In this document: piece by piece, positions 1 to 64,000 of the stretch | Numbering within the stretch: the stretch's first letter is position 1 | How the letters are laid out: every line of letters begins with the position of its first letter | Source: Caballeronia sp. NK8 | Lineage (GTDB): Bacteria; Pseudomonadota; Gammaproteobacteria; Burkholderiales; Burkholderiaceae | Direction: 5' to 3' | DNA: 64,000 bases | Assembly: GCF_018408855.1 (NCBI RefSeq) | Contig: NZ_AP024327.1 | Span: 558,001-622,000, forward strand | The notes under the pieces: model-generated | Seen by the model: the letters and a program-made list of their open reading frames with translations, nothing else | Told to the model about the DNA's origin: nothing | The model's database searches: none | Made by a program: the position numbers and the translations under genes

Positions 1-77
1 GGCTCATCGAATTGCCGTTCTTCGATACTCGACGCGCACTCGATTCTCCAATTCCCGCAATGAAGGTGGCTCGATGA
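1..77 (+). CDS. 3' end of an upstream gene (partial, unidentified)
   Basis: The frame whose TGA is at 75-77 is open back to the window edge and reads as a plausible C-terminus ending in PIPAMKVAR. Its stop overlaps the ATG at 74 as ATGA, the usual sign of translational coupling with the next gene. The glycosyltransferase frame is also open to the window edge, so the evidence is only coupling and plausible composition. If real, it is an upstream member of the polysaccharide locus. Too little is present to name it. Confidence 0.4.
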   Translation, partial: LIELPFFDTRRALDSPIPAMKVAR

Positions 78-1330
78 AAGTGCTGATGTTCTCGCTCAAC
101 TATGCGCCCGAAGTCACCGGGGTTGGAAAATACTCGTCCGAAATGGCGGAATGGCTCGCATTGCGCGGCCATACGGTGCGCGTCATTACCGCGTCGCCGT
201 ACTATCCCGAGTGGCGCGTGCAGTCCGGCTACAATCCGCGCACTTATATGACCGAGTGCATCAACAATGTCTCCGTCATACGCGTTCCGTTCTGGTGCCC
301 GAAGCGTCCATCCGGTCTGAAGCGCGTATTGCATCTGATGAGCTTTTCGCTCTTCGCCATTCCGGCCGCGATAAAGCAGATCACGTGGCGTCCTCAGGCC
401 GTATGGCTCGTCGAACCGCCTTTGTTCGCTTCTCCCGTCGCATTGTTGGCTGCGCGCATTGCCAGCGCTTCATGCTGGCTTCATGTTCAGGACTATGAGG
501 TCGATGCCGCTTTTCGCCTTGGCATACTGAAAGGCCAGGCTGCGAAACGGCTCGCCCTGCGTATCGAAAAATGGCTGATGTCCCGTGCCGATGTGGTTTC
601 CACGCCGTCCGCCGCAATGACACGGCTCGCCGTGCAAAAGGGCGTCCCTTGCGAAAAGGCCTTTACGTTTCCGAACTGGGTCGATATGCAGCACGCGCAC
701 CCGGATAGCCAGCTTAGCTCGTATCGCGCGCAACTCGCCATCGACTATGGCGTACGGGTCGTGCTCTATTCGGGAAATCTCGGGCTCAAGCAAGGTCTGG
801 AAATCATTGCGGAGGCCGCGGCGCTTCTGACGTGGCGCAGAGACATCATGTTCGTGATTTGCGGCGCGGGACCCGCAAAAGCGTTTCTGCTCGACAAGGC
901 GCGCGATCTGCCGAATGTGAAGTTTCTCGATCTGCAACCGAAGGATCGCTTCAACGAACTGATGGCGCTTGCGGACATGCACGTCCTTCCACAACGCGCC
1001 GATGCCGCGGATATCGTCATGCCGTCGAAACTCGGCGCGATGTTGTCGAGCAATCGCCCTGTGATTGCAACGGCAAATCAAGGCACCGAGCTATGGGACG
1101 TCGTGAACGAGGTGGGACTCGCGATCGAACCCGAGTCGCCGAAAGCCTTGTCGCACGCCATCCTTCGCCTCGCCGACGACCAGCCGCTTCGCGAGCGTCT
1201 CGGCGCGCTCGGCCGGCAATATGCGGCGTCCAATCTATCGAAGGAGTCGATTCTTCTGCAATTCGAGGCGCGACTTCGCAGCTCGGTCACCGCAAGGCGC
1301 GGCGTCGGCGACGAAGCGACGACGATCTAG
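74..1330 (+). CDS. GT4 glycosyltransferase, WcaI-like
   Basis: This 418-residue protein is a GT-B fold glycosyltransferase of the WcaI type, cytoplasmic or membrane-associated, which adds a sugar to a lipid-linked exopolysaccharide intermediate. The N-terminus has the family opening FSLNYAPEVTGVGKY and the first-strand segment VRVITASPYYPEWRV. The C-terminal donor-binding domain begins near residue 225 with YSGNLGLKQGLEII and continues with the VMPSKLGAMLSSNRPVIA segment expected around the nucleotide-sugar site. Length matches the family. The ATG at 74 has a GAAGGTGG Shine-Dalgarno and overlaps the previous stop. The donor and acceptor sugars cannot be deduced. It is likely the last gene of a polysaccharide cluster outside the window. 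Confidence 0.85.
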   Translation: MKVLMFSLNYAPEVTGVGKYSSEMAEWLALRGHTVRVITASPYYPEWRVQSGYNPRTYMTECINNVSVIRVPFWCPKRPSGLKRVLHLMSFSLFAIPAAIKQITWRPQAVWLVEPPLFASPVALLAARIASASCWLHVQDYEVDAAFRLGILKGQAAKRLALRIEKWLMSRADVVSTPSAAMTRLAVQKGVPCEKAFTFPNWVDMQHAHPDSQLSSYRAQLAIDYGVRVVLYSGNLGLKQGLEIIAEAAALLTWRRDIMFVICGAGPAKAFLLDKARDLPNVKFLDLQPKDRFNELMALADMHVLPQRADAADIVMPSKLGAMLSSNRPVIATANQGTELWDVVNEVGLAIEPESPKALSHAILRLADDQPLRERLGALGRQYAASNLSKESILLQFEARLRSSVTARRGVGDEATTI

Positions 1331-1341
1331 CCGCCGATGCC

Positions 1342-2334
1342 TCAACGCTTCTGCCGGCTTCGTCCGCGATATTCGGTCGGGGACATCGAGAACTCCTTGC
1401 GAAACAGCTTCGAGAGTCTTTCTCCGTTGCTGAGCCCCGTCCGGCGCGCGATCTTGTCGACCGGCAGATCGCTACTCTCGAGCAATTTGCACGTGAGGTC
1501 CAGACGCGCGCGAAGCAGATACTTCGACGGCGTGACGCCGATTTCACGCTTGAAGAGACGCAGGAAGTTGCGCTCGCTCATCGAAGACATCCGCGCCGCG
1601 TCGACTACGGAGATCGGCTTTGCGCAGTTGCGCACGAGCCAGCGCGCCGACGCGCGCGCTTTCTCCGCGAGCGTCGTGTCGTACATTTGCTCCAATGTGC
1701 TCGCGAGAGAGAGGTCCGCGCCCGAGCCGAGACGGTCCGCCACGCGCACCGCCAGTTCCGCGCCCAGATCCCTTTTGAGCAACGCAAGCGACGTCATCAA
1801 GGCTTGATCGCGTTCGTACTCTGGAAGAATATCGGTCGTCGACCGGGGATGAATGTCCTGTTTCATCGAAGGCCATTCGCGTGGTCCCACACCTGCCGCC
1901 GACAAAAGCATGTGACCATTGCCGATAGCGGTAATCTTCACGCTCTTCGCGCTGACACGTCGCAATAGATCGATGAGCCCGTCATCCGCGGAGGCGCGCG
2001 CCACTCCGCTACCCCCGGCAACGAAGAGGTTATCGAGGCTATCGAAATGACGGCCGGCGAGTTGTTCGGTCCAGACGGACATCGAAGACGAGCACGAGAC
2101 CGTTCCGCCGCGAGCCGATACGAGATTCACGCGATACGTCAGCGAACGGCTCGCGCCCTCGGATTGGAGTTCGTTCGCCACATGCAGCGCCTCGGCGAAC
2201 ATGCCCGCGGCGAGCAACGAAAATCCGTCATACAAGATAATGCCGACATGCTTGATCACCGCTGAATCATTCACGGCATATCCGCCATGGGCGGCGCAAG
2301 CCACAGCGTCGAGAGCGTCAGATGAGCTTGACAT
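1342..2334 (-). CDS. GlxA-type transcriptional regulator (GATase1 + AraC HTH)
   Basis: A 330-residue cytoplasmic regulator. Residues about 27-195 form a DJ-1/PfpI (GATase1-like) ligand domain beginning HVGIILYDGFSLLAAGMFAEAL. Residues about 225-325 form the AraC helix-turn-helix pair, with signature segments MSERNFLRLFKREIGVTPSKYL and GERLSKLFRKEFSMSPTEYRGR. The ATG at 2334 has GGAGG eight bases upstream. It converges with the glycosyltransferase, leaving an 11-base gap. The ligand is unknown. Relatives often control catabolism of nitrogenous compounds, but the position here could equally mean control of the polysaccharide locus. Confidence 0.85.
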   Translation of the reverse strand: MSSSSDALDAVACAAHGGYAVNDSAVIKHVGIILYDGFSLLAAGMFAEALHVANELQSEGASRSLTYRVNLVSARGGTVSCSSSMSVWTEQLAGRHFDSLDNLFVAGGSGVARASADDGLIDLLRRVSAKSVKITAIGNGHMLLSAAGVGPREWPSMKQDIHPRSTTDILPEYERDQALMTSLALLKRDLGAELAVRVADRLGSGADLSLASTLEQMYDTTLAEKARASARWLVRNCAKPISVVDAARMSSMSERNFLRLFKREIGVTPSKYLLRARLDLTCKLLESSDLPVDKIARRTGLSNGERLSKLFRKEFSMSPTEYRGRSRQKR

Positions 2335-2604
2335 CGCGGAGCCTCCAAGTCGTTGCGTTGGTATCCTTCGTATGGAACGAGCGTATCGACTGCAGGGCGT
2401 GATCGAACTTATATGCGGCTGAACGTCTCACAGGATCAGGCTACAGGTAAGAAAAAATTGCGTCGAGAACTCAATAAAAATAGGCATCCATATGAAAAAA
2501 CTTCCGTTCCATTTTTAATGGACGAATGCTCACGGACGTTCGTATAGACGCAATACATGGAATGGCATCTCTTATGAAGAACTAACGTCGATTTGCGTAA
2601 TAAA

Positions 2605-2637
2605 AAATCGAGGGCGTTTTTTGGACGCCCTCGATTT
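2605..2637 (-). terminator. Rho-independent terminator for the MFS/creatinase unit
   Basis: A perfect 13-bp stem (AAATCGAGGGCGT with its complement) encloses a 7-base loop. On the minus strand it is followed by a T-rich run, so it most likely ends transcription of the MFS gene that stops at 2703. The rest of the 2335-2702 gap is AT-rich, presumably holds the promoter of the minus-strand regulator, and shows no convincing coding sequence. Confidence 0.8.
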
Positions 2638-2702
2638 CAATCGTCTACCAATCACGTCGTATTCAATTCATATCTTATGACGAGCAGTATTACCGCCGCT
2701 GG

Positions 2703-4046
2703 TCACTCATCCGCGAGTGGCGCGTGCGAAGTCTCACGGCTCGCGAGCATTGCGATCAGCGCGACGCCGGCGGCACCCACGAGATACCACGCCGGCGCGA
2801 GCCTGTTGCCCGTCACGCCGATGAGCCACGTTGCGATCAGCGGCGCGGTGCCGCCGAACAGCGCATTGGCCGCGTTGAAGCAGAAAGCGAAACCGCTATA
2901 GCGCACGCGCGTCGGGAAGATCTCGGAGAGAAAGCACGGCAGCGTGCCATCGTTCATCGTGAGCAGAGCGCCGAATGCCACCTGGATCGCGACGATCATC
3001 GCGAAGCTCGCTCCTGCCAGTCCCTTGAAAAGCGGCACGGTCAGAACGGCGAACAGAATCGAAGCGCCGATCAGCATCGACTTGCGACCCACGCGATCCG
3101 ACAGTGCGCCCATGATGAAGATCAAGCCGATATAGGCCGTGAGCGATATCGTCGCGGCGATGAACGAGGCTGTCTCGCTCATGCCCATCTCGGTAGAGAG
3201 ATAAGTCGGCATGTAGCTCAGCACGAGGTAGAACGCCACCGCATTCAGGCACGTCGCGCCGAATGCGATCAGCATCCGCCCGCGATGCTTCGACAGCAAT
3301 TCGGCGATCGGCGCCTGCGTTGCCTGATGACTCCGCTCCATTGCCTTGAAGCGCGGCGTGTCTTCCAGCTTCACGCGGATATAACGGCCAATCAGTCCGA
3401 ACGGCGCAGCAAGCAGGAAGGGCAGGCGCCAGCCGAACGACTGCAACTGCTCGCTCGTGAGGATCGCATGCATCAGCGCGATGAGAATCGAGCCGAACAG
3501 CAGACCCGCCGCCGTGCTCGCGGGCACGATGCTCGTATAGATGCCGCGGCGCTTGTCCGGTGCGTATTCGGCGAGAAACGCAGCCGCACCCGCATATTCC
3601 CCCGAGGCCGAAAAGCCCTGCACCACGCGCACGAGAAGAAGCAGAGCGGGCGCGAGCATGCCCACCTGGGCATAAGTCGGCAGCAGTGCGATCAGGAACG
3701 TCGAACACGACATGATCAGAATCGACAGCGACAGCGACGTGCGTCTGCCGATCCGGTCGCCCACATGACCCCATACGATGCCGCCGATCGGACGCACGAT
3801 AAACGAGATCGCGAATACGCCGTACGTGGCGAGCAAACTCGTGGCGCCATCGGTCTTCGGAAAGAAGACGACGGCGATGATCGTCGCCAGATAACCATAC
3901 GATGCATAGTCGAACCATTCGACGAAATTGCCGATGAAGCTCGCACAGGCGGCACGCTTCAATAGCTTCGGGTCGACTTGCGTGCTTTCCTCACGCGATG
4001 CCTGAGGCATCGCGACCTGCGCGGTTACCGCTCTTTCCGTGTTCAT
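2703..4046 (-). CDS. MFS transporter, metabolite:H+ symporter (ProP-like) family
   Basis: A 447-residue inner-membrane carrier with about 12 hydrophobic segments. It has the MHS-family signature GNFVEWFDYASYGYLA near residue 39, the loop 2-3 motif GDRIGRR near residue 97 and its second-half counterpart DRVGRKSML, which place it with ProP/KgtP-like proton symporters. It lies 78 bases downstream of creatinase on the same strand and precedes a terminator, so the two are probably one transcript. The simplest inference is uptake of creatine or a related zwitterion; substrate cannot be read from sequence. Confidence 0.85.
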   Translation of the reverse strand: MNTERAVTAQVAMPQASREESTQVDPKLLKRAACASFIGNFVEWFDYASYGYLATIIAVVFFPKTDGATSLLATYGVFAISFIVRPIGGIVWGHVGDRIGRRTSLSLSILIMSCSTFLIALLPTYAQVGMLAPALLLLVRVVQGFSASGEYAGAAAFLAEYAPDKRRGIYTSIVPASTAAGLLFGSILIALMHAILTSEQLQSFGWRLPFLLAAPFGLIGRYIRVKLEDTPRFKAMERSHQATQAPIAELLSKHRGRMLIAFGATCLNAVAFYLVLSYMPTYLSTEMGMSETASFIAATISLTAYIGLIFIMGALSDRVGRKSMLIGASILFAVLTVPLFKGLAGASFAMIVAIQVAFGALLTMNDGTLPCFLSEIFPTRVRYSGFAFCFNAANALFGGTAPLIATWLIGVTGNRLAPAWYLVGAAGVALIAMLASRETSHAPLADE

Positions 4047-4124
4047 CGACTGTCTCCGGACATGATGATTCGATTGCGCTACGAAAATCCCGGCGGCCGC
4101 GCCGCCGGTTCGCGCACCGCGCGT

Positions 4125-5336
4125 TCAGGCGGCGATGATGTTGCGCTCCGGCCCGTAAGGAAAGCCCGTGATGTTGGTGGCGCCCTGCTCGCCGACGACG
4201 AGGATGTCGTGCTCGCGATAGCCGCCCGCGCCGGGCAAGCCTTGCGGCAGCATGATCATCGGCTCCATCGAGACGACCATGTTCGGTTCGAGCACGGTCT
4301 CGATGTCCTCGCGCAATTCGAGTCCGGCTTCGCGCCCGTAGTAATGCGAGAGCACGCCAAACGAATGACCGTAGCCGAACGTGCGGTACTTCAGCACGCC
4401 GTACTCGGCGTAGATCTTGTTGAGTTCGCTCGCGATATCGCAGCAGCGTGCGCCCGGCTTGATGAGTTGCAGTCCCGCTTCATGCACTTCGACATTGATC
4501 TTCCACAGGCGCAGATGAGCATCGGAACAATGATCGAAGAACATCGTGCGTTCCAGCGCCGTGTAATAGCCCGCGATCATCGAGAAGCAATTGAGGCTGA
4601 GGATGTCGCCCTTCTGCACCTTGCGCGTGGTGACCGGGTTATGCGCGCCGTCCGTATTGATGCCCGATTGAAACCATGTCCACGTATCCATGAGTTCCGA
4701 ATCGGGAAAACGTCGCGCGATCTCGCGCACCATGGCCTGCGTCGATGCGAGCGCCACTTCGTGCTCGGGCACGCCTTCATGCACGGCTTGCGCGAGCGCC
4801 GCGCCGCCGACATCGCACACGTTCGCGCCGTGCCTGATCACGTCGATTTCCTCCGCCGACTTGATCATGCGCAAACGCATCGTCTGCGTGCCGATATCGA
4901 CGAATTCGACGGCTGGCAGCGCGGCCCTCAGCTTCGATAACATTTCGACGGGAAGCTGATCGAACTCGACGCCCACACGCCCCCTGTCCTCGATTTCGCC
5001 CTGCACGGCGCGGAAAAAGTTATCGCGCTGCCAGTCGGTATAGACGACGTTGTAGTCGCCAACCGTGCGCCGCCACGGCTGGCCGCCGTCGATGTTCGCC
5101 GAGATCGACACGACCTTCTTCTGCGTCACGACGAGCCCGTATTTGCGCCCGAACGAGCAATAAAGAAAGTCCGCGTAATAGTTGATGTTGTGATACGACG
5201 TGAACAGCACGGCGTCGATGTTTTCGCGCGCCATCAGATCGCGCAGCTTGCCGTGGCGACTCGCATATTCGGCATCGGAGAACGTGTGCTTCGCTTTTTC
5301 GCCGTTCTCGATGCGGATGAGGTTCTCCATTTTCAT
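4125..5336 (-). CDS. Creatinase (creatine amidinohydrolase, EC 3.5.3.3)
   Basis: A 403-residue cytosolic enzyme that hydrolyses creatine to sarcosine and urea. It has the pita-bread (M24 aminopeptidase P) fold but is a metal-free creatinase. Length equals the Pseudomonas enzyme, and the residues known from that structure fall at the same numbers: Phe62, Arg64, the catalytic His232 (GAHN), Glu262, Arg335 and Glu358. Long stretches such as FTSYHNINYY and DTWTWFQSGINTDGAHNPVT are typical of creatinase rather than prolidase. It is followed by an MFS carrier, with a GlxA-type regulator immediately upstream on the same strand. No sarcosine oxidase or urease gene is in the window. Confidence 0.95.
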   Translation of the reverse strand: MKMENLIRIENGEKAKHTFSDAEYASRHGKLRDLMARENIDAVLFTSYHNINYYADFLYCSFGRKYGLVVTQKKVVSISANIDGGQPWRRTVGDYNVVYTDWQRDNFFRAVQGEIEDRGRVGVEFDQLPVEMLSKLRAALPAVEFVDIGTQTMRLRMIKSAEEIDVIRHGANVCDVGGAALAQAVHEGVPEHEVALASTQAMVREIARRFPDSELMDTWTWFQSGINTDGAHNPVTTRKVQKGDILSLNCFSMIAGYYTALERTMFFDHCSDAHLRLWKINVEVHEAGLQLIKPGARCCDIASELNKIYAEYGVLKYRTFGYGHSFGVLSHYYGREAGLELREDIETVLEPNMVVSMEPMIMLPQGLPGAGGYREHDILVVGEQGATNITGFPYGPERNIIAA

Positions 5337-5478
5337 GCACTCAGCTCCTGGGTGAAAAGTCCGTCGGTGTGAGTGAATGGTAGGAGCCTGATGGTTTCGA
5401 ATATTTCCCGATTCGACGTCAAAATTCGCGTTTTCGACATCGAGGGTTAACCTCGTACTGCGTACGTACGCGCCTGTT

Positions 5479-6498
5479 TCAAAGCGCTTTTTGATAGCGG
5501 CGGCGGTCGGCTATCGGCGAAATGCCGAACTGTGCCTTGTAGCGCGTCGAGAAATGAGTGAGGGACGTGAAGCCGGTGCGCGCGCATACGTCTTCGAGCG
5601 TGCGCGCGGTCCGGTACAGCAGTTGACGCGCGCGCAGCAGCCGTATTTCGGTGTAAGCCTGTGCCGGCGTCTTGCCGAAACGCTCTTGAAACCATCGCTC
5701 CAGCTGGCGTTGCGAGACCTTCACGAACCCCGCGATCTCCGCGATGCTGAGCGTTTCCTCGATGTTGCTCTCCATGACTTGCAGCGCTTCATCGAGCTTC
5801 GCGTGTGCATCGCCGATGTATTGCCGCAGCGACGTCACTTGCCGCTCTTCATGGCCACGCCGCTCCGCGACGAGCAATTCGAGCACGCGCGCGGCGAGCG
5901 CGGGGCTCCCCGGGGGAAGCGCGAGCAAGTGCACCATCAGGTCGAGCGGCGCGACGCCGCCGCTGCACGTGTACCGGTCGCGGTCCACTTCGTAAAGCCG
6001 GTTGGAAACGGTGAGCTTCGGAAACTGTTCCAGCAGCGTGTCCTGATCTTCCCAATGGATCGTGCAGCGGTATCCGTTGAGCAGACCCGCGCGCGCCAGA
6101 AAATAGCTGCCCGTATCGAGCCCGCCGAGCGCGCTGCCGCGACGTCCCTGCAGTCGCAACCAGTCCATGATCGCGCCGATGCCCTTGCGCGGAATCGGAT
6201 TCGGTCCGACGACGAAGACCGCATCGAACGCTCCCGACTCCGCCATGGCGACATCGGGAATCACGCGGATGCCGTCGCTCGATCGAACGACTTCGCCATT
6301 GCCATTACCGCCGATCAGCGTGTATTCGTAGACCGTACGCTCGACGAGCATATTGGCGATACGCAACGGATCGACCGCCGTGCCGAGCGCGATCAGCGAG
6401 AAGTTCTCGAGAAGCAGAAAGCCGATCCGCATGACACGCAAATCGTGCATGCCGGGATTCGCATGCTTTGCTTTCGAACGCGCAGCGGCGGATGGCAT
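5479..6498 (-). CDS. GlxA-type regulator, probably of creatine use
   Basis: A 339-residue GATase1-AraC regulator. The ligand domain starts RIGFLLLENFSLIALGTAVDPLRIAN (residues about 24-190), and the C-terminal AraC domain carries VKVSQRQLERWFQERFGKTPAQAYTEIRL and TSLTHFSTRYKAQFGISPIADRRRY. This class includes regulators of carnitine, glycine betaine, sarcosine and arginine catabolism, so its place 142 bases upstream of creatinase suggests it senses creatine or a product and activates the 5336-2703 unit. Start is uncertain: in-frame ATGs at 6450 and 6432 are alternatives, and the one at 6498 has only a weak ribosome site. Confidence 0.85.
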   Translation of the reverse strand: MPSAAARSKAKHANPGMHDLRVMRIGFLLLENFSLIALGTAVDPLRIANMLVERTVYEYTLIGGNGNGEVVRSSDGIRVIPDVAMAESGAFDAVFVVGPNPIPRKGIGAIMDWLRLQGRRGSALGGLDTGSYFLARAGLLNGYRCTIHWEDQDTLLEQFPKLTVSNRLYEVDRDRYTCSGGVAPLDLMVHLLALPPGSPALAARVLELLVAERRGHEERQVTSLRQYIGDAHAKLDEALQVMESNIEETLSIAEIAGFVKVSQRQLERWFQERFGKTPAQAYTEIRLLRARQLLYRTARTLEDVCARTGFTSLTHFSTRYKAQFGISPIADRRRYQKAL

Positions 6499-6620
6499 CG
6501 GAAGTCTGAGCGAAAGAGTGATGAACCTCCGGCATCATAGCGTCTCCATCCGTGTCGATTTGCAGGGAGATCGCTCGTCGTGTTCATGAAGTAGCTGGAA
6601 CTGCCCATTCGGAGGACATC

Positions 6621-7247
6621 ATGCGCAAGCTCATCGTTTCGACGTTCATCAGTCTGGATGGCGTCATTCAGGCACCCGGCGGACAGGAGGAAGATCGCAG
6701 CGGCAGCTTCCTCCTGGGCGGCTGGATCGCACCCTATTCCGACGAAGCCATCGGCCAGTACTTGCAGGAACTGCTTTCGCAACCGTTCGAGTTGCTGCTG
6801 GGACGTTGCACATACGATATCTTCGCGTCGTACTGGCCACACGTGCCGGCCGATGCGCGCAACCGCGACATCGCCGACCTGTTCGACCGCGTACCGAAGC
6901 ATGTGGCGACGCATCGATCCGCCGATCTCGACTGGCAAAACAGTCATGCGCTGGACGGCGAACTCGCCGACGCGATACGCGCGCTCACACATCAGGAGGG
7001 CGCCGATCTGTTGACGTTCGGAAGCGGCAACATGGTGCGCCAACTACTCGCAGCCGGCCTGGTCGACGAGCTAAGGCTTCTGATCTATCCCGTCGTACTG
7101 GGTCGCGGCAAGCGCCTGTTCGGCGACGACGCAAAAGCGTCCGCCTTCACGCTGACGCACTCGGCCGCCACGTCCGGCGGCGTAATCATTACGCGTTACA
7201 TCCGCGACGGTGAAGTGCGAACCGGAACGGTCGGCAAGGCCGACTGA
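6621..7247 (+). CDS. Dihydrofolate reductase-family protein (RibD C-terminal fold)
   Basis: A 208-residue protein of the DHFR/RibD C-terminal-like family. It opens with RKLIVSTFISLDGVIQAPGG, continues with a strand/helix order ending GLVDELRLLIYPVVLGRGKRLF, and carries the SGNMVRQLLAAGLVDEL segment that binds the NADPH phosphate region in relatives. The start at 6621 is chosen because GGAGGA lies five bases upstream; the frame is open further 5' without a ribosome site. Members are usually stand-alone reductases of unknown substrate. It stands alone on the plus strand, 36 bases before the next gene. Confidence 0.8.
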   Translation: MRKLIVSTFISLDGVIQAPGGQEEDRSGSFLLGGWIAPYSDEAIGQYLQELLSQPFELLLGRCTYDIFASYWPHVPADARNRDIADLFDRVPKHVATHRSADLDWQNSHALDGELADAIRALTHQEGADLLTFGSGNMVRQLLAAGLVDELRLLIYPVVLGRGKRLFGDDAKASAFTLTHSAATSGGVIITRYIRDGEVRTGTVGKAD

Positions 7248-7283
7248 GCGATTGCGACGCGCGTCACCTTCTGGCTCTGGGAC

Positions 7284-7679
7284 ATGAACTCGCTCGCCAA
7301 TACGATTCTCGTGCTGCACGCGTTGATCGTGCTGTTCATCGTCGGCGGACTGATCGCGATCTGGGCGGGCGCCGCATTCGGATGCGCCTGGGCGCGCAAT
7401 CGTGTATTTCGGATCGCGCACATCGTCGCCATCGGTATCGTCGCGACGCTGGCTGTCGTCGAGCTTCCGTGTCCGCTCACCGTTCTGGAAGATCGATTGC
7501 GCACCGGGCAGTCCGGCACGCAAGGCTTCATACAGCGCTGGGTCGGCGCGTTCCTGTATTTCGATTTTCCCGCCTGGGTCTTCACGCTCGCCTACGTGGC
7601 CTTCTTTCTTGCCGTGGTCGTCACGTGGCGCGGCATTCCACCGCGGCGCACCATTCAGAACGACGAACGTGCGAGATGA
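7284..7679 (+). CDS. DUF2784 family membrane protein
   Basis: A 131-residue inner-membrane protein with four predicted hydrophobic helices. It shows the DUF2784 hallmarks: N-terminal LHALIVLFIVGGLIAIW, a short loop with the conserved PCPLTVLE motif after the second helix, and a C-terminal VFTLAYVAFFLAVVVTWR helix. No biochemical role is known for the family. It follows the reductase by 36 bases and may share its transcript. Its 3' end overlaps the convergent cupin gene by 25 bases. Confidence 0.75.
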   Translation: MNSLANTILVLHALIVLFIVGGLIAIWAGAAFGCAWARNRVFRIAHIVAIGIVATLAVVELPCPLTVLEDRLRTGQSGTQGFIQRWVGAFLYFDFPAWVFTLAYVAFFLAVVVTWRGIPPRRTIQNDERAR

Positions 7680-8095
7680 CCGGTCGGCTTGCTTCTGAGC
7701 TTGCGGCTCACCTTGAGCGCGAGCAGCACCGGCTTCGTGATATGCGGACGAAGGATCGCGTGCTTGCGAACGTATTTGGGCACGTACCACTCGGAGCGCG
7801 TGCCAGCGTAGAACAGCGCGGCGTGCCCCGCTCGCAGCGTGCGCGGCTCCTGACCATCGGCGGTGATGATGACTTCGCCTTCGATGACGTAGATCGTTTC
7901 ATCCTCGTCGAAATACCAGTTGAAACGGCCGGCAGTGCAGTCCCAGACCCACGACGACGTGGTCGTATCGAGACTTTGCGACCAGCGGCCGCCGCGTGCG
8001 ACAGGATTGCCTTCGAGGATCCATGCCGGGTCGATCGGCGCCGGCTCGAGGTGTACATCGTCGAGACGCACGGACTCGAAAACGGGAGTTGTCAT
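7655..8095 (-). CDS. Cupin-domain protein (ureidoglycine aminohydrolase-like, DUF861)
   Basis: A 146-residue single-domain cupin. The motif region RFNWYFDEDETIYVIEGEVIITADG fits the (S)-ureidoglycine aminohydrolase-like cupin family (DUF861). The start at 8095 is preferred over the upstream ATG at 8128 because AAAGGAG sits six bases before it. Proteins of this kind are often annotated only as cupin, and this one has no purine or ureide genes nearby, so a specific substrate is not claimed. The C-terminal basic tail (KVSRKLRSKPTG) is longer than usual. Confidence 0.7.
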   Translation of the reverse strand: MTTPVFESVRLDDVHLEPAPIDPAWILEGNPVARGGRWSQSLDTTTSSWVWDCTAGRFNWYFDEDETIYVIEGEVIITADGQEPRTLRAGHAALFYAGTRSEWYVPKYVRKHAILRPHITKPVLLALKVSRKLRSKPTGHLARSSF

Positions 8096-8237
8096 GGAGG
8101 CTCCTTTATGTTGCTGATGATCGGTCATAAATAGAGCGAGGAAATGCTCACTCGTCTGATTCGGTAATTTGCTCCGTCGAGTTAGTTGCGGAAGCCCTAG
8201 ACGGAGACATCTCCGCGATGAAATCGTTCACCGCTCA

Positions 8238-8259
8238 CCTTACAACTTGTAATGTAAGG
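8238..8259. promoter_or_regulatory. 22-bp inverted repeat, possible MerR-type operator
   Basis: CCTTACA and TGTAAGG flank an 8-base centre in the 8096-8472 gap between the cupin and MarC genes. The size and symmetry resemble MerR-family operators lying inside an over-long promoter spacer, but no MerR gene is present and the flanking -35/-10 matches are weak. Nothing else was recognised in this 377-base gap. Confidence 0.3.
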
Positions 8260-8472
8260 CCATGATGCCACACCTCTGAGCATTGCAAACATAAATGCAT
8301 TCATTTGCATGACAAATGGAAAGCGTGCGGAAGAGTGGAGAAACTTGCGATATGCGAGCGCGAATAAAGCGGCTCGAAAATGGAGGCTAATGCAGTTGCT
8401 GAAACGCGAGGAGATAGCCGTTGCAATCGGTCATGGCGAATTCGGTTGCCATGACGGACGCGAGTTCTATCG

Positions 8473-9129
8473 TCAATGCAATTGCAACGTGCCAAAAAGC
8501 TCGGAGATGCCGAGCCATGCCAGTTGCAGACCGATGCAGAACAGCACGAATGCGAAAAGCCGCATCGCGATCTGGGTGCCGGTCTTGCCGAGCAGCTTCG
8601 CGAGACGTCCCGCGAAGCGCACGCAGAGGAAAATGCAACCGCACAGCAACAGCAGCGCCACGACGACGCCGGCCAGATGCACCGGCGAAAGTCCCGCGTG
8701 CGGCGTGCCCGTGCCCAACGCGATGGCGACCGCGATCGATCCCGGCCCAACCGTGATGGGCAGCGTCAGCGGATAAAAAGCTCTCGCACGCAAGGAAGCG
8801 GCGCGCCCGGCATCCTCGATCGGCGCGGCGCTTTCGTCCGACGGCGATTGCAGCAGACCCCAGCCCGCCATCGCGATCACCAGGCCGCCTCCGACGCGCA
8901 GCACGGCCTCCGATATCCCGAAGAACGACAGCACATAAGCTCCGACCGACAACGACACGAGCAGGATCACAAAGCCGTTGATCGCGATGCGCCGCGCCAG
9001 TTCCGCAAGGTCCGCATCGCTCGCGCCGCGCACCATCCCGAGGATGATCAATGCAACCGCAGGCGGATTGATGATCGGGAACAGCGGCGTCACGATCAGA
9101 AGAACGGTCTTGAAGAACTCGTGGATCAT
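8473..9129 (-). CDS. MarC family integral membrane protein
   Basis: A 218-residue inner-membrane protein with six hydrophobic segments, matching the MarC/UPF0056 family. It has the N-terminal FPIINPPAVALIILGM signature and the second-half motif YPLTLPITVGPGSIAVAIALGT, the repeated NP/GPGS elements of the fold. The family was once linked to multiple antibiotic resistance but has no proven transport substrate. It begins six bases after the CobW-like gene stop on the same strand, so the two are co-transcribed. Confidence 0.85.
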   Translation of the reverse strand: MIHEFFKTVLLIVTPLFPIINPPAVALIILGMVRGASDADLAELARRIAINGFVILLVSLSVGAYVLSFFGISEAVLRVGGGLVIAMAGWGLLQSPSDESAAPIEDAGRAASLRARAFYPLTLPITVGPGSIAVAIALGTGTPHAGLSPVHLAGVVVALLLLCGCIFLCVRFAGRLAKLLGKTGTQIAMRLFAFVLFCIGLQLAWLGISELFGTLQLH

Positions 9130-9135
9130 CGCGCA

Positions 9136-10128
9136 CTAGCCCTGCAACGAAGCCCAGCGCACGAGACCGCTCATGCCGGCTTCTTCCAGCTCCTGCATGC
9201 CGCAGTCCCTGACGATGAAAACGGCGGCCATGTCGGGCGCGTTCGCCGGGGACAGCCGGCGCGGCGCGGCGAATGTCGTGCCGACGCTTTGCAGAAGAAT
9301 GCGATCGCCGGGAGCCGGGCCTGCGACGAACGCTTTCATTCTCAGAAGCCGGCCGCCCAGCGCGCCCGAGATGTTCTCCATCCATTCGAGCGTCTGCTCC
9401 CATTCGGGCGTGCCGTGGAAGCGCGCACAAAAGACGCGCAGGCGCGGATGCAGCAGCACGCGGGACGAACGCCTGCCTTCGTCCGCTTCGTGCGCGATGA
9501 GCGCCTGACCACTCTCGAAATCGCGGAAAGCCGCGCGCGCGCGTTCACGCAGGCTGTCTTCATCGACGAGATGTGCGAGCGGATTGATCCGTGCGATACG
9601 CGCGCGTTCGAGGCAGCGTTGTTCATCGCCGACAAGATCGGTCGTGGTCAGCACGATCGTGTGCGCTGCGCCGAGTTGCGCGGCGACATCGTCGAATGAA
9701 TCGCCGTCGAGCGGCGGGCGGCTGCAATCGTAGGTGACCGCGATATGAACGCGCAGTCCCATCGCGGCGAGTGGATTCAGCGAGCGCATGACTTCGCCCG
9801 GACGCGACAGGCCACTGCATTCGAGCACGATGCGCTCGAATGCGGGCAATCCCGCTTCGATGCGCGACGCCACCAGATCCTCGATGGTCATCACCAGATC
9901 GTTGTTCAGCGAACAGCACACGCAGCCGTTGCTGAGCGTCGCCATCGCGGTACCGCGCGCGGATTCGGAGAGAACGGCGCCATCGATATTGATCGCGCCG
10001 ACCTCGTTGACGATGATCGCCGTCGATGTCTGCGCGGCGCTGTCGCTCAACAACGCTTCGAGCAGCGAGGTCTTGCCGCTGCCGAGCATGCCCGCGAGCA
10101 TCATGAATTGCGTTGCGGGCGCCTTCAT
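9136..10128 (-). CDS. CobW/COG0523-family G3E GTPase (metallochaperone-like)
   Basis: A 330-residue P-loop GTPase. It has Walker A GMLGSGKTS at residues 13-21, the metal-binding CxCC motif (Cys69-Val-Cys-Cys72) and the switch II segment IVLECSGLSRPGEV; the CobW C-terminal domain follows from about residue 225. Relatives load Zn, Co or other metals into client enzymes. The start at 10128 is chosen because its ATG overlaps the TGA of the upstream amidohydrolase reading frame as ATGA. That coupling suggests the amidohydrolase, a predicted metalloenzyme, was its client, and that client is now a pseudogene. Confidence 0.85.
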   Translation of the reverse strand: MKAPATQFMMLAGMLGSGKTSLLEALLSDSAAQTSTAIIVNEVGAINIDGAVLSESARGTAMATLSNGCVCCSLNNDLVMTIEDLVASRIEAGLPAFERIVLECSGLSRPGEVMRSLNPLAAMGLRVHIAVTYDCSRPPLDGDSFDDVAAQLGAAHTIVLTTTDLVGDEQRCLERARIARINPLAHLVDEDSLRERARAAFRDFESGQALIAHEADEGRRSSRVLLHPRLRVFCARFHGTPEWEQTLEWMENISGALGGRLLRMKAFVAGPAPGDRILLQSVGTTFAAPRRLSPANAPDMAAVFIVRDCGMQELEEAGMSGLVRWASLQG

Positions 10129-11287
10129 TTCGATGGCTCCGTTGCGCGCGCATACGGCGTCTCGCCGTTCTTCCATGTGGCTGCGACCATCGCGCGAACA
10201 TCGCCGAGCAGTTCGTCGACATCGAATACGACGCCCGAGCGAATCGTGTATTCGAGCGCGCGCTTCTGGTCGACCGCGCCGAGTTCGTCGTTCAGGCGCG
10301 TCGCGCCCGTGCCGTAGAGAAGCTTGAAGTCCGCCAGCGGATTCTCGCGATGCACGAGCACATCCGCGCGACGCCCGACTTCGAGCACGCCCGCCTCTTC
10401 ACCGATGCCGAGCAGATCCGCCGCGTGCGAGGTTCCCGCGCGCAGCACTTCCATCGGCAGAAAGCCCGCTTCCTGAAGCAGTTCGAGCTCGCGCACATAG
10501 CCGAAGCCGTAGATCTGATACATGAAGCCCGAATCGCTTCCGGGGCACACGCGTCCGCCGAGATTCTTGTAGTCGTTGAGGAAGTGCATGAAGATTCGAT
10601 AGGTCTCGCGCCATTCGACTTCGTTCTTCACCGACCATCGATAGAAGTACGCGGCGTGTCCGCCGCGCTGCGGCTGAAAGTACTTCCATGTCGTGCTGTC
10701 CGTGTAGCTGTCGTGCCATTCTGCGCGGCGCGCGCGCATCACGTCGCGGTTGCCGTCATAGACATTCAGCGTCGGCACGAAGGTATGATGCGATTCGCCT
10801 CCGTTGCCGCCTTCTGCTCGCATGTCCATGCGAGTCCGTTCATGCACCCCGTTTCGCGTACCGACGTGACGCCGTGCGCGAGCCAGAGCTTGTAGATGTA
10901 ATCGGCGGGCAGCATCTCGCCGTTCTCCGCATGAAACGGCGTGCCGATATGCGCGTGACTGTCAATGAAGCCCGGCGACACATACTTCCCGTGGCAATCG
11001 ATCTCCCGGTCGCCGCGCGCCGGACGGCGGTCCGGGTTCACCGGCTTGTGCGGCACGCCGACCACGGCAAGCTCGGCGATCCTGCCGTCCTCGATGACGA
11101 TATCGGCGGGGCCGAACGGCGGCGCGCCTGTGCCATCGATCACCGTCGCGCCGCGCAACACGAGGCGGCCGAAGGGGCCTTCGCCCCGGTCTCGCGTCGT
11201 CGATGGCAGGACCTGCGCAAGACCTTTCTTCGCGAAACCGGTGACCATTTCCTCGCCGACTTCGATTTCGAACTTCGATGCGCTCAT
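10125..11287 (-). pseudogene. Amidohydrolase-family gene with out-of-frame internal deletion
   Basis: Two frames together encode the ends of one metal-dependent amidohydrolase. The first (from ATG 11287) carries LVLRGATVIDGTG and the metal-binding DSHAHIG, then reads LAWTCEQKAATEANRI before running out of frame near 10795. The second frame resumes immediately with HTFVPTLNVYDGNRDVMRAR and holds the catalytic-Asp region PGSDSG and the C-terminal ADVLVHRENPLADF. The central barrel, including the middle metal ligands, is missing. The remaining coding length is about 385 codons, against roughly 500 or more expected. Loss without transposon remnants suggests a simple deletion. It should be inactive. 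A sequencing error alone would not explain the missing middle. Confidence 0.75.
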
Positions 11288-11318
11288 CTATTCACCTCGC
11301 ACTCGTCGGCACGCGTTC

Positions 11319-11645
11319 TCAGTGGTGATCGAATAGCGCGATCTGATTGGCCTTCACCATCGCGTGCACTTTCGCTTTGAACTTCATGTCGGGATCTTTC
11401 TTGCACGCTTCCACCACGGTTGCGGCGACGGGCTGAGCCGTATCGATGACCGTCGTCTCCGTGCCCTTCACGCCGAGCTTGTCGACGCCGGCGACGTAGT
11501 AGACGAGCGCGGGTTGATACGCTTCGTCGACCTGCACGAAGTCCGCGCACGACATCTTTGCCGGGGCGACTTTCATTTCCTTCGCGCTGGCGGCTTGAAC
11601 AGCGAAGACGCACATCAGGGCCAACAGGATTTTTGCGGGCTTCAT
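11319..11645 (-). CDS. HdeA/HdeB-like periplasmic acid-stress chaperone
   Basis: A 108-residue secreted protein. Residues 1-22 are a Sec signal peptide (KILLALMCVFAVQAASA), leaving a mature domain of about 86 residues. The pair Cys33 and Cys81 matches the single disulfide of HdeA, and the surrounding patterns MSCADFVQVDEAYQPALVYY and VEACKKDPDMKFKAKV align with HdeA (CEDFLAVDE, ACTQD, FKDKVK). HdeA-type proteins unfold at low pH and protect periplasmic clients. It lies 31 bases upstream of the amidohydrolase pseudogene on the same strand but is probably an independent gene. Confidence 0.75.
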   Translation of the reverse strand: MKPAKILLALMCVFAVQAASAKEMKVAPAKMSCADFVQVDEAYQPALVYYVAGVDKLGVKGTETTVIDTAQPVAATVVEACKKDPDMKFKAKVHAMVKANQIALFDHH

Positions 11646-11726
11646 ATAACACTCCTTGGTTTCGTTGAATGGTGAATCAGCAGACTGCAGACGTATCGTA
11701 GAGAGGCAGAGTTAGCGCAGAATTAA

Positions 11727-12404
11727 TCACGCTGGCTGCGCCTGCCCGGCATGCATCAGCGTCCAGCCAATGCCGCGCACGTTGCGGATCAGCGCGCGAC
11801 CGAAGCGCTTGCGCATCGAGTGGATGAGCACGTCGAGCGCATTGCTCTCCACTTCGTTGCCCCAGCCGTAGATGCGTTCTTCGAGTTGCGTGCGCGACAG
11901 AATCGCCTCGGGCCGTTCGAGCAGCGCATGCATCAGCGCGAATTCGCGCGCGGACAAGGGCGACGCCACGCCCTCGCGCAACAGCGTGCGACGGTCCAGA
12001 TCGAGGCTCATCGAGTCGTCGCCGATGCAGGATGTCGCATAACCAGCCTGGCGGCGCAAAACCGCGCGGATGCGCGCCAGCACCTCGCGCACGTCGAAGG
12101 GCTTGAGCACGCAATCGTCCGCGCCGACATCGAGACTGCGCACGCGTGTTTCCGGATCGCTGCTTGCGGTGAACGTCAACATCGGCACCTTGTTGCCCGA
12201 TTCGCGCGAGGCTCTCAGCAACTGGAGACCGCCGCCGCACAGCAGGCCGAGGTCGAGCAGCACGACCGCGTAGTAAGCCGCATCGATGGCCAGGCGTCCG
12301 GCTCTCGCATCGCGGACCCAGTCGACCTGGTAGCCGCCATCTTTCAAGGCCCGGAACAGGGCCTGCCCCATTTGCAGATCGTCTTCAACCAGTAACACGC
12401 GCAT
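11727..12404 (-). CDS. OmpR/PhoB-family response regulator (orphan)
   Basis: A 225-residue two-domain regulator. The receiver domain (1-118) has the acidic pair Asp8/Asp9, phospho-acceptor Asp51 (VVLLDLG) and Lys101 (LKPFD). The winged-helix domain occupies about 130-220, with LSAREFALMHALLERPEAILSRTQLEERIYG and VLIHSMRKRFG. It resembles the QseB/TctD group. No histidine kinase gene is adjacent, so its partner lies elsewhere. Residues 54-58 (LLCGG) replace the usual LPDG turn after the phospho-site, a small oddity that could affect phosphorylation. Confidence 0.85.
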   Translation of the reverse strand: MRVLLVEDDLQMGQALFRALKDGGYQVDWVRDARAGRLAIDAAYYAVVLLDLGLLCGGGLQLLRASRESGNKVPMLTFTASSDPETRVRSLDVGADDCVLKPFDVREVLARIRAVLRRQAGYATSCIGDDSMSLDLDRRTLLREGVASPLSAREFALMHALLERPEAILSRTQLEERIYGWGNEVESNALDVLIHSMRKRFGRALIRNVRGIGWTLMHAGQAQPA

Positions 12405-12619
12405 GATCTTCCTTCTTTTTTCGCAAGCGTTCGTCGCAGTTCATTGAAATGGCAGGCACACCATCGAAGATTCCTTTATTACGGATACCGAATCGAACGG
12501 GATGATGTTCCAGCGAATTGCCCGACGCCGCGATCATCGAAAATCAGTCGAGCGTGAGCAGTTTAGATTCGTGTCGAGATGTTGTCTGTCCTCACGAAAC
12601 AGGACAGAACCATTCGATG

Positions 12620-13414
12620 TCAGCCGAGCAGAGCCGTCAGCGCAACGAGTTCGCGCTGCGTGCCGATGCCGAGTTTCGCCAGCGCGCGCTGCTTGTAGGT
12701 CACGACGCTCGCAGGCGATAGCGCGAGCATCGCGCCGACTGTCTTCGCGGTCTCGCCCTGCCCCAGAAGCTTCGCAACGGAACGTTCGCGCTCGGACAGC
12801 GCCGTGTGCCATTTGATCGAAATCTCGCGTGGCACGCTCGGCGTCGCGCGCAACCTCGAATGCGTCGAAGCGAGCGCGGCGAGAAAATCGGCGAAGGCGG
12901 CGATGCAGGCTTTGTCGCGTTCGCTGAAGCGCCCCATCGCGGTGGAGCGGTAGAGGCTGAGAAAGGCCGTGTGTTCCGTGCCGGGCGCGATGATCGACAG
13001 CTTGTCCGCGATGCCCGGCTCGATGAAGAAGCGCTCGAAATATTCGGCGTTCGATGCGCGATCCATCATCAGCGGGCGGACCGCGGGCATGAGCGGCTTT
13101 ATCGTTTCGGTCGTTTCGGTCGTTTCGGTCACACCGATGTGGGCAAACTCGCGCACCAGCGGGTCGTCGCGATAACAACCGCCCACATACGCTTCAGTCA
13201 GCCGTGTGGCGACACCGCGCGCGCGCCGGCTCGCGAGCGCGGAAATGTGCGCGTCGCGCGACTTGACGTTGACGAGCACGCAATGCTCGATTTCGACGAG
13301 ACCGGCCAGCGCCGCAATCAGGTTGTTGCCGAAATCGTCCGTGCCCGCCGCGCGCACGCAATTGGAGAAGGGAAGAATGGCTGCAAAGTCTCGCGGATTC
13401 ATATGAATGCTCAT
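12620..13414 (-). CDS. LuxR-family transcriptional regulator
   Basis: A regulator of about 264 residues with a C-terminal LuxR/FixJ helix-turn-helix (LSERERSVAKLLGQGETAKTVGAMLALSPASVVTYKQRALAKLG). The N-terminal domain of about 180 residues (from MNPRDFAAILPFSNCVRAAGT) does not show the autoinducer-binding signature and is probably a different sensor. Start is uncertain: 13414 or 13402 seem more likely than the longer reading to 13603, whose extra 5' part looks non-coding. A threefold 9-bp repeat at 13103-13130 encodes VTETTETTE inside the linker and may vary in copy number. No cognate operon is obvious. Confidence 0.7.
   Translation of the reverse strand: MSIHMNPRDFAAILPFSNCVRAAGTDDFGNNLIAALAGLVEIEHCVLVNVKSRDAHISALASRRARGVATRLTEAYVGGCYRDDPLVREFAHIGVTETTETTETIKPLMPAVRPLMMDRASNAEYFERFFIEPGIADKLSIIAPGTEHTAFLSLYRSTAMGRFSERDKACIAAFADFLAALASTHSRLRATPSVPREISIKWHTALSERERSVAKLLGQGETAKTVGAMLALSPASVVTYKQRALAKLGIGTQRELVALTALLG
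13103..13130. repeat. 9-bp tandem repeat inside the LuxR gene
   Basis: Three copies of CGTTTCGGT plus one base. The unit is a multiple of three, so copy-number changes would alter a Thr-Glu-Thr linker without breaking the frame. Confidence 0.85.
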
Positions 13415-13883
13415 TGCCCTGAAAACGATGCTGGGATCGCGCTCGAAGAGCAAAGAGCCGGGTTGCCCTCCGAGCGCTGGGAGGCAATGGCGCGCGAGCA
13501 TATATCCGCGATGATGCACTGCGTGATCGATGTCTTGACGTCGCGCGAACGGACTGGCAGCTGGACTTCGTTTCATATGTCCACTTGAATACCAGTCATT
13601 CAAGTGGTCGCTATGTTAGGAAGGGGAAGTGGGACCGTCTTGTCGTTTTATCCCCGCAAAAGCGACGATTTCGGCATATTTTCGTCAATTGCAAAAGCGA
13701 GCCCGACTATGCGATGCAAGTCATTGCGCGACGCCAGAGATCTGATCGAACGTTCAGTCTCTCCTGTCGCTTTCGGGCTCATGCATGTCGCGTGACCGAA
13801 GACGCTCCATTACGAAGCACGGGTCGTGCGAACCTGCATGAACCCATGGTTTTCCCGATGACCGGTGCGGCTCGCAGCGAATC

Positions 13884-14482
13884 TCATTGCAAGGGATGAA
13901 TGGCGATGATTACGTTGTCGTCCACATCGCTCGCGTATAGCGTCTGTCCGTTCCACAGCAGCGCCCCGATATCCGGCAGCGAAACCGGAAGCGATCCTTG
14001 CGGATGACGGCGGCCGTGGCGTTGGCGCCCTGATCGGTCACGTAGAGATTACCGGCGCTGTCCGACGCCATCATCCAGGGTCCGGCGAAAAGCGCGCCGC
14101 TGCCGGCGCCATCCGCGGAACCCGCCTGCCCAGGCGTTCCCGCGAGCGTCGATACCACGCCGTTGCTGATCTTGCGGATCGTGAAGTTGCCGGTATCCGC
14201 GACGAAAATATCGCCCGCTGCGTCCGACGCGAGGCCTTGCGGAATGTCGAATTGCGCGGAGGCCGCGGCTCCATCGGTCGAGCCCGTGGCGTCGACGACG
14301 CCCGCATACACGCTGACGGCCGGCTGCGTGGCGGGCGGCGATGGCGGCGGTGGCGGCGGATTCGACGACGACGACGAACTCCCGCCGCCGCCTCCGCACG
14401 CGCCCAGAAGGCTCGCCAGAGCGCCGATGACGACAAACCGTCCGATCGTGGACGAACCAGAAAGAGGCGAAACCATTTTCAT
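13884..14482 (-). pseudogene. NHL-repeat lipoprotein with frameshift
   Basis: From ATG 14482 the protein begins with a lipoprotein signal whose lipobox is LGAC, then a Gly/Ser/Pro-rich linker, then NHL beta-propeller units (FDIPQGLASDAAGDIFVADTGNFTIRKI; GPWMMASDSAGNLYVTDQGAN). After AVIRK, near 13995, the frame is lost. In the next frame the expected continuation SLPVSLPDIGALLWNGQTLYASDVDDNVIIAIHPLQ runs to a TGA at 13884. Restoring one G in the run GGAT would rejoin the two. Only two to three propeller units are present, fewer than usual, so it may also have lost internal repeats. Alternatively, the frameshift could be a sequencing artefact. Confidence 0.65.
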
Positions 14483-15098
14483 AGGATATCGAAGCATATT
14501 TGCTGGAAGTGACCGGCATTTCCGGCCGGCATCGAAAAACTCGCGTGTGATCCTGCGCCACGAATTCTTCCCTTCCAGACTTAGTTGCCAATTACGCGCG
14601 GGCGTTGGCCGTCTCCGCCCCCGTGGCCAGCGCGCTCGGATCGGCGGAACGCGCTCAGCGAGCGCGCAAAAGGCTAGACAAAAACCCGACGCGACGTGGA
14701 TACAGCGCAAAGCGGCCTGACGCGATGCCGTCCCCGCTAAGTGCTCCAGCGCACAAATCCCTTGGGGCATTTGCGTCCATAAGTGCGCCACCCCGCATAA
14801 AAGGCCGCTAAAAAAGACTTAGCGCTCAAGAGCCGCGCCTAAGGACAGCGACTAAGAAATTCGCTAAGAATGCTTGTCATTTACCCCTTGAGCCAAGGGG
14901 CTAAAGCTTTGTTCGCCAACGCACCGAAGGGGTAAATCAAAAGGATGTTTAATCTTGGCAAACGTGCAACCAGAAGCTCAAGAAAATGCGCGACACTAAA
15001 ACAAATCTCAGCGGCTCAGGGAACGGTAATGTTGCCCGAATCGCGTTTTACCGAAGCTCAGGCGTGCGTATCGGTAATTTCGAGCGAGGAGGCAACTC
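14483..15098. other. Intergenic region, 616 bases, with competing inverted repeats
   Basis: No convincing coding sequence. It is the shared upstream region of the minus-strand lipoprotein and the plus-strand hydrolase. The notable structure is at 14879-14937, described separately; the remainder has several TAAG-containing repeats (for example near 14818, 14838, 14852, 14865) but nothing recognised. Confidence 0.5.
14879..14937. promoter_or_regulatory. Overlapping inverted repeats upstream of the tandem hydrolase gene
   Basis: ATTTACCCCTT (14879-14889) is exactly complementary to AAGGGGTAAAT (14927-14937). The same left arm can pair locally as CCCCTTG with CAAGGGG (14884-14900). The two pairings are mutually exclusive, as in an attenuator or a two-site operator. 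It lies 162 bases before the start at 15099. Confidence 0.45.
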
Positions 15099-16922
15099 AT
15101 GACGCCCATCGTCTTTGGGGGGCGCTTCGGTTGGCTTCATGTCGGCCAGGGCAAGCAAGGGGTCGTGCTGTGCAACCCGTTCGGGCATGAAGAAGCGTGG
15201 GGGCACAAGGCCATGCGCTTTCTGGCCGAAGAGCTGTCGCGACGCGATATTCCGGTCCTGCGCTTCGACTATCTGGCCACGGGCGATTCGGTCGGCATCG
15301 ATCACGAAGGCGATCGGCTCGATGACTTCGTCGCGGATATCGGCGCGGCTGTCGATCGCTTGCGCAAGGAAACGGGCGTAACGAAGGTGACGTTGTGCGG
15401 CTTGCGTCTCGGCGGGACTCTGGCTGCGCTTGCATCGCACCATCCGCTCGTGGATTCGCTGGCGCTGCTGGCTCCCGTCCTCAACGGCCGTCACTATCTG
15501 CGCGAGCTGACAGCGTTGCGCAAGACGTGGGTCGAGAATCTTCCCGTCGTCGTGCGTGAGGGGCAGATCGATTCACCCTTTCACGTACTCGGGCAGGTCT
15601 ATAGCGAAGCGTTTCGCAACCGCCTGAGCGGGCTCGATCTCGGCAAGGCCATGAGCCGTCAGCCTGCCATGCCCAAGCGCGTATTCGTCGCCGATATGCG
15701 GCGCGGCGCGAGCCAGTCGCTATGCGTCGCACTGCGCGATCGAGGCGTCGAGGTCGAAACGGAAACCTTCGACGACTACTTCGATTTCATGCAGGAAACC
15801 GCATCGTCCACGTTGCCGGAAACGACGCTCAAGCGAACCGCCCAATGGATAGCGGACAGCATGAAGGAGAGCCGCGCCGACGATCTCGCATCGCTGCGCG
15901 CGAGAAAGGCCGCGCGGCCGGGCATGTGCGACGATGCGATCATCGAAACCCCGGAAGCGATCGAGCGCCCGGTGATCTTCGGCGCAGCGGGGCTCTTCGG
16001 CATCTTGTGCGAGCCGCGCGACCGGCTCGCGGGCGGCACGGTGATCGTCATCACGAATACCGCGGGCAGCGTGCATCATGGCGACAGTCGGCTGTCCGTG
16101 CGGATCGCGCGTGAAATGGCGCGGCGCGGCATCGCGTCGCTGCGCTTCGACGCGCGTGGCATTGGCGACAGTCCGGCGCGATCGCCTGACGGCACGCTGG
16201 ACACCACGGCGACGATTCACGCGGAAAGCACGATCGAAGATGTCGGGACCGCGGCCGCATGGCTCAAGCGCAAAGGCTACGATACCGTCGTCATGTTCGG
16301 CATCTGCTCGGGTGCGTACAGCGCGTTGCGGGCATCGCTCGTCGAACCGGCTATCGCGGCTGTCATCGCCGTGAATCTGCAGCGCTTCTATATTCCCGAA
16401 AGGATGACGCTGCAAGAGTTGCGAAACCAGCGGCGCAACACGATGGCGCGTCTCGGACCCGCGCTTCTGAAGCCAGCTAAATGGTGGCTGGTTCTAAGCG
16501 GCAAGCGCGGCCTCAAGCCGATCATCAAGGCGTTCGCCTCGAATGCGGCGGCGCGGCTGCATTCGCAGTTGTTCAGCGTCAAGGCCAAAAAAGTCGTGCA
16601 TACCGGCGAAACGTCGCTCACCGACCCGCACAGTGTGGTTCACGCGCTCGAACGCAAGGGCGTACGCACGCTGCTCGTGTATGGCGCGGGTGACGAGGGC
16701 CTCGATCAGCTCAATGCGCACTTCGGCAGGCACGGAAAGAAACTGTCGCGGATGACGAGAGTCAAGGCCGAGGTGTGTAAGGACGTCGATCACGCGCTCT
16801 ACGATACGCGCGCATTCGCCAGCGTGATTGCGCTGTCGGCGACGTTCATCAACGATCTGCAACCGAAGAGCGTGCCGGTGATGGAGCCTGTTTCACCGCT
16901 CGGGGTTTCGCAGCAGTTGTGA
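15099..16922 (+). CDS. Tandem alpha/beta hydrolase with atypical nucleophile elbows
   Basis: A 607-residue protein made of two alpha/beta-hydrolase domains, about 1-255 and 285-590. Each keeps the strand with DxxGxGxS-like geometry (RFDYLATGDSVG; RFDARGIGDSPAR). The first elbow reads GLRLG (101-105), with Arg at the nucleophile place, as in exosortase-A-associated hydrolases. The second reads GICSG (401-405), putting Cys403 there. A catalytic-His region DHALYD is seen near residue 570. So domain 1 is probably non-catalytic and domain 2 may use cysteine. No exosortase genes are visible. It ends before a strong terminator and appears monocistronic. Confidence 0.7.
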   Translation: MTPIVFGGRFGWLHVGQGKQGVVLCNPFGHEEAWGHKAMRFLAEELSRRDIPVLRFDYLATGDSVGIDHEGDRLDDFVADIGAAVDRLRKETGVTKVTLCGLRLGGTLAALASHHPLVDSLALLAPVLNGRHYLRELTALRKTWVENLPVVVREGQIDSPFHVLGQVYSEAFRNRLSGLDLGKAMSRQPAMPKRVFVADMRRGASQSLCVALRDRGVEVETETFDDYFDFMQETASSTLPETTLKRTAQWIADSMKESRADDLASLRARKAARPGMCDDAIIETPEAIERPVIFGAAGLFGILCEPRDRLAGGTVIVITNTAGSVHHGDSRLSVRIAREMARRGIASLRFDARGIGDSPARSPDGTLDTTATIHAESTIEDVGTAAAWLKRKGYDTVVMFGICSGAYSALRASLVEPAIAAVIAVNLQRFYIPERMTLQELRNQRRNTMARLGPALLKPAKWWLVLSGKRGLKPIIKAFASNAAARLHSQLFSVKAKKVVHTGETSLTDPHSVVHALERKGVRTLLVYGAGDEGLDQLNAHFGRHGKKLSRMTRVKAEVCKDVDHALYDTRAFASVIALSATFINDLQPKSVPVMEPVSPLGVSQQL

Positions 16923-16944
16923 AGGTGTGGGGGTGGGTGTGATG

Positions 16945-16980
16945 ACGGACTGCTTGCGCGAGCAAGCAGTCCGTTTGTTC
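16945..16980 (+). terminator. Rho-independent terminator
   Basis: A perfect 13-bp stem, ACGGACTGCTTGC with its complement, closes a GCGA tetraloop and is followed by TTGTTCTTTC. It lies 22 bases after the hydrolase stop. Confidence 0.9.
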
Positions 16981-17121
16981 TTTCTGATCCCGCAAATCGA
17001 CCCTGTCTGTCTTAAGCCGACAGCCCTCCGTATCCTGTCTCCCGTCATCCGACACATCGACTCCCGTCGAGCACCCGCGTATCGACTCAAAACTGCGCCA
17101 AGCGCAGATATTTTCTCTTGC

Positions 17122-17180
17122 AATCAATCTCTTAGATTAACCGAACAGATCTTCTAGCCCTGTCTGGCACGCCCCTCGCA
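17122..17180 (+). promoter_or_regulatory. Sigma-54 promoter module of peptide array A (IHF site, GATTAACCGAA box, -24/-12)
   Basis: The -24/-12 element TGGCACG-CCCC-TCGCA (17165-17180) has GG and GC exactly ten bases apart; the -12 half is TCGC rather than TTGC. Twenty bases from its start is the box GATTAACCGAA (17135-17145), directly preceded by a perfect IHF consensus AATCAATCTCTTA (17122-17134). The same order and spacing recurs before 28293 and 29014. Predicted start of transcription is about 17191, giving a 58-base leader. No activator gene is adjacent. Confidence 0.75.
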
Positions 17181-17248
17181 TATGTAGCTGCGAGCGCAAC
17201 GATTGGTGCTCAACCAACCACCAAACCAGATACCCCAGGAGCTACATC

Positions 17249-17506
17249 ATGTTGAAGATCGACAACCTCGCAGTCAGCAAAGAACTCGGCCGCGCTGAAA
17301 TGGGCGCCATCGTCGGCGGCGCGAGCATCTTCCAGAACAACGGCATCAACTCCAACTACAACGGCGGCTTCTCGTTCGCCAGCCCGCAAACGAACGTCGC
17401 TCCCGTGACGCAAGTCGACGCTTCGCAACACACCGACGTCGACGTGAAGAACATCACCAAGTCGCTCGCTTCGGTCGGCAGCCTGCTCGGCGGCGTGGCG
17501 CTCTAA
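17249..17506 (+). CDS. Double-glycine leader peptide, copy A1
   Basis: An 85-residue small protein. Residues 1-24 form a leader ending AEMGAIVGG with Glu at -8, Met at -7, Ile at -4, Gly-Gly at -2/-1 and Leu at -12, the ComC/bacteriocin pattern cleaved by C39-peptidase ABC exporters. The predicted 61-residue secreted part starts ASIFQNNGINSN, lacks cysteine, is rich in Asn, Ser, Thr and Val, and ends in a hydrophobic SVGSLLGGVAL tail. The SD is AGGAG nine bases upstream. It is the first of three genes in a 296-bp tandem array under a sigma-54 promoter. Function is not recognised; bacteriocin, signal or matrix peptide are all possible. The protein is identical to copy B1. Confidence 0.8.
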   Translation: MLKIDNLAVSKELGRAEMGAIVGGASIFQNNGINSNYNGGFSFASPQTNVAPVTQVDASQHTDVDVKNITKSLASVGSLLGGVAL

Positions 17507-17544
17507 ACCCTCATCCATTCATTCAAGTCCTCAGGAGAACCATC

Positions 17545-17802
17545 ATGTTGAAGATCGACAACCTCGCAGTCAGCAAAGAACTCGGCCGTGCAGAAATGGG
17601 CGCCATCGTCGGCGGCGCGAGCATCTTCCAGAACAACGGCATCAACTCCAACTACAACGGCGGCTTCTCGTTCGCCAGCCCGCAAACCAACGTCGCTCCG
17701 GTGACGCAAGTCGATGCCTCGACGCACACGAACGTCGATCTGACGAACATCACGAAGTCGCTGACGTCGGTTGGCAGCGTGCTCGAAGGCGTGAAGCTCT
17801 AA
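17545..17802 (+). CDS. Double-glycine leader peptide, copy A2
   Basis: This copy has the same leader and first core segment as A1. The tail differs: STHTNVDLTNITKSLTSVGSVLEGVKL replaces the A1 version, so charge is altered and Gly-Gly near the end becomes Glu-Gly. It follows A1 by 38 bases, with its own AGGAG ribosome site, and the A1-to-A2 start distance is exactly 296 bases. The protein is identical to copy B2. Confidence 0.8.
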   Translation: MLKIDNLAVSKELGRAEMGAIVGGASIFQNNGINSNYNGGFSFASPQTNVAPVTQVDASTHTNVDLTNITKSLTSVGSVLEGVKL

Positions 17803-17840
17803 ACCCTCATCCATCCATTCAAGTCATCCGGAGAACCATC

Positions 17841-18098
17841 ATGTTGAAGATCGACAACCTCGCAGTCAGCAAAGAACTCGGCCGTGCAGAAATGGGCGCT
17901 ATCGTCGGCGGCGCGAGCATCTTCCAGAACAACGGCATCAACTCCAACTACAACGGCGGCTTCTCGTTCGCCAGCCCGCAAACGAACGTCGCTCCCGTGA
18001 CGCAAGTCGATGCTTCGCAACACACCGACGTCGACGTGAAGAACATCACGAAGTCGCTCGACGCTGTCGGCAGCCTGCTCGGCGGCGTGAAGCTGTAA
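17841..18098 (+). CDS. Double-glycine leader peptide, copy A3
   Basis: Last gene of array A. Leader and core resemble A1; the tail reads SLDAVGSLLGGVKL. It begins 296 bases after A2 with the ribosome site CCGGAGAACC. A hairpin terminator follows 13 bases after the stop. The protein is identical to copy B3, and the few nucleotide differences between them are synonymous. Confidence 0.8.
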   Translation: MLKIDNLAVSKELGRAEMGAIVGGASIFQNNGINSNYNGGFSFASPQTNVAPVTQVDASQHTDVDVKNITKSLDAVGSLLGGVKL

Positions 18099-18110
18099 GC
18101 GTTACCCCGC

Positions 18111-18148
18111 GAAGGGAGAGGGAGCAACATTGTCTCCTTCTCCCCTTC
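18111..18148 (+). terminator. Hairpin terminator after array A
   Basis: GAAGGGAGAGGGAG pairs with CTCCTTCTCCCCTTC around a 9-base loop, with one G-T wobble. It has no long T-tract but sits directly after copy A3, in the same position as the hairpins after copies B0 and B4. Confidence 0.65.
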
Positions 18149-18257
18149 ATCGAAGGTCCTCTCTCTGAATTTTCCGGCCCTCGCGCGCAATGCGCGGATC
18201 TACGCGGCCACCGTTTCCTTCCGTTTCGAAATCCGACGCCTCAGGGCAATCGCCTAG

Positions 18258-18328
18258 TTGACAGCGTCATTTTTGACTCCCTACACTGCATACATCGCTG
18301 CACACATTTAAATACGCAAACATGTGTG
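18258..18328 (+). promoter_or_regulatory. Promoter and candidate operator of the hydroxyproline operon
   Basis: TTGACA (18258-18263) and TACACT (18282-18287) are spaced by 18 bases and fit a sigma-70 promoter. Just downstream, CACACAT (18301-18307) and ATGTGTG (18322-18328) form an inverted repeat, a plausible operator for the GntR repressor encoded at the end of the operon. The first gene starts at 18379. Confidence 0.45.
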
Positions 18329-18378
18329 GTGCAAATTCCGATGTCATATGCGGGTTTACTCTTATTCGGGAGTCGATC

Positions 18379-19212
18379 ATGGTTCAGTTGTCCCGTTTCA
18401 CCCTTCGTGCTGTCGCGTGCCTGGCATTTGTCGGCTTGGCGGCCGCCCATACGCCCGTTCGGGCCGAAGACGGCAGTGCCTGGCAAAGCGTGAAGAAGGC
18501 TGGCGTGCTTCGTTGCGGTGCCGCGGTCGCGCCGCCGTACGTGATGCGCGACCCGAAGACGGGCGATTACAGCGGCTTCTTTTCGGAGTTGTGCCGCAAC
18601 TTCGGGCAGAACGTACTGAAGGTGAAGGTCGAGTTCGTCGATACGACATGGGACAACATCGTCGCCGGCCTGCAATCGGACAAGTGGGATCTGTCGATGG
18701 CGCTGAATCAGACACCGGAGCGCGAAAAAGCGGTCTCGTTTTCGACGCCCGCGACGGACTACAACGTGTCGTTTGTCTATAACAAGAACAACCCGAAGAT
18801 CCCCAAGGGCGCGCGCAGCATCGCCGACATCGACAAGCCGGGCGTGACAGTCGCCGTGATGTCGGGCGCGGCGCAGGACAAGGCGATCACGGCGACATTG
18901 AAGCAGGCGCGCATCATGCGGCTGCCGGGCAACGACGAAACCCGCCTCGCGCTGATGTCGAAGCGCGCCGATCTTCTCGCCGATGCCAACATCACCAACA
19001 TGCTCCTGACCGAGGCGCATCCCGACTGGGCCGCGACGGTCCAGCCGAGTCCGCCACTCGCGCAACAGGAAGTCGCGTTCGGCGTGCGCAAGGAAACCTC
19101 CGCCGCCGATCTCGCCGTGCTCAACGATTTCGTGAACTCGCAAGTCAGAACGGGCGCTGTCGACAAACTCATCAAGACGTCTGTCCAGGCGATGCTGGTC
19201 GCAAACAAGTGA
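18379..19212 (+). CDS. Amino-acid ABC transporter substrate-binding protein (family 3)
   Basis: A 277-residue periplasmic protein. A Sec signal of about 28 residues (LRAVACLAFVGLAAAHTPVRA) precedes the family 3 binding fold, which starts KKAGVLRCGAAVAPPYVMRDPKTGDYSGF and includes DLSMALNQTPEREKAVSFSTPATDY. The start at 18379 has GGGAG upstream; the frame is open further 5' without a ribosome site. It is the first gene of a ten-gene operon of transport, hydroxyproline catabolism and regulation, so hydroxyproline or proline isomers are the probable ligand. Two hairpins follow before the ATPase gene, as is common after abundant binding proteins. Confidence 0.85.
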   Translation: MVQLSRFTLRAVACLAFVGLAAAHTPVRAEDGSAWQSVKKAGVLRCGAAVAPPYVMRDPKTGDYSGFFSELCRNFGQNVLKVKVEFVDTTWDNIVAGLQSDKWDLSMALNQTPEREKAVSFSTPATDYNVSFVYNKNNPKIPKGARSIADIDKPGVTVAVMSGAAQDKAITATLKQARIMRLPGNDETRLALMSKRADLLADANITNMLLTEAHPDWAATVQPSPPLAQQEVAFGVRKETSAADLAVLNDFVNSQVRTGAVDKLIKTSVQAMLVANK

Positions 19213-19235
19213 TGTAACGCGCCAATTCGCGCCGT

Positions 19236-19287
19236 GTTCGATTCTCTTCGAACAGGATACCTAAGCATCGCGCGCTCTTTAGCGCGC
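19236..19287 (+). promoter_or_regulatory. Intercistronic hairpins after the binding-protein gene
   Basis: GTTCGA/TCGAAC (19236-19253) and GCGCGCT/AGCGCGC (19270-19287, 4-base loop) lie in the 91-base gap between SBP and ATPase genes. Such stems usually protect the upstream mRNA or partly terminate, raising the SBP:ATPase ratio. Confidence 0.5.
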
Positions 19288-19303
19288 TTGCTGGAGAGAT
19301 TTC

Positions 19304-20137
19304 ATGCTGTCATCGCAAACCATGATCGCTCAACACGACGTTCCGCCGGCGGTGATCGACTTTTCGCCTTCGACATCCGGCGAGTTCGTGCAATTCAGTG
19401 ATGTCTACAAGTCCTATGGCGAGAATCTGGTCGTCATGGATCACATGAACCTCGACATGCGCGAGGACGACCGCCTCGTCATCATCGGCCCGAGCGGCAG
19501 CGGCAAGAGTTCGCTACTGCGCGTCATGATGGGACTCGAAGGCATTCAGGGCGGACAAATCGGGTTTCAGGGCAAGCCGTATATCTTCGGCGCCGACGCG
19601 GGACGCGCGAAGCGTATCGACGCGAAGCTGCAAAAGCAGATCGGCATGGTGTTTCAGCACTACACGCTGTTTCCGCATCTGTCCGTGCTGGGCAATCTGA
19701 TTCTCGCGCCGGTCAAGGTGGGCGGCCTCTCGAAAGCCGAAGCGACCGAGCGCGCGCGCCTGTATCTCGCGCGGCTCGGTCTCGAAAGCAAGTTGCACGC
19801 ATATCCGAGCCAGCTTTCGGGCGGCCAGAAGCAGCGCGTCGCGATTGCCCGCGCACTGATGCTCGAACCGAAGCTGATGCTGTTCGACGAAGTCACCTCC
19901 GCGCTCGATCCGGAGATGGTCATCGAAGTCCAGAACGTGATGCTCCAGCTCGCCGAACAGAAGATGGCGATGATCATCGTCACGCACGACATGCACTTCG
20001 CCCGCGATATCGCCACGCGCGTGGTGTTCTGCGCGAGCGGCAAGATCGTGGAACAGGGCGCGCCCGCCGACATGTTCAAGTGCCCGAAGCAGGCTCGCAC
20101 GCGCGAGTTCCTCGAGAAAGTGCTGCATCTCGACTGA
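19304..20137 (+). CDS. Amino-acid ABC transporter ATP-binding protein
   Basis: A 277-residue cytoplasmic ATPase of the polar amino acid (GlnQ/HisP) class. Walker A is GPSGSGKSS, the Q-loop is MVFQHYTLFPH, the ABC signature LSGGQKQRVAIARAL, and Walker B LMLFDEVTSALDPE, followed by the H-loop IVTHDMHFARDI. An N-terminal extension of about 30 residues before the core is slightly longer than usual. GGAGAG lies upstream of the ATG. It works with the two permeases that follow directly. Confidence 0.9.
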   Translation: MLSSQTMIAQHDVPPAVIDFSPSTSGEFVQFSDVYKSYGENLVVMDHMNLDMREDDRLVIIGPSGSGKSSLLRVMMGLEGIQGGQIGFQGKPYIFGADAGRAKRIDAKLQKQIGMVFQHYTLFPHLSVLGNLILAPVKVGGLSKAEATERARLYLARLGLESKLHAYPSQLSGGQKQRVAIARALMLEPKLMLFDEVTSALDPEMVIEVQNVMLQLAEQKMAMIIVTHDMHFARDIATRVVFCASGKIVEQGAPADMFKCPKQARTREFLEKVLHLD

Positions 20138-20145
20138 GGCTCGAC

Positions 20146-20817
20146 ATGAACTATCAATTCGATTTCCGCTTTCTCGAAGGCAGCTTCGGCGCCCTGCTCG
20201 ATGGCCTCCGGGTCACGATCGAACTGGCCGCCGCATCGAACCTCATGGGCCTCGTGCTCGGCTTCGCGCTCTGTCTTCTGGCGATGAGCCGCTGGACGAT
20301 CGTGCGCTGGCCGGCGCAGTTGTTCATCGAATTTTTCCGCTGCACGCCGGCGCTCCTGCAGATCGTCTGGTTCTTCTACTGCGTGCCGATGATGGTCGAC
20401 GTATTCATCGACCCGATCCTGATGGGCGTGCTCGCGCTCGGGCTCAATCTCACCGCATTCAATGCGGAAGCCTACCGCGCGGGCGTGCAGGCCGTGCCGA
20501 AGGAGCATCTCGACGCCTGCGTCGCGCTCGGTCTCAAGCCCTGGCAGCGCACGATGTATGTGGTCCTGCCGCAGGCGCTGCGCACCGCGATGCCCGTGCT
20601 GATGACCAACGGCATCGGCAGTCTGCAGCAGAGCGCGCTCGTCGCCATCGTCGCGGTGGCGGACCTGATGTATGTGGGCAAGAGCCTCGCGACCGAAGCG
20701 TATCGGCCGCTCGAAACCTACACCGTCGTCGCGCTGATCTATTTCGCGCTGTCCCTGCCGATCGCGAAGCTCGTCCATGTGATCGAGCGCCGCCAGGACC
20801 TCGCGGTCGAGCGTTGA
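20146..20817 (+). CDS. Amino-acid ABC transporter permease 1
   Basis: A 223-residue HisM/GlnP-type permease with about five membrane helices. The EAA loop that contacts the ATPase reads EAYRAGVQAVPKEHLDACVALGL. The start at 20146 (MNYQFDF) lies eight bases after the ATPase stop; the frame is open upstream inside the ATPase gene. It pairs with the permease at 20828 to form the channel. Confidence 0.88.
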   Translation: MNYQFDFRFLEGSFGALLDGLRVTIELAAASNLMGLVLGFALCLLAMSRWTIVRWPAQLFIEFFRCTPALLQIVWFFYCVPMMVDVFIDPILMGVLALGLNLTAFNAEAYRAGVQAVPKEHLDACVALGLKPWQRTMYVVLPQALRTAMPVLMTNGIGSLQQSALVAIVAVADLMYVGKSLATEAYRPLETYTVVALIYFALSLPIAKLVHVIERRQDLAVER

Positions 20818-20827
20818 GGAGAGGACC

Positions 20828-21493
20828 ATGCAACTCGACTTTTCCGCCGTTTTCCCCTACTGGCTCGTGCTGCTCAAGGGGCTTGCATTGACCATCGCGT
20901 TCACCGGCAGTTGCGCCGTGATCGGCAGTCTCGCGGGCTTCGTGCTGAGCCTGTTGCGCATGTCGCCCTCGCGCTGGATGAAAGCGGCGACCACGCTCTA
21001 TGTGGAGTTCTTTCGCGGCACGCCGCTGTTGATTCAGCTCTTCTGGGTGTTCTTCTGTTTCCCGGTCGTCTTTCACCTTCCGCTTCCGCCGTATGTGTCG
21101 GTCGTGATCTCGTTGACGCTCTACATGGCGGCGATCACCAGCGAAACGTTTCGCGGCGCGCTCAAATCGATCTCCGCCGAACAGCACGACGCCTGCATCG
21201 CGCTGAGTCTCTCGCCGCAGGCCAAGATTCTTTATGTGATCTTCCCGCAAGCGCTGCTGCGCGCGATTCCGCCGCTGCTATCCAACGTCGTCAGCCTGTT
21301 CAAGGAAAGCGCGCTGATCTCCTCGGTGGGCGTCGCGGACCTGATGTTCGTCGGCCAGAACATCTCGAACAGCACGGCCAAGCCGGTGGAGTTCCTGACG
21401 ACCGTTGCGATCATTTACTTCCTCGTCGCTTTTCCGCTCACGCGTCTCGTCGGCGTGGTCGAGATGCGATTGCTCAGGCGTTACGCCTACTAA
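20828..21493 (+). CDS. Amino-acid ABC transporter permease 2
   Basis: A 221-residue permease of the same family, starting ten bases after permease 1 with a GAGGAGAGG ribosome site. Its EAA loop is ETFRGALKSISAEQHDACIALSL. The arrangement of SBP, ATPase and two permeases gives a full polar amino acid importer feeding the enzymes encoded downstream. Confidence 0.88.
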   Translation: MQLDFSAVFPYWLVLLKGLALTIAFTGSCAVIGSLAGFVLSLLRMSPSRWMKAATTLYVEFFRGTPLLIQLFWVFFCFPVVFHLPLPPYVSVVISLTLYMAAITSETFRGALKSISAEQHDACIALSLSPQAKILYVIFPQALLRAIPPLLSNVVSLFKESALISSVGVADLMFVGQNISNSTAKPVEFLTTVAIIYFLVAFPLTRLVGVVEMRLLRRYAY

Positions 21494-21529
21494 CCCCAAT
21501 CAACGACTCATCGTTCAATGGAGCAACTC

Positions 21530-22408
21530 ATGCAGATGAAAGGCATTCTTCCCGCACTCGTCACGCCGTTCGGCAGTTCCGGCGCGGTCGATCACGACAC
21601 GCTCGCGAACCTCGTCGAATTTCAGTTGAAGGCCGGCGTCAAGGGCTTCGTGCCGCTCGGCTCGACGGGCGAATACTACGCGCTCACCCACGACGAGCGC
21701 CGCGCGATCCTGAAGACCGTGCGCGAAGTCGTCGGCGAGCGCGGGATGCTGATCGGCGGCGCGAACGGATCGTGCACGCGCGAGGTCATCGAACAGACGC
21801 AACTGGTTCGCGACGCGGGCTACAAGACCGTTCTCATCGCGCCGCCGTACTACGCGCTGCCGTCGCAACAGGAACTGATCGGCCATTACGACGCGATTCT
21901 CAAGGCGGTGCCGGACGCCGATCTCGTGCTGTACAACTATCCCGTGCGCACGAACGTGGAAGTCGGCTTCGAAGTGCTCGAAGCGTTCAAGGACCACCCG
22001 CGCGTGGTCGGCATCAAGGAAAGCAGCGGCAATCTGCTGCGCGCGATCGAAATCGGCGAGAAGTACAAGGATCACTATCAGCTTTCCTGCGGCTCCGACG
22101 ACCAGGCGCTCGACTTCTTCCTGTGGGGCGCGTCGAGCTGGATCTGCGGTCCCGCAAACTGCTTCGTGAAGCACGTCGTGGACTTCCATGCCAGGTTCGA
22201 GTCAGGCGACATTCGCGGCGCGCAGGACGTGATGCGCTCGCTCTTCCCCGTCATGGCGACGATGGAATCCGGCAAGTTCGTGCAGAAGGTGAAGTACGGG
22301 TGCGAACTCGCGGGCTTCAAGGTCGGGGCCGCGCGCATGCCGCTGCAGCCGCTCACGGATGACGAGAAGGCGGCGTTCCGCGAGGTGTTCGAAGCGGCGC
22401 AAGGTTGA
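21530..22408 (+). CDS. DHDPS-family lyase, probable pyrroline-4-hydroxy-2-carboxylate deaminase
   Basis: A 292-residue TIM-barrel class I aldolase of the DapA/NanA family. It has the GSTGE motif (44-48), catalytic Tyr135 in LYNYPVRT and Schiff-base Lys163 in [10 protein letters not shown]. In hydroxyproline clusters this family converts 1-pyrroline-4-hydroxy-2-carboxylate to 2-oxoglutarate semialdehyde and ammonia, and the neighbours fit that role rather than lysine synthesis. The start at 21530 is preferred because TGGAG lies six bases upstream; an in-frame ATG at 21518 lacks one. Confidence 0.8.
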
Positions 22409-22430
22409 CGATATCGAGCGGGGCATCCGG

Positions 22431-23447
22431 ATGAGCACACATCACTTCAAGAGCATCGAAGGACATACCGAGGGCATGCCGGTACGCATGGTGATCGACG
22501 GCGCGCCGCCGCTTGCCGGCGCGACCATGGAAGCGCGTCGCAAGGCGTTCGTCGAGCATCACGACTGGATTCGCCGCGCGCTGATGCTGGAGCCGCGCGG
22601 GCACGCGCACATGTCGGGCACGCTGCTCTATCCGCCCATTTCCGTCGACGCGGACATGAGCCTGCTGTTCATCGAAACGTCGGGCTGCCTGCCGATGTGC
22701 GGCCATGCATCGATCGGCTCGGTGTCCTTCGCGCTCGAAGCGGGGCTCGTGCGGCCGAAGTCGCCGGGCACGGTCATCGTCGACGTGCCCGCCGGCAAGC
22801 TCACCGCGAAGGTCGAGATGGACGGCGCGCGCGTGTCATCGGTGCGCTTCACCAACGTGCCGGGCTTCCTGCTTCACCGCGATGTCGAGATCGTGCATCC
22901 GCATTTCGGCGCGCTTGCCGTCGATATCGCGTACGGCGGAAACTTCTATCCGATCGTCGAGGTGCAACCGAATTTCCCGGGCTGCGAGCACTTCACGCCG
23001 GATCAACTGCTGGCCTGGGGCCGGCAGATGCAAACGGCCGTGAACGCTACGATCGACGTGATTCATCCGGATCATCCGGGCATACGCGGCGTGAATCACA
23101 CGATGTGGACAGGCGCGCCCATGTCGAATGACGCCGATGCGCGCGCGGTCGTCATCGCAGGTGACAGTCTTGTCGATCGTTCGCCGTGCGGGACCGGTAC
23201 CTCGGCCCGCGTCGCGCAACGGCACGCGCGCGGGCTGCTCGATATCGGTCAGGCGTTCCGTCATCAAAGCCTGATCGGCAGCTGTTTCATCGGACGGGTC
23301 GAATCGACGACGAAACTCACGAACGGTCTCGACGCCGTTCTGCCCAGCGTCGAAGGCCGCGCGTGGCTGACCGGGCGCGCGGAGTATTACGTCGATGACG
23401 CGCAGCCCTACGCTCATGGCTTCAGCTTGCAGGAGTATGTGAAGTGA
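22431..23447 (+). CDS. 4-hydroxyproline 2-epimerase (proline racemase family, Cys/Cys)
   Basis: A 338-residue cytosolic ProR-superfamily enzyme. Both catalytic cysteines are present: Cys90 in PMCGHAS and Cys253 in DRSPCGTGT. The His after the first Cys (MCGH) is the usual hydroxyproline epimerase signature. It should interconvert trans-4-hydroxy-L-proline and cis-4-hydroxy-D-proline, the first catabolic step. The start at 22431 follows the previous stop by 22 bases. Its stop overlaps the GTG of the oxidase as GTGA, coupling the two consecutive enzymes. Confidence 0.85.
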
Positions 23448-24736
23448 ACGCCGTTCCTCGCGAAGTCTCCGCGCACCATCCGCTCCCTTTCAGCCAGGAA
23501 ACCGCCGTGGTGATCGGCGGCGGCATCGTCGGACTGTGCTGCGCGCTCTATCTGCAACGCGGCGGTTACGCCGTCACGCTGATCGACCCGCAAGCGCCGG
23601 GCAACAGCACGGCCAAATGGAGCTGCGGCCAGATGGCGGTGAGCGAGATCATTCCGCTGTCGAAGCCCGGCATTCTGATGAAGATACCCGGCTGGCTCAT
23701 GGATCAGAAGGGTCCGCTCGCGCTGCGTCCGCGCGCGCTGCCGGGCATCGTCCCGTGGTTTCTCCGCTTTCTCATGTGCGCGCGGCACGCGAAGATCGTC
23801 GAGATCGCGCAGTCGATGGCCACGCTCACGCACGACGTCTATAGCGACTACGCGCCGCTGCTCGACGCCTGCGCCGACAAGACGTTGCTCGGCGAACGCC
23901 CCGTTCTCGAAGTCTTCGACGATCCTGTCGCGCTGACGCGCGAAGCGCCGCATCTCGCGCTGCGCGAATCGCTCGGCTTCAAGTCGCAGCGGCTGAATGC
24001 GAAAGACATCGGCGATCTCGAACCGGCGCTCGCGGGCAAGTTCTCGCATGGCGTCATGTTCGACGACTGGCGCGCCGTGAAAGACACGATGGGCTTCCTT
24101 ACCGCGCTGACCGATAGCTTCATCGCGCAAGGCGGACGGCGCGTGGAAAGCGAAGCGCGCCGCATCGACGAATCGAACGGACAGGCGACCGGCGTCACGC
24201 TCGCCAACGGCGAACGGCTGGCTGCACGGCATGTCGTCGTGGCCGCGGGCACCGGCGCGCGGCGCTTCTTCGATTCGCTCGGCGTGAACGTGCCCCTCGC
24301 GGGCATCGCGGGTTATCAGGCGGTCGTGTCGGACCCGGGCGTCGAGATTCGCCATTCGGTCATCTATGCGGACGGCGGCTTCTGCTTCACGCCGATGACG
24401 CGCGGGCTGCAGATCGGCGGCACGATCGAATTCGCGGGACACGGCGCGAAGCCCAACTTCGGGCGCGCGGAGATCATCCTCGAGAAGGCGAAGCGCGTAT
24501 TGCCCGGGATGCGCGCGACGCAGGTCGAGTACGGCGTCGGCTATCGGCCATTCATGCCCGACACGAAGCCCGTCATCGACCGCTCGCGCAGGCTCGGCAA
24601 TGTGTACATGGCGTTCGGTCACGGCCAGCTCGGACTCACGCTCGGCGCGACCACCGGGCGGCTGATCGCGGACATGGTCGCGGGTCGCGCGACAAAGCAA
24701 AACCTCGCGCCGTTCAGCGCCTATCGCTTTTCCTGA
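23444..24736 (+). CDS. FAD-dependent D-hydroxyproline oxidase/dehydrogenase (DadA-like)
   Basis: A 430-residue D-amino-acid dehydrogenase-type flavoprotein, with GTG as start. The Rossmann dinucleotide motif is [27 protein letters not shown] (about 22-48). A conserved C-terminal FAD/substrate segment reads [42 protein letters not shown]. In this cluster it should oxidise cis-4-hydroxy-D-proline to 1-pyrroline-4-hydroxy-2-carboxylate, passing electrons to the respiratory chain or oxygen. No separate small electron-transfer subunits are encoded, so it is the single-subunit type. Confidence 0.82.
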
Positions 24737-24748
24737 CGAGACGAATTC

Positions 24749-26230
24749 ATGAAATCGTATGAACAACTTTTCATCGACGGACGCTGGGTCGCACCCGTCA
24801 GGGCCGGCCGCTTCGACACCATCGATCCGAGTAACGAGGAAGTCATTGCGAGCGTGGCGGCGGCGACGGCCGAGGATATCGATATCGCGGTGAAGGCCGC
24901 GCGCAAGGCCTTCGACGAAGGCCCGTGGCCGCGCATGCGCGGCGCCGAGCGCGCGGCCGTGTTGCGCCGTATCGGCAAGGGCATTCGCGAACGTCTTCAG
25001 GAACTCGCGGAAATCGAAGTGCGCGACAACGGCAAGCCGCTTGCCGAAGCGCTCTGGGATCTGGGCGATGCCGCCGGTTGCTTCGAGTACTACGCCGGTC
25101 TCGCGGAGAAGCTCGATGAGCACGCGGAAACGCCCATCGCACTCTCCGACGACCGTTTCAGCTCGGTCGCGCGCAAGGAGCCGGTCGGCGTCGCGGGCGC
25201 GATCATTCCGTGGAATTTCCCGATGCTGATGGCCGCGTGGAAAGTCGCGCCTGCGCTGGCCGCAGGCTGCACGATGGTTCTGAAGCCCTCGGAGCTGACG
25301 CCGCTCACGGCGCTCGAACTCGCCGGCATCGCCGCGAACGCGGATCTGCCGCCGGGCGTGCTCAATGTCGTGACGGGATTCGGCCATGACGCGGGCGCGC
25401 CCTTGAGCGAGCATCCGGGCATCGACAAGCTCGCGTTCACCGGCAGCGTGCCGACCGGCAGCCGCATCATGCAGGCCGCCGCGCGCGACATCAAGAACGT
25501 GAGTCTCGAACTGGGCGGCAAGTCGCCGTTCATCGTCTTCGATGACAGCGATATCGATGCGGCCGTCGAATGGATCATGTTCGGCATCTTCTGGAATCAG
25601 GGCGAAGTGTGTTCGGCCACGTCGCGCGTGCTCGTGCAGCGCGGCATCCATGACCGGCTGGTGGATCGGCTGAAAGAGGAAACGCGCAGGATCACCATCG
25701 GCAATGGACTTCAGGACGGTGTGCTGCTCGGCCCGCTCGTCAGCAAGGGGCAATACGACAAGGTGCGTGAAGCCGTCGAGCGCGGCGTGAGCGAAGGCGC
25801 GCGCCTCGTCACGGGCGGCGGACGGCCCGCGCATCTCGACAAGGGCTACTTCATGGAACCCGTCGTGTTCGCGGACGTGCCCGCCGATAGCTGGATCTGG
25901 AACGAAGAGATTTTCGGGCCGGTCGTGTGCATCCGTGCTTTCGATGAGGAATCCGAAGCCGTTCGGTATGCCAACGATTCCCGCTTTGGTCTTGCAGCGG
26001 CCGTGATGTCGCGCAATCTCGCACGCTGCGAGCGTGTCGCGCGGGCGTTGCGCGCGGGCATCGTGTGGATCAATTGCAGCCAGCCGACTTTCACCGAAGC
26101 GCCGTGGGGCGGCTACAAGCAAAGCGGCATCGGCCGCGAACTCGGCGAGTGGGGTTTGAACAACTATCTCGAGACCAAGCAGATCACGCGCTACGACAGC
26201 GACAAGCCGTGGGGCTGGTACATCAAATAA
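24749..26230 (+). CDS. Aldehyde dehydrogenase, probable 2-oxoglutarate semialdehyde dehydrogenase
   Basis: A 493-residue NAD(P)-dependent aldehyde dehydrogenase. The cofactor site includes IIPWNFPM, the general-base Glu254 is in SLELGGKSP, and the nucleophile Cys288 in NQGEVCSA. Overall it looks closest to betaine/gamma-aminobutyraldehyde-type ALDHs, but its position after the deaminase and oxidase implies oxidation of 2-oxoglutarate semialdehyde to 2-oxoglutarate, the final step of hydroxyproline degradation. It begins 12 bases after the oxidase stop. Confidence 0.82.
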   Translation: MKSYEQLFIDGRWVAPVRAGRFDTIDPSNEEVIASVAAATAEDIDIAVKAARKAFDEGPWPRMRGAERAAVLRRIGKGIRERLQELAEIEVRDNGKPLAEALWDLGDAAGCFEYYAGLAEKLDEHAETPIALSDDRFSSVARKEPVGVAGAIIPWNFPMLMAAWKVAPALAAGCTMVLKPSELTPLTALELAGIAANADLPPGVLNVVTGFGHDAGAPLSEHPGIDKLAFTGSVPTGSRIMQAAARDIKNVSLELGGKSPFIVFDDSDIDAAVEWIMFGIFWNQGEVCSATSRVLVQRGIHDRLVDRLKEETRRITIGNGLQDGVLLGPLVSKGQYDKVREAVERGVSEGARLVTGGGRPAHLDKGYFMEPVVFADVPADSWIWNEEIFGPVVCIRAFDEESEAVRYANDSRFGLAAAVMSRNLARCERVARALRAGIVWINCSQPTFTEAPWGGYKQSGIGRELGEWGLNNYLETKQITRYDSDKPWGWYIK

Positions 26231-26241
26231 GGCCAACGACC

Positions 26242-27273
26242 ATGCGCTGGAAAAAGACGCTTCAACTCGTCGACGTGCATTGCGAAGGCGAAATCGGCAA
26301 GGTGATCACCGGAGGTGTCATCGGCATTCCGGGCGAAACCATGCTCGACAAGATGAACTACATCAACGAAGTGGACGACAGCCTGCGCCGGCTCGTCACG
26401 CTGGAGCCGCGCGGCTGTCTGCAGATGTCGGTGAATCTATTGCTTGCGCCGACGAAACCCGAAGCGCATGCGGGGTTCATCGTGCTGCAATCGGACAAGG
26501 CGCATCCGATGTCCGGCAGCAACGCGATCTGCGTCGTCACCGCGTTACTCGAACTCGGCATGGTCGAGATGCGCGAGCCGGAAACGACCGTCGTGCTCGA
26601 CACGCCCGCGGGACTCGTCACCGCGCGCGCGTCCTGCAAGGACGGACGCTGCACGGGTGTGTCACTGGACATGGTGCCCGCGTTCGTCGAGCAACTGGAT
26701 GTGAATGTCGAGACCGCGCGCTTCGGGACGATCAAGGCGGACATCGCGTTCGGCGGCGTGTATTACGCGCTGATCGATGTCGACCAGGTCGGGCTCGCGA
26801 TCGCGCCCGAGCACGCGCGCGAGCTTGCCGAGCTGGGGGTCGCGCTGAAGGACATCATCAACGGGCAGATTCGCGTTCGGCATCCGCTCTTTCCGCAGAT
26901 CGACGAAGTCGCCTATGTCATGTTCCGCAATCGCCTCGGCGACGCGCTGTATCAGACCTGCACGACGCTGCCTCCGGGACGCGTCGATCGATCGCCGTGC
27001 GGCACCGGCAGTTCGGCCAATCTCGCGGCCTTGGCGGCGCGCGGACTGGTCGATGTCGGCAGCCGGCTGACATCGCGTTCGACCATCGGCGGCGAATTCG
27101 AAGTCGAATTGCTCGGCAAGACCGAAGTCGGCGGCAAACCGGCCGTGCTGCCGCGCATTCGCGGGCGCGCGTGGGTGTACGGATTCCAGCAGATCGGCGT
27201 CGATCCCGACGATCCGCTCGCCGCCGGTTTCATGCTGAGCGATACTTGGGGCACCGGCTTCCCGGCCGCCTGA
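26242..27273 (+). CDS. Proline racemase-family paralog with Ser/Cys pair (probable trans-3-hydroxy-L-proline dehydratase)
   Basis: A 343-residue second ProR-superfamily enzyme. The first catalytic residue is Ser91 (HPMSGSN) instead of Cys, while Cys253 is kept in DRSPCGTGS. In the superfamily a Ser/Cys pair is reported for enzymes with trans-3-hydroxyproline dehydratase and some 4-hydroxyproline epimerase activity. Substrate range is inferred only. A dehydratase product (pyrroline-2-carboxylate) would need a reductase, and none is seen in the window. The start at 26242 follows the ALDH gene by 11 bases. Confidence 0.78.
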   Translation: MRWKKTLQLVDVHCEGEIGKVITGGVIGIPGETMLDKMNYINEVDDSLRRLVTLEPRGCLQMSVNLLLAPTKPEAHAGFIVLQSDKAHPMSGSNAICVVTALLELGMVEMREPETTVVLDTPAGLVTARASCKDGRCTGVSLDMVPAFVEQLDVNVETARFGTIKADIAFGGVYYALIDVDQVGLAIAPEHARELAELGVALKDIINGQIRVRHPLFPQIDEVAYVMFRNRLGDALYQTCTTLPPGRVDRSPCGTGSSANLAALAARGLVDVGSRLTSRSTIGGEFEVELLGKTEVGGKPAVLPRIRGRAWVYGFQQIGVDPDDPLAAGFMLSDTWGTGFPAA

Positions 27274-27345
27274 GACGGAGCGCGCACGATGATAAACTTG
27301 AACGCGCGCCCGTCTTTCCGGGCCCACGACGACGGCGGTGAATAC

Positions 27346-28053
27346 ATGAGCAAAGGGACCACGGAGACCGAGAACGGTCCTCGCCGGCATGGCGGACGGT
27401 ACATCTACGAAGCGTTGCGCAAGCAGATCCTGACCTTGCAACTCAAACCGGGCGCACCGCTCGACGAAGTCTCGCTGGCGGCGCAATTCGGGCTGTCCCG
27501 CTCGCCCGTGCGCGATGCGCTCGCGCGTCTCATCAGCGAAGGGCTGGTCACGATCCTGCCTAACCGCACGACGCTCGTCACGCCGTTCGAAATCGAGGAG
27601 TTCCCGAAATACGTGTCGGCGCTGGACCTCATCCAGCGCGCGGTCACGCGTCTTGCGGCGCTGCATCGGAGCGAGGCCGATCTCGCGCGCATCCGCAAAG
27701 CCGACGACACCTACATGCAGGCCATCGACAGCGGCGATTTCAATGCGATGTCCGAGACCAACAAGGCCCTGCACATGGCCATCGCGCATGCGGCGAACAA
27801 CCCGTATTTCCTCGGCTATTACGAGCGCCTCCTCGGCGAGGGGCAGCGTCTGCTGCATCTGCATTTCGATTACACCGTGACATCGCCGTCGGCGACGAAA
27901 CTGGGCCGCGATCACGCCGACATCATCGATGCGATCGCACGCCGGGACGCGGACGCCGCGGAGAAACTCGCGCACGAACACACGATGCTGTTCCAGAAGC
28001 GCTTCCTCGACTACATGCGGCAAAACATGACTGAGTCGATGGCGATTCTGTAG
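27346..28053 (+). CDS. GntR-family (FadR subgroup) regulator of the operon
   Basis: About 235 residues: a winged helix (YIYEALRKQILTLQLKPGAPLDEVSLAAQFGLSRSPVRDALARLISEGLVTILPNR) followed by an all-helical FCD ligand domain with the metal-binding His pattern (HMAIAHAANN, DHADIIDAI). It is last in the operon and likely autoregulates it in response to a hydroxyproline intermediate, perhaps through the inverted repeat near 18301-18328. The start is ambiguous: ATG 27289 has GGAG eight bases upstream and would add 19 residues. Confidence 0.8.
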   Translation: MSKGTTETENGPRRHGGRYIYEALRKQILTLQLKPGAPLDEVSLAAQFGLSRSPVRDALARLISEGLVTILPNRTTLVTPFEIEEFPKYVSALDLIQRAVTRLAALHRSEADLARIRKADDTYMQAIDSGDFNAMSETNKALHMAIAHAANNPYFLGYYERLLGEGQRLLHLHFDYTVTSPSATKLGRDHADIIDAIARRDADAAEKLAHEHTMLFQKRFLDYMRQNMTESMAIL

Positions 28054-28172
28054 CCTGTCTGCGGTGCACCGACACGTCTTCGCCGGTTGTCTTCCGACGC
28101 CCAACGGATCGAACGAGCCAGCGCCGCGCGATTTGCCCGAAATTCGTTCAGCCATGTTTTATTTGCCTTGAA

Positions 28173-28231
28173 CTTCAACGAGTTGGATTAACCGAAGTGT
28201 TCCTCCAGATACGGCTGGCACGGCCCTCGCA
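28173..28231 (+). promoter_or_regulatory. Sigma-54 promoter module of singleton peptide gene B0
   Basis: TGGCACG-GCCC-TCGCA (28216-28231) keeps the GG-N10-GC spacing. GATTAACCGAA is at 28186-28196, again 20 bases from the -24 GG-containing motif, preceded by a degenerate IHF-like CTTCAACGAGTTG (28173-28185). Conservation of the box where surrounding bases differ argues that it is functional. Confidence 0.72.
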
Positions 28232-28292
28232 TATAGAGATGCGAGCGCAACGATTGGTGCTCATCCAACCAACCAAGTCCAGGAGACACATC

Positions 28293-28550
28293 ATGCTGAA
28301 GATCGACAACCTCGCCGTTAGCAAAGAACTCGGCCGCGCAGAAATGGGCGCCATCGTCGGCGGCGCGAGCATCTTCCAGAACAACGGCATCAACTCCAAC
28401 GCCGTGAGCGGCTTCTCGTTCGCCAGCCCGCAGACCAACGTCGCGCCGGTGACGCAAGTCGATGCCTCGACCCACACGAACGTCGATCTGACGAACGTCA
28501 CGAAGACGCTCGCTTCGGTCGGCAGCCTGATCGAAGGCGCGAAGCTGTAA
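28293..28550 (+). CDS. Double-glycine leader peptide, copy B0 (singleton)
   Basis: An 85-residue paralog with the same 24-residue leader but a divergent core: NAVSGFSF replaces NYNGGFSF, and the tail is TNVTKTLASVGSLIEGAKL. It has its own sigma-54 promoter module and a strong terminator, so it is a separate transcription unit between the hydroxyproline operon and array B. The start at 28293 has AGGAGAC upstream; the frame is open further 5' but the leader alignment fixes the start. Confidence 0.8.
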   Translation: MLKIDNLAVSKELGRAEMGAIVGGASIFQNNGINSNAVSGFSFASPQTNVAPVTQVDASTHTNVDLTNVTKTLASVGSLIEGAKL

Positions 28551-28563
28551 AGCATCGTCCTCG

Positions 28564-28608
28564 AAGGGGAGAAGGAACCGCGCTGGTTCCTTCTCCCCTT
28601 TTCTTTTT
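28564..28608 (+). terminator. Rho-independent terminator after copy B0
   Basis: A perfect 16-bp stem (AAGGGGAGAAGGAACC with its complement), a 5-base loop and a T-rich run (TTCTTTTT). The rest of the 28551-29013 gap holds the array B promoter and no convincing gene. Confidence 0.92.
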
Positions 28609-28886
28609 CCTCTGCTGCACATCCCCTTTCCTTCTGCTGTTCTTCTGCCCGCTTCGGTTTGGCGGCGCGTCCGCATCATTTCTTCATCATTCCGGATACC
28701 GAAGCATTTTCGAGTTTCGTCGTGCGATCTCGTGTGGCTTTGTCTTCCTGCCGTGGTCCGATCGTGCATGTTCGTCATCATCCGACACCATCCGGTTTTC
28801 TGTTGTTCGTCGACCAACACCTCGCGCAGACGAAACCGCCTCAAACGGCCGTGAAATCCGCATCGCTCAACTTTATTTCGCTTGAA

Positions 28887-28945
28887 AATCAATACACTAG
28901 ATTAACCGAACCGATTTTCCACCCGCGCCTGGCACGCCCCTCGCA
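28887..28945 (+). promoter_or_regulatory. Sigma-54 promoter module of peptide array B
   Basis: TGGCACG-CCCC-TCGCA at 28930-28945, GATTAACCGAA at 28900-28910 and an IHF-like AATCAATACACTA (one mismatch) at 28887-28899. Order and spacing are identical to those before array A. The first gene starts at 29014, the same 70 bases from the -12 C as in array A. Confidence 0.75.
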
Positions 28946-29013
28946 TATGTAGCTGCGAGCGCAACGAAAGATGCTCAACCAACCACCAAACCAGATATCC
29001 CAGGAGCTACATC

Positions 29014-29271
29014 ATGTTGAAGATCGACAACCTCGCAGTCAGCAAAGAACTCGGCCGCGCAGAAATGGGCGCCATCGTCGGCGGCGCGAGCATCTTCCAG
29101 AACAACGGCATCAACTCCAACTACAACGGCGGCTTCTCCTTCGCCAGCCCGCAAACCAACGTCGCTCCGGTGACGCAAGTCGATGCTTCGCAACACACCG
29201 ACGTCGACGTGAAGAACATCACCAAGTCGCTCGCTTCGGTCGGCAGCCTGCTCGGCGGCGTGGCGCTCTAA
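29014..29271 (+). CDS. Double-glycine leader peptide, copy B1
   Basis: First gene of array B, protein-identical to A1. Five nucleotide differences from A1 were found by eye, all synonymous. SD AGGAG precedes the ATG, and the leader region upstream is also nearly the same as that of A1. Confidence 0.8.
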   Translation: MLKIDNLAVSKELGRAEMGAIVGGASIFQNNGINSNYNGGFSFASPQTNVAPVTQVDASQHTDVDVKNITKSLASVGSLLGGVAL

Positions 29272-29309
29272 ACCCTCATCCATTCATTCAAGTCCTCAGG
29301 AGAACCATC

Positions 29310-29567
29310 ATGTTGAAGATCGACAACCTCGCAGTCAGCAAAGAACTCGGCCGTGCAGAAATGGGCGCTATCGTCGGCGGCGCGAGCATCTTCCAGAACA
29401 ACGGCATCAACTCCAACTACAACGGCGGCTTCTCGTTCGCCAGCCCGCAAACGAACGTCGCTCCCGTGACGCAAGTCGATGCCTCGACGCACACGAACGT
29501 CGATCTGACGAACATCACGAAGTCGCTGACGTCGGTTGGCAGCGTGCTCGAAGGCGTGAAGCTCTAA
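29310..29567 (+). CDS. Double-glycine leader peptide, copy B2
   Basis: Protein-identical to A2 (tail SLTSVGSVLEGVKL), 296 bases after B1. Three synonymous nucleotide differences from A2 were found by eye. The 38-base spacer and the AGGAG site are conserved. Confidence 0.8.
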   Translation: MLKIDNLAVSKELGRAEMGAIVGGASIFQNNGINSNYNGGFSFASPQTNVAPVTQVDASTHTNVDLTNITKSLTSVGSVLEGVKL

Positions 29568-29605
29568 ACCCTCATCCATCCATTCAAGTCATCCGGAGAA
29601 CCATC

Positions 29606-29863
29606 ATGTTGAAGATCGACAACCTCGCAGTCAGCAAAGAACTCGGCCGTGCAGAAATGGGCGCTATCGTCGGCGGCGCGAGCATCTTCCAGAACAACGG
29701 CATCAACTCCAACTACAACGGCGGCTTCTCGTTCGCCAGCCCGCAGACCAACGTCGCTCCGGTGACGCAAGTCGATGCCTCGCAACACACCGACGTCGAC
29801 GTGAAGAACATCACGAAGTCGCTCGACGCTGTCGGCAGCCTGCTCGGCGGCGTGAAGCTCTAA
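29606..29863 (+). CDS. Double-glycine leader peptide, copy B3
   Basis: Protein-identical to A3 (tail SLDAVGSLLGGVKL), 296 bases after B2. About five synonymous differences from A3. Unlike A3 it is not the last gene; the usual spacer leads to B4. Confidence 0.8.
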   Translation: MLKIDNLAVSKELGRAEMGAIVGGASIFQNNGINSNYNGGFSFASPQTNVAPVTQVDASQHTDVDVKNITKSLDAVGSLLGGVKL

Positions 29864-29901
29864 ACCCTCATCCATTCATTCAAGTCATCCGGAGAACCAT
29901 C

Positions 29902-30159
29902 ATGTTGAAAATCGACAACCTCGCAGTCAGCAAAGAACTCGGTCGCGCAGAAATGGGTGCCATCGTCGGCGGCGCGAGCATCTTCCAGAACAACGGCATC
30001 AACTCCAACTCGGTGAGCGGCTTCTCGTTCGCCAGCCCGCAAATCAACGTCGCACCGGTGACTCAGGTCGACGCATCGCAATACACGAAGGTCGATCTGA
30101 CGAACGTCACGAAATCGATCGATGCCATCGGCAGCCTCCTGCATGGCGTGAAGGCCTAA
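29902..30159 (+). CDS. Double-glycine leader peptide, copy B4
   Basis: Last and most divergent member of array B. The leader is unchanged, but the core carries NSVSGFSF, ASPQINV, QYTKVDLTNVTKSIDAIGSLLHGVKA. It resembles B0 in the SVSG/AVSG segment, suggesting B0 and B4 represent an older flanking set into which the A1-A3-like block was copied or from which it expanded. Confidence 0.8.
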   Translation: MLKIDNLAVSKELGRAEMGAIVGGASIFQNNGINSNSVSGFSFASPQINVAPVTQVDASQYTKVDLTNVTKSIDAIGSLLHGVKA

Positions 30160-30173
30160 GCAGCACCGTCGAC

Positions 30174-30204
30174 AGGAGAAGGAATAATTGCGCTTCCTTC
30201 TCCT
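30174..30204 (+). terminator. Hairpin after array B
   Basis: AGGAGAAGGAA and TTCCTTCTCCT form a perfect 11-bp stem with a 9-base loop, 14 bases after the B4 stop. No T-tract follows, so it may act as an mRNA stabiliser or a weak terminator. Confidence 0.6.
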
Positions 30205-30329
30205 CTCACGAATCACTTGTCTCGACACCATTAAATAACAAGCTGCTTGAAAGTCGACGTAAGTAGTGATATCGCTTTGCGGACATTCCATTCGGAATTC
30301 AATGAGTGACACTCCGCAGAGGTGATTCG

Positions 30330-32297
30330 ATGCGCGCTGCAACTCTCATCGCGGGATTCTGCCTGCTGGCGTCCGCCGCCGCTCCGCTCGGTGCACTGGC
30401 TCAAGCGCCCAAAGGCGCAACGGCCGCGACCATACAGGCGAACGATAAACTTCGCAATTACCTCGATTTCAGCGACCGGCGTGATTTCGATGATTCACGA
30501 CGCGGCTTCATCGCCGATCTGCCGAGTCCGGTAATAAAGGGACAAACGGGCAACGTCGTTATTGATCTTTCGCAGTATGATTTTCTGAAATCGACCACGG
30601 AGACGCCCGCGACCGTTAATCCCAGTCTCTGGCGTCAGTCGCAAATCCTTGCGTCGCACGGACTGTTCAAGGTCGTCGACGGGATTTATCAGGTCCGAAA
30701 TATCGACCTCGCGAATATCACGTTCATACGCGGAAAAACGGGCTGGGTCGTCGTCGACGTGCTGACCTCCGCTGAAACCGCAAAAGCCGCCTATGACCTG
30801 ATCAACGAAAAAGTCGAGCGGCTTCCTGTCACGGGTGTCATCTTCACTCATAGTCACGTCGATCACTTTGCGGGCATTCGCGGTATCGTCGATGAAAAGG
30901 ATGTGCGCGCCGGAAAGATTCCCGTGGTGGCGCCTGACGGTTTCATGGAAGAGGCCGTCAGTGAGAACGTGTTTGCCGGCAACGTCATGAGCCGGCGCGC
31001 ATCGTACATGTACGGCAACCTGTTGCCGAAGGACCCGCGCGGCAATGTCGGCGGTGGTCTCGGCCTGACTACGGCTGCAGGGTCGATCACACTGTTCGAA
31101 CCGAGCAATCTGATCAAGAAGACCGGCGAAAAAATGACGATCGACGGCGTCGATATCGTCTTTCAGATGGCTCCCGGCACCGAAGCGCCAGCGGAGATGA
31201 TGTTCTATTTCCCTCAGTTCAAGGCAATCGATCTGGCGGAAGACGGCAATCACACCTTGCACAATATCCTGACGCTACGCGGCGCGAAAGTACGAAGCGC
31301 GCAGAAATGGGCGTATTACCTCGATCAGACCATCGATCTCTGGGGCAACGACGCGCAGGTTTCGTTCGGCAGTCACCATTGGCCGCAATGGGGTAATGAT
31401 CGCGTGGTCGAGCATCTGAAAAAGCAGCGCGATCTCTACAAGTACATCAATGATCAGACTCTGCGCATGGCGAACCAAGGCCTCACCATGCACGAAATCG
31501 CGGAGCAGTTCCTGTTGCCCGATTCGCTTGCAAAGGAATTCTATAACCGGGGCTATTACGGCAACCTGAAACATAACGTGCGCGCGACTTATCAGCTTTA
31601 TCTCGGATGGTGGGACGGCAACCCTGCCGACTTCGATCCTCTGCCGCCGACGGACGAGGCGAAGAAATACGTCGAGTTGATCGGGGCCGACAAGATACTC
31701 GCCAACGCGCGCGAAGCGTTCGCCAAAGGCGATTATCGATGGGCAGCCACGATCACGAACAAGCTCGTATTCGCACAGCCGAACAATCAGGCGGCGAGAC
31801 AGCTAGAAGCGGACGCGCTCGAACAGCTCGGCTATCAGGCCGAATCCGGCCCGGCGCGCAATTTCTATTTGAGCGGCGCACAGGAACTGCGCGGCGGCGT
31901 CAAAAAAATGGCGACGCCAAATACCTCGTCTCCGGACATCATTCGAGGCATGACCACCGAAATGTTCCTCGACTTCCTTGCGATCCATCTCAACGGACCG
32001 CGCGCCGGCGACAAGCATTACGCCTTCAACGTCATCTTTCCGGATATCAAGGAAAACTATTCCCTGACCGTCGAAGACGGCGTGATGAACTATGGCAAGG
32101 GCAAAACCCTGCAAAATGCCGATGCGACGATCACGCTCGATCGAACGACGCTGGACGACATCGCGCTCGGCAAGCTGAAGCTCGGCAATCTTGCCGATAG
32201 CGGACAGGTCAAGATCGACGGCGATCGCCAGAAGTTCAACGACATGCTGGCTCTGTTCGACAAGTTCGATTTCTGGTTCACGATCAGCGAACCCTGA
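30330..32297 (+). CDS. Secreted alkyl sulfatase, metallo-beta-lactamase fold (SdsA1/BDS1-like)
   Basis: A 655-residue exported protein. A Sec signal (about 1-25) precedes an MBL domain whose binuclear zinc motif HSHVDH is at 174-179, with further ligands in APAEMMFYFP and FGSHHWPQWGN. An alkyl-sulfatase dimerisation domain follows, and a C-terminal SCP2-like domain is seen from about residue 530 (MFLDFLAIHLNGPRAG). This is the type III sec-alkyl/linear alkyl sulfatase architecture, releasing sulfate from detergents such as SDS. The start at 30330 has AGAGGTGA upstream and gives a proper signal peptide. It stands alone. Confidence 0.88.
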   Translation: MRAATLIAGFCLLASAAAPLGALAQAPKGATAATIQANDKLRNYLDFSDRRDFDDSRRGFIADLPSPVIKGQTGNVVIDLSQYDFLKSTTETPATVNPSLWRQSQILASHGLFKVVDGIYQVRNIDLANITFIRGKTGWVVVDVLTSAETAKAAYDLINEKVERLPVTGVIFTHSHVDHFAGIRGIVDEKDVRAGKIPVVAPDGFMEEAVSENVFAGNVMSRRASYMYGNLLPKDPRGNVGGGLGLTTAAGSITLFEPSNLIKKTGEKMTIDGVDIVFQMAPGTEAPAEMMFYFPQFKAIDLAEDGNHTLHNILTLRGAKVRSAQKWAYYLDQTIDLWGNDAQVSFGSHHWPQWGNDRVVEHLKKQRDLYKYINDQTLRMANQGLTMHEIAEQFLLPDSLAKEFYNRGYYGNLKHNVRATYQLYLGWWDGNPADFDPLPPTDEAKKYVELIGADKILANAREAFAKGDYRWAATITNKLVFAQPNNQAARQLEADALEQLGYQAESGPARNFYLSGAQELRGGVKKMATPNTSSPDIIRGMTTEMFLDFLAIHLNGPRAGDKHYAFNVIFPDIKENYSLTVEDGVMNYGKGKTLQNADATITLDRTTLDDIALGKLKLGNLADSGQVKIDGDRQKFNDMLALFDKFDFWFTISEP

Positions 32298-32370
32298 TCG
32301 ATTCGTCGATTGCGCGCCGATTTCGCGCCGCGGTTATCATCGGCTTCGTCTCCCTTCCGAGCGTGAAGCC

Positions 32371-33072
32371 ATGAGCACTCTTCCTTACCGCAGCGCCCTC
32401 ATCATCGGCGCCGGCCCCGGCATCAGCGGCGCGCTCACGCGGCGTCTGCGCGCCGAGAACATTCCGGTCGTGATCGCCGCGCGCAACGTCGACAAGCTCT
32501 CGGCGCTGGTCGATGAAACCGGCGCCATCGCGCTGCCCGTCGATGCATCCGATGCCGGTGAGATCGAAGCGCTGTTCGCCGAAACCGACGCCCGCATCGG
32601 CGCGCCCGAAATCGTGATCTACAACGCGAGCGGACGCGTGCGCGGCCCCATCGCCGAACTCGATGCCGCGGAGGTCGGCAAGGCGCTCGCCGTGACGGCG
32701 CTCGGCGCGTTCTACACGGTCCAGCAGGCGGCCAAACGCATGGTTCCCGCAGCAAAGGGCGCGATCCTGTTGACGGGCGCGACTGCGGGCGTCAAGGGCT
32801 TCGCGCTGTCCGCGCCGTTCGCGATGGGCAAGTTCGCGTTGCGCGGCCTCGCGCAGAGCGCCGCGCGCGAACTGATGCCAAAGGGGATTCATGTCGCGCA
32901 CTTCGTCATCGACGGCGGCGTGCGCGCCGCGCATCGCGCCGATCCGGCGGACGCGCCCGACAGCACGCTCGACCCCGATGCGATCGCGCAGAGTTATATC
33001 GATGTGCTGCGTCAGCATCGCAGCGCGTGGACATCGGAAATCGAACTGCGGCCGTGGGTGGAGAAGTTCTGA
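32371..33072 (+). CDS. SDR-family protein lacking canonical catalytic residues
   Basis: A 233-residue Rossmann protein. The nucleotide-binding motif is GAGPGISG (13-20), with the NASG structural motif at 85-88. The usual YxxxK appears as Phe150-A-M-G-Lys154, and the catalytic Ser place is Thr138 in LTGATAG, so the classical Ser-Tyr-Lys mechanism cannot operate as usual. Similar Phe-containing SDRs exist, and they may bind NAD(P) without ordinary dehydrogenase chemistry. It converges with the GlxA-type regulator, leaving four bases. Confidence 0.8.
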   Translation: MSTLPYRSALIIGAGPGISGALTRRLRAENIPVVIAARNVDKLSALVDETGAIALPVDASDAGEIEALFAETDARIGAPEIVIYNASGRVRGPIAELDAAEVGKALAVTALGAFYTVQQAAKRMVPAAKGAILLTGATAGVKGFALSAPFAMGKFALRGLAQSAARELMPKGIHVAHFVIDGGVRAAHRADPADAPDSTLDPDAIAQSYIDVLRQHRSAWTSEIELRPWVEKF

Positions 33073-33076
33073 GGCG

Positions 33077-34054
33077 TCACATCGCGTCGGCGCTGCCCGC
33101 CCGTATCTCCTTCACGCCGCGCCCGAGCCGCCGACGCAACAACGTGCGCAGCGTCGCACCGTCGACATAGCCCACTTCGGCGGCGATGGCCTCGATATCG
33201 AGCCGGCTCGTGCGCAGCAGATGCACGGCCCGCTCGACGCGCAGATCCTGGAAATACGACAGCGGCGACTTGCCGAGGACCGCCTCGATGCGGCGTTGCA
33301 GCGTGCGCGTGCTGGTTGCGAGCGCATGCGCGGCGGCGTCGAGCGAAAAGCCCTGCGCAAGCCGCGCGCGTGCCCAGCGCTCGAAGCGCTCGACCATCGG
33401 GTCCGCGCGCGCCAGATGATCCGGAATCATGTAAGGCGCCTGCGAAGGCCGCGCATCCACCAGCAGATAGCGCGCCACCGTCGCCGCGAGTGCGGGACTC
33501 GCCTGATTCATCAGCCAGAGCGCGAGATCGAGATGGCCCATCGCGGCGCCCGCCGTCGCGAACTCGCCCGACGGCACCAGCATGCGCGCGCTGTCGAGAC
33601 GCACCGCCGGATAACGCTGCCGGAACAGCGGCGCGAGCCACCAGCTCGTGGTCGCCTCGTGATCGTCCAGCAGGCCGGATTCCGCCAGCACGAAGGTGCC
33701 GATGCACGCCGCCGCGATCTTCACGCCATCCGCGTGATAGTGCGCGAGCAGCTCCATCGCGTCGATCACATCGCGGCGGGCGAGCGCCGGCAGCAATTGC
33801 GCGGGCATCTTGGTGCCGGGCGCTGGCACGATCAGCCAGTCGGGGCGCGTCATCGTGCTCGCCGGCTTGACCGGCACGCGCATGCCGAGCGCGCTGTGCA
33901 CGTCGCGCCGCATGCCGATCAGTTCGATCTCGAAGCGCGGACTGCTGCCAGGCTCCGACATCGCGGCCAGTTCGTTCGCGGTGGTGAACGCGTCGAGCAC
34001 GGCGCAGAGCGCGGTGTCGAATACGCCGTCGAGGGCGAGAACCGTGAGTCGCAT
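33077..34054 (-). CDS. GlxA-type transcriptional regulator
   Basis: A 325-residue GATase1-AraC regulator, third of this type in the window. The ligand domain begins RLTVLALDGVFDTALCAVLDAFTTANEL and includes CIGTFVLAESGLLDDHEATTSWW around the nucleophile-elbow position, where Cys is retained. The AraC part has ATSTRTLQRRIEAVLGKSPLSYFQDLRV and GYVDGATLRTLLRRRLGRG. It is divergent from the GNAT gene (92-base gap) and convergent with the SDR gene; either could be its target. Confidence 0.85.
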   Translation of the reverse strand: MRLTVLALDGVFDTALCAVLDAFTTANELAAMSEPGSSPRFEIELIGMRRDVHSALGMRVPVKPASTMTRPDWLIVPAPGTKMPAQLLPALARRDVIDAMELLAHYHADGVKIAAACIGTFVLAESGLLDDHEATTSWWLAPLFRQRYPAVRLDSARMLVPSGEFATAGAAMGHLDLALWLMNQASPALAATVARYLLVDARPSQAPYMIPDHLARADPMVERFERWARARLAQGFSLDAAAHALATSTRTLQRRIEAVLGKSPLSYFQDLRVERAVHLLRTSRLDIEAIAAEVGYVDGATLRTLLRRRLGRGVKEIRAGSADAM

Positions 34055-34146
34055 GGCGTGAATGATTCTAAAAATGTCATTTCCGACAATAGCCCCGACC
34101 GCATCTTCTGTCTACAGTCACTCACATCCCGATCCAAGGAGCCGTC

Positions 34147-34875
34147 ATGACTTCCCCACAGCACGCCCTCGACCGTCCGATCTGGACCGCGCTCACCACG
34201 AAGCAGCGCCATCTCGGCCTCGGTGACACGCTCGCGCGGCGCTTTCATCCCGATGTCGCGCCGTTCGCGGCGATCGCGGCGGACACGCCGGACGCCTGGC
34301 GCGCGCTGCACGCGCTGTTGCAGCCGAATGAGCAGGTCGCCATTCTGTCGTCGGATGCGCCCGCGAGCATCGATATCGACTCATTGCAGGCGAAGCGCGT
34401 CGGCACGATTCATCAGATGATCGCGACGCAGCCCTTCACGCACCGCACGGACGACAGCGACGTGATGCATCTCGGCAGTGCCGACGTGGACGACATGCTC
34501 GCGCTCGTGCAAAGAACGCGGCCCGGCCCTTTCGGCAAGCGCACGCACGAGATGGGCCGGTACATCGGGATTCGCGAGCACGGGGAGCTCATCGCGATGG
34601 CGGGCGAACGCATGTGCATCGACGGCTATGTCGAAATCAGCGCCGTCTGCGTGGATGAGCGCTGTCGCGGACGCGGTCTCTCCGGCAGGCTCATGAACAT
34701 CCTGCGCAGGGAAATCGGGCTACGCGGCGCCACGCCCTTCCTGCACGTGTTCAGTCACAACGAAAGCGCGATCGGCGTGTACGAGCGGCTCGGCTTCGAA
34801 CTGCGTCACGCGTTCGCGCTCACCCAGCTCATGCATGCCGATCCAGCCACGCCCGCCAGCCGCCATAGCGCGTGA
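34147..34875 (+). CDS. GNAT-family N-acetyltransferase
   Basis: A 242-residue protein. The C-terminal half (about 115-235) is a FR47-like GNAT domain: EISAVCVDERCRGRGLSGRLMNILRREIG contains the acetyl-CoA pyrophosphate loop (RGRGLSG), and NESAIGVYERLGFELRHAF the last helix. AAGGAG precedes the ATG. Substrate unknown. Its 3' end overlaps the convergent allophanate hydrolase gene by 47 bases. Confidence 0.82.
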   Translation: MTSPQHALDRPIWTALTTKQRHLGLGDTLARRFHPDVAPFAAIAADTPDAWRALHALLQPNEQVAILSSDAPASIDIDSLQAKRVGTIHQMIATQPFTHRTDDSDVMHLGSADVDDMLALVQRTRPGPFGKRTHEMGRYIGIREHGELIAMAGERMCIDGYVEISAVCVDERCRGRGLSGRLMNILRREIGLRGATPFLHVFSHNESAIGVYERLGFELRHAFALTQLMHADPATPASRHSA

Positions 34876-36628
34876 TATCGACAGCGCCTTCGAGCGCATA
34901 CGCCTCGCACACGAAGCCGGTTTCCCAGCGCCCATCCGCCAGCTCGACCTTGCCGAGCGCGAGCGGCGCGGGAATGCCCGCGAGGAACGAGCCGATCTCC
35001 GCGCCCGGCATCTCCCACACTTCGACCGCGATCTCTGCGCCGTTCGCTTCATCGCGCATCATGCCGGGCCGCGCGACGGCGCCGCCCGCGAGCGCGTACA
35101 GGCGGTAGCGCGGCGCGCTCGCCGTCGCTTCGACGAGGCGCGCGCCACGCGCGGTCAACTGCCCGTTCAGAGGCAAACCCGCGAGATGCGCACCGCACAC
35201 GACGAGCTTCATGCGGTCGTCGCGGGCGGCGTGCATGGGCGCATCCGTGTTCTGCGACGCACCGCCGACGAGCGGCACGGCGAGTCTGCGATGCAGCGCA
35301 TCGGCGACGCTCAGAAGGTATTGATCGGTGAAGGCGCGGCCGAACAGCGTCACGCCCCACGGCAGGCCGTTGCGCATGAAACCCGCGGGCGTCGCGACGG
35401 CGGCGTAGTCGAGCAGGTTCATGAAATTCGTGTAATGCCCGAGCAACGAGTTCGCGCCGATCGGATCGCGCTCCAGTTCGGCGAGCGTGACCGGGCGCGG
35501 GATCGATGGCGTCAGCACGCAATCGAGATCCGCGAGAACCGCGTCGCAACGCTGCTTCAACGCTTGCAATCTGTACTGCGCGCGGAACGCATCGACGGCC
35601 GTCGTGCCGGGCGCTTTCGCGAGCACATCGCGGATCACGGGCAGCACGGCATCGGGCTGCGCTTCCAGCAGCGCGCCCGCGACGCTATAGCGTTCGGCGA
35701 CCCACGGCCCTTCGTAGAGCAGGCGCGCCGCTTCGACGAACGGCGCGAAGTCGATGTCGACCGCCTCGCCGCCGATCGCTTCGAGCGCGGCGCGCGCGTC
35801 GGCGAAGAGCGCGGGGCTTTCATCGCAACCGGCGAATTCGAGCTGACGCGGCACGCCGAAACGAAAACGCGCGACCTTGCCGAACGCCGAGCCATCGTTC
35901 CATTGCGGATTCGCGCGGCTGTAGGCATCGGCGGGATCGTGGCCTGCCGTGAGCGCGAACAGCGTGCTCGCCTCGCTTGCGGTCGCCGTGAAATACGTCA
36001 CGCAATCGAGCGTGCGGCACGCGGGCACGACGCCCGCCGTCGACAGCAGGCCCTTCGTCCCCTTCATGCCGAAGAGATTGTTCAACGCGGCGGGCACGCG
36101 GCCCGAGCCGGCCGTATCGGTGCCGAGCGCGAAGCTCGCGACGCCGAGCGCGACGGCCAGCGACGATCCCGCGCTCGATCCACCCGACGGATAGTCGGCC
36201 AGCACACTGTTGCGGCACTTGCCGTAAGGCGAGCGCGTCCCGTTCAGGCCGGTCGCGAACTGGTCGAGATTCGTCTTGCCGATGGGCACCGCGCCGAGCG
36301 CGATCAGGCGCGCGACGAGCGTCGCGGACTCGCTCGGCGTGTAGGCGAACGCGGGACACGCGGCGGTCGTCGGCACGCCCGCGAGATCGATGTTGTCCTT
36401 GATCGCGAACGGCACGCCGTAAAGCGGCAGCGAATCGATATCGCGTGCGTCGAGCGCGGCGAGATAAGGTTCGATTTCGTCATCGCCCAGCAGATGAATG
36501 AAGAGCCGATAGTCGGGGTTGAGCATCGCGGCGCGCGTGCGCAACGTGCCGATCAGCGTGCGCGGCGTCACGCGGCCTTCGCGATACGCGGCGCGCAAGG
36601 CGGAAAGACGCAGGTCGAATGAATCCAT
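34829..36628 (-). CDS. atzF: Allophanate hydrolase (EC 3.5.1.54)
   Basis: A 599-residue amidase-signature enzyme that splits allophanate into ammonia and CO2. The Lys-Ser-Ser triad is visible: Lys77 (PFAIKDNIDLAG), the GGSSAGSS loop at 149-156 and nucleophile Ser175 (DTAGSGR). The C-terminal domain of about 130 residues, ending GGWRAWLDRHA, is typical of AtzF/DUR1,2. It is the last gene of the guanidine-responsive operon, 31 bases after the carboxylase, and finishes the pathway from carboxyguanidine-derived allophanate. Confidence 0.92.
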   Translation of the reverse strand: MDSFDLRLSALRAAYREGRVTPRTLIGTLRTRAAMLNPDYRLFIHLLGDDEIEPYLAALDARDIDSLPLYGVPFAIKDNIDLAGVPTTAACPAFAYTPSESATLVARLIALGAVPIGKTNLDQFATGLNGTRSPYGKCRNSVLADYPSGGSSAGSSLAVALGVASFALGTDTAGSGRVPAALNNLFGMKGTKGLLSTAGVVPACRTLDCVTYFTATASEASTLFALTAGHDPADAYSRANPQWNDGSAFGKVARFRFGVPRQLEFAGCDESPALFADARAALEAIGGEAVDIDFAPFVEAARLLYEGPWVAERYSVAGALLEAQPDAVLPVIRDVLAKAPGTTAVDAFRAQYRLQALKQRCDAVLADLDCVLTPSIPRPVTLAELERDPIGANSLLGHYTNFMNLLDYAAVATPAGFMRNGLPWGVTLFGRAFTDQYLLSVADALHRRLAVPLVGGASQNTDAPMHAARDDRMKLVVCGAHLAGLPLNGQLTARGARLVEATASAPRYRLYALAGGAVARPGMMRDEANGAEIAVEVWEMPGAEIGSFLAGIPAPLALGKVELADGRWETGFVCEAYALEGAVDITRYGGWRAWLDRHA

Positions 36629-36659
36629 GTCCGATGATTCCTTGTTGGTATGAAGTGCG

Positions 36660-39600
36660 TCACGCGCGCTGTTCGATCACGGCGACGCGCTGTCCCGCGC
36701 GCACCGACGCGCCCGGCGCGACATGAATCTCGCCGACCGTGCCCGCGCACGGCGCGATGACGGAGATCTCCATCTTCATCGATTCGATGACGACGAGCAC
36801 GTCGCCCGCTTCGACGCTCGCGCCACGCTCGACGCGCACCTGCCACAGATTGCCCGCGATCTCGCTGTCGACGGCGATCTGGCCATCGGCGAGCGGCGCG
36901 ATGTCCGCTTCGGCGGCAACGGGCGCATCGAGTGCGGTTTCATCGCTGCCCGCTTCGTGCCAGCGCTGGCGCTCCGCTTCGAACGCCTCTTGCTGATGCG
37001 CGCGAAACTGCGCGATGCCATCCGCTTCGCGATCGAGAAACGCCTGATAGTCCGCGAGAGACAACTCTGTCTCCTCGATCTTCAACGGATGACGCCCGAG
37101 CGGAAACGTCTCGCGGATGCGCAGCAGTTCATCGGCGGAGACTTCGTAGAAGCGGATCTGATCGAAGAAGCGCAACAGATACGGACGGCCCGCGAAATCC
37201 GCGACTTCGCGATAGCGGTTCCACATCTGCAACGTGCGTCCGACGAACTGATATCCGCCCGGCCCTTCCATGCCGTACACGCACAGATACGCGCCGCCGA
37301 TGCCGACCGAGTTCTCCGCCGTCCACGTGCGCGCCGGGTTGTACTTCGTCGTCACCAGGCGATGGCGCGGATCGAGCGGCGTTGCGACCGGCGCGCCGAG
37401 ATAGACATCGCCGAGGCCCATCACGAGATAGCTTGCATCGAAGACGACGCGCTTCACGTCATCGATCGAATCGAGCCCGTTGATGCGGCGAATGAACTCC
37501 AGATTGCTCGGGCACCACGGCGCGTCCTTGCGCACGGTGGTCATGTATTTGTCGATGGCGAGCCGGCACGCGGGATCGTCCCACGACAGCGGCAGATGCA
37601 CGATGCGCGACGGCACGCGCAAATCCTTTTGCAGCAGCACGCTGTCCCAGGTCTTCGCGACATGGCCGAGCAAGCTATCGAGCGGCAATCGTTCCGGCTG
37701 ATAGTGAATCTGCAGCGAACGGATGCCGGGCGTCAGATCGACGACGCCGGGCAACTGCAACGCTTCGAGCGACTGCATCAGCGCGTGTCCGCGAAAGCGC
37801 AGCACGAGATCGAGTTCGGACGGCCCGATTTCGAGCAGCAGATGCGTGTCGCCGGAGAGACGCGCGACGAGACGCTCATCGCCTTCGCCGATGTTCAATA
37901 CGATCGGAGATTGCAATGGCGCTGCGCGCGTCGCAGTCGCACTCTCCTGCCACGCTACCGCCGACGCACGCGCGGTCGCGATATCGACCGGCACGAAGCG
38001 CACCTTGTCGCCCGCCTTCAACTGGCCGATGCGCCACAGGTCTGCTTCGATCACCGTGACGGGACAGACGAAACCACCGAGGCTCGGCCCGTCCGGACCG
38101 AGGATGACGGGCATGTCGCCAGTGAAATCGATCGCGCCGACGGCATACGGATTATCGTGAATGTTCGACGGATGCAGGCCCGCTTCGCCGCCATCGGCGC
38201 GCGCCCATTCCGGCTTCGGACCGATGAGGCGCACCCCCGTGCGGCTCGAATTGAAATGGACTTCCCAGTCGGTCTCGAAGAAGCGCTCGATATAGCTCGC
38301 ACTGAAGTACTCGGGCGCGCCGTGCGGGCCGTAGATCACTCGCAGCACGCGTACATCGTCCAGACGCTGCGCGAGCGAATCGGGCAAGCGCGCACCCGCT
38401 TCGCGATCCGACAGCGCGTAGAGATGCAGCACATCGCCCGCACGCAATGCGCGCCCGCCGTGGCCGCCGAACTGGCCGAGCGTGAACGTGCTGCGGCTGC
38501 CGAGATAGCGCGCGACATCCAGCCCGTCACGCACGCACAGATACGCGCGCGCGCCCGCGCCGCGAATCGCGCCGAGCGCGAGCGTCGAGCCGGCCGCGAC
38601 GAAGAGCGTCGTGTTCATCGGCTGCACGATGTCGTCGAGCATGACGGGCAGCGTCGCGCCAGTCACCGTGACGACAGCATCGGTATTGAAGCGCAGCGTC
38701 GGACCGCTCATGGTGACTTCGAGCGCGGCGGCATCGTCGGGGTTGCCGAGCAGGCGATTGCCGAGGCGCAGCGCGCGATCGTCCATCGGGCCCGAAGGCG
38801 GCACGCCCACGGCCCAGTAACCCTGACGGCCCGGATAGTCCTGCACCGTCGTCTGTGTGCCGCCGCTCAGCACTTCGACTGTCGATGCGCGATAGCGCAG
38901 GCCTTCGAGACAGCGCGTCCACGGATGGCCGCTGGCGAACGGCGTGTCCGCGAGAATCTGCCGCAGATAGCCGCAATTCGTTTCGACGCCGTAGATGCGC
39001 GTCGCGTCCAGCGCGGCGTCGAGCGCGTGGCGCGCCGCATCGCGCGTCGGTTGCCACGCGATCAGCTTCGCGAGCATCGGATCGAACCACGGCGGCACTT
39101 CGCAGCCGGCATCGATCCATGTATCGATGCGCAACGCACGGCCATCGGCGCAAGGAAACGACACGTCCGTCAGCAGCCCCGGGCACGGCTTGAAATCGCG
39201 GCCTGGATCTTCCGCGTAAAGACGCGCCTGAATCGCGTGGCCTTGCGGCTTCAGATCGCGCGAAAGCAGATCGAGCGGCGGCAATGTGTCCGCTGCGAGT
39301 TCGATCATCCAGCGCACCAGATCCACGCCCCACACCTGCTCCGTCACGCCGTGCTCGACTTGCAGGCGTGTGTTCACTTCGAGGAAATAAAAGCGTGCGG
39401 CGTCGCTGTCGTAGACGAATTCGACCGTGCCCGCCGAGCGATACGACACCGCCTGCGCAAGGCGAATCGCGGCCTCGCAAAGCGCCGCCTCCATGCCGTC
39501 GGGCAGATTCGGCGCGGGCGTTTCTTCGAGCACTTTCTGGTTGCGCCGCTGCACGGAGCAATCGCGCACGCCGAGCGCGATGGCCGCGCCCTTGCCATCG

Positions 39601-40241
39601 CCGAACATCTGCACTTCGAGATGGCGCGCGCGCTCGATGTACTTCTCGATGAACACGCCCGCGTCGCTGAAATTGTTCTGCCCGAGACGCCTGACGATAT
39701 CGAACTGCGCGGCGAGTTCGTCGTCGGAACGGCATACGCGCATGCCGATGCCGCCGCCGCCCGCCGTGCTTTTCAGCATCACCGGATAACCGATGTGCTG
39801 CGCCGCGTTCAGCGCGGCGTCGATGTCGTCGAGCAGGCCCGTCCCTTCGAGCATCGGCACGCCCTGTTCGGCGGCGATCGCGCGCGCCGTGTGCTTCAGG
39901 CCGAAGGCGCGCAATTGCGCGGGCGTCGGTCCGATGAACGCGATGCCGGCTGCGTCGCACGCTTCGGCGAACGCGGCATTCTCCGACAGGAAGCCGTAGC
40001 CCGGATGGATCGCCTGCGCGCCTTGTTCGCGCGCGATGGCGAGAATCTTCGCGATGTCGAGATACGTGACGCTCGCGGCGCCGTCGCCGAGGCTGCAAGC
40101 GGTATCGGCGAGACTGACGTGGCGGCTCGCGCGATCCGCTTCGCTATAGACGGCGACGCCTTGAACGTCGAGTGCGCGCAGCGTGCGCAGAATGCGGCAG
40201 GCGATCGCGCCGCGATTCGCGATAAGGACTTTGTCGAACAT
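36660..40241 (-). CDS. Biotin-dependent guanidine carboxylase (urea carboxylase family)
   Basis: A 1193-residue multidomain enzyme. Residues 1-450 are a biotin carboxylase (ATP-grasp, STAGGGGIGMRVC). The middle has the KipA and KipI-like carboxyltransferase halves (GGTQTTVQDYPGRQGYWAVGVPPSGPMDDRALRLG; CYGMEGPGGYQFVGRT-like region). The last 70 residues are a BCCP domain with the biotinylated Lys1156 in ESMKMEI. Most databases would call it urea carboxylase; the guanidine-I riboswitch and DUF1989 partners in the same operon point to ATP-dependent carboxylation of guanidine. Activity on urea cannot be excluded. A gap of 182 bases with hairpins precedes it. Confidence 0.88.
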   Translation of the reverse strand: MFDKVLIANRGAIACRILRTLRALDVQGVAVYSEADRASRHVSLADTACSLGDGAASVTYLDIAKILAIAREQGAQAIHPGYGFLSENAAFAEACDAAGIAFIGPTPAQLRAFGLKHTARAIAAEQGVPMLEGTGLLDDIDAALNAAQHIGYPVMLKSTAGGGGIGMRVCRSDDELAAQFDIVRRLGQNNFSDAGVFIEKYIERARHLEVQMFGDGKGAAIALGVRDCSVQRRNQKVLEETPAPNLPDGMEAALCEAAIRLAQAVSYRSAGTVEFVYDSDAARFYFLEVNTRLQVEHGVTEQVWGVDLVRWMIELAADTLPPLDLLSRDLKPQGHAIQARLYAEDPGRDFKPCPGLLTDVSFPCADGRALRIDTWIDAGCEVPPWFDPMLAKLIAWQPTRDAARHALDAALDATRIYGVETNCGYLRQILADTPFASGHPWTRCLEGLRYRASTVEVLSGGTQTTVQDYPGRQGYWAVGVPPSGPMDDRALRLGNRLLGNPDDAAALEVTMSGPTLRFNTDAVVTVTGATLPVMLDDIVQPMNTTLFVAAGSTLALGAIRGAGARAYLCVRDGLDVARYLGSRSTFTLGQFGGHGGRALRAGDVLHLYALSDREAGARLPDSLAQRLDDVRVLRVIYGPHGAPEYFSASYIERFFETDWEVHFNSSRTGVRLIGPKPEWARADGGEAGLHPSNIHDNPYAVGAIDFTGDMPVILGPDGPSLGGFVCPVTVIEADLWRIGQLKAGDKVRFVPVDIATARASAVAWQESATATRAAPLQSPIVLNIGEGDERLVARLSGDTHLLLEIGPSELDLVLRFRGHALMQSLEALQLPGVVDLTPGIRSLQIHYQPERLPLDSLLGHVAKTWDSVLLQKDLRVPSRIVHLPLSWDDPACRLAIDKYMTTVRKDAPWCPSNLEFIRRINGLDSIDDVKRVVFDASYLVMGLGDVYLGAPVATPLDPRHRLVTTKYNPARTWTAENSVGIGGAYLCVYGMEGPGGYQFVGRTLQMWNRYREVADFAGRPYLLRFFDQIRFYEVSADELLRIRETFPLGRHPLKIEETELSLADYQAFLDREADGIAQFRAHQQEAFEAERQRWHEAGSDETALDAPVAAEADIAPLADGQIAVDSEIAGNLWQVRVERGASVEAGDVLVVIESMKMEISVIAPCAGTVGEIHVAPGASVRAGQRVAVIEQRA

Positions 40242-40254
40242 GAGTGGATGTTCA

Positions 40255-40310
40255 ATGCGTGGGCGGGCCGTCCCGCCACGTGAGCATGCATGCCGGGGTC
40301 GTCCCCGGCA
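40255..40310 (-). promoter_or_regulatory. Paired intercistronic hairpins before the carboxylase gene
   Basis: TGCCGGGG/CCCCGGCA (40291-40310, TCGT loop) and a GCGGG/CCCGC stem (about 40257-40280) lie between the DUF1989 gene and the carboxylase gene. They may adjust downstream expression or stabilise the upstream mRNA; neither has a T-tract. Confidence 0.45.
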
Positions 40311-40340
40311 GGTCGACGTTCAGTGCGCTTGGTGCGTTTT

Positions 40341-40433
40341 CTATTGCTTGAGGCGGCGATCGATCGACAGCAGACGTTGCGCGCGCGCTTTCATCAGCGT
40401 GTAGAGCCAGCGGCGGAAAGTGTTCAGTTCCAT
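40341..40433 (-). CDS. Small 30-residue ORF in the guanidine operon
   Basis: ATG at 40433 overlaps the last codons of the DUF1989 gene in another frame, with GGAG eight bases upstream, and runs to TAG at 40341. The peptide [20 protein letters not shown] continues with [10 protein letters not shown]; it is basic and probably helical. The overlap suggests translational coupling to the deiminase subunit. No family is recognised, and chance occurrence is possible in GC-rich DNA. Confidence 0.35.
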
Positions 40434-41068
40434 ATCGTCAGCTCCGCCGGAGTCGGGTTATACGCGTTGCACGGATTGTTCAGCTGCGGGCAGTTCGAGA
40501 TCAGCACGATCACGTCCATCTCCGCGCGCAGCTCCACGTACTTACCCGCGCCGGAAATGCCGTCCTCGAACGTGAGACCGCCTTCGGACGTCACCGGCAC
40601 GTTCATGAAGAAGTTGATGTTCGCGGCGATGTCGCGCTTGGAAAGCCGCCCGTCGTGCGCACAGGCGCGCAGATAGTTGTCTCTGCAACTGTGCATGTAG
40701 CGCTTCTCCAGCGCATAGCGCACCGTATTGCTTTCCTGCGCGCAGGCGCCGCCGAGCGTGTCGTGCCGCCCGCACGTATCCGCGACGATCGTCAGCAGCG
40801 GATTGCCGAGATTCGAATAGAGCACGGTGCCCGTCGTCAGATAGAGGCTTTGCTGGCGGCGCAGCGTGCGTTGCGCATCGTAGCGCTCGCGCGGATCGGC
40901 TGCGCTGTAGAAGAGCGTGTCGATGGCCTGGTTGCCTTCGACGTCGCGAATGCGCAGCGTGTGGCCCGCCTTCAACTCCTTGAGCCACGGTTCGCCCGCG
41001 GGCAAGGTCTCGCGAAAGATCGCGTCGGCTACGTCGCGCGTGCTGGCAGTGAGTGTGGATGTCGTCAT
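40424..41068 (-). CDS. DUF1989 protein (UAAP2 type), probable carboxyguanidine deiminase subunit
   Basis: A 214-residue DUF1989 protein of the urea-carboxylase-associated family. Motifs include [50 protein letters not shown] and [19 protein letters not shown]; the Cys and His in CGRHD probably bind metal. Such proteins, in pairs, were shown to be carboxyguanidine deiminase (CgdA/CgdB), releasing ammonia to give allophanate. Which subunit this is cannot be settled. The start at 41068 has GAGGGA six bases upstream. Confidence 0.82.
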
Positions 41069-41081
41069 GCGCGTCCCTCGC

Positions 41082-41789
41082 TCAGAGAAAGAATCGTTCG
41101 GTGTTGGTGAAGCCGCGTGCATTTTCATCGCACGACGTGCGGCAAATTTCCGCGACTGTCGCGCTCGCGTGGCTCAACGTGAGCTTCACCGGCTTCGGCG
41201 CGTATTCGGGATTCGGGTCGAGCGGATGCTGGATCGCGGTGAGCACGACAAGCGTGTTCATCGGCGCATACAGTTCGATTTGGTCGCCCGCTTGCGAATT
41301 GCCCTGAACGAAGTTCAACGCGCCCGCTTCCGTCACATCGACGCGGCTGAAGAGATTCAGCGTCATCACCAGATCCGCGATGCCGAGTCCCCATTTGCCG
41401 AGTTCGACGAGCAGGTTGTCCGTGCCATTGCGATAGAACGCGTTGCGCAATTCCTGATAGCGACCCTCGCCGTACTTCTCGAACACTTCCGCCGCATTCG
41501 AGACCCCGGCGAGGCTGTCATGCCATCCGCACGTATCCGCGACGATCGCGGCGAGCACGCGGCCCATGTCGGAATAGAGGCAATGGCCGCGCGTCAGCTT
41601 CGCGGTGTGCTGACACTTGAGCGTGTCGGGAAGGTTCAGGCGTTCGCTCTTTTCAGCGGCATTGAAAAGCAGCATGGCGACGTTCGCGCCGCCGCGCACA
41701 TCGGTGATGCGCAGCAACTGGCCGCGCTTCACGATCAGCGACGCATGGGCGCCGCCGGGAATCGATTCTTCGAGCAGGATTTCGTTCAT
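41082..41789 (-). CDS. DUF1989 protein (UAAP1 type), probable carboxyguanidine deiminase subunit
   Basis: A 235-residue paralog of the next gene. The shared motif [20 protein letters not shown] matches CGRHD of the partner, and [25 protein letters not shown] corresponds to the NFF segment. The two probably form a heteromer acting on carboxyguanidine made by the carboxylase. The start at 41789 is chosen over 41807 because AAAGGA lies upstream of it. It follows the ABC ATPase gene by 14 bases. Confidence 0.82.
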
Positions 41790-41803
41790 GTGTATGGGTC
41801 CTT

Positions 41804-42577
41804 TCATGCTGGCACGGCGAGCAATGGCGGAATCTCCGTCGCGCCATGCGGTTCGCGCGCGCCGTTGCGTTCGAGCGGAATGTCGTAAGTGATGCGCGCG
41901 CCGTACGCCTGCGGCGCTTGCGGGTCGATGCGTACCTTGTCGAACACGAGCACGCGGCTGCCGAGCGTGAAGCCTTCCTTCAGGTCATGCGTGACCATGA
42001 AGACCGTCAGCTTCGCTTCACGCCAGAGGCCGGTCAGCAGTTCGTGCATGTCGCGGCGGATGCCCGGATCGAGCGCGCCGAAAGGTTCGTCCAGCAACAG
42101 CACGCGCGGCTTCATCACGAGCGCCTGCGCGAGCGCGAGGCGCTGCTGCATGCCGCCCGAGAGTTGATGCGGATACTTGTCGAGCGAATCGGCGAGGCCG
42201 ACGCGCGCGAGCATCGCGACGGCTTCGTCGCGTGCAAGCCGCCTGCGCGCGCCGAACAACCGTCCCGTGAAACGCGCATGCGGCAGTTCGAGCCCGAGCA
42301 TCACGTTGCGCAGCACGGTCAGGTGCGGAAACACCGAATAGCGCTGGAACACGACGCCGCGATGCGCGTCGGGCTCGCCCGGCAACGGCTCGCCGTCGAG
42401 CAGGATCTCGCCGCGCGTCGGGCGTTCCTGACCGAGCAGCATGCGCAGAAAGGTCGACTTGCCGCAGCCCGATGCGCCGACCATCGAACAGAACTCGCCT
42501 TGCGCGATGCGCAGATTGAGCCGCTCCAGCACGACCTGATCGCCGTACTGCTTCCACAGGTTGCGGATCTCGATCAT
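41804..42577 (-). CDS. ABC transporter ATP-binding protein (nitrate/urea-type, guanidine operon)
   Basis: A 257-residue ATPase with Walker A GASGCGKST, Q-loop VVFQRYSVFPH, signature LSGGMQQRLALAQAL and Walker B VLLLDEPFGALD. It resembles the TauB/SsuB/NrtD group. Its ATG overlaps the permease stop as ATGA. The start at 42577 is fixed by that overlap and by the domain start; the frame is open far upstream inside the permease gene. Confidence 0.88.
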   Translation of the reverse strand: MIEIRNLWKQYGDQVVLERLNLRIAQGEFCSMVGASGCGKSTFLRMLLGQERPTRGEILLDGEPLPGEPDAHRGVVFQRYSVFPHLTVLRNVMLGLELPHARFTGRLFGARRRLARDEAVAMLARVGLADSLDKYPHQLSGGMQQRLALAQALVMKPRVLLLDEPFGALDPGIRRDMHELLTGLWREAKLTVFMVTHDLKEGFTLGSRVLVFDKVRIDPQAPQAYGARITYDIPLERNGAREPHGATEIPPLLAVPA

Positions 42578-43398
42578 GCGCGGCCTCCGCGACCTTCCTG
42601 ATACCAGGGGAACGCCCATTGCGTGAGACGGCGCAATGCTTCGTCGATGAGCCATGCGAGCAGCGTGATCCACGCGACGTACGGCAGGATCACATCCATC
42701 GCAAGGTAACGGCGCACGAGAAAGATGCGATAGCCGAGACCGTCCGTCGACGCGATCGCTTCCGCCGCGATCAGGAACAGCCACGCGGAGCACAACGCGA
42801 GCCGCAGCGCGATCAGAAGACGCGGCAGCAATTGCGGCACGATCACGCGCAGAATCAGCGTCCAGCTCGATGCGCCGAGCGTTTGCGCCTTGATCCACAG
42901 TTCCTCGGGAATCTCGCGCGTGCGCTGGTGCAGATCGCGGATCATCATCGGCGTGATGCCGATCACGATCAGCACGACCTTCGACAGTTCATCGAGACCG
43001 AACACGATGAAGAGAATCGGCAGAACGGCGAGCGGCGGGATCATCGATATGACCGTGATGAACGGCGACAGCGTCGCGCCCGCGAGCGGAATCGCGCCCG
43101 TCACGATGCCGAACACGAGCGCGATGGCCGCGCTCGCGGCGAGCCCGATGCCGAGCCGCTTCATGCTCGATAACGTGTCGCTCAGCATCAGGTATTCGCC
43201 GGTGCGCTTGTCTTCGGTGAACGCGTATTCGTCGAGCGCGCTCTTCATCTGCGCGGCGGACGGCAACAGCTTGTCGTCGGGGTTCGCCTGCAGGCGCAGC
43301 GACGAGCCGGTGAAGTACACCGCAACGAGCACGATGAACGGCAGCAGCAACAGCATCAGACTGCCGGTGCGGCCGGGGTGTCGGTTGATGAGCCGCAT
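42574..43398 (-). CDS. ABC transporter permease (guanidine operon)
   Basis: A 274-residue membrane protein of the TauC/SsuC type. Helices are seen near 15-32, 83-105, 112-135, 140-155, 195-215 and 235-252. The EAA loop reads EELWIKAQTLGASSW. A long periplasmic insert between the first and second helices (about 33-80) is unusual for TauC but seen in this operon type. The ATG at 43398 follows the SBP stop by five bases. Confidence 0.85.
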   Translation of the reverse strand: MRLINRHPGRTGSLMLLLLPFIVLVAVYFTGSSLRLQANPDDKLLPSAAQMKSALDEYAFTEDKRTGEYLMLSDTLSSMKRLGIGLAASAAIALVFGIVTGAIPLAGATLSPFITVISMIPPLAVLPILFIVFGLDELSKVVLIVIGITPMMIRDLHQRTREIPEELWIKAQTLGASSWTLILRVIVPQLLPRLLIALRLALCSAWLFLIAAEAIASTDGLGYRIFLVRRYLAMDVILPYVAWITLLAWLIDEALRRLTQWAFPWYQEGRGGRA

Positions 43399-43403
43399 GG
43401 CGT

Positions 43404-44468
43404 TCACAGCTTGCCTTGCGCGGCCATGCGGACATACGTCGGATCGAAGCGCAGCTTCAGATTGCTCTTGCTGCCGACGATCACGTTGTTGTCGAACGCC
43501 ATGCCGACCGCGCCCGCGTTCGGCGCGCCCTTGCCGAGCAGGCCGTGATCGAACGAGAACTGCGCGACGCGCGTCATGATCTTCGGCATGTCCGGGCTCG
43601 TCGCGAAGTCGAGCGCCTGTTGCGGCGTGTAGAAGAGCGCGGTGGTCGAGAGCTGCGACTTGTAGCCGGAGAGATCGGTGCCGGATGCCTTGGCCATCGA
43701 ACTGAGCGCGGCTTCGCTGTCGGCGGAACTGCCGTGCATCGTCTGCATGATCTCGAACCATGCGCCGGTCAGTGCCTTGCCGAGCGCGGGGTTGTCGTGC
43801 AGCGTCTTCGTGTTGACGACCATCATGTCCATGATCTCGCCCGGAATGCGGCTCGAATCGAATACCTGCGTGACGTTGGGCTTCGCCTTCAGGTCCGCGA
43901 GCATCGGGTTCCAGGTGACGGCGTTGTGCACGGCGGGCGTCGCGAACGCGCCGGAGATATCGGCATCGGACGTGTTGACGGTCTTGATGTCGCGCTCGCT
44001 CATGCCCGCCGATTCGAGCGCACGCGCCAGCAGATAGTGTGAAACCGAAAGCTCGACGAGATTGACGGACTGGCCCTTGAGATCGGCGACCTTCTTGCCT
44101 GCGCCCTTGACGAGCACGCCGTCGTTGCCGTTGGAGTAATCGCTGACGATCAGCGCCGTGCTGTCCACGCCGCCCGTCGCCGGAATGGTGAGCGCGTCCA
44201 TGTTGGTCATCGCGCAGCCGTCGAACTTGCCGGCGGTGTACTGATTGATCGATTCGATGTAGTCGTTGAGCTGCACGACATCGACATTGATGCCGTACTT
44301 CTTCGCCCATTTGGACATGATGCCCTGCGTCTTCGCGTAGCCCCACGGCATCCAGCCGGCGTAGATGGTCCAGCAGACCTTGAAGTCCTTGCGGGCCTGG
44401 GCGTACGAGGGTGCGGAAAAGCACAGGGAGAGAGCGACGGCGGCTGCGGCGAGAAAGCGGACGCGCAT
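43404..44468 (-). CDS. ABC substrate-binding protein (NMT1/TauA-like), probable guanidine binder
   Basis: A 354-residue periplasmic protein. A Sec signal (about 1-23, ending SAPSYA) leads into FKVCWTIYAGWMPWGYAKTQGIMSKWAKKYGINVDVVQLNDYIESINQY, the family signature for these urea-amidolyase-linked binding proteins. It is the first gene after the guanidine-I riboswitch, so its likely ligand is guanidine or a guanidino compound. The ATG at 44468 is preceded by GCGAGG. Confidence 0.85.
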   Translation of the reverse strand: MRVRFLAAAAVALSLCFSAPSYAQARKDFKVCWTIYAGWMPWGYAKTQGIMSKWAKKYGINVDVVQLNDYIESINQYTAGKFDGCAMTNMDALTIPATGGVDSTALIVSDYSNGNDGVLVKGAGKKVADLKGQSVNLVELSVSHYLLARALESAGMSERDIKTVNTSDADISGAFATPAVHNAVTWNPMLADLKAKPNVTQVFDSSRIPGEIMDMMVVNTKTLHDNPALGKALTGAWFEIMQTMHGSSADSEAALSSMAKASGTDLSGYKSQLSTTALFYTPQQALDFATSPDMPKIMTRVAQFSFDHGLLGKGAPNAGAVGMAFDNNVIVGSKSNLKLRFDPTYVRMAAQGKL

Positions 44469-44526
44469 GAGGTTGACCTCGCAGTAAGCGGTTATCGACG
44501 GCAGGAGCGGCGCGACGCATCGCGTT

Positions 44527-44630
44527 CTCTCCCGGGCTTTTGTCCCGCCGTGTAACCTCGCTTGAGGTCGACAACTCTCGGACCAGCATCGCGCATCGGA
44601 CATCGATGCGGACCGGAACCCTAGTCGTCC
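44527..44630 (-). ncRNA. Guanidine-I riboswitch (ykkC/yxkD aptamer)
   Basis: Read on the minus strand from 44630, the sequence has CTAGGGTTCCGG, then a variable stem, GGTCCGAGAGTTG, a second variable stem, and ACACGGCGGGAC followed by AAAAGCCCGGGAGA. These are the nearly invariant blocks of the guanidine-I class, in the right order and spacing. It lies 59 bases before the SBP start. No clear intrinsic terminator follows, so control is probably of translation. It reassigns the downstream urea carboxylase operon to guanidine. Confidence 0.93.
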
Positions 44631-44901
44631 ATTTCCAGATTGTGACTGCCACTCCTGAAAGCGCTTAATGCGATAAGCGTGCCAAGCCTGTAATTACGCG
44701 GGCTCGGCGGCGTGGACGCGGATTCGTGCACAGATACGAAGCGCCCCGCGCGATGCGCCTACGCACGGGCGCACCAAACGGGTGCCCGCATTCCAGTGGA
44801 ATGTCGCAATTCTTCTATCCGGGCGCGCCGGCTTTCGATGGAATACGGGACAGTCACGCGTTCCCGCAGCAACCCGCTTTCCTCTCACTTGGGTAACCAT
44901 C

Positions 44902-46149
44902 ATGTTCAGTCGCGCAGCCAGCACCGTTGAAAACGTCGATCCGGAACTCTGGGCCGCCATCACCGATGAAAACCGCCGTCAGGAAGATCACATCGAGCTG
45001 ATCGCGTCGGAGAACTACACCAGCCCGGCGGTCATGGCCGCGCAAGGCTCGCAGCTCACCAACAAATATGCCGAAGGCTATCCCGGCAAGCGTTACTACG
45101 GCGGTTGCGAATACGTCGATGTGGTCGAGCAGCTCGCCATCGACCGCGTGAAGCAACTGTTCGGCGCGGAAAGCGCGAACGTGCAGCCGAATTCCGGCTC
45201 GCAGGCGAACCAGGGCGTGTTCTTCGCGATGCTCAAGCCCGGCGACACCATCATGGGCCTGAGCCTCGCGCACGGCGGCCACCTCACGCACGGCTCGCCG
45301 GTCAACATGTCGGGCAAGTGGTTCAACGTGGTGAGCTACGGCCTGACCGAAGCCGAGGACATCGATTACGAAGCGGCCGAGCAACTCGCGAACGAGCACA
45401 AGCCGAAGCTGATCGTCGCGGGCGCGTCGGCGTTTGCGTTGAAGATCGACTTCGAGCGGCTCGCGAAGATCGCGAAGAACGTCGGCGCGTATCTGATGGT
45501 CGACATGGCGCACTATGCGGGCCTCATCGCGGCCGGTGTGTATCCGAATCCGGTGCCGCATGCCGATTTCGTCACCACGACGACGCACAAGAGCCTGCGC
45601 GGCCCGCGCGGCGGCGTGATCCTGATGAAATCGGAGTACGAGAAGCAGATCAACTCGGCGATCTTCCCCGGCATTCAGGGCGGCCCGCTGATGCATGTGA
45701 TCGCGGCGAAGGCTGTCGCGTTCAAGGAAGCGCTGTCGCCGGAGTTCAAGGCGTATCAGCAGCAAGTCGTCGACAACGCGCGCGTGCTCGCCGAAACGCT
45801 CGTGAAGCGCGGCTTGCGGATCGTGTCGGGTCATACCGAAAGCCATGTGATGCTCGTCGATCTGCGCGCGAAGAAGATCACCGGCAAGGCTGCGGAAGCC
45901 GCGCTCGGCGCCGCGCATATCACGGTCAACAAGAATGCGATTCCCAACGATCCGGAAAAGCCCTTCGTCACGAGCGGCATCCGGCTCGGCTCGCCCGCGA
46001 TGACGACGCGCGGGTTCGGCGTGAAGGAAGCGGAGATCGTCGGGAATCTGATCGCCGATGTGCTGGAAAGCCCGGAAGATGCGGGCAATCTTGAGCGTGT
46101 TCGCGAGCAGGTCGCCGTGCTGACGAAGCGTTTTCCTGTGTACGGTTGA
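44902..46149 (+). CDS. glyA: Serine hydroxymethyltransferase
   Basis: A 415-residue PLP enzyme interconverting serine and glycine with tetrahydrofolate. The PLP lysine is Lys230 in [14 protein letters not shown]. Other landmarks are [16 protein letters not shown], the PLP-phosphate site PNSGSQAN and [13 protein letters not shown]. Length and sequence fit the housekeeping proteobacterial enzyme. The start at 44902 is set by the family N-terminus; the frame is open 120 bases further 5'. The 270-base region between the riboswitch and glyA shows stems such as GGGCGCACC/GGGTGCCC but no recognised riboswitch. Confidence 0.95.
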
Positions 46150-46184
46150 GGTTTCGCCGGATCCCGTTAGCGTGTAGGTTTGTT

Positions 46185-46720
46185 AGCGTTGCCCCTGTGC
46201 GGGGCGGCAGTCACTTTCTTTGCTGCTGCAAAGAAAGTAACCAAAGAAAGCAGCTCGAGCCGCCCGCGGTCATACGCAATTTGGGTGTTCTTCTCGTTGT
46301 CCGTGGGCTCAGTAGCGAGTGCCCTCAAAGGCCTAATCGGGCGTGGACCGCGCACGGTCTGACAAGCTAGTCGTTTAAGCGCGCAGGTTCAGCACGAAAT
46401 AGCTTCGGCACAGCGCTGCGCGCTGCCGATGGGTATGCAAGGGAAACCATCGGTATGCGTGCACCTGCGATTGACCCATCGGCCGCGTAGCGGGCCGGAG
46501 CTATTTCGTGCTGAACCAGTTTGTTTTGTGGCGCGATGTGGCAGACCGTGCGCGGTCCAAGCCCGGTGTGGCCTTTGAGGGCACTCGCTACTGCTGTGCC
46601 AAGACCGATCGCCTGTGCCGCGGCCGGCGTGAAGTACTTTGGATGGGGATAGCTGTTTCTTTGGTTACTTTCTTTGCAGCAGCAAAGAAAGTGACTGCCG
46701 CCCCGCACAGGGGCAACGCT
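46185..46720. repeat. 536-bp nested palindromic repeat element
   Basis: The outer arms (about 65 bp from AGCGTTGCCCCTGTGC at 46185, mirrored to 46720) are nearly perfect inverted copies; each also contains a small stem CTTTCTTTGC/GCAAAGAAAG. Inside are further inverted pairs: AGTAGCGAGTGCCCTCAAAG, a CGCGCACGGTCTG segment, and GGTTCAGCACGAAATAGCT (46386-46404 versus 46499-46517). About 95 bases form the centre. There is no transposase. The coding frames inside are incidental. It fills most of the 46150-46857 gap and resembles dispersed intergenic repeats of Burkholderia genomes. Confidence 0.88.
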
Positions 46721-46857
46721 CATAGACCGACACGAATACGGGATCCGGCGACAAACTTGAAATCAGCTCTCGCACCACTCAACGACATCCGCCTCATCGA
46801 CTGCAACGAAGCCGACCACGCGCCCGCAATTCGAGACCATGTCGACATGAGCGCCTC

Positions 46858-47460
46858 ATGAACCGCCGTCCCGAGAACGTGGCGGCTCTCATCGCCATCG
46901 CAGAGGCGCTGTTCAGGTCGGAACAGTTGCCGGAAGCCGGCCGCCTCGTTGCGGCGCGGGTCTTCGAGCGGCTCCAAACACCCTCCGACGACGGCGCGCG
47001 GCATCACACACGCTATCCCGCCTGCGACTGGCTCGACGCGGCGCTCGCCCCTTTCATCGACGACGACACCGGCTTCGGCGCCGCCGCGCGCGCGCTCAAG
47101 GCGCTCGAACCGGACCTCGGATGGTCCCGCCGTTCATCGGGCGAAAACGGCAGCGAGAACTATATCGACGCCCACGTTCACGGCATGATCTGCGGTCCGG
47201 GCGGCGCCGAGAGCCGCTATGACGTGCAACTGGGCTTCTCGCTGATGTTGCCGCACGTTCGATACCCCGACCACAGCCATCCACCCGAGGAAGCCTACGT
47301 GCTGTTCACGCCGGGCGAATTCCGGCAGAACGGCGGCGCGTGGTTCGATCCGGGCATCGGCGGCGGCATTCATAACGTGCGAAACAATCCGCACGCAATG
47401 CGTTCCGGCGCGGTGCCTTTTCTGGCGATGTGGACGCTGCTGACCAGAGACGGCGACTAG
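46858..47460 (+). CDS. DMSP-lyase-family cupin protein
   Basis: A 200-residue protein. The C-terminal cupin holds metal-ligand pattern [21 protein letters not shown] and later [17 protein letters not shown], as in the dimethylsulfoniopropionate lyase family (DddQ/DddL-like fold). The N-terminal helical part (about 1-95) also fits that family. Actual DMSP cleavage is not certain, since many terrestrial members have other roles. It converges with the sigma-54 regulator gene, sharing four bases. The start has a poor ribosome site, but nearby upstream ATGs run into stops. Confidence 0.65.
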
Positions 47461-49262
47461 CCCGGCTGACGAAGCGACCTTTCGATGCGTATGCCATGCC
47501 GCTTCATCTTCGCGTAGAGCGCGGGCTTCGACACTTGCAGCAGCTTCGCGCAGTTCGTCACGTTGAAGTTGCACGCCTGCAAGGCGGATTCGATCGCGAC
47601 GCGCTCCGCTTCCTTCAGCGACACCGGTTCGCGATGCCGTCCCGCTGACGCGGCGTTTGTCTGCGCGACGTTCGCGCTGCCGAGCAACGCCGATATATCC
47701 GCGATACGCTCGCCTTCGTTGAAGTTGACGATCTTCTCGACGAGATTCTCGATCTCGCGCACGTTGCCGGGCCAGTCGTGCGCTTCGAGCTGCCGCAGCG
47801 CCTGCTCCGCGATTTCGGGCGTCGGCTTGTGCATGCGCGTGCAGTATCGATCGAGAAAAAACGCAGCCATCGCGCGGATATCCTCGCGACGTTCGCGCAA
47901 GGGCGGGATCGTGATTTCGATCACGTTGCAGCGGTAGTAGAGATCTTCGCGGAAGGTCTTCGCGAGCACCATCGACGCGAGATCGCGATTGCTCGCGCAG
48001 ACGATGCGCACGTCGACGGGAATGCCGCGCGTGTCGCCGATGCGCGTGACCTCGCGTTCCTGCAATACGCGCAAAAGCTTCGCCTGAACGTCGATGGGCA
48101 ACTCCGAGATTTCATCGAGAAACACCGTGCCGCCATCGGCGGATTCGAACTTGCCGGGCCGCCCGTCGCGCGCCGCGCCGGTGAAACTGCCGGGCGCATG
48201 GCCGAAGAGTTCGCTTTCGATCAGCGCATGCGGCAGCGCCGCGCAATTGATCGCGATGAAAGGCTGCGCGGCGCGCGCACCGGCGTTATGAATCGCCTGC
48301 GCGAAGACTTCCTTGCCGACGCCGCTTTCGCCCGACAACAACACGTTCGACGCGCCGCGCGCCGCCTTCTTCGCGGCATCGACCGCGCGCTTCATGCCCG
48401 CGCTCGAACCGATCACGTTATCGAACGTGAAGCGCGCGTGATTGCCCGCGTAGCGCCCGGCCATCTTGCGCACGCGCCGCATCTCGCGGAACGTGTTGAC
48501 GACCGACACGACTTCGCCGCAGCGGTTCTTGATCGGAATGGCGGTATCGAGCAGATGCAGATGCCGCGCGGGCGAATCGATGATCAGCTCGCGATCGACA
48601 TATCCCACGCCCGTGGTGAAAATCGGTCCGACGATCGGCTCGAAGTCGATCACCGCGTTGAGCGTCCTGCCGATGCTCGCCTTCGGATCGATGCCGAGGA
48701 TGCGTCCCGCGACCGAATTGACGTGCCGCAGCACCTGGCCCTGCCCGATCACCATCAGCCCGTCGCCGATATGATCGATGATCGCGCGCTGCTCTTCGAC
48801 GAGCGTATCGTAGGCGGCGAGATCGAAGGCGCTTTGCAGGAGCACGTCGAGTGTCGCGCCGAGCAGCGCGATCCACGCGGCGGGCGTGGAATCGACGGAT
48901 GAAGGCGTTCGCAGCGCGACGAGAAAGACGCGGCGTCCGCGCGCATCGATGCGCAGCGCGAACGCTTGCTGAAGCGCTGCGGCCGGGCCTTGCAGCGCAA
49001 GCATCGCGCAGCGTCCGTCCGATGCAGCCGTGGCGGCTTCCGCGAGCGCGGCGAGTTGCCCGGAGGGGCACTGCGCGAAAAACGCGTCGAGCGGGCCATC
49101 GATGGTTTGTGCGACGCCTTCGAGCACATGACCGCTGCGATCCAGCGTGAAGATGCACGCGTTCGCTTCACGCGCCGCGAGACGGCGCGCGTCACGCCAG
49201 CGAGAGGACGCGAGCGCGCTCTCCAGCGTGGCGATGTCGGGATCGAGCGCGACGGTGGCCAT
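47457..49262 (-). CDS. Sigma-54-dependent transcriptional activator (PAS-AAA+-Fis)
   Basis: A 601-residue enhancer-binding protein. The N-terminal sensory region (1-160) is of unclear fold and is followed by a PAS-like domain (about 160-262, [22 protein letters not shown]). The AAA+ core has Walker A GESGVGKE (311-318), the sigma-54 contact loop GSFTGA (358-363, a common variant of GAFTGA) and Walker [11 protein letters not shown] Fis-type HTH closes the protein ([43 protein letters not shown]). It is the likely activator of the sigma-54 promoter at 53765-53780, whose operon ends just upstream. Confidence 0.9.
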
Positions 49263-49346
49263 GTGCTCCTGCGGACAGTCGGGCGATGAGGTCGAATATA
49301 GCAGGACAAAATCGTGCTAGCCGGCGTCGCACGGCATGGCGGCGAA

Positions 49347-50477
49347 TCAATCCTTCTGCGCAATCGCCGTAAGCGCGCCCCCATTCAATCGATACACCGT
49401 CACAGGCGCATCGATCCAGTCACCATTCGCATCGAACTTCACGGGACCGAGAATGCTCGTGAACGACTGATCGCGCAACGCCTTCACGAACACCTCGGGC
49501 TTCGCCGATCCCGCTTTCTGCATCGCATCGGCGACGACGAGCGTAGCCGCATAAAAGGCCGGCGCGTACGTATCGACATCGGCGCTGAACGCGCTCTTGA
49601 ACCTCGCGCGGAACGTCTTGCCGTCGGGCAGCGTATCGAGCGGCGCACCGCCCTGCGCGCAGAACATGCGCTTGTCCGCGACGCCCGCCGAGAGCTTGTC
49701 GAACTCGGGCGAACAGATGCCGTCGCCGCCGACGAGCGTCGCGTTCACGCCGAGTTCGCCCATCTGCCGCGCGAGCGTCGCGGCCTGCGCGTAGTAGCCG
49801 CCGTAGAACACGACCTGCGGATTGCGCGACTTGATCTGCGTGAGAATCGCCTTGAAGTCGGTGGACTTGTCGGTGCTGAATTCCCGCGCGACGATCTGCA
49901 AGCCCTCCTTCTGCGCAGTCTTGATGAACACATCGGCGACGCCCGTGCCGTATGCGGTGCGATCGTCGATCACGGCGGCGCGCTGCGCGCCGAGCACCTT
50001 CGACGCATAAACCGCCATGCGGCCGCCCATCACGTTGTCGTTGGTGGCGAGCCGAAACACGTACGGATAGCCGAGATGCGTGAGATCCGGATTCGACGAT
50101 GCGCCCGTCATCATCACCACGTGCGCGTCGTTGTAGATGCGCGCCGCCGGAATGCTCACGCCCGAGTTGTAATGGCCGATGACCGCCGCGACGCCATCGT
50201 CGACGAGCTTCTGCGCGACGTTCACACCGACCTTCGGATCGCCCTGATCGTCCATCGAGATCAACTGGAATTTCACGGGCTTGCCGGCGATCGTGAAGCC
50301 CTTCGCATTCAGCTCGTCGATGGCGAGCCGCACGCCGCGCTCGTCGTCCTTGCCGCTTTGCGCGGCGCTGCCCGTGAGCGGCCCCGCCACGCCGATCTTC
50401 ACCACTTCCTGCGCGTTCGCCGCGTTGCACAGCATCGCGGCGCATGCGAGCAACATCGCCATCTTCATCGGTTTCAT
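49347..50477 (-). CDS. Branched-chain amino acid-type ABC substrate-binding protein (LivK-like)
   Basis: A 376-residue periplasmic binding protein with a Sec signal (about 1-22, AMLLACAAMLCNAANA) and the family start VVKIGVAGPLTGSAAQSGKDDERGVRLAIDELNAKG. Its ATG overlaps the HAD stop as ATGA, so it belongs to the acyl-CoA operon. No cognate permeases or ATPases are in the window; it probably supplies a carboxylate substrate of the operon to a transporter encoded elsewhere. Confidence 0.87.
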   Translation of the reverse strand: MKPMKMAMLLACAAMLCNAANAQEVVKIGVAGPLTGSAAQSGKDDERGVRLAIDELNAKGFTIAGKPVKFQLISMDDQGDPKVGVNVAQKLVDDGVAAVIGHYNSGVSIPAARIYNDAHVVMMTGASSNPDLTHLGYPYVFRLATNDNVMGGRMAVYASKVLGAQRAAVIDDRTAYGTGVADVFIKTAQKEGLQIVAREFSTDKSTDFKAILTQIKSRNPQVVFYGGYYAQAATLARQMGELGVNATLVGGDGICSPEFDKLSAGVADKRMFCAQGGAPLDTLPDGKTFRARFKSAFSADVDTYAPAFYAATLVVADAMQKAGSAKPEVFVKALRDQSFTSILGPVKFDANGDWIDAPVTVYRLNGGALTAIAQKD

Positions 50478-51193
50478 ATCGTTTCCCCAGTCGCTGTGAA
50501 TGACAGACTATCCAGAAGGTCCCGTACCGGCGACAACGTGTCGAACTCGAAATCCGGGCGCGGCTGCCACGTGCCGAGCGTATCGCCGCCGCGATTGATC
50601 CACGCCACCGCCATGCCGAGCGGTTTCGCGCCGTCGATATCGGCCCAGCTCGCGAGCGAGCAATGCAGCACGTCGCGCGCGGGCAGCGCGAGGCGGTCGA
50701 GCGCGAGCGAGAAGATCGCCTGCGACGGCTTGTACGCCTGCGCCATCTCCGCCGTCGTGACGTGCTCGAAGTAGCGCGTGAGCTGCGTGCGCCGCCACAG
50801 GTCGCTGTCCATGTTGGTGATCGGCATCAGCGGATAGCGCGACGCGGCCCAGTCGAGGAACGGCACGGCGTCGGCGTGCGCGGGCGACGCTTCGACGAGA
50901 TGCGTGAGGAACACATCGGTGAGCGTATCCATCGCGTGGCCACGGCGTGCGCCGGGCCAGCGCGCATCGAGCACGGCTGTGAGCGCCTCTCGCGCGACAT
51001 CGCGATAACGCGCGTACGCCTGCCCGCGATAGATCCGCACATTGCGGATGTCCCAGTCGAGATAGATGTCGAAGGCGGAATCGCCGGTTTCGATGGACAG
51101 TCGGCGCAACACTTCCGCCATGCCGATCGTGCCGCCGCGATCGACATCGACGAGCGTGCCGAAGTAATCGAACGTCAAGGCTTTCGTGTTCAT
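50474..51193 (-). CDS. HAD-superfamily hydrolase (haloacid dehalogenase type II-like)
   Basis: A 239-residue protein. The nucleophile motif is LTFDYFGTLVD, with motif II around PITNMDSD and motif III/IV near KPSQAIFSLAL and HCSLASWADIDGAKPLGM. The cap insert resembles the L-2-haloacid dehalogenase subgroup, but phosphatases share this fold. It starts by ATGA overlap with the enoyl-CoA hydratase gene. Dehalogenation of an acid substrate is an interesting possibility, not shown. Confidence 0.8.
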   Translation of the reverse strand: MNTKALTFDYFGTLVDVDRGGTIGMAEVLRRLSIETGDSAFDIYLDWDIRNVRIYRGQAYARYRDVAREALTAVLDARWPGARRGHAMDTLTDVFLTHLVEASPAHADAVPFLDWAASRYPLMPITNMDSDLWRRTQLTRYFEHVTTAEMAQAYKPSQAIFSLALDRLALPARDVLHCSLASWADIDGAKPLGMAVAWINRGGDTLGTWQPRPDFEFDTLSPVRDLLDSLSFTATGETI

Positions 51194-51960
51194 CGCGCGT
51201 GCTCCTTTCGTGTGGCGAAGGCCTTCACGCGTTCAGCGGCCTCGGGGTCCGCGAAGGCTTCGATGGTCGCGGCGAATTCGAGGTCGAGGCTGCGTGACAG
51301 CGTCTTCGAGAGTTCCATCGTGACGAGCCGCTTCAGGCGCGCGATCGACGTGTGCGATTTCTCCGCGATGCGCGCTGCGAGCGTCATCGCCGTGTCGAGC
51401 ATCGCATCGCGCGGCACGACGCGATTCACGAGTCCCATCGACAGAAGCGATTGCGCGCTTTGCCGCTCGCCGAGCAGCCATAGTTCCATCGCGCGTTGAT
51501 GGCCGAGCGCCTGCGGCAGCAGCTGCGTGACGCCGCCGGTGACGAACTGCCCCCACTCCATCTCCGGAAAGAACGCGACGAGATCGTCCGATGCAACCAC
51601 GATGTCGCAATTGAGCATCCACTCGAATCCGCCGCCGACGGCAAAACCATGCACCGCGCCGACAACCGGTTTCGCGTTGAACATCAGATCGCGCGTGATG
51701 CGTTGAATGCGCTCGATATGACTGCGGATGCTGTCATCGCTCGCACTCTGCTCGCCGAATTCCTTCAGGTCGTCGCCCGCGCAGAACGCGCGGCCCGCGC
51801 CGGTCAGCACGATCACGCGGCACGCGCGATCGTCGTTTGCGCGTTGCAGTGCGTCGTGCAGGTCGTCGAGCAGCGGCCCGCTGATCGCGTTCATGCGCTC
51901 GGGGCGATCCAGCGTCACGATGCAGACGGGTCCATCCATGCTTGTCTTCACGTAGCTCAT
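51190..51960 (-). CDS. Enoyl-CoA hydratase/isomerase family protein
   Basis: A 256-residue crotonase-fold enzyme. CoA-binding and oxyanion segments are RAFCAGDDLKEF and VHGFAVGGGFEW, with a potential catalytic Glu in FEW and a second in FFPEMEWGQ. The residues that define 4-chlorobenzoyl-CoA dehalogenase are absent. It starts at 51960 by ATGA overlap with the ligase stop; a longer reading to 51981 would lie inside the ligase gene. Confidence 0.85.
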   Translation of the reverse strand: MSYVKTSMDGPVCIVTLDRPERMNAISGPLLDDLHDALQRANDDRACRVIVLTGAGRAFCAGDDLKEFGEQSASDDSIRSHIERIQRITRDLMFNAKPVVGAVHGFAVGGGFEWMLNCDIVVASDDLVAFFPEMEWGQFVTGGVTQLLPQALGHQRAMELWLLGERQSAQSLLSMGLVNRVVPRDAMLDTAMTLAARIAEKSHTSIARLKRLVTMELSKTLSRSLDLEFAATIEAFADPEAAERVKAFATRKEHAR

Positions 51961-53300
51961 GCGGGCTCCTTGTCGATCCAACGTGTCTTGCCTTCGGTGC
52001 GCGGAAAGTGCTCGAACGGGACCATCGTCACCGCCGCGCTCGCGCCGATGCGTTCTCGCACGGCCGCCTCGATGCGCGCCGCCGCGTCGTCCCAGCGATC
52101 GGCGGGCAAGCCGTGCGCGGCCTCCACCGTCATGGCGATGCGGTCATACGGCCCCGGGCCTTTCAGCACGATGCGAAACATGCCCGACGCCCATTGCGGC
52201 AACGCCTCGACCGCGAGCCGCACCGCGCCCGGAAACACGTTGACGCCGCGCACGTTGAACATGTCGTCGGTGCGGCCCGTCACGCGAAAGCGCCACGCGC
52301 TGCGGCCGTCCGGGCCGGGATCGGTGGCCGTCACGGTGACGACATCGCGCGTGCGATAGCGCACGAGCGGCTGGCATTGCTTGCGCAAGTGCGTGCAGAC
52401 GAGCTCGCCGGTCGTGCCCGCTTCGGCCGGCAGACGTGCGAGCGTCTGCGGATCGATGATCTCGGCGAACACGACGTCGCCCGCGTGATACAGAAGATCG
52501 TTGGTCCAGCCGGTTTGTCCGCCGAGAATGCTCAGCACTTCCGAGAGACCGAAGTTCGCGTTGCGCACCTTGAAGCCCCACTTCTCTTCCATCGCGGCGC
52601 GCAACTCGGGATTGTCGAGACCCGCTTCGCCGCCGAACAGACCGAGCTTCAGTCCGAGATCGCGCGGCGCGGGGCCGCCGGTCTCGCGCAACACCTGTTC
52701 GATCAGCGCGGGATACGACGGCGTGCACGAAATCGCGTTGATGCCGAGGTTCAGGATCGAATCGATGAGCAGCCGCGTGTTGCCGACGCCGAACGGCACG
52801 ACGGTCGCGCCGGTCGCTTCGAGGATCGTGTGATCGGTGAAGCCGCCCGTCCACATGCAGTAGTTGAGGCAGTGGACGACGCGATCGTCCGGGCGCAGGC
52901 CCGCGGCCCACATAGAGCGCGCGCCGACGCGGGCGATGTCCGCCGCGTCGCGCGTGCTGTTGGCGAGGATCAGCGGCCGGCCCGTCGTGCCCGATGTGCG
53001 ATGCAGCCGCGCGATGCCGCCTTCCGCGCACGCGACGTAATCGCCATAGGGCGACGCGCCTTCCTGGCTCACGCGCAGTTCGTCCTTCTCGGTGAAGGGC
53101 ATGTCCTGAAGCGTGTCGAGCGTGACGTCGTCGCGGCCGATCCAGTGCGCGAGCCGGGTCCGGTAGAACGCCGACATCGCGCGCAGATACGGCCAGTGCG
53201 ATGCCCACAGTGCGTCCTGATGACGACGCACGTCGGCGGGCGAGAGCGTTTCGAACGCTTCGTCGAAGTAGACGCCGTGCGTCGGGGAGTGTTCAGCCAT
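51957..53300 (-). CDS. AMP-forming CoA ligase (phenylacetate-CoA ligase type)
   Basis: A 447-residue acyl-adenylate-forming enzyme. The P-loop is RTSGTTGRP, the adenine region includes GLFGGEAGL and NFGLSEV, and the hinge/C-terminal domain starts RFRVTGRTDDMFNVRGVNVFPGAV. It is of PaaK class, so an aryl or arylacetic acid is a likely substrate. It is second in the operon, downstream of the thioesterase, and coupled to the hydratase gene. Confidence 0.87.
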   Translation of the reverse strand: MAEHSPTHGVYFDEAFETLSPADVRRHQDALWASHWPYLRAMSAFYRTRLAHWIGRDDVTLDTLQDMPFTEKDELRVSQEGASPYGDYVACAEGGIARLHRTSGTTGRPLILANSTRDAADIARVGARSMWAAGLRPDDRVVHCLNYCMWTGGFTDHTILEATGATVVPFGVGNTRLLIDSILNLGINAISCTPSYPALIEQVLRETGGPAPRDLGLKLGLFGGEAGLDNPELRAAMEEKWGFKVRNANFGLSEVLSILGGQTGWTNDLLYHAGDVVFAEIIDPQTLARLPAEAGTTGELVCTHLRKQCQPLVRYRTRDVVTVTATDPGPDGRSAWRFRVTGRTDDMFNVRGVNVFPGAVRLAVEALPQWASGMFRIVLKGPGPYDRIAMTVEAAHGLPADRWDDAAARIEAAVRERIGASAAVTMVPFEHFPRTEGKTRWIDKEPA

Positions 53301-53327
53301 GTGCTTTTCTCTCGTCGTGGGAATGCG

Positions 53328-53732
53328 TCATTCGGCGCGGCGGCGTTTCGCGGCGCGCGCCTCGATCACGGAGCGTTCGACGATCGCGCGCGCGTGGCTC
53401 GCCGTGCCTATCGGTCCGCCCGCGTCGGAAGCGACGATGTCGAACCAGTACAGCGCGCCTTCGAGATCGCGAAAGGTCGCGGTGGCGGAGACATCGGCGC
53501 CGAGCGGCGTCGGCGCGAGATGATTGAGATGCGTCGTCACGCCGACGGAGAGTTGCCCGTCGCCGACGGCATCACGCAACGCTTCGGCGCACGCGCGCTC
53601 GATCAGCGACAGCAGCGCGGGCGTGGACAGCACGTCGGGATAGCGTTCGCCCTCGCCTCGCGCGTGGGCGGACGCGAGATCGGCGGATGTGACGGTGTGG
53701 GTGAGCGTGGCGGCTCGGCCTCGTTCGATCAT
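53328..53732 (-). CDS. Hotdog-fold thioesterase (FlK-like)
   Basis: A 134-residue single-domain hotdog protein. The pattern VGVTTHLNHLAPTPLGADVSATATF and GGPIGTASHARAIV matches the thioesterase family that contains fluoroacetyl-CoA thioesterase FlK, including the Glu (SLIERACAEAL) and His (SHAR) positions used there. It is the first gene of the operon, 22 bases downstream of the predicted start of transcription from the sigma-54 promoter. It may clear an inhibitory or dead-end CoA ester. Confidence 0.75.
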   Translation of the reverse strand: MIERGRAATLTHTVTSADLASAHARGEGERYPDVLSTPALLSLIERACAEALRDAVGDGQLSVGVTTHLNHLAPTPLGADVSATATFRDLEGALYWFDIVASDAGGPIGTASHARAIVERSVIEARAAKRRRAE

Positions 53733-53764
53733 GTGCGGCTCCGGGTTGTCTGGAGCGTGATCAA

Positions 53765-53780
53765 TGCAAGGGCCGGGCCA
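53765..53780 (-). promoter_or_regulatory. Sigma-54 promoter of the thioesterase/ligase operon
   Basis: On the minus strand, TGGCCCG-GCCC-TTGCA gives GG and GC ten bases apart and a perfect TTGCA -12 half. The predicted transcription start is near 53754, 22 bases before the thioesterase ATG. Candidate activator sites lie upstream: GAATCGGAAAGATTC (53840-53854) and a second AAGATTC at 53863-53869. Confidence 0.75.
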
Positions 53781-53787
53781 TATGTGT

Positions 53788-53812
53788 CAAAGCCCCGGCT
53801 GGCGGGGCTTTG
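53788..53812. terminator. Palindromic hairpin between operons
   Basis: CAAAGCCCCG and CGGGGCTTTG form a perfect 10-bp stem with a GCTGG loop, just upstream of the sigma-54 element and 92 bases after the alcohol dehydrogenase stop. It could terminate minus-strand transcription arriving from the dehydrogenase gene, though the T-tract is short. Confidence 0.5.
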
Positions 53813-53903
53813 CGGGATTTCTCGAGGTCGCGGATCTGTGAATCGGAAAGATTCTTGTCGTTAAGATTCGAAACGGTCGTCGGGTTGTTTTACGGTGATT
53901 GCC

Positions 53904-54923
53904 TCACTTCCCCGGCGTCAGCACCACCCGGAACCGCGCCTTCCCGCTCATCATCCGCTCATACGCCTCGGCCGCGCGCGACAGCGGAAATTCCTCGATC
54001 ATCGGCTTCACGCCCGACAGCGCGCTGAACGCCAGCGTTTCCTGCGAATCCGCCGCCGTGCCGGACGGCCAGCCCTGCACCGAGTTGCGGCCCATGATGA
54101 ACTGCGTGATCGGCACCTCGACCGGTTCCTCCGAGATCCCGACCATGATCAGCTTGCCGTTCAGCCCGAGACCGCCGATGGTCGCGCTCATCGCCTTACC
54201 GCTCGTCGCCGTCGCGAGGATCACGCGCGCGCCGCCGAGCGCCTTGAGGGCTTCGGCCACGTTCTGCGATTCGCTGTCGATGTAGTGATGCGCGCCGAGC
54301 TGCTTCGCGAGCGGCGCCTTGTCCTGGCCGCGCGCGATGGCCGCCGTGACGAATCCCATCTTGCGCGCGAACTGCACGCCCAGATGGCCGAGCCCGCCGA
54401 TGCCGAGAATCGCGACCACGTCGCCCGCGCGCGCGCCGCTGTTGCGCAGCGCATTGAAGGTGGTGATGCCCGCGCAAAGGAGCGGCGCGGCATCGACGTC
54501 GGAGAGATCGTCGGGCACGCGCGCGAGGGCTTCCTGCGGCGCGACCATGTAGTCCGCGTAGCCGCCGTCGTAGCTGATGCCCGGCACGAGCGCGCGCTGG
54601 CAAAGCACGAAGTCGCCGTGACGGCAATGCTCGCAATGGCCGCAATGCCCGCCGTGCCAGCCCACGCCGACGCGCTGCCCTTTCTCCCAGCCCTCCACGC
54701 CCGCGCCGAGTTTCTCGATCACGCCCGCGATCTCGTGCCCCGGCACGCGCGGGAACTGAAGGCCGGGCCACAGCCCTTCGACGGTGAGCGAGTCGCTATG
54801 GCAGATCCCGCAGGCCTGCACTTTGATCAAGACGTGTCCCTCGGACGGCTCCGGCACATCGCGCTCGACGACTTCCAGCGGACCGTTCGCTTTCGCTACC
54901 TGCACTGCCTGCATCGTTGGCAT
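53904..54923 (-). CDS. Zinc-dependent alcohol dehydrogenase (MDR family)
   Basis: A 339-residue MDR dehydrogenase. The catalytic zinc ligands are in CGICHSD and GHEIAG, the structural zinc four-Cys cluster in CGHCEHCRHGDFVLC, and the NAD(P) motif in GIGGLGHLGVQFA. The start at 54923 has AAGGAG seven bases upstream; the frame is open much further 5'. It resembles broad-range alcohol/aldehyde reductases. Divergent from the MFS gene. Confidence 0.88.
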   Translation of the reverse strand: MPTMQAVQVAKANGPLEVVERDVPEPSEGHVLIKVQACGICHSDSLTVEGLWPGLQFPRVPGHEIAGVIEKLGAGVEGWEKGQRVGVGWHGGHCGHCEHCRHGDFVLCQRALVPGISYDGGYADYMVAPQEALARVPDDLSDVDAAPLLCAGITTFNALRNSGARAGDVVAILGIGGLGHLGVQFARKMGFVTAAIARGQDKAPLAKQLGAHHYIDSESQNVAEALKALGGARVILATATSGKAMSATIGGLGLNGKLIMVGISEEPVEVPITQFIMGRNSVQGWPSGTAADSQETLAFSALSGVKPMIEEFPLSRAAEAYERMMSGKARFRVVLTPGK

Positions 54924-55210
54924 CGCTTGCTCCTTTCGATGGGAGAGAAACGCGCGGCGCGCCCAACGCGCCGCATACGGATGACACGGCCCGGCAAATC
55001 GCACTCCCGACCGTATCGTCGAGAAACGTCGGAGATTGCGATTGTGACAGGTCTCGGCGCGATGCACTCGCCGCGCGGCTGGACGACCCGCAGCACTCAG
55101 AAACAAAATGGAACATCGAACACCGTCCGCGCCGGTTACCATCGTCGCGGTGGTGCAAAATTCGAGCATTGCGCCGCAAACCGGAATCGAGAGCGACCTT
55201 CAAGGGTGTC

Positions 55211-56608
55211 ATGTCAAAGAACGAAGACGCAGCCGCAAATGAGCAGGTAATCGATCGCACCAACCAGGCCACCCGCGATCCCCAAGAGACACAGGACGAG
55301 ACGAGCGCGGACCACGAAGCGCCGACCGTCGCGCGCACCGGGCCGCTGACCGAAGCGAAGCTGTTCGGCCGGCAGACGCCGCCCGCGGCCGGCGCGCCCG
55401 ACGCGCCGCCGCACGTGCACGGCGGCGCGGGCAGCAGCTACCGCGCGCTCACCGGTCTGCTGTGCAGCTACGCGTTGCTGATCGTCGGCAACGGTCTCTT
55501 TCAGACGCTGATCCCGCTACGCATCCTGCAATCCGGCTATCCAACCATCGTGATCGGCCTGATCCAGTCGTGTTACTACGCCGGGTTCATTCTCGGGGCC
55601 GTGTTCAATCGCAGGCTCATCGACCGGATCGGGCAGCATCGGACCTTCGTCGCGTTTTCGGCGGCGGCTTCGATACTCGCGCTGGCCTTCGGCGCGGCCC
55701 AGTCGCCCTGGACGCTCGGCGCCGTGCGTCTTTTGACTGGCTTCGCCTTCATGGGCCTGTACACGTCCATCGAAAGCTGGCTCAACGGCACGGTGGAGAA
55801 CGAAAAGCGCGGACAGGTCTTCGGTTCCTACGCGGCCATCAACTATCTGGCGGTCGGCACCGGGCAGTTTCTGCTGAATGTCGGCGCGGGTTCGGGCGGG
55901 CAGCAATTCTCCATCGCCGCCGCGCTGTTCGCCGCCGCCGTGATGCCCGTGACCTTGCTCGAAGGCTGGCCCGTGAAGGTCGCGGACGAAACGCTGCATC
56001 GCGTGCCCGCGCGCACCTGGCGGGAGAGCGTGCGGGAAATGAGAGCTTCCGCGCCGCTGGCGGTGCCGGGCTGCATCCTCGCGGGCTTCATCTACAGCAG
56101 CTTCTACGCGATGATGCCGGTCTATCTCGAACGCGCGGGCTTCTCGACGAGCGAGCTCGCGACCTTCATGGGCGTCGCGCTGATCGGCGCGCTGGTGCCG
56201 CAATGGCCGATGGGCCGGCTGTCCGACAAGGTCGACCGCCGACGTCTCGTCTATTTCACGGCGTCGACATCGGCGGCGCTGAGTCTCGTGCTCTTCTGCT
56301 TCGACGTGCGCGTGATCACCTGGGTCGCGACGCTCGTCTACGTGGCTGTCACGTTCACGCAATACGGGCTGATCGTGTCGCACGTGCAGGATCGGACGGA
56401 GGCGCATCATCGGGTCGCCATTTCGGCGCTGCTGCTCGCGCTGTTTTCGTTCGGCGGCATGGCGGGGCCGGCGCTGGCCTCGGCGTTGATGACGATCGTC
56501 GGGCCGAGCGGGCTGTTTCTCTTCAACGCGCTGTCGTGCGCGATGCTCGCGTTGAGCGCGCGGCGCGCGCTCGGCATTCACTTGCGATCGTCACAGGCGC
56601 AGACGTGA
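55211..56608 (+). CDS. MFS transporter (YcaD-like)
   Basis: A 465-residue membrane protein with a long hydrophilic N-terminal tail (about 1-75, rich in Ala, Pro, Thr and charged residues) before twelve helices starting YRALTGLLCSYALLIVGNGLF. The loop motif RRLIDRIGQHR and the RLSDKVDRRRLVY segment are standard MFS elements. It fits the YcaD/UPF0226-like group with unknown substrate. The start at 55211 has AAGGG upstream. Converges with the epoxide hydrolase gene, ten bases apart. Confidence 0.8.
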   Translation: MSKNEDAAANEQVIDRTNQATRDPQETQDETSADHEAPTVARTGPLTEAKLFGRQTPPAAGAPDAPPHVHGGAGSSYRALTGLLCSYALLIVGNGLFQTLIPLRILQSGYPTIVIGLIQSCYYAGFILGAVFNRRLIDRIGQHRTFVAFSAAASILALAFGAAQSPWTLGAVRLLTGFAFMGLYTSIESWLNGTVENEKRGQVFGSYAAINYLAVGTGQFLLNVGAGSGGQQFSIAAALFAAAVMPVTLLEGWPVKVADETLHRVPARTWRESVREMRASAPLAVPGCILAGFIYSSFYAMMPVYLERAGFSTSELATFMGVALIGALVPQWPMGRLSDKVDRRRLVYFTASTSAALSLVLFCFDVRVITWVATLVYVAVTFTQYGLIVSHVQDRTEAHHRVAISALLLALFSFGGMAGPALASALMTIVGPSGLFLFNALSCAMLALSARRALGIHLRSSQAQT

Positions 56609-56617
56609 AGCGCTGAA

Positions 56618-57949
56618 TCACGCCGAACGCAGCGTGCGGAAGCTCTCGCGAACCTCGACCGAGAAGGCTTGCGGCTGTTCCCACGCCGCGAAGTGCCCAC
56701 CCTTCGGCAGACGGTTGTAGTGAATCAGCTTCGGATACGCCTTCTCCGTCCAGCTTTTCGGCGCGGCGTAGATTTCATCGGGAAACACGCTCACCGCGAC
56801 CGGAATCGCCAGGTGCTTCGGTGCGAAGAAGTTGAGCTTGTTCTCCCAGTAAAGTCGCGCCGATGAAATCCCCGTGTTCGTGAACCAGTAGAGCGAGATG
56901 TTATCGAGGATGTCGTCGCGCGTAAGACCTTCGCTCTGTCCGTTGAACACACGCGCGATGAGCGCCTGGCTCGCGGCGTCGTGATCGATCATCCACGCGG
57001 CGAGGCCGATCGGCGAATCCTCGATGCCGTACAACGTCTGCGGGCGGTTGGCCATTTCCTGCGCGTAGCCGAGGCCGTGCTTGTAGAAGTAATCGAGCTG
57101 ATCGAACGCGTGTTGTTCGTCCGCCGAAAGACCCGCCGGCGCTGGCTCGCCCAGCTTGAGCGCATTCGCGATATCGTCCGGCACGGTCGCGGGCATGTTG
57201 GTGTGGATGCCGACGAGTTCCGGCGGCGCGATGAGCGCCATCTGCTCGGTCACGGCGTTGCCCCAGTCGCCGCCTTGCGCCACGTATCGCGTATAGCCGA
57301 TGCGCTTCATGAGCGCGATCCACGCACGCGCGATGCGTTGCGGGTCCCAGCCGGTGGCCGTCGGCTTGCCGGAGAAACCGTAGCCGGGCAGCGACGGAAT
57401 CACGACATCGAAGGCGTCGGATGCATTGCCGCCGTATGCCGTCGGATCGGTCAGCGGACCGATGATCTTCAGTTGCTCGATGATCGATCCCGGCCAGCCA
57501 TGCGTGACGATGACGGGCAACGCATTCGCGTGCTTCGAGCGAACGTGGATGAAGTGAATATCGAGCCCGTCGATCTCGGTGACGAAATTCGGCACCGCGT
57601 TCAGCCGCGCTTCGACCTTGCGCCAGTCGTAATCGGTGGCCCAGTGGCGCGCGAGCTTTTGCATCGTCGCGAGCTGCACGCCTTGCGATGCATCGGCGAC
57701 GAGTTCACGCTCGGGCCATTTCGTCGCCTTCACGCGTCTGCGCAGGTCGGCGAGTTGCGCGTCCGGAACGTGCACACGAAGCGGACGGATGGCGGTTTTG
57801 TCGCCGCCTTTTACCTGCACGATTTCAGTTGTGTCCGGAGTCGGGTCGGCGAAGGCCAAACGGCTGAATGCGCCGGCAGCCAGCGTCGCAGCCGCGACAC
57901 CGATGAAATGACGACGCGACGGCGTCTTGAGAGAGATATCGTTCGACAT
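56618..57949 (-). CDS. Tat-exported epoxide hydrolase-family protein
   Basis: A 443-residue alpha/beta hydrolase. A Tat signal is at 1-34 (SRRHFIGVAAATLAAGAF). An N-terminal EHN domain (RPLRVHVPDAQLADLRRRVKATKWPE) precedes the core. The oxyanion motif is THGWPGS, the nucleophile Asp is in AQGGDWG, and the catalytic His in PKGGHFAAWEQP. This is the architecture of EHN-type epoxide hydrolases, here probably periplasmic. The physiological epoxide is unknown. Confidence 0.88.
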   Translation of the reverse strand: MSNDISLKTPSRRHFIGVAAATLAAGAFSRLAFADPTPDTTEIVQVKGGDKTAIRPLRVHVPDAQLADLRRRVKATKWPERELVADASQGVQLATMQKLARHWATDYDWRKVEARLNAVPNFVTEIDGLDIHFIHVRSKHANALPVIVTHGWPGSIIEQLKIIGPLTDPTAYGGNASDAFDVVIPSLPGYGFSGKPTATGWDPQRIARAWIALMKRIGYTRYVAQGGDWGNAVTEQMALIAPPELVGIHTNMPATVPDDIANALKLGEPAPAGLSADEQHAFDQLDYFYKHGLGYAQEMANRPQTLYGIEDSPIGLAAWMIDHDAASQALIARVFNGQSEGLTRDDILDNISLYWFTNTGISSARLYWENKLNFFAPKHLAIPVAVSVFPDEIYAAPKSWTEKAYPKLIHYNRLPKGGHFAAWEQPQAFSVEVRESFRTLRSA

Positions 57950-58180
57950 ACAAGCCTCCTGAATACATGAGCGAGGAGGAGCGATGCGTGCCGCAGCGAA
58001 TCTCTATCCCTGTAGCCGGGTTGCGGGCCGCCGTTCGGCAAGCCCTGGATCGTCACCGCCTCGATGCGCCGCGAAGGGTTTTCGCAGCAGGTGACGAGAT
58101 TATGTGTATATGCACACGAGGCGTAAATGCAGGCGCGGGTACAACACTTTTGTCAGGCGGGAAAGAGTCTGGCCCGGCAA

Positions 58181-59344
58181 TCAAGCTGTGGCCGACAGAT
58201 GGTCAGCGAGCCGCATCAGCATCGCATCGCAGTCGCGAAGTTGTTCGACGCTCACGAACTCGTCGGGTTTGTGGCCCTGATCCATGCTGCCAGGGCCGCA
58301 TACGACAGTCGGAATCCCAGCCTGATCGAATAGCCCACCTTCCGTGCCAAACGCCACCGTGCCGAACTCCGACGAACCGCTCAACAACGCGAGCAGGCGC
58401 GCCGCTTCGCTATCCGGCGGCGTCGCGAGTCCGGGATACGCCGAAAGCGGTTCGAGACGGATATCGGTATCGGATTGCACGGCGCGCATCTTCGGCAGCA
58501 GCTCCTCTTGTGCATAGGAACGCAGATCATCGGCCACCGTGCTGGCATCGAAACCCGGAAGCGCGCGCACTTCGAAATCGAATTCGCATTCCGCCGGCAC
58601 GATGTTCAGCGCGCGGCCGCCCTTGATGACGCCTGTTTGCACAGTCGAATACGGCGGATCGAAACGCTCGTCGTGTTGATCGGGTTGCGCCAGGTTCTCT
58701 CCAATCTCTTCAAGACGATTGATCAAACGCGCCGCGTACTGAATCGCATTGACGCCATACGGCGCGTAGGCGGAATGGCAAGGTGCACCCTTCACCTGAC
58801 AGCGCATCGCGAGTTTGCCCTTGTGCCCGAGCACGGGCTTCAACGACGTCGGCTCGCCGATCAGGCACAACACGGGCTTGTGCGCGCGCTGCTCCAGCTC
58901 CGCAAGCATCGGCCGCACGCCGAGGCATCCGACTTCTTCGTCGTAGGAGAACGCGAGATGCACGGGCAAGCGCAGTTCACGCTTCAGCAACATCGGCACG
59001 GCGGCCAGCACCGACGCAAGAAAGCCCTTCATGTCAGCCGCGCCGCGGCCATACAGGCGTCCATCCATTTCGGTGAGTCGGAAGGCATCGACGGTCCACG
59101 GCTGGCCATCGACGGGAACGACATCCGTATGTCCCGACAACACGATGCCGCCGCGATCGCGCGGTCCGATCGTCGCGAACAGATTCGCCTTCGTGCGCTC
59201 TGCGTTGTAGAACAGCTCGCACTCGACGTCGAGCTTCGCGAGGTAATCGCGAATGAACTCGATCAGCGCCAGATTCGAATCGCGGCTGACCGTCGCGAAA
59301 CCGATCAGCCGTTCGAGCAGGGCGCGGCTCGTCATCTCACTCAT
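58181..59344 (-). CDS. M20-family deacylase (acetylornithine deacetylase-like)
   Basis: A 387-residue zinc amidohydrolase of the ArgE/DapE family. Metal ligands include His72 and Asp104 (SGHTDVVPVDG; GRGAADMKG), catalytic Glu136/Glu137 in SYDEEVGC, and a late His in DQGHKPDEF. It is usually annotated as acetylornithine deacetylase, but the neighbours (DUF1028, RidA, flavin monooxygenase) suggest a catabolic N-acyl amino acid hydrolase rather than arginine synthesis. Its start overlaps the DUF1028 gene by eight bases. Confidence 0.85.
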   Translation of the reverse strand: MSEMTSRALLERLIGFATVSRDSNLALIEFIRDYLAKLDVECELFYNAERTKANLFATIGPRDRGGIVLSGHTDVVPVDGQPWTVDAFRLTEMDGRLYGRGAADMKGFLASVLAAVPMLLKRELRLPVHLAFSYDEEVGCLGVRPMLAELEQRAHKPVLCLIGEPTSLKPVLGHKGKLAMRCQVKGAPCHSAYAPYGVNAIQYAARLINRLEEIGENLAQPDQHDERFDPPYSTVQTGVIKGGRALNIVPAECEFDFEVRALPGFDASTVADDLRSYAQEELLPKMRAVQSDTDIRLEPLSAYPGLATPPDSEAARLLALLSGSSEFGTVAFGTEGGLFDQAGIPTVVCGPGSMDQGHKPDEFVSVEQLRDCDAMLMRLADHLSATA

Positions 59345-60011
59345 CGCCCGGCACTCCGTAGCTCGGCGCGGCGGTCGGATTCAGCGCGCGCGTCACGTAG
59401 TCCTGCATCTGCGGTTTGTACGCGTGCCAGAGTCCGTCGAGTTTGCCGATGGGATCGTCATCCGCCCAGTCGACGCGCAGATCGACGAGCGGCCAGCTCT
59501 GTTCGCCCGCGATCTTCAACGCCGCCGAATGCACCGGCCCCGCTTCGCCGCCCGCTGCAATCGCGGCATGCATCGCTGCGAGAAGTCGATCCGCGAGATG
59601 ACCGGTTGCGTTCTCGAACGCGGGAATCATCGCCTCGATCACGTGGATGCCCGCGAGCATGTTGCCCGCCGCGACGCATTGCCGGCCCGCCGCCGCGTGA
59701 TACGTGCCGAGCGCCTGCTTGCCGCTGAAGAACGCGGTGCGGCCTTGCGCATCGACGACCGTCACCTGCCGATATTCGCTCCATTCGTTCGCGGCCAGCG
59801 CGCGCTCCAGCGCGGCAGCGGAATCGATCGCGCTTTCGAGTTGATCGAGAATCTGCGGACCGAGCGCGGGCAGCGTCACGTTCTGCGTCGCGACCGCACC
59901 GACGCCCGCACGCACCCACGGACAGCGCGCACCCACCGCGATGCTCGATGAACTGATCGCGATGCCGAGCTGCCCCGTCCGCTCACAACGTCCGACGATG
60001 GAAAAAGTCAT
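59337..60011 (-). CDS. DUF1028 family protein (Ntn-hydrolase-like)
   Basis: A 224-residue protein that fits DUF1028 along its length: TFSIVGRCERTGQLGIAISSSSIAVGARCPWVRAGVGAVATQNVTLPALG at the start and a C-terminal WADDDPIGKLDGLWHAYKPQMQDYV segment. Members resemble Ntn hydrolases, but no function is established. It lies between RidA and the deacylase on one transcript. Confidence 0.82.
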   Translation of the reverse strand: MTFSIVGRCERTGQLGIAISSSSIAVGARCPWVRAGVGAVATQNVTLPALGPQILDQLESAIDSAAALERALAANEWSEYRQVTVVDAQGRTAFFSGKQALGTYHAAAGRQCVAAGNMLAGIHVIEAMIPAFENATGHLADRLLAAMHAAIAAGGEAGPVHSAALKIAGEQSWPLVDLRVDWADDDPIGKLDGLWHAYKPQMQDYVTRALNPTAAPSYGVPGDE

Positions 60012-60029
60012 GTGCGCTCCTTTGCGTCT

Positions 60030-60467
60030 TCAGGCCTGAGGCGGCGTCCAGCCATCGGGAATCACGGCGATCACGTCGATTTCCATCAGCCATTCCGGTT
60101 GCCCGAGAGCGACGACAGTCAGTCCCGTCGAAATGGGAAACACGCCTTTCAGCCATTTGCCGACTTCGCGATACACCGGCTCGCGATAACGCACGTCGGT
60201 GAGATAAGTCGTCGTCTTGACGATATGCGATAGATCGCTGCCCGCCTCTTCGAGCAATTGCTTGACGTTTTTCATAGCCTGCTCGGCCTGCGCGCGCGGA
60301 TCGCCAAGGCCGATGAGATTGCCTTCGAAATCCGTGCCGATCTGACCGCGCACATAGACGGTGTTGCCCGCGCGCACGGCCTGGCATAGATCGTTGTCGA
60401 GCGTCTGATTCGGGTACGTATCCTTCGTGTTGAACATGCGGATACGGGTATGCGTGGGTTGGCTCAT
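60030..60467 (-). CDS. RidA-family protein
   Basis: A 145-residue YjgF/YER057c/UK114 protein. The family pattern is seen in GNTVYVRGQIGTDFEGNLIGLGDPRAQAEQAMKNVKQLLEEAGSDLSHIVKTTTYLTD and the ending MEIDVIAVIPDG. RidA proteins deaminate reactive enamines/imines; catabolic paralogs accompany amine-releasing flavoenzymes, which suits the FAD monooxygenase next to it. The start at 60467 has AAGGTG six bases upstream. It begins 32 bases after the monooxygenase stop. Confidence 0.85.
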   Translation of the reverse strand: MSQPTHTRIRMFNTKDTYPNQTLDNDLCQAVRAGNTVYVRGQIGTDFEGNLIGLGDPRAQAEQAMKNVKQLLEEAGSDLSHIVKTTTYLTDVRYREPVYREVGKWLKGVFPISTGLTVVALGQPEWLMEIDVIAVIPDGWTPPQA

Positions 60468-60499
60468 CGAATGCACCTTGATACGGGATGTGTTTGGAA

Positions 60500-61798
60500 T
60501 CAGTTGACGCTCTCGACGCGCTTGTCTTCCACCTGGCTTTGCGGCGTGTCGTAGTACGCGAGATATTTGCGCTGCGTGACGATGTGATCGGCGATATGTT
60601 TCGCGTCGTGCCACACGCCCCAGATGAACGCCGAGCCACGGCGCGACAGCCACGGCAGGCCGAGAAAGTAGATGCCCGGCTCCTTCGCGACGCCGCGTTG
60701 ATGTTTCGGTTTGCCCTTGTCGTCGAATGCATCGACTTGCAGCCAGTTGAAATCGACCGCGTAGCCGGTGGCCCAGATGATCGACGTCACGCCTTCCTTC
60801 GCCATGTCGAGCGCGAGAAGCGGATGCGTCATGCAATCGGGATCTGCGGGAATGGTGCGGGCTTCGGGCTCTTCGGGCAGATCGAGGCCGTTGCGTTGCG
60901 CATAGGCGTCGGCGGCGTCGAGCAATGACAGATAGTTTTCGTCGCCGCGCCGGATGTTATCGGCGAGATCGGCTTCGAACGTGACGACGGTATCGTCGAA
61001 TGATTTCGTCAGACCGACGAGCGTGATGCCCTGATGCGCGAGACGCCTGAAATCCACCGTATGGCCGCCGCGCGCGCCGCTTACCGCGATCGTCACATGT
61101 TCGCGGCCCGGCTTCATCACTTCCGCGTCCCATTCGCCGAGCACGCCGAGCCACCAGCAGAAGTCGCGTCCGCGATAGCCACGCGGCGGACGATCGTGCG
61201 CGCCGACCGACAGATACACGCGCCGCCCCGCACGCTGCAATTCGTCGGCGATCTGCACGCCCGACGATCCCGCGCCCACGACGAGCACGCCGCCCTCGGG
61301 CAATTGCTGCGGATTGCGATAGTCGGCGGAATGAATCTGCGTGAGCGCGGCGTTTTTTGGCGCGATCGGCGGAATCACGGGGCGCTGAAACGGTCCGGTC
61401 GCAACGACGACGCGATTCGCTTCGATCGTTCCGTCAGACGTATCGACGGTAAAGCCCGGCCGTCCGACATTGCGCACGACCTTCTTCACTTCGACGCCAG
61501 TGCGAATGGGCGCGTCGAACTTTCTTGCGTACTCGACGAAATAATCCGCGACCTGTTCCTTCGAGGCGAAGCTGTCCGGGTCGAAATCCGCGAATTCCAT
61601 ATTAGGGAAACGATCGTGCCAGGCCGGGCCATTGGCGACGAGCGAATCCCAGCGGCCCGTGCGCCAGCGCTCGGCGATCCGGTCGCGTTCCAGCACGAGA
61701 TGCGGCACGCCGAACTTGCTCAGATGTTCGCTCATCGCGACGCCGGCCTGACCGGCACCGACCACGAGCGTATCGATAGACGTTGTTTCCACTGTCAT
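60500..61798 (-). CDS. Flavin-containing monooxygenase (FMO/CzcO-like)
   Basis: A 432-residue FAD/NADPH enzyme. The FAD motif is LVVGAGQAGVAMSEHL near residue 10, the FMO-like segment RWDSLVANGPAWHDRFP follows, and the NADPH motif is VLVVGAGSSGVQIADEL. The C-terminal ATGYAVDFNWL box is typical of FMO/NMO proteins. It heads a minus-strand group with RidA, DUF1028 and the deacylase, divergent from a LysR gene, so it probably oxidises a nitrogenous compound whose imine product RidA handles. The start at 61798 has AAGGAC upstream. Confidence 0.85.
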   Translation of the reverse strand: MTVETTSIDTLVVGAGQAGVAMSEHLSKFGVPHLVLERDRIAERWRTGRWDSLVANGPAWHDRFPNMEFADFDPDSFASKEQVADYFVEYARKFDAPIRTGVEVKKVVRNVGRPGFTVDTSDGTIEANRVVVATGPFQRPVIPPIAPKNAALTQIHSADYRNPQQLPEGGVLVVGAGSSGVQIADELQRAGRRVYLSVGAHDRPPRGYRGRDFCWWLGVLGEWDAEVMKPGREHVTIAVSGARGGHTVDFRRLAHQGITLVGLTKSFDDTVVTFEADLADNIRRGDENYLSLLDAADAYAQRNGLDLPEEPEARTIPADPDCMTHPLLALDMAKEGVTSIIWATGYAVDFNWLQVDAFDDKGKPKHQRGVAKEPGIYFLGLPWLSRRGSAFIWGVWHDAKHIADHIVTQRKYLAYYDTPQSQVEDKRVESVN

Positions 61799-61888
61799 GG
61801 CTGATGTCCTTCCGAAAGGCCGTTGTATCCGTGATCCATCGTGAAAATCTACGCGCCCCGCCAGAATCCGAAAAATATATTTAAAAAA

Positions 61889-61914
61889 TGCATAGCATTG
61901 GATTTGGCTATGCA
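61889..61914. promoter_or_regulatory. Candidate LysR operator between the monooxygenase and LysR genes
   Basis: TGCATAGC (61889-61896) and GCTATGCA (61907-61914) form a perfect inverted repeat with a 10-base centre, inside the 175-base divergent intergenic region, with an AT-rich run beside it. Dyads of this size in this position are usual for LysR-type autoregulation and activation of the divergent gene. Confidence 0.55.
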
Positions 61915-61973
61915 ATGAATTTTGAGCGCTTCACAATGCGGCCCATCGAAGCATGATCTCTGGAGCATCGTCG

Positions 61974-62900
61974 ATGGAAATCCATCCTTTGCGCTACTCG
62001 TTACGGCAGTTGCGCTATTTCGTCGTGACGGCGGAAGCGCTGTCCTTCACCGCCGCCGCGCGAAAACTGCATATCTCGCAGCCGTCCATTTCCACCGCCC
62101 TCGCCGATCTCGAAGAATCGTTCGGCGTGCAACTATTCATCCGACATCATGCAAGCGGTCTGTCGCTCACGCAGGCGGGCCGCGATCTGCTCGGGCAAGC
62201 GCGCAATCTGCTGAAGATCGCGGAAGAATTGCAGATGGCCGCGAAGGAAATGGATGGCGGCATGACCGGCTCCATCGCGCTCGGCTGCCTCGTTTCGCTC
62301 GCGCCGCCGTTGATGCCGGGCCTTATCAGCCGCTTCACGGCCGGGCATGCGGGCATTTCGTTTCGCACGGTTGAGGCGCATCAGGATGGCTTGCTGCGCG
62401 GTCTGCATGACGGTTCGCTCGATATCGCGCTGACCTATAGTCTGGACCTGACCGAAGATATCGCGTTCACGCCGCTCTTGTCCTTGCCGCCGTATGCGAT
62501 CCTGCCGAAGACGCATCGGCTTGCCCGCGCGCGCAAGGTATCGCTTGCGGACCTGCTGCCGGAGCCTTATGTGATGCTGGATCTGCCGCACAGCCGCGAG
62601 TATTTCGCCGCGCTCTTCGATGCGGTCGGCAGCCGTCCGGTGCCCGCGTTCCGTTCATCGCAGCCGGAGGTCGTGCGCGGCATGGTGGCGAACGGTCTCG
62701 GCTATAGCATCCTCAACTTTCCGCTCAAATCAAATCGCACGGTGGACGGCGAAGACTTCGTGATTAAACGCTTCAAGGACAACGTCAACGCGACGACTCT
62801 CGGCATCGCGCAATCGCGCACCATGCGGCCGCGTCAAGTCGTGCATCGCTTCGCGTCCTTTTGCGAGATCTATATCCGGCGGCTGCATATCGACATTTAA
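61974..62900 (+). CDS. LysR-family transcriptional regulator
   Basis: A 308-residue LTTR. The HTH (about 8-65) reads LRQLRYFVVTAEALSFTAAARKLHISQPSISTALADLEESFGVQLFIR, and the effector domain starts GSIALGCLVSLAPPLMPGLI. It is divergent from the monooxygenase group and upstream of the Rieske oxygenase; it could activate either. The start at 61974 is preferred for its GGAG eight bases upstream; ATG 61953 is in frame. Confidence 0.87.
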   Translation: MEIHPLRYSLRQLRYFVVTAEALSFTAAARKLHISQPSISTALADLEESFGVQLFIRHHASGLSLTQAGRDLLGQARNLLKIAEELQMAAKEMDGGMTGSIALGCLVSLAPPLMPGLISRFTAGHAGISFRTVEAHQDGLLRGLHDGSLDIALTYSLDLTEDIAFTPLLSLPPYAILPKTHRLARARKVSLADLLPEPYVMLDLPHSREYFAALFDAVGSRPVPAFRSSQPEVVRGMVANGLGYSILNFPLKSNRTVDGEDFVIKRFKDNVNATTLGIAQSRTMRPRQVVHRFASFCEIYIRRLHIDI

Positions 62901-63077
62901 CGCGCGTCGCGCCGATCCCGGAAGTTATCCGCGCTACATAGGTAAAAGCTTTGCTTTGTATCCGAAAACAATATTTTGGCTGGCAATTTGGCTTGATAGA
63001 TTGATGTGCATGTCGAGCGCAATGCGGCAAAAGCCCGCGCCAGCGCGCTCTCACGGGGATCAGACGAGGAGGGCTTC

Positions 63078-64000
63078 ATGGTCAGTCCGGCAACGACGAT
63101 CGCGGTGCAAACGCTTATCGGCGAGTTGCAGTCGAATTGCGAACGATCATTCAGCGATGCGCGCGCCATGCCGCCGGGTGTCTATACATCGCCCGATTTT
63201 CTGTCGCTCGAAGAACGCGAGATCTTCGAGCGCGAATGGCAATGCGTCGGCCGCGCAAGCGCGTTGAAAGAGCCCGGCGACTATCTGACGGCGCAGATCG
63301 GCGCGCAACCGATCGTCGTGCTGCGCGACGAACAGATGCAGCTCAAGGCGATGTCCAACGTGTGCCTGCATCGCATGTCGGTGCTGCTCGAAGGGCGCGG
63401 CAACAAGCGCCGTATCGTGTGCCCGTATCACGCATGGAGCTATGGGCTGGACGGCGAACTGAAGGGCGCGCCGCTGATGGACCGGCAGTCCGGCTTCTGC
63501 AAGGAAAGCTATACGTTGCCCGCCGTGCGCTGCGAAGAATGGCAAGGCTGGATTTACGTGACGCTCGGTAAAGACGCGCCGCCCGTTGCAAAGCAACTCG
63601 CCGAGCTGAGCGAACTCATCGGCGCGTACGGCATGACGGATTACATCGAAACTTTCTATGAAGAGCACGTGTGGGACACGAACTGGAAGATCCTCGCGGA
63701 AAACTTCATGGAAAGTTATCACTTGCCGATGCTGCATCGCGCAACGGTAGGGCCGCATTCGAAGCTCGAAGACATGGAATGTCCGCCGGGTTATCCAGCG
63801 TTCAACTATCACTGGATCACGAAGGAAGCGAGTTTGCCGATCGGCAACGCGCATCCGGACAACACACGCCTGACGGGACACTGGCGCAAGACGACAGCGC
63901 TGCTCGCGATCTATCCGACGCATCTCGTCACGCTCACGCCCGGCTACTTCTGGTATCTCGCGCTGCAACCGCGCGGCGTCGGGCAAGTGCATATCCGCTT
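63078..64000 (+). CDS. Rieske non-heme iron oxygenase, alpha subunit (partial at window end)
   Basis: The first 307 residues are present and the frame is still open at 64000. The Rieske cluster ligands are Cys96, His98, Cys115 and His118 (CLHRM; CPYHAW). The mononuclear iron site is in ENFMESYHLPMLH, with His215 and His220. It belongs to the ring-hydroxylating/quaternary-amine (CntA, choline and stachydrine-type) monooxygenase superfamily; the substrate cannot be assigned. The ATG at 63078 has GAGGAGGG upstream. A reductase gene would be expected beyond the window. Confidence 0.88.
   Translation, partial: MVSPATTIAVQTLIGELQSNCERSFSDARAMPPGVYTSPDFLSLEEREIFEREWQCVGRASALKEPGDYLTAQIGAQPIVVLRDEQMQLKAMSNVCLHRMSVLLEGRGNKRRIVCPYHAWSYGLDGELKGAPLMDRQSGFCKESYTLPAVRCEEWQGWIYVTLGKDAPPVAKQLAELSELIGAYGMTDYIETFYEEHVWDTNWKILAENFMESYHLPMLHRATVGPHSKLEDMECPPGYPAFNYHWITKEASLPIGNAHPDNTRLTGHWRKTTALLAIYPTHLVTLTPGYFWYLALQPRGVGQVHIR

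Follow-up and report, generated by a model that had tools for sequence, protein, structure and literature searches.

According to the relevant passages of PMC5380434, the CdzC and CdzD proteins of Caulobacter (86 and 84 amino acids) leave the cell by type I export and carry a leader ending in G-G/A/S, and the passages of PMC10986499 that deal with HetC of Nostoc describe an exporter without a known substrate, which may lie elsewhere in the genome. In Caballeronia sp. NK8, we found eight 85-codon genes within one window, the term used here for the whole stretch of 64,000 nucleotides that was analysed. Their products are similar to the Cdz proteins in size (84-86 aa), in the type I export proposed for them and in the G-G/A/S-type leader end, but they are less hydrophobic, exist in many copies and lack an extended glycine zipper, and their arrays have neither an exporter nor a CdzI-like gene alongside. 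With PCAT substrates they share a leader with Leu at -12, Glu at -8, Met at -7, Ile at -4 and Gly-Gly, as well as the presence in the genome of a C39-ABC exporter that retains the Cys motif. In contrast to PCAT substrates, however, the exporter would act in trans, in a Gram-negative tripartite setting and on several candidate substrate families, and the genes form multi-copy arrays with no immunity gene seen beside them. The candidate exporter can be likened to HetC by domain order alone (cNMP, C39, ABC); unlike HetC, it has two cNMP stretches, lies alongside HlyD, TolC, PpiC, FHA, PP2C and a sigma-54 activator, and comes with candidate substrates. Its matches and those of the HlyD protein to NHLP/NHLM export systems are partial and fall below curated cut-offs (553.8 vs 853.3 bits and 67.4 vs 156.2, respectively). 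Among the open-access papers listed by our literature searches, we recognised no account of this peptide family or exporter cluster, and the term-matched passages of PMC3262810, PMC5867869 and PMC10809759 contain nothing on the peptides. We regard it as well supported, though unproven, that a single exporter under RpoN control serves substrates encoded in trans.

Table 1. Peptide genes, putative control elements and the repeated block in the window.
Feature	Position	Strand	Basis or remark
Sigma-54-like -24/-12 element TGGCACGCCCCTCGCA, unit 1	17165..17180	+	
Sigma-54-like element TGGCACGGCCCTCGCA, unit 2	28216..28231	+	
Sigma-54-like element TGGCACGCCCCTCGCA, unit 3	28930..28945	+	
Candidate activator site CCGACA-N13-TGTCTC, unit 1	17017..17041	+	prediction
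Candidate activator site CCGACA-N13-TGTCTT, unit 2	28069..28093	+	prediction
Candidate activator site CCGACA-N13-TGTTGT, unit 3	28782..28806	+	prediction
GG-leader peptide gene 1 (85 aa; leader 1-24, mature 25-85), first of unit 1	17249..17506	+	ORF list, alignment
GG-leader peptide gene 2, unit 1	17545..17802	+	ORF list, alignment
GG-leader peptide gene 3, last of unit 1	17841..18098	+	ORF list, alignment
GG-leader peptide gene 4, sole gene of unit 2	28293..28550	+	ORF list, alignment
GG-leader peptide gene 5, first of unit 3	29014..29271	+	protein identical to gene 1
GG-leader peptide gene 6, unit 3	29310..29567	+	protein identical to gene 2
GG-leader peptide gene 7, unit 3	29606..29863	+	protein identical to gene 3
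GG-leader peptide gene 8, last of unit 3	29902..30159	+	QY...LLHGVKA tail subtype
Repeated block, segmental duplication of first array	17233..18097	+	second copy 28998-29862

The preliminary description of this DNA had recognised eight 85-residue genes with an invariant double-glycine leader, which the ORF list and the alignment bear out, but it had placed them in two tandem arrays. We count three transcription units instead (3+1+4), because genes 4 and 5 lie 463 bp apart, with a separate promoter-like site in front of each. Genes 4 and 6 are nested in longer listed ORFs (28197-28550 and 28971-29567). The gene copies are 77-100% identical to a reference copy over 300 nt, so their similarity is not due to chance, and the repeated block matches its copy 11,765 bp downstream at 851 of 865 bases.

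The leader, LGRAEMGAIVGG, carries every position of the C39-peptidase rule in all eight peptides, as had been claimed. Residues 1-36 are identical throughout, which includes the constant stretch 25-36 described earlier; residues 37-39 vary, residues 40-47 and 49-59 are again identical in all eight, position 48 is occupied by T or I, and the tail is variable. The proposal of a constant leader and first segment followed by a diversifying tail thus stands as regards variability, but not as adaptive diversification. Among 65 unique, ungapped 85-codon genes (with genes of 83, 84, 86 or 93 aa left out), the tail has a dN/dS of 0.48, on which grounds positive selection on it was rejected, and the strongest constraint falls on residues 40-59 of the mature core (dN/dS 0.05); dN/dS exceeds 1 at residues 37-39 only, a value based on three codons. 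Moreover, the tail subtypes track array position and are common to several species.

This strong conservation of the core also bears on the possibility that the peptides serve in competition, as secreted or cell-surface bacteriocin-like proteins of the Cdz or class IIb kind exported by the C2 system, a role that we consider unlikely. Their size and leader type are like those of CdzC/D, some UniRef entries of the family bear the name "Bacteriocin", and one relative from Dechloromonas matches PF10439 below the cut-off. AlphaFold modelling is uninformative overall (mean pLDDT 52.6): the sole predicted elements are helices in the leader and at the C-terminus, at low confidence, and the latter helix would also be compatible with such a role. 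Nevertheless, the three window peptides searched, out of five distinct ones, matched no Pfam or NCBIfam family above cut-off, class II bacteriocin models included. Class IIb bacteriocins are typically cationic, but the predicted mature peptide, 61 residues long and cysteine-free, is not: among the 65 genes, the net charge is -1 in 51, 0 in 13 (together 64/65) and -2 in one. Two or more GxxxG motifs occur in just 2 of 140 relatives, with none in three of the five distinct window peptides, and Gly, Ala, Val and Ile make up 36% of the gene 1 product, as opposed to the 75% given for CdzC/D in the corresponding part of PMC5380434.

The neighbourhood of the arrays points the same way. No immunity-type gene was found there, the sole TM-like ORF being antisense to gene 4, and a comparison of ten loci, two of them overlapping, revealed no recurrent hydrophobic ORF next to window-type peptides. 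Two small conserved proteins whose hydrophobic N-termini resemble signal peptides do adjoin a leader gene next to the exporter, although not the arrays, and they could suit a competition peptide. The absence of both an immunity gene and a glycine zipper at the arrays makes a bacteriocin less likely. We considered whether a fused hydrolase beside array 1 might be a partner but did not retain it, since it is present at L094, L095 and L096 and absent from the other array loci compared.

With regard to transcription, a sigma-54-like site lies upstream of all three window units and of 80 of 99 window-type units overall, compared with 8 of 719 control ORF upstreams; many of the low-scoring units, counted as misses in this figure, resemble array-internal copies. 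Scoring relied on the sigma-54 consensus, which has TTGC as its -12 box; the TCGC found here differs from it. The site is not universal among leader genes, occurring in 8 of 23 units of the "other GG" class and 4 of 6 in this genome. Further upstream, at 185-270 bp, a CCRACA...TGTYGG-like site is present in 14 of 24 window-type and 8 of 9 exporter-adjacent units, and in 4.5% of background windows, the region and spacers for this test having been set after an earlier look at these sites. The same kind of switch appears to turn on both the peptide genes and the exporter. A different activator is nevertheless possible, given that the spacing is N13 in the window units vs N14 at the exporter and that just one of nine relatives in the two other genera reaches an activator site score of 10. 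As a separate observation, an element TTAACCGAA lies about 28 bp upstream of the unit 1 promoter and is common to the window units and L075 (4 of 14 sites scanned).

A search of the genome revealed three C39-type domains, none within the window and all on other contigs, in agreement with the earlier remark that no peptidase-transporter adjoins the arrays. Judged by eye, the DCG, H and D motifs are present in only one of these matches, the C2 exporter. Pfam and NCBIfam searches assign it PF00027 (2 stretches), PF03412, PF00664 and PF00005, that is, a tandem-cNMP–C39–ABC protein, in the cluster outlined above. It is homologous by sequence to the ABC-type bacteriocin transporter of structure 4ry2, which we take to be PCAT1, and to ComA (8hf4). 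Two leader peptide genes flank it (C2:819123-819413 and C2:806220), and in hhalign the leader profiles of the window family and the exporter-adjacent family match over 32 columns (96.5%, E 8.4e-10). Since the genome does encode two further type I exporters with C39-like domains, the peptides might exit through one of these, or without cleavage, but this is highly improbable, as both domains are degenerate and lack the Cys motif and the exporter linked to the peptides in relatives is of the cNMP-C39 type. That they form a cytoplasmic family in which the GG motif has another use is scarcely credible in view of the leader rule, the linkage to an exporter and the leader shared with exporter-adjacent genes.

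This linkage is seen in several genomes. The peptide family occurs in Caballeronia, Burkholderia, Cupriavidus, Noviherbaspirillum and Dechloromonas. In Noviherbaspirillum (L173), Dechloromonas (L174) and an Oxalobacteraceae MAG (L178), the nearest window-type gene is 1.8-2.8 kb from an exporter 76-80% identical to the C2 exporter; these are 3 of 67 loci with flanks of at most 10 kb, in relatives matched over query residues 2-63 to 2-70. In 6 of the 10 peptide-bearing genomes of two other genera, the distance is about 10-21 kb on the same contig. Peptide-exporter linkage as known for PCAT substrates is thus found in these cases, but not in this genome or genus, where peptide and exporter share a contig in 0 of 19 genomes with both, most of the assemblies being drafts. 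The preliminary description held that a lack of C39 exporters in genomes with the family would speak against export; among 299 family genomes, the exporter is present in 27 of 28 with the peptide and in 77 of 271 without it (Fisher p 7e-13, kinship-uncorrected). One genome, G019, has a peptide gene and promoter-like site without this exporter. Its C39 match belongs to a different transporter, split over two frames, and was rejected as a decayed copy at 28-37% identity. The dedicated exporter in trans that had been postulated can now be identified as probably the C2 exporter, on the strength of neighbourhood in relatives and co-occurrence.

It is very probable that the peptides are exported by the C2 exporter under RpoN-type control. 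RNA polymerase with sigma-54 (RpoN) and an enhancer-binding protein, possibly the exporter cluster's own activator, would probably transcribe the eight precursor genes. The precursors would then be cleaved after Gly-Gly and exported by the tripartite type I system, consisting of the tandem-cNMP C39-peptidase ABC exporter, HlyD and TolC, with the PpiC-type isomerase, FHA protein and PP2C phosphatase as further likely components. Other leader-bearing candidate substrates lie beside the exporter and scattered through the genome.

The function of the peptides is the least certain part. Of the roles suggested earlier (signal, bacteriocin or matrix peptide), that of bacteriocin loses weight because no immunity-type gene was found at the arrays. 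Our tentative preference is for a structural peptide at the surface or outside the cell. A role as a secreted signal, to other cells or to a host, would fit the dedicated peptidase exporter, the conserved core and the RpoN-type control, and the HetC passages of PMC10986499 propose that this cNMP-C39-ABC exporter exports a signal. We nonetheless think a signal improbable, as up to eleven copies per genome with distinct tails would be unusual for one; no receptor recurs at the peptide loci, which is a weak argument because the comparison covered ORFs of 40-320 aa at ten loci. A bolder and rather doubtful version of the structural peptide is that Betaproteobacteria possess a novel class of extracellular protein polymer, with an RpoN-controlled HetC-like exporter and several small subunit families, in which array-ordered "first", "middle" and "last" subtypes, position-conserved between species, build a surface fibre or coat. 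If so, the tails would mark where each subunit belongs in the structure and would not serve evasion.

Leader, promoter and neighbourhood are in agreement, which allows candidate substrates across the whole genome to be listed from sequence for an exporter with the HetC domain order. The tested peptides have no above-cut-off Pfam or NCBIfam match and yet the family extends over the five genera named, which implies a sizeable unannotated set of proteins, probably secreted. Thus, substrate choice, control through the cNMP domains and the role of the peptides become testable in soil and insect-symbiont bacteria.

The preliminary description assigned the eight peptide genes of the window to two tandem arrays. 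The eight-gene family is real, and its 85-codon members share, as described, a leader and residues 25-36 that do not vary (36 invariant N-terminal residues), but intergenic gaps of 38 bp within units and at least 463 bp between them delimit three transcription units instead of two. The stretch 17233-18097 is identical to 28998-29862 at 851 of 865 bases, and the first array is the source of a copy within the window.

Gap-based transcription units of the double-glycine-leader peptide genes in the window
Unit	Genes	Coordinates
1	three	17249-18098
2	one	28293-28550
3	four	29014-30159

The best named relatives of these peptides are Caballeronia proteins, including a C. pedi locus with 100% identity across all 85 residues of the query, and three of the five distinct window peptides find no family in Pfam or NCBIfam at E values up to 1. 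Matches per genome reach eleven in the genus; in five drafts (G012, G018, G020, G023 and G037) the copy numbers are lower bounds because contig ends cut the matches, as would be expected if assemblies break at near-identical array copies. One window-type relative, in an exporter-carrying genome, has an in-frame stop (L038, G014:C52:36957-37115).

Between the near-identical array copies, the segment 18322-28053 encodes amino-acid ABC uptake, a DHDPS-family protein, two proline-racemase-family proteins, an FAD oxidoreductase, an aldehyde dehydrogenase and a GntR regulator, presumably for hydroxyproline-type catabolism, and recombination could delete or duplicate these genes because such copies flank them; homologues of much of the segment lie in the inter-array stretch of L095. 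The product of 15099-16922 (607 aa) comprises two alpha/beta-hydrolase halves, similar below cut-off to exosortase-A-associated hydrolases 2 and 1, and has homologues that also adjoin arrays in L094, L095 and L096, and an alkylsulfatase-type metallo-hydrolase (PF14863, PF14864, PF00753) is encoded immediately past the second array (30306-32297). Homologues of 47457-53864, in which ORF 47457-49262 is sigma-54-activator-like (tblastn only), flank an array in L075, as does part of the stretch in L098 and L099; therefore, the arrays occupy differing sites of one neighbourhood between species.

As had been anticipated, no peptidase-transporter adjoins the arrays, and an exporter would act in trans. 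A PF03412 search of the genome gave three matches, none inside the window, the strongest of which (C2:809339-812392, on another contig) falls within a protein of 1,019 residues that combines two cNMP-binding stretches with a C39 peptidase, an ABC membrane domain and an ATPase. By eye, its C39 domain contains DCGAACL, GYHYIII and VADPA, whose Cys, His and Asp we take to be the catalytic positions; the other two C39-type domains have DPGVAAL and DYGIAAL where the Cys motif would be. Neighbouring genes encode a NodT/TolC-type outer-membrane protein, an FHA protein, HlyD, a PpiC-type protein with below-cut-off similarity to a peptide-maturation family, a sigma-54 activator and a PP2C phosphatase.

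Among 58 genomes of the genus, the peptide (E 1e-30 or better) occurs in 20, the exporter (identity of at least 80%) in 42, one of them partial, and both in 19 (Fisher p 0.005). Among 299 genomes of the family, the corresponding counts are 28 (E 1e-6), 104 (E 1e-200) and 27 (p 7e-13); these p-values overstate the case because related genomes are not independent and the candidates scored per genome were limited to at most 18 and at most 2. The proposed co-occurrence with a C39 exporter was thus borne out in every peptide-bearing genome except G019 (3.9 Mb), which has a complete peptide gene with a promoter-like site and lacks a cNMP-C39 exporter; the C39 match in this genome is of another type, divided between two frames.

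In the genome of strain NK8, leader peptides flank the exporter cluster, one of 99 aa before the TolC gene and one of 108 aa before the PP2C gene. Profile A4, built with the former, gives E values of 6e-37 for it, 0.002 for the latter and 1.6e-4 to 0.0013 for the window genes, with leader-only matches elsewhere; window and exporter-adjacent family profiles align over the leader only (hhalign, 32 columns, 96.5%). At L039, by eye, a window-type core is joined to an exporter-type leader. In Noviherbaspirillum, Dechloromonas and an Oxalobacteraceae MAG (L173, L174 and L178), the nearest window-type gene, aligned to query residues 2-63 to 2-70, lies 1.8-2.8 kb from an exporter of 76-80% identity. 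Such close linkage concerns 3 of 67 loci, with flanks of at most 10 kb, and at L158, L170 and L175 other exporter-cluster genes are reached near the locus ends. Ten peptide genomes of the family sample fall outside the genus, G310 among them as a partial match; in six (G116, G229, G234, G239, G257 and G302) the peptide, matched over residues 2-80 or more, is about 10-21 kb from the exporter on the same contig, and in the remaining four the two are on different contigs. Within the genus, 19 genomes carry both, and in each of them the exporter's contig lacks a full-length peptide. Judged from sequence (leader, exporter and linkage), this is a PCAT-substrate system, with cleavage predicted. The exporter scores below the NHLP cut-offs and has the same domain order as HetC, whose substrate is reported as unknown (PMC10986499).

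Each window unit carries TGGCACG-N4-TCGCA 77-84 bp before the ATG, and two promoter patterns run genome-wide found no copy beyond these units. When sites are scored against a sigma-54 consensus, the threshold of 13.5 is reached by 80 of 99 window-type units (own genome 3/3, elsewhere 77/96), compared with 8 of 719 regions upstream of ORFs and 2.3% of 12,000 places drawn at random; 89 of the 92 sites at this threshold, in any unit type, sit 72-90 bp upstream of the start. Among other leader genes, the threshold is reached in 4/6 own units and 8/23 elsewhere, and in all nine exporter-adjacent units examined the first leader gene has a site of at least 14. Farther upstream, a CCRACA-N13/15-TGTYGG-like site scoring at least 10 is found in 14/24 window-type, 8/9 exporter-adjacent and 3/5 dispersed own-genome units and in 1/9 relatives of two other genera (background 4.5% of 3,600 windows), the spacer being N13 in window units and N14 in exporter units. 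This motif was first spotted by eye in exporter-adjacent units, and its enrichment is suggestive instead of a clean test because the region and spacers were chosen once all units had been inspected; the sigma-54 activator of the exporter cluster would be its natural candidate regulator.

Shortly 5′ of each sigma-54-like site in the window (approximately 17137-17145, 28190-28200 and 28900-28912) lies a TTAACCGAA element, common, among 14 sites compared, to the window units and L075. Two 63-aa leader proteins of the same genome (L109 and L110, at G000:C1:478016 and G000:C5:713900), with cores GGHDVEKEKALVE..., have a CCAACA-N14-TGTCG-type site and a poor -12 box. A family of leader proteins of 64-74 aa, whose members have an arginine/proline-rich core of R-[IV]-V-x-Y-P type and mostly lack a promoter-like (sigma-54-like) site of their own, recurs near the exporter cluster at L111 (2186, minus strand), L040, L043, L086 and L173.

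In a set of 65 unique, ungapped genes of 85 codons, dN/dS is 0.13 for the leader, 0.38 for residues 25-36, 1.9 for residues 37-39 (three codons), 0.05 for residues 40-59 and 0.48 for the tail; the stretch kept furthest, FASPxxxxAPVTQVDAS, reaches Dechloromonas as VVVAPVTQVDAS. The preliminary description regarded the tail as diversifying, a view that its dN/dS and its ordering by position do not fit if free diversification is meant. A QY or SY...LLHGVK tail stands in the last gene of a unit in eight of nine sources (60 genes), the ninth having a QY tail in a middle gene, and QHTDVD...GGVA tails take first position in 11 of 15 genes. The tails are subtypes tied to array position, and shared array ancestry explains part of this pattern.

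The mature part has a net charge of -2 to 0 and, in agreement with the cysteine-free cores first described, lacks Cys in 65/65 genes; Asn and Gln make up 16-18% of the mature part in the five distinct window peptides, and AlphaFold gives helices for the leader and the C-terminus only, at low confidence. Among the ten loci compared, the exporter-adjacent leader gene is recurrently accompanied by two small proteins with signal-peptide-like starts; at L013 (18753-19706, minus strand) they lie upstream of the exporter cluster, with starts AYIGYPNDGQTLPAGKPFKVWF and AYIIWPPDGAVISGGKLWVRMG, and both recur in L069, L072 and L088. The window peptides resemble the Cdz system but fail its glycine-zipper and nearby-immunity features as described in PMC5380434. 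The array neighbourhoods hold no immunity-type ORF apart from one that is hydrophobic and runs antisense to gene 4, and no hydrophobic ORF recurs beside window-type peptides in ten exporter/peptide loci (two overlapping). We consider it unlikely that the products are competition peptides, and a signalling function seems similarly improbable. Given the conserved core, the copy number, the ordered subtypes and the lack of immunity, our tentative first choice is that these peptides may have an extracellular or surface structural role.

What the first reader, a model, noticed from the sequence alone, without database searches (positions are those of the whole stretch)
17249..30159. Eight-gene family of secreted-type peptides with double-glycine leaders in two tandem arrays
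Eight 85-residue genes share an invariant 24-residue leader whose last part, LGRAEMGAIVGG, meets the C39-peptidase rule (Leu -12, Glu -8, Met -7, Ile -4, Gly-Gly). Leader and residues 25-36 do not vary, while residues 37-39 and the C-terminal 25 residues do, which suggests a constant export signal and first segment with a diversifying tail. The cores have no cysteine and do not look like a known bacteriocin. No peptidase-transporter is adjacent, so a dedicated exporter must act in trans or the GG motif has another use. Possible roles are contact or quorum signal, bacteriocin, or surface/matrix peptide.
Basis: partly seen in the sequence, partly recalled or inferred. Interest (0 to 1): 0.9.

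Follow-up and report, generated by a model that had tools for sequence, protein, structure and literature searches.

The report
Exported peptide family with distant exporter
Eight near-identical small genes of a soil or symbiont bacterium most likely make short peptides that are cut and exported by a machine encoded elsewhere in the genome; peptide and machine genes appear to share one switch, which would let the whole set of such peptides be found from sequence.

Summary
In detail: eight 85-codon genes share an identical 24-residue double-glycine leader. It has three C39 loci; only one keeps the catalytic Cys and aligns with PCAT1. That exporter is on another contig, with TolC-like, FHA, HlyD, PPIase and sigma-54 activator genes. 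Links: eight further genes with the same leader grammar, two in the exporter cluster; shared leaders on unlike cores; exporter in 19 of 20 family-positive genomes of the genus and 22 of 22 outside it (six of those family matches are weak); linkage within about 10-21 kb in another genus. Each window unit has a sigma-54 site and one or two TGTY-N11-RACA dyads at fixed distance, as do 57 of 62 family promoters. A strict dyad-plus-sigma-54 pattern hits this genome five times, always before a double-glycine gene, but has no power outside the genus. Export in trans and co-regulation are well supported; activator binding is inferred; the extracellular role is unknown, a biofilm or surface role favoured over bacteriocin.

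The parts
17249..17506 (+). GG-leader peptide gene 1 (85 aa; first gene of unit 1)
17545..17802 (+). GG-leader peptide gene 2
17841..18098 (+). GG-leader peptide gene 3
28293..28550 (+). GG-leader peptide gene 4 (unit of its own)
29014..29271 (+). GG-leader peptide gene 5 (same protein as gene 1)
29310..29567 (+). GG-leader peptide gene 6 (same protein as gene 2)
29606..29863 (+). GG-leader peptide gene 7 (same protein as gene 3)
29902..30159 (+). GG-leader peptide gene 8
17165..17180 (+). sigma-54 -24/-12 site of unit 1 (11 of 12 scored positions)
28216..28231 (+). sigma-54 site of gene 4 (11 of 12)
28930..28945 (+). sigma-54 site of unit 5-8 (11 of 12)
17004..17022 (+). upstream dyad TGTY-N11-RACA, distal copy, unit 1
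17036..17054 (+). upstream dyad, proximal copy, unit 1 (G000:C6:575036)
28056..28074 (+). upstream dyad, gene 4 (single copy found)
28769..28787 (+). upstream dyad, distal copy, unit 5-8
28801..28819 (+). upstream dyad, proximal copy, unit 5-8
17122..17134 (+). IHF-like site between dyads and promoter (consensus recalled; inference)
   Evidence: sequence seen
17190..17211 (+). conserved 5' untranslated element GCGAGCG...GCTC, shared by three genera; possible small hairpin, not folded here

Best explanation
The eight genes encode precursors of short (61-residue) cysteine-free extracellular peptides. The 24-residue leader is recognised by the C39 peptidase domain of one exporter encoded elsewhere in the genome (two cNMP domains, C39 and ABC in one chain, with HlyD, a TolC-like protein and a PpiC-type isomerase), cut after Gly24 and exported through the type I channel. 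The genes are read by sigma-54 RNA polymerase from promoters with one or two TGTY-N11-RACA dyads about 32 bp apart. [quoted passage not shown] Cyclic-nucleotide-type, FHA and PP2C domains in the cluster suggest control by a nucleotide and by phosphorylation. Outside the cell the peptides most likely act as a redundant multi-copy surface or biofilm component. Shown by sequence: genes, leader, exporter anatomy, sigma-54-like sites, dyads, co-occurrence. Inferred: cleavage and export, identity of the activator, IHF, signal inputs, extracellular role.
For: Exporter: three C39 matches in the genome. The C2 locus aligns with PCAT1 including Cys, His and Asp; the other two lack the Cys by eye, one in an RTX-like locus, one a truncated fusion. 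C39-ABC, HlyD, PPIase, FHA, PP2C and activator by Pfam; TolC by eye. Leader: seven further GG-leader genes and one more, two of these eight in the exporter cluster; profile comparison of family and exporter-adjacent peptides matches 30 leader columns at E 2e-10 (pairwise) while cores give E 0.26. The leader fits the -12, -8, -7 and -4 positions reported for C39 recognition (PMC6363468, passages). Co-occurrence: both 19, family only 1, exporter only 23, neither 15, of 58 genus genomes; 22 of 22 family-positive genomes outside the genus, against the coupled activator gene in 27 of 135 genomes outside the genus in another draw (denominator). Linkage: in genus g11 the genes lie about 10-21 kb apart in the 7 of 10 positive genomes that have both on one contig; about 13 kb in a named Burkholderia stagnalis replicon. 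Promoters: sigma-54 sites at -84, -77 and -84 in the window and at about -76 to -87 in relatives; dyads in 57 of 62 family promoters, 0.033 expected per 220 bp. Strict composite pattern: 5 of 5 hits in this genome precede GG genes; 26 of 31 fetched genus loci do, 0 of 20 fetched loci outside. In B. stagnalis the TolC gene has a sigma-54 site with one-mismatch dyads at -161 and -128 from it.
Against: No direct evidence of cleavage, secretion or activator binding. G019 (3.9 Mb) has a family gene but no exporter. The genus association is modest (Fisher p 0.005), and no count is corrected for ancestry or genome reduction. Six of the 22 family-positive genomes outside the genus have only weak matches (best E 1e-12 to 1e-7), perhaps other GG genes. 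G044 lacks the exporter but has four leader-pattern sites. Outside the genus the strict pattern does not separate activator-positive from activator-negative genomes (all 150: 27 hits in 13 of 41 against 17 in 15 of 109; only 7 hits in the 27 positives outside the genus; reversed control 8 hits), and none of the 20 fetched loci there, five in activator-positive genomes, precedes a GG gene. Five of 31 fetched genus loci do not either. In this genome no sigma-54 site of score 10 or more was found directly upstream of TolC or FHA. L018 and L041 have a dyad but no sigma-54 site. Five of 62 family promoters lack the dyad. One-mismatch dyads also occur elsewhere, e.g. before C39 in B. stagnalis. The structure model is poor (pLDDT 51).
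Confidence: 0.78

Rival explanations
1. The peptides are class II microcins or unmodified bacteriocins that act on related strains.
For: GG leader plus C39 type I exporter is the class II microcin layout (recalled); some UniRef names in the hit list say 'Bacteriocin'; a B. stagnalis homologue scores 14.5 bits against the bacteriocin signal model TIGR01847, under its 15.7 cut-off.
Against: Spacers of 38 bp leave no room for an immunity gene inside the units (flanks not excluded); cores are near neutral in hydropathy, pI 5.3-6.8, and no glycine zipper was found in 135 proteins; conserved cores with pN/pS below 1.
Confidence: 0.25
2. The peptides are cell-to-cell signals, as some GG peptides are.
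For: GG export of signal peptides is known in Gram-positives (PMC7595303, search listing); HetC, a cNMP-C39-ABC exporter, is proposed to export a differentiation signal (PMC10986499, abstract and Discussion).
Against: I saw no receptor-like gene among the neighbouring ORFs, without a systematic search; 61 residues is long for such a signal; up to 13 matches per genome.
Confidence: 0.18
3. The Gly-Gly leader is incidental and the proteins stay in the cytoplasm.
For: No proteomic evidence either way; no exporter seen beside the units in the window (by eye; none of the three C39 loci is on this contig).
Against: Gly-Gly is invariant while neighbours vary; leader shared with unlike cores; co-occurrence and linkage with the exporter; shared promoter elements.
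Confidence: 0.06
4. Export is as stated, but another sigma-54 activator drives the promoters.
For: Genomes encode many activators (up to 45 first-look candidates for this query among the rows listed); dyad binding was not tested; the strict pattern does not follow the activator outside the genus.
Against: The activator gene overlaps the exporter gene by 4 bp; in the genus the strict pattern gives 63 hits in 24 of 42 exporter-positive and 2 in 2 of 16 exporter-negative genomes.
Confidence: 0.2

Closest known systems
EbfG1-4 and PteB of Synechococcus elongatus (PMC4997328; abstract and passages)
   Same: Several small GG-motif proteins encoded together, proposed to be functionally redundant, whose efficient secretion needs the Cys of a C39 transporter.
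   Different: There a biofilm role is shown by mutation; here it is only proposed. Homology to EbfG was not tested. Sigma-54 control was not mentioned in the passages seen.
HetC of Nostoc PCC 7120 (PMC10986499; abstract and Discussion)
   Same: cNMP-type domain on an active C39 domain and ABC exporter; a Nostoc sp. HK-01 plasmid homologue is 44% identical to our exporter over residues 304-1017.
   Different: HetC has no membrane fusion protein gene nearby and no GG-leader gene was found near it; here HlyD is in the cluster and candidate substrates are named.
Cyanobacterial long-type C39 transporter clusters with SurA and HlyD (PMC3140520; passages)
   Same: C39 transporter with a long N-terminal extension, a rotamase protein and HlyD; GG leader consensus M(R/K)ELX3E(I/L)X2(I/V)XG(G/A).
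   Different: Precursors there were sought around the transporters; here they are scattered and tied by promoter elements, and FHA, PP2C and a sigma-54 activator are added.
Class II microcins (PMC9746304, search listing and start of abstract; otherwise recalled)
   Same: GG leader and C39 type I exporter.
   Different: No immunity gene inside the units; other cores; sigma-54-type promoters.
CdzC/CdzD of Caulobacter (PMC5380434; passages)
   Same: Small proteins with G[G/A/S] leaders and a type I system.
   Different: The glycine zipper is absent here (0 of 135).

Membership tests
Double-glycine (GG) precursor peptides of C39 exporters | Leader with Leu-12, acidic -8, hydrophobic -7 and -4, Gly-2, Gly/Ala-1 | tested here: met
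   8 of 8; 132 of 135 proteins fit the leader expression
Double-glycine (GG) precursor peptides of C39 exporters | A C39 exporter with catalytic residues in the same genome | tested here: met
   presence in 19 of 20 genus genomes and 22 of 22 outside; the residues were checked in this genome only
Double-glycine (GG) precursor peptides of C39 exporters | Cleavage after GG and secretion | not testable with these tools
   needs mass spectrometry of supernatants
Peptidase-containing ABC transporters (PCAT) | C39 domain with catalytic residues, ABC membrane and ATPase domains in one chain | tested here: met
Class II microcins | Linked immunity gene | tested here: inconclusive
   no room inside the units (38 bp); ORFs under 60 aa in the flanks were not listed
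Class II microcins | Antibacterial activity | not testable with these tools
   no assay
Cdz-type contact-dependent bacteriocins | Extended glycine zipper GxxxGxxxG in the core | tested here: not met
   0 of 135 cores
EbfG-type biofilm proteins | Several co-encoded GG proteins that need a C39-Cys transporter | tested here: inconclusive
   co-encoded genes seen; need for the transporter untested
EbfG-type biofilm proteins | Required for biofilm | not testable with these tools
   no assay
Sigma-54 promoters | GG and GC dinucleotides 12 bp apart in a TGGCACG-N4-TTGCW context | tested here: met
   (consensus recalled; transcription itself untested)
Curated RiPP or bacteriocin precursor families | Match to a curated model | tested here: not met
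   no Pfam or NCBIfam family at E up to 1 for three window proteins; a distant homologue falls under the cut-off of TIGR01847

The most novel reading that the evidence does not exclude
A secretion regulon in Burkholderiaceae in which one exporter serves several unlike peptide cargos scattered over several contigs, joined only by a shared leader and by a shared cis-code (TGTY-N11-RACA dyads at fixed distance from a sigma-54 promoter) that is read by an activator encoded in the exporter cluster, with nucleotide and phosphorylation inputs. In this genome the strict code alone predicts cargo: 5 of 5 hits precede GG-leader genes, with five cores that look unrelated by eye.
Probability: 0.7. Interest if true: 0.75.

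Novelty: new variant of a known kind. Interest (0 to 1): 0.66.

Why it matters
GG peptides of Gram-negatives are commonly sought beside their exporter; [quoted passage not shown] Here leader grammar and promoter code together point to cargo encoded far away, in a bacterial family that includes insect and plant symbionts. If confirmed, it gives a sequence rule for listing an organism's exported peptides, at least within this genus, and a direct genetic test of what they do.

Tried and rejected
One search used a leader pattern one base out of frame and served only as an extra control (2 hits). Homology of the family cores with those of the exporter-adjacent peptides looked possible by eye, but profile comparison gives E 0.26. 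The structure model was uninformative (pLDDT 51), so no fold search was run. Positive selection on the tail was tested and not found (genes not exactly 255 nt long were dropped; one search was a failed first version whose pattern caught only the eight window genes). The Paraburkholderia phymatum RpoN paper has no mention of bacteriocin, type I secretion or double-glycine in its main text (PMC5979394, term counts and passages). A microcin screen from plant-associated bacteria does not mention Burkholderia, Caballeronia or Paraburkholderia (PMC13174018, term counts and passages). No held paper has both Caballeronia and double-glycine, or Caballeronia with bacteriocin and type I secretion. Wider searches showed no paper on this system judging by the titles and abstract starts of the rows listed; most of these lists were capped. 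PADLOC gave no assignment for the peptide. L013 and L014 were set aside as exporters of these peptides because their C39-like domains lack the Cys by eye and L014 is truncated. The strict composite pattern was tried as a family-wide classifier and failed outside the genus. The direct sigma-70 and terminator scan of unit 1 added nothing.
Full report
OBSERVATION. The window holds eight + strand genes of 85 codons and a genome search finds exactly these eight. The first 36 residues are identical in all. Genes 5-7 encode the same proteins as genes 1-3, with 13 mismatches in 850 bp. Spacers within units are 38 bp; gene 4 stands 463 bp before gene 5.

FAMILY. A protein search found 189 relatives; the organisms named among the 120 listed are Caballeronia or Burkholderia sp. 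SFA1 and KK1. A scan of species genomes gave 29 loci, in Caballeronia (two species under Burkholderia names) and in Candidatus Paraburkholderia kirkii (records very near the window's genome may be left out there). In the genus 20 of 58 genomes have strong matches and 3 more only weak ones. With a profile that includes two Burkholderia stagnalis homologues, 44 of 398 genomes of the family, from 5 genera, match at E 1e-6. Of these, two in the genus (G011, G014) and six outside (G072, G310, G314, G338, G381, G384) have only weak matches, and two of the five genera (g16, g20) rest on a weak match alone. Double glycine is invariant in the 28 and 22 sequences aligned, while position 22 varies and position 25 varies or is missing. 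Synteny in the named loci: in many species the genes lie between a hydrolase gene and an SDR gene; the metabolic cluster and the alkyl sulfatase of this window are optional inserts.

EXPORTER. Three Peptidase_C39 matches exist in the genome. The strongest belongs to a 1019-aa protein with cNMP-binding (two stretches), C39, ABC membrane and ATPase domains. Its C39 domain aligns with PCAT1, including Cys, His and Asp (residue roles recalled). On the same strand lie a TolC-like protein (by eye), an FHA protein, HlyD, a PpiC-type isomerase, the exporter and a sigma-54 activator whose gene overlaps that of the exporter by 4 bp. A PP2C gene preceded by a GG-leader gene lies on the other strand, and another GG-leader gene precedes TolC. 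The other two C39 matches are an RTX-like type I locus and a truncated fusion; both lack the Cys by eye.

LINK BETWEEN THEM. (a) Other GG-leader genes with the same grammar exist here. The pattern gives 35 sites (8 are the family) against 2 for the reversed control; 7 of the other 27 were kept by eye for ORF context, and one more, before TolC, was found. (b) Family and exporter-adjacent peptides share the leader (E 2e-10 over 30 columns, a pairwise comparison) but not the core (E 0.26). (c) Of 58 genus genomes 19 have both, 1 family only, 23 exporter only, 15 neither; Fisher p 0.005 (strong family matches only; one exporter, in G042, is partial, and G015 with broken fragments is counted as lacking it). 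The exception is G019, 3.9 Mb. Among genomes without the family, exporter-positive ones have a mean of 3.74 leader-pattern sites (n 23) and exporter-negative ones 0.67 (n 15), p 1e-6; all 58 genomes together have 270 hits against 4 reversed-control hits. G044 lacks the exporter but has four sites. Several negatives are small genomes, so ancestry and size confound this. (d) Outside the genus 22 of 22 family-positive genomes have the exporter at 74-81% identity, one of them in part; counting strong family matches only, 16 of 16. In another draw the coupled activator is present in 27 of 135 genomes outside the genus (denominator). (e) In genus g11 the genes lie about 10-21 kb apart in the 7 of 10 positive genomes that have both on one contig; in three g3 genomes they lie about 21 kb apart (the match list is capped). 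In the named B. stagnalis replicon the distance is about 13 kb.

PROMOTERS. Each of the three window units has a sigma-54-like site matching 11 of 12 scored positions, 77-84 bp before the start codon; only five sites score 11 or more on both strands of the whole window, and three are these. In the named loci, 34 of 44 first genes with enough upstream sequence score 10 or more; of the other ten, three score 9 at the same place and seven are inner genes or lie at contig ends. The consensus is recalled and the scan demands GG and GC, so those four bases are not independent evidence; the fixed position is. Upstream, TGTY-N11-RACA dyads lie mostly at -159 to -162 and -127 to -129 from the -24 element (about -150 and -117 in genus g3). 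They occur in 57 of the 62 family promoters that had a site of score 9 or more and 300 bp of upstream sequence, and near all five other sigma-54-type GG genes of this genome (L028 at an unusual -269); 0.033 are expected per 220-bp window. Gene 4 has one dyad, the other two units have two. The motif was noticed by eye in these same promoters, so one search is not an independent test of its existence. The strict composite pattern is the more independent test. In this genome it has 5 hits, each before a GG-leader gene. In the genus it has 63 hits in 24 of 42 exporter-positive and 2 hits in 2 of 16 exporter-negative genomes, reversed control 3. Of 31 genus loci fetched (of 65 hits) 26 precede a GG ORF; of 20 loci fetched outside the genus none does. 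In 150 family genomes it gives 27 hits in 13 of 41 activator-positive and 17 in 15 of 109 activator-negative genomes, reversed control 8; only 7 of the 27 hits are outside the genus. So the strict form has no power there; family promoters of other genera use TGTT or AACA variants. In B. stagnalis TolC has a sigma-54-like site at -108 and one-mismatch dyads at -161 and -128 from it, though a one-mismatch dyad also turned up before C39. In this genome the peptide gene before TolC has a dyad and a sigma-54-like site at -88, while none of score 10 or more was found directly before TolC or FHA; that the operon is read from the peptide gene's promoter is inference.

SELECTION. Over 75 distinct genes of 255 nt pN/pS is 0.16 in the leader and 0.39, 0.22 and 0.54 in residues 25-36, 37-59 and 60-85. 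All are below 1: constraint, loosest at the tail.

MECHANISM AND ROLE. The export step follows what is reported for C39 domains (PMC6363468, passages). HetC binds ppGpp in vitro, and its peptidase residues are needed for heterocyst differentiation (PMC10986499, abstract), which suggests nucleotide control here; untested. FHA and PP2C suggest phosphorylation control; untested. The role outside the cell is open. Several GG proteins that enable biofilm in Synechococcus (PMC4997328, passages) are the nearest working model; a bacteriocin is less likely without immunity genes inside the units and without a glycine zipper.

NAMES. That g11 is Burkholderia is inferred from the close likeness of its peptides to those of B. 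stagnalis. That the window is from a Caballeronia close to C. pedi is inferred from two C. pedi loci that match gene 1 at 100%.

Noticed in passing
18322-28053: A metabolic cluster that looks like hydroxyproline use sits between unit 1 and gene 4; several other species lack it at this place. Only the solute-binding protein and GntR genes were checked against Pfam; the rest is by eye.
   Followed up: partly
40263-40310 and 44527-44635, minus strand: Guanidine-II and Guanidine-I riboswitches about 4 kb apart.
   Followed up: no
17190-17211 and relatives: A 5' untranslated stretch with invariant GCGAGCG and GCTC in ten promoters from three genera could form a small hairpin.
   Followed up: partly
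17249-18098 against 29014-29863: Two three-gene blocks 12 kb apart differ at 13 of 850 bases, which suggests recent duplication or gene conversion.
   Followed up: partly
L012:3241-3744 (own genome, contig C2): A 167-aa protein that looks LRAT- or NlpC/P60-like by eye, with a sigma-54-like site scoring 10 upstream; similar sites recur in relatives.
   Followed up: no
L013 and L014 (own genome): An RTX-like type I locus with a large repeat protein, and a remnant in which a C39-like exporter runs into an outer membrane factor.
   Followed up: no
L018 and L041 (own genome): Two GG-leader genes of another core type have a dyad 242 and 213 bp upstream of the start but no recognisable sigma-54 site.
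   Followed up: partly
L072 and G019: Candidatus Paraburkholderia kirkii keeps one family gene with its promoter; the 3.9-Mb genome G019 keeps one although it lacks the exporter. That the two are the same organism is a guess.
   Followed up: partly
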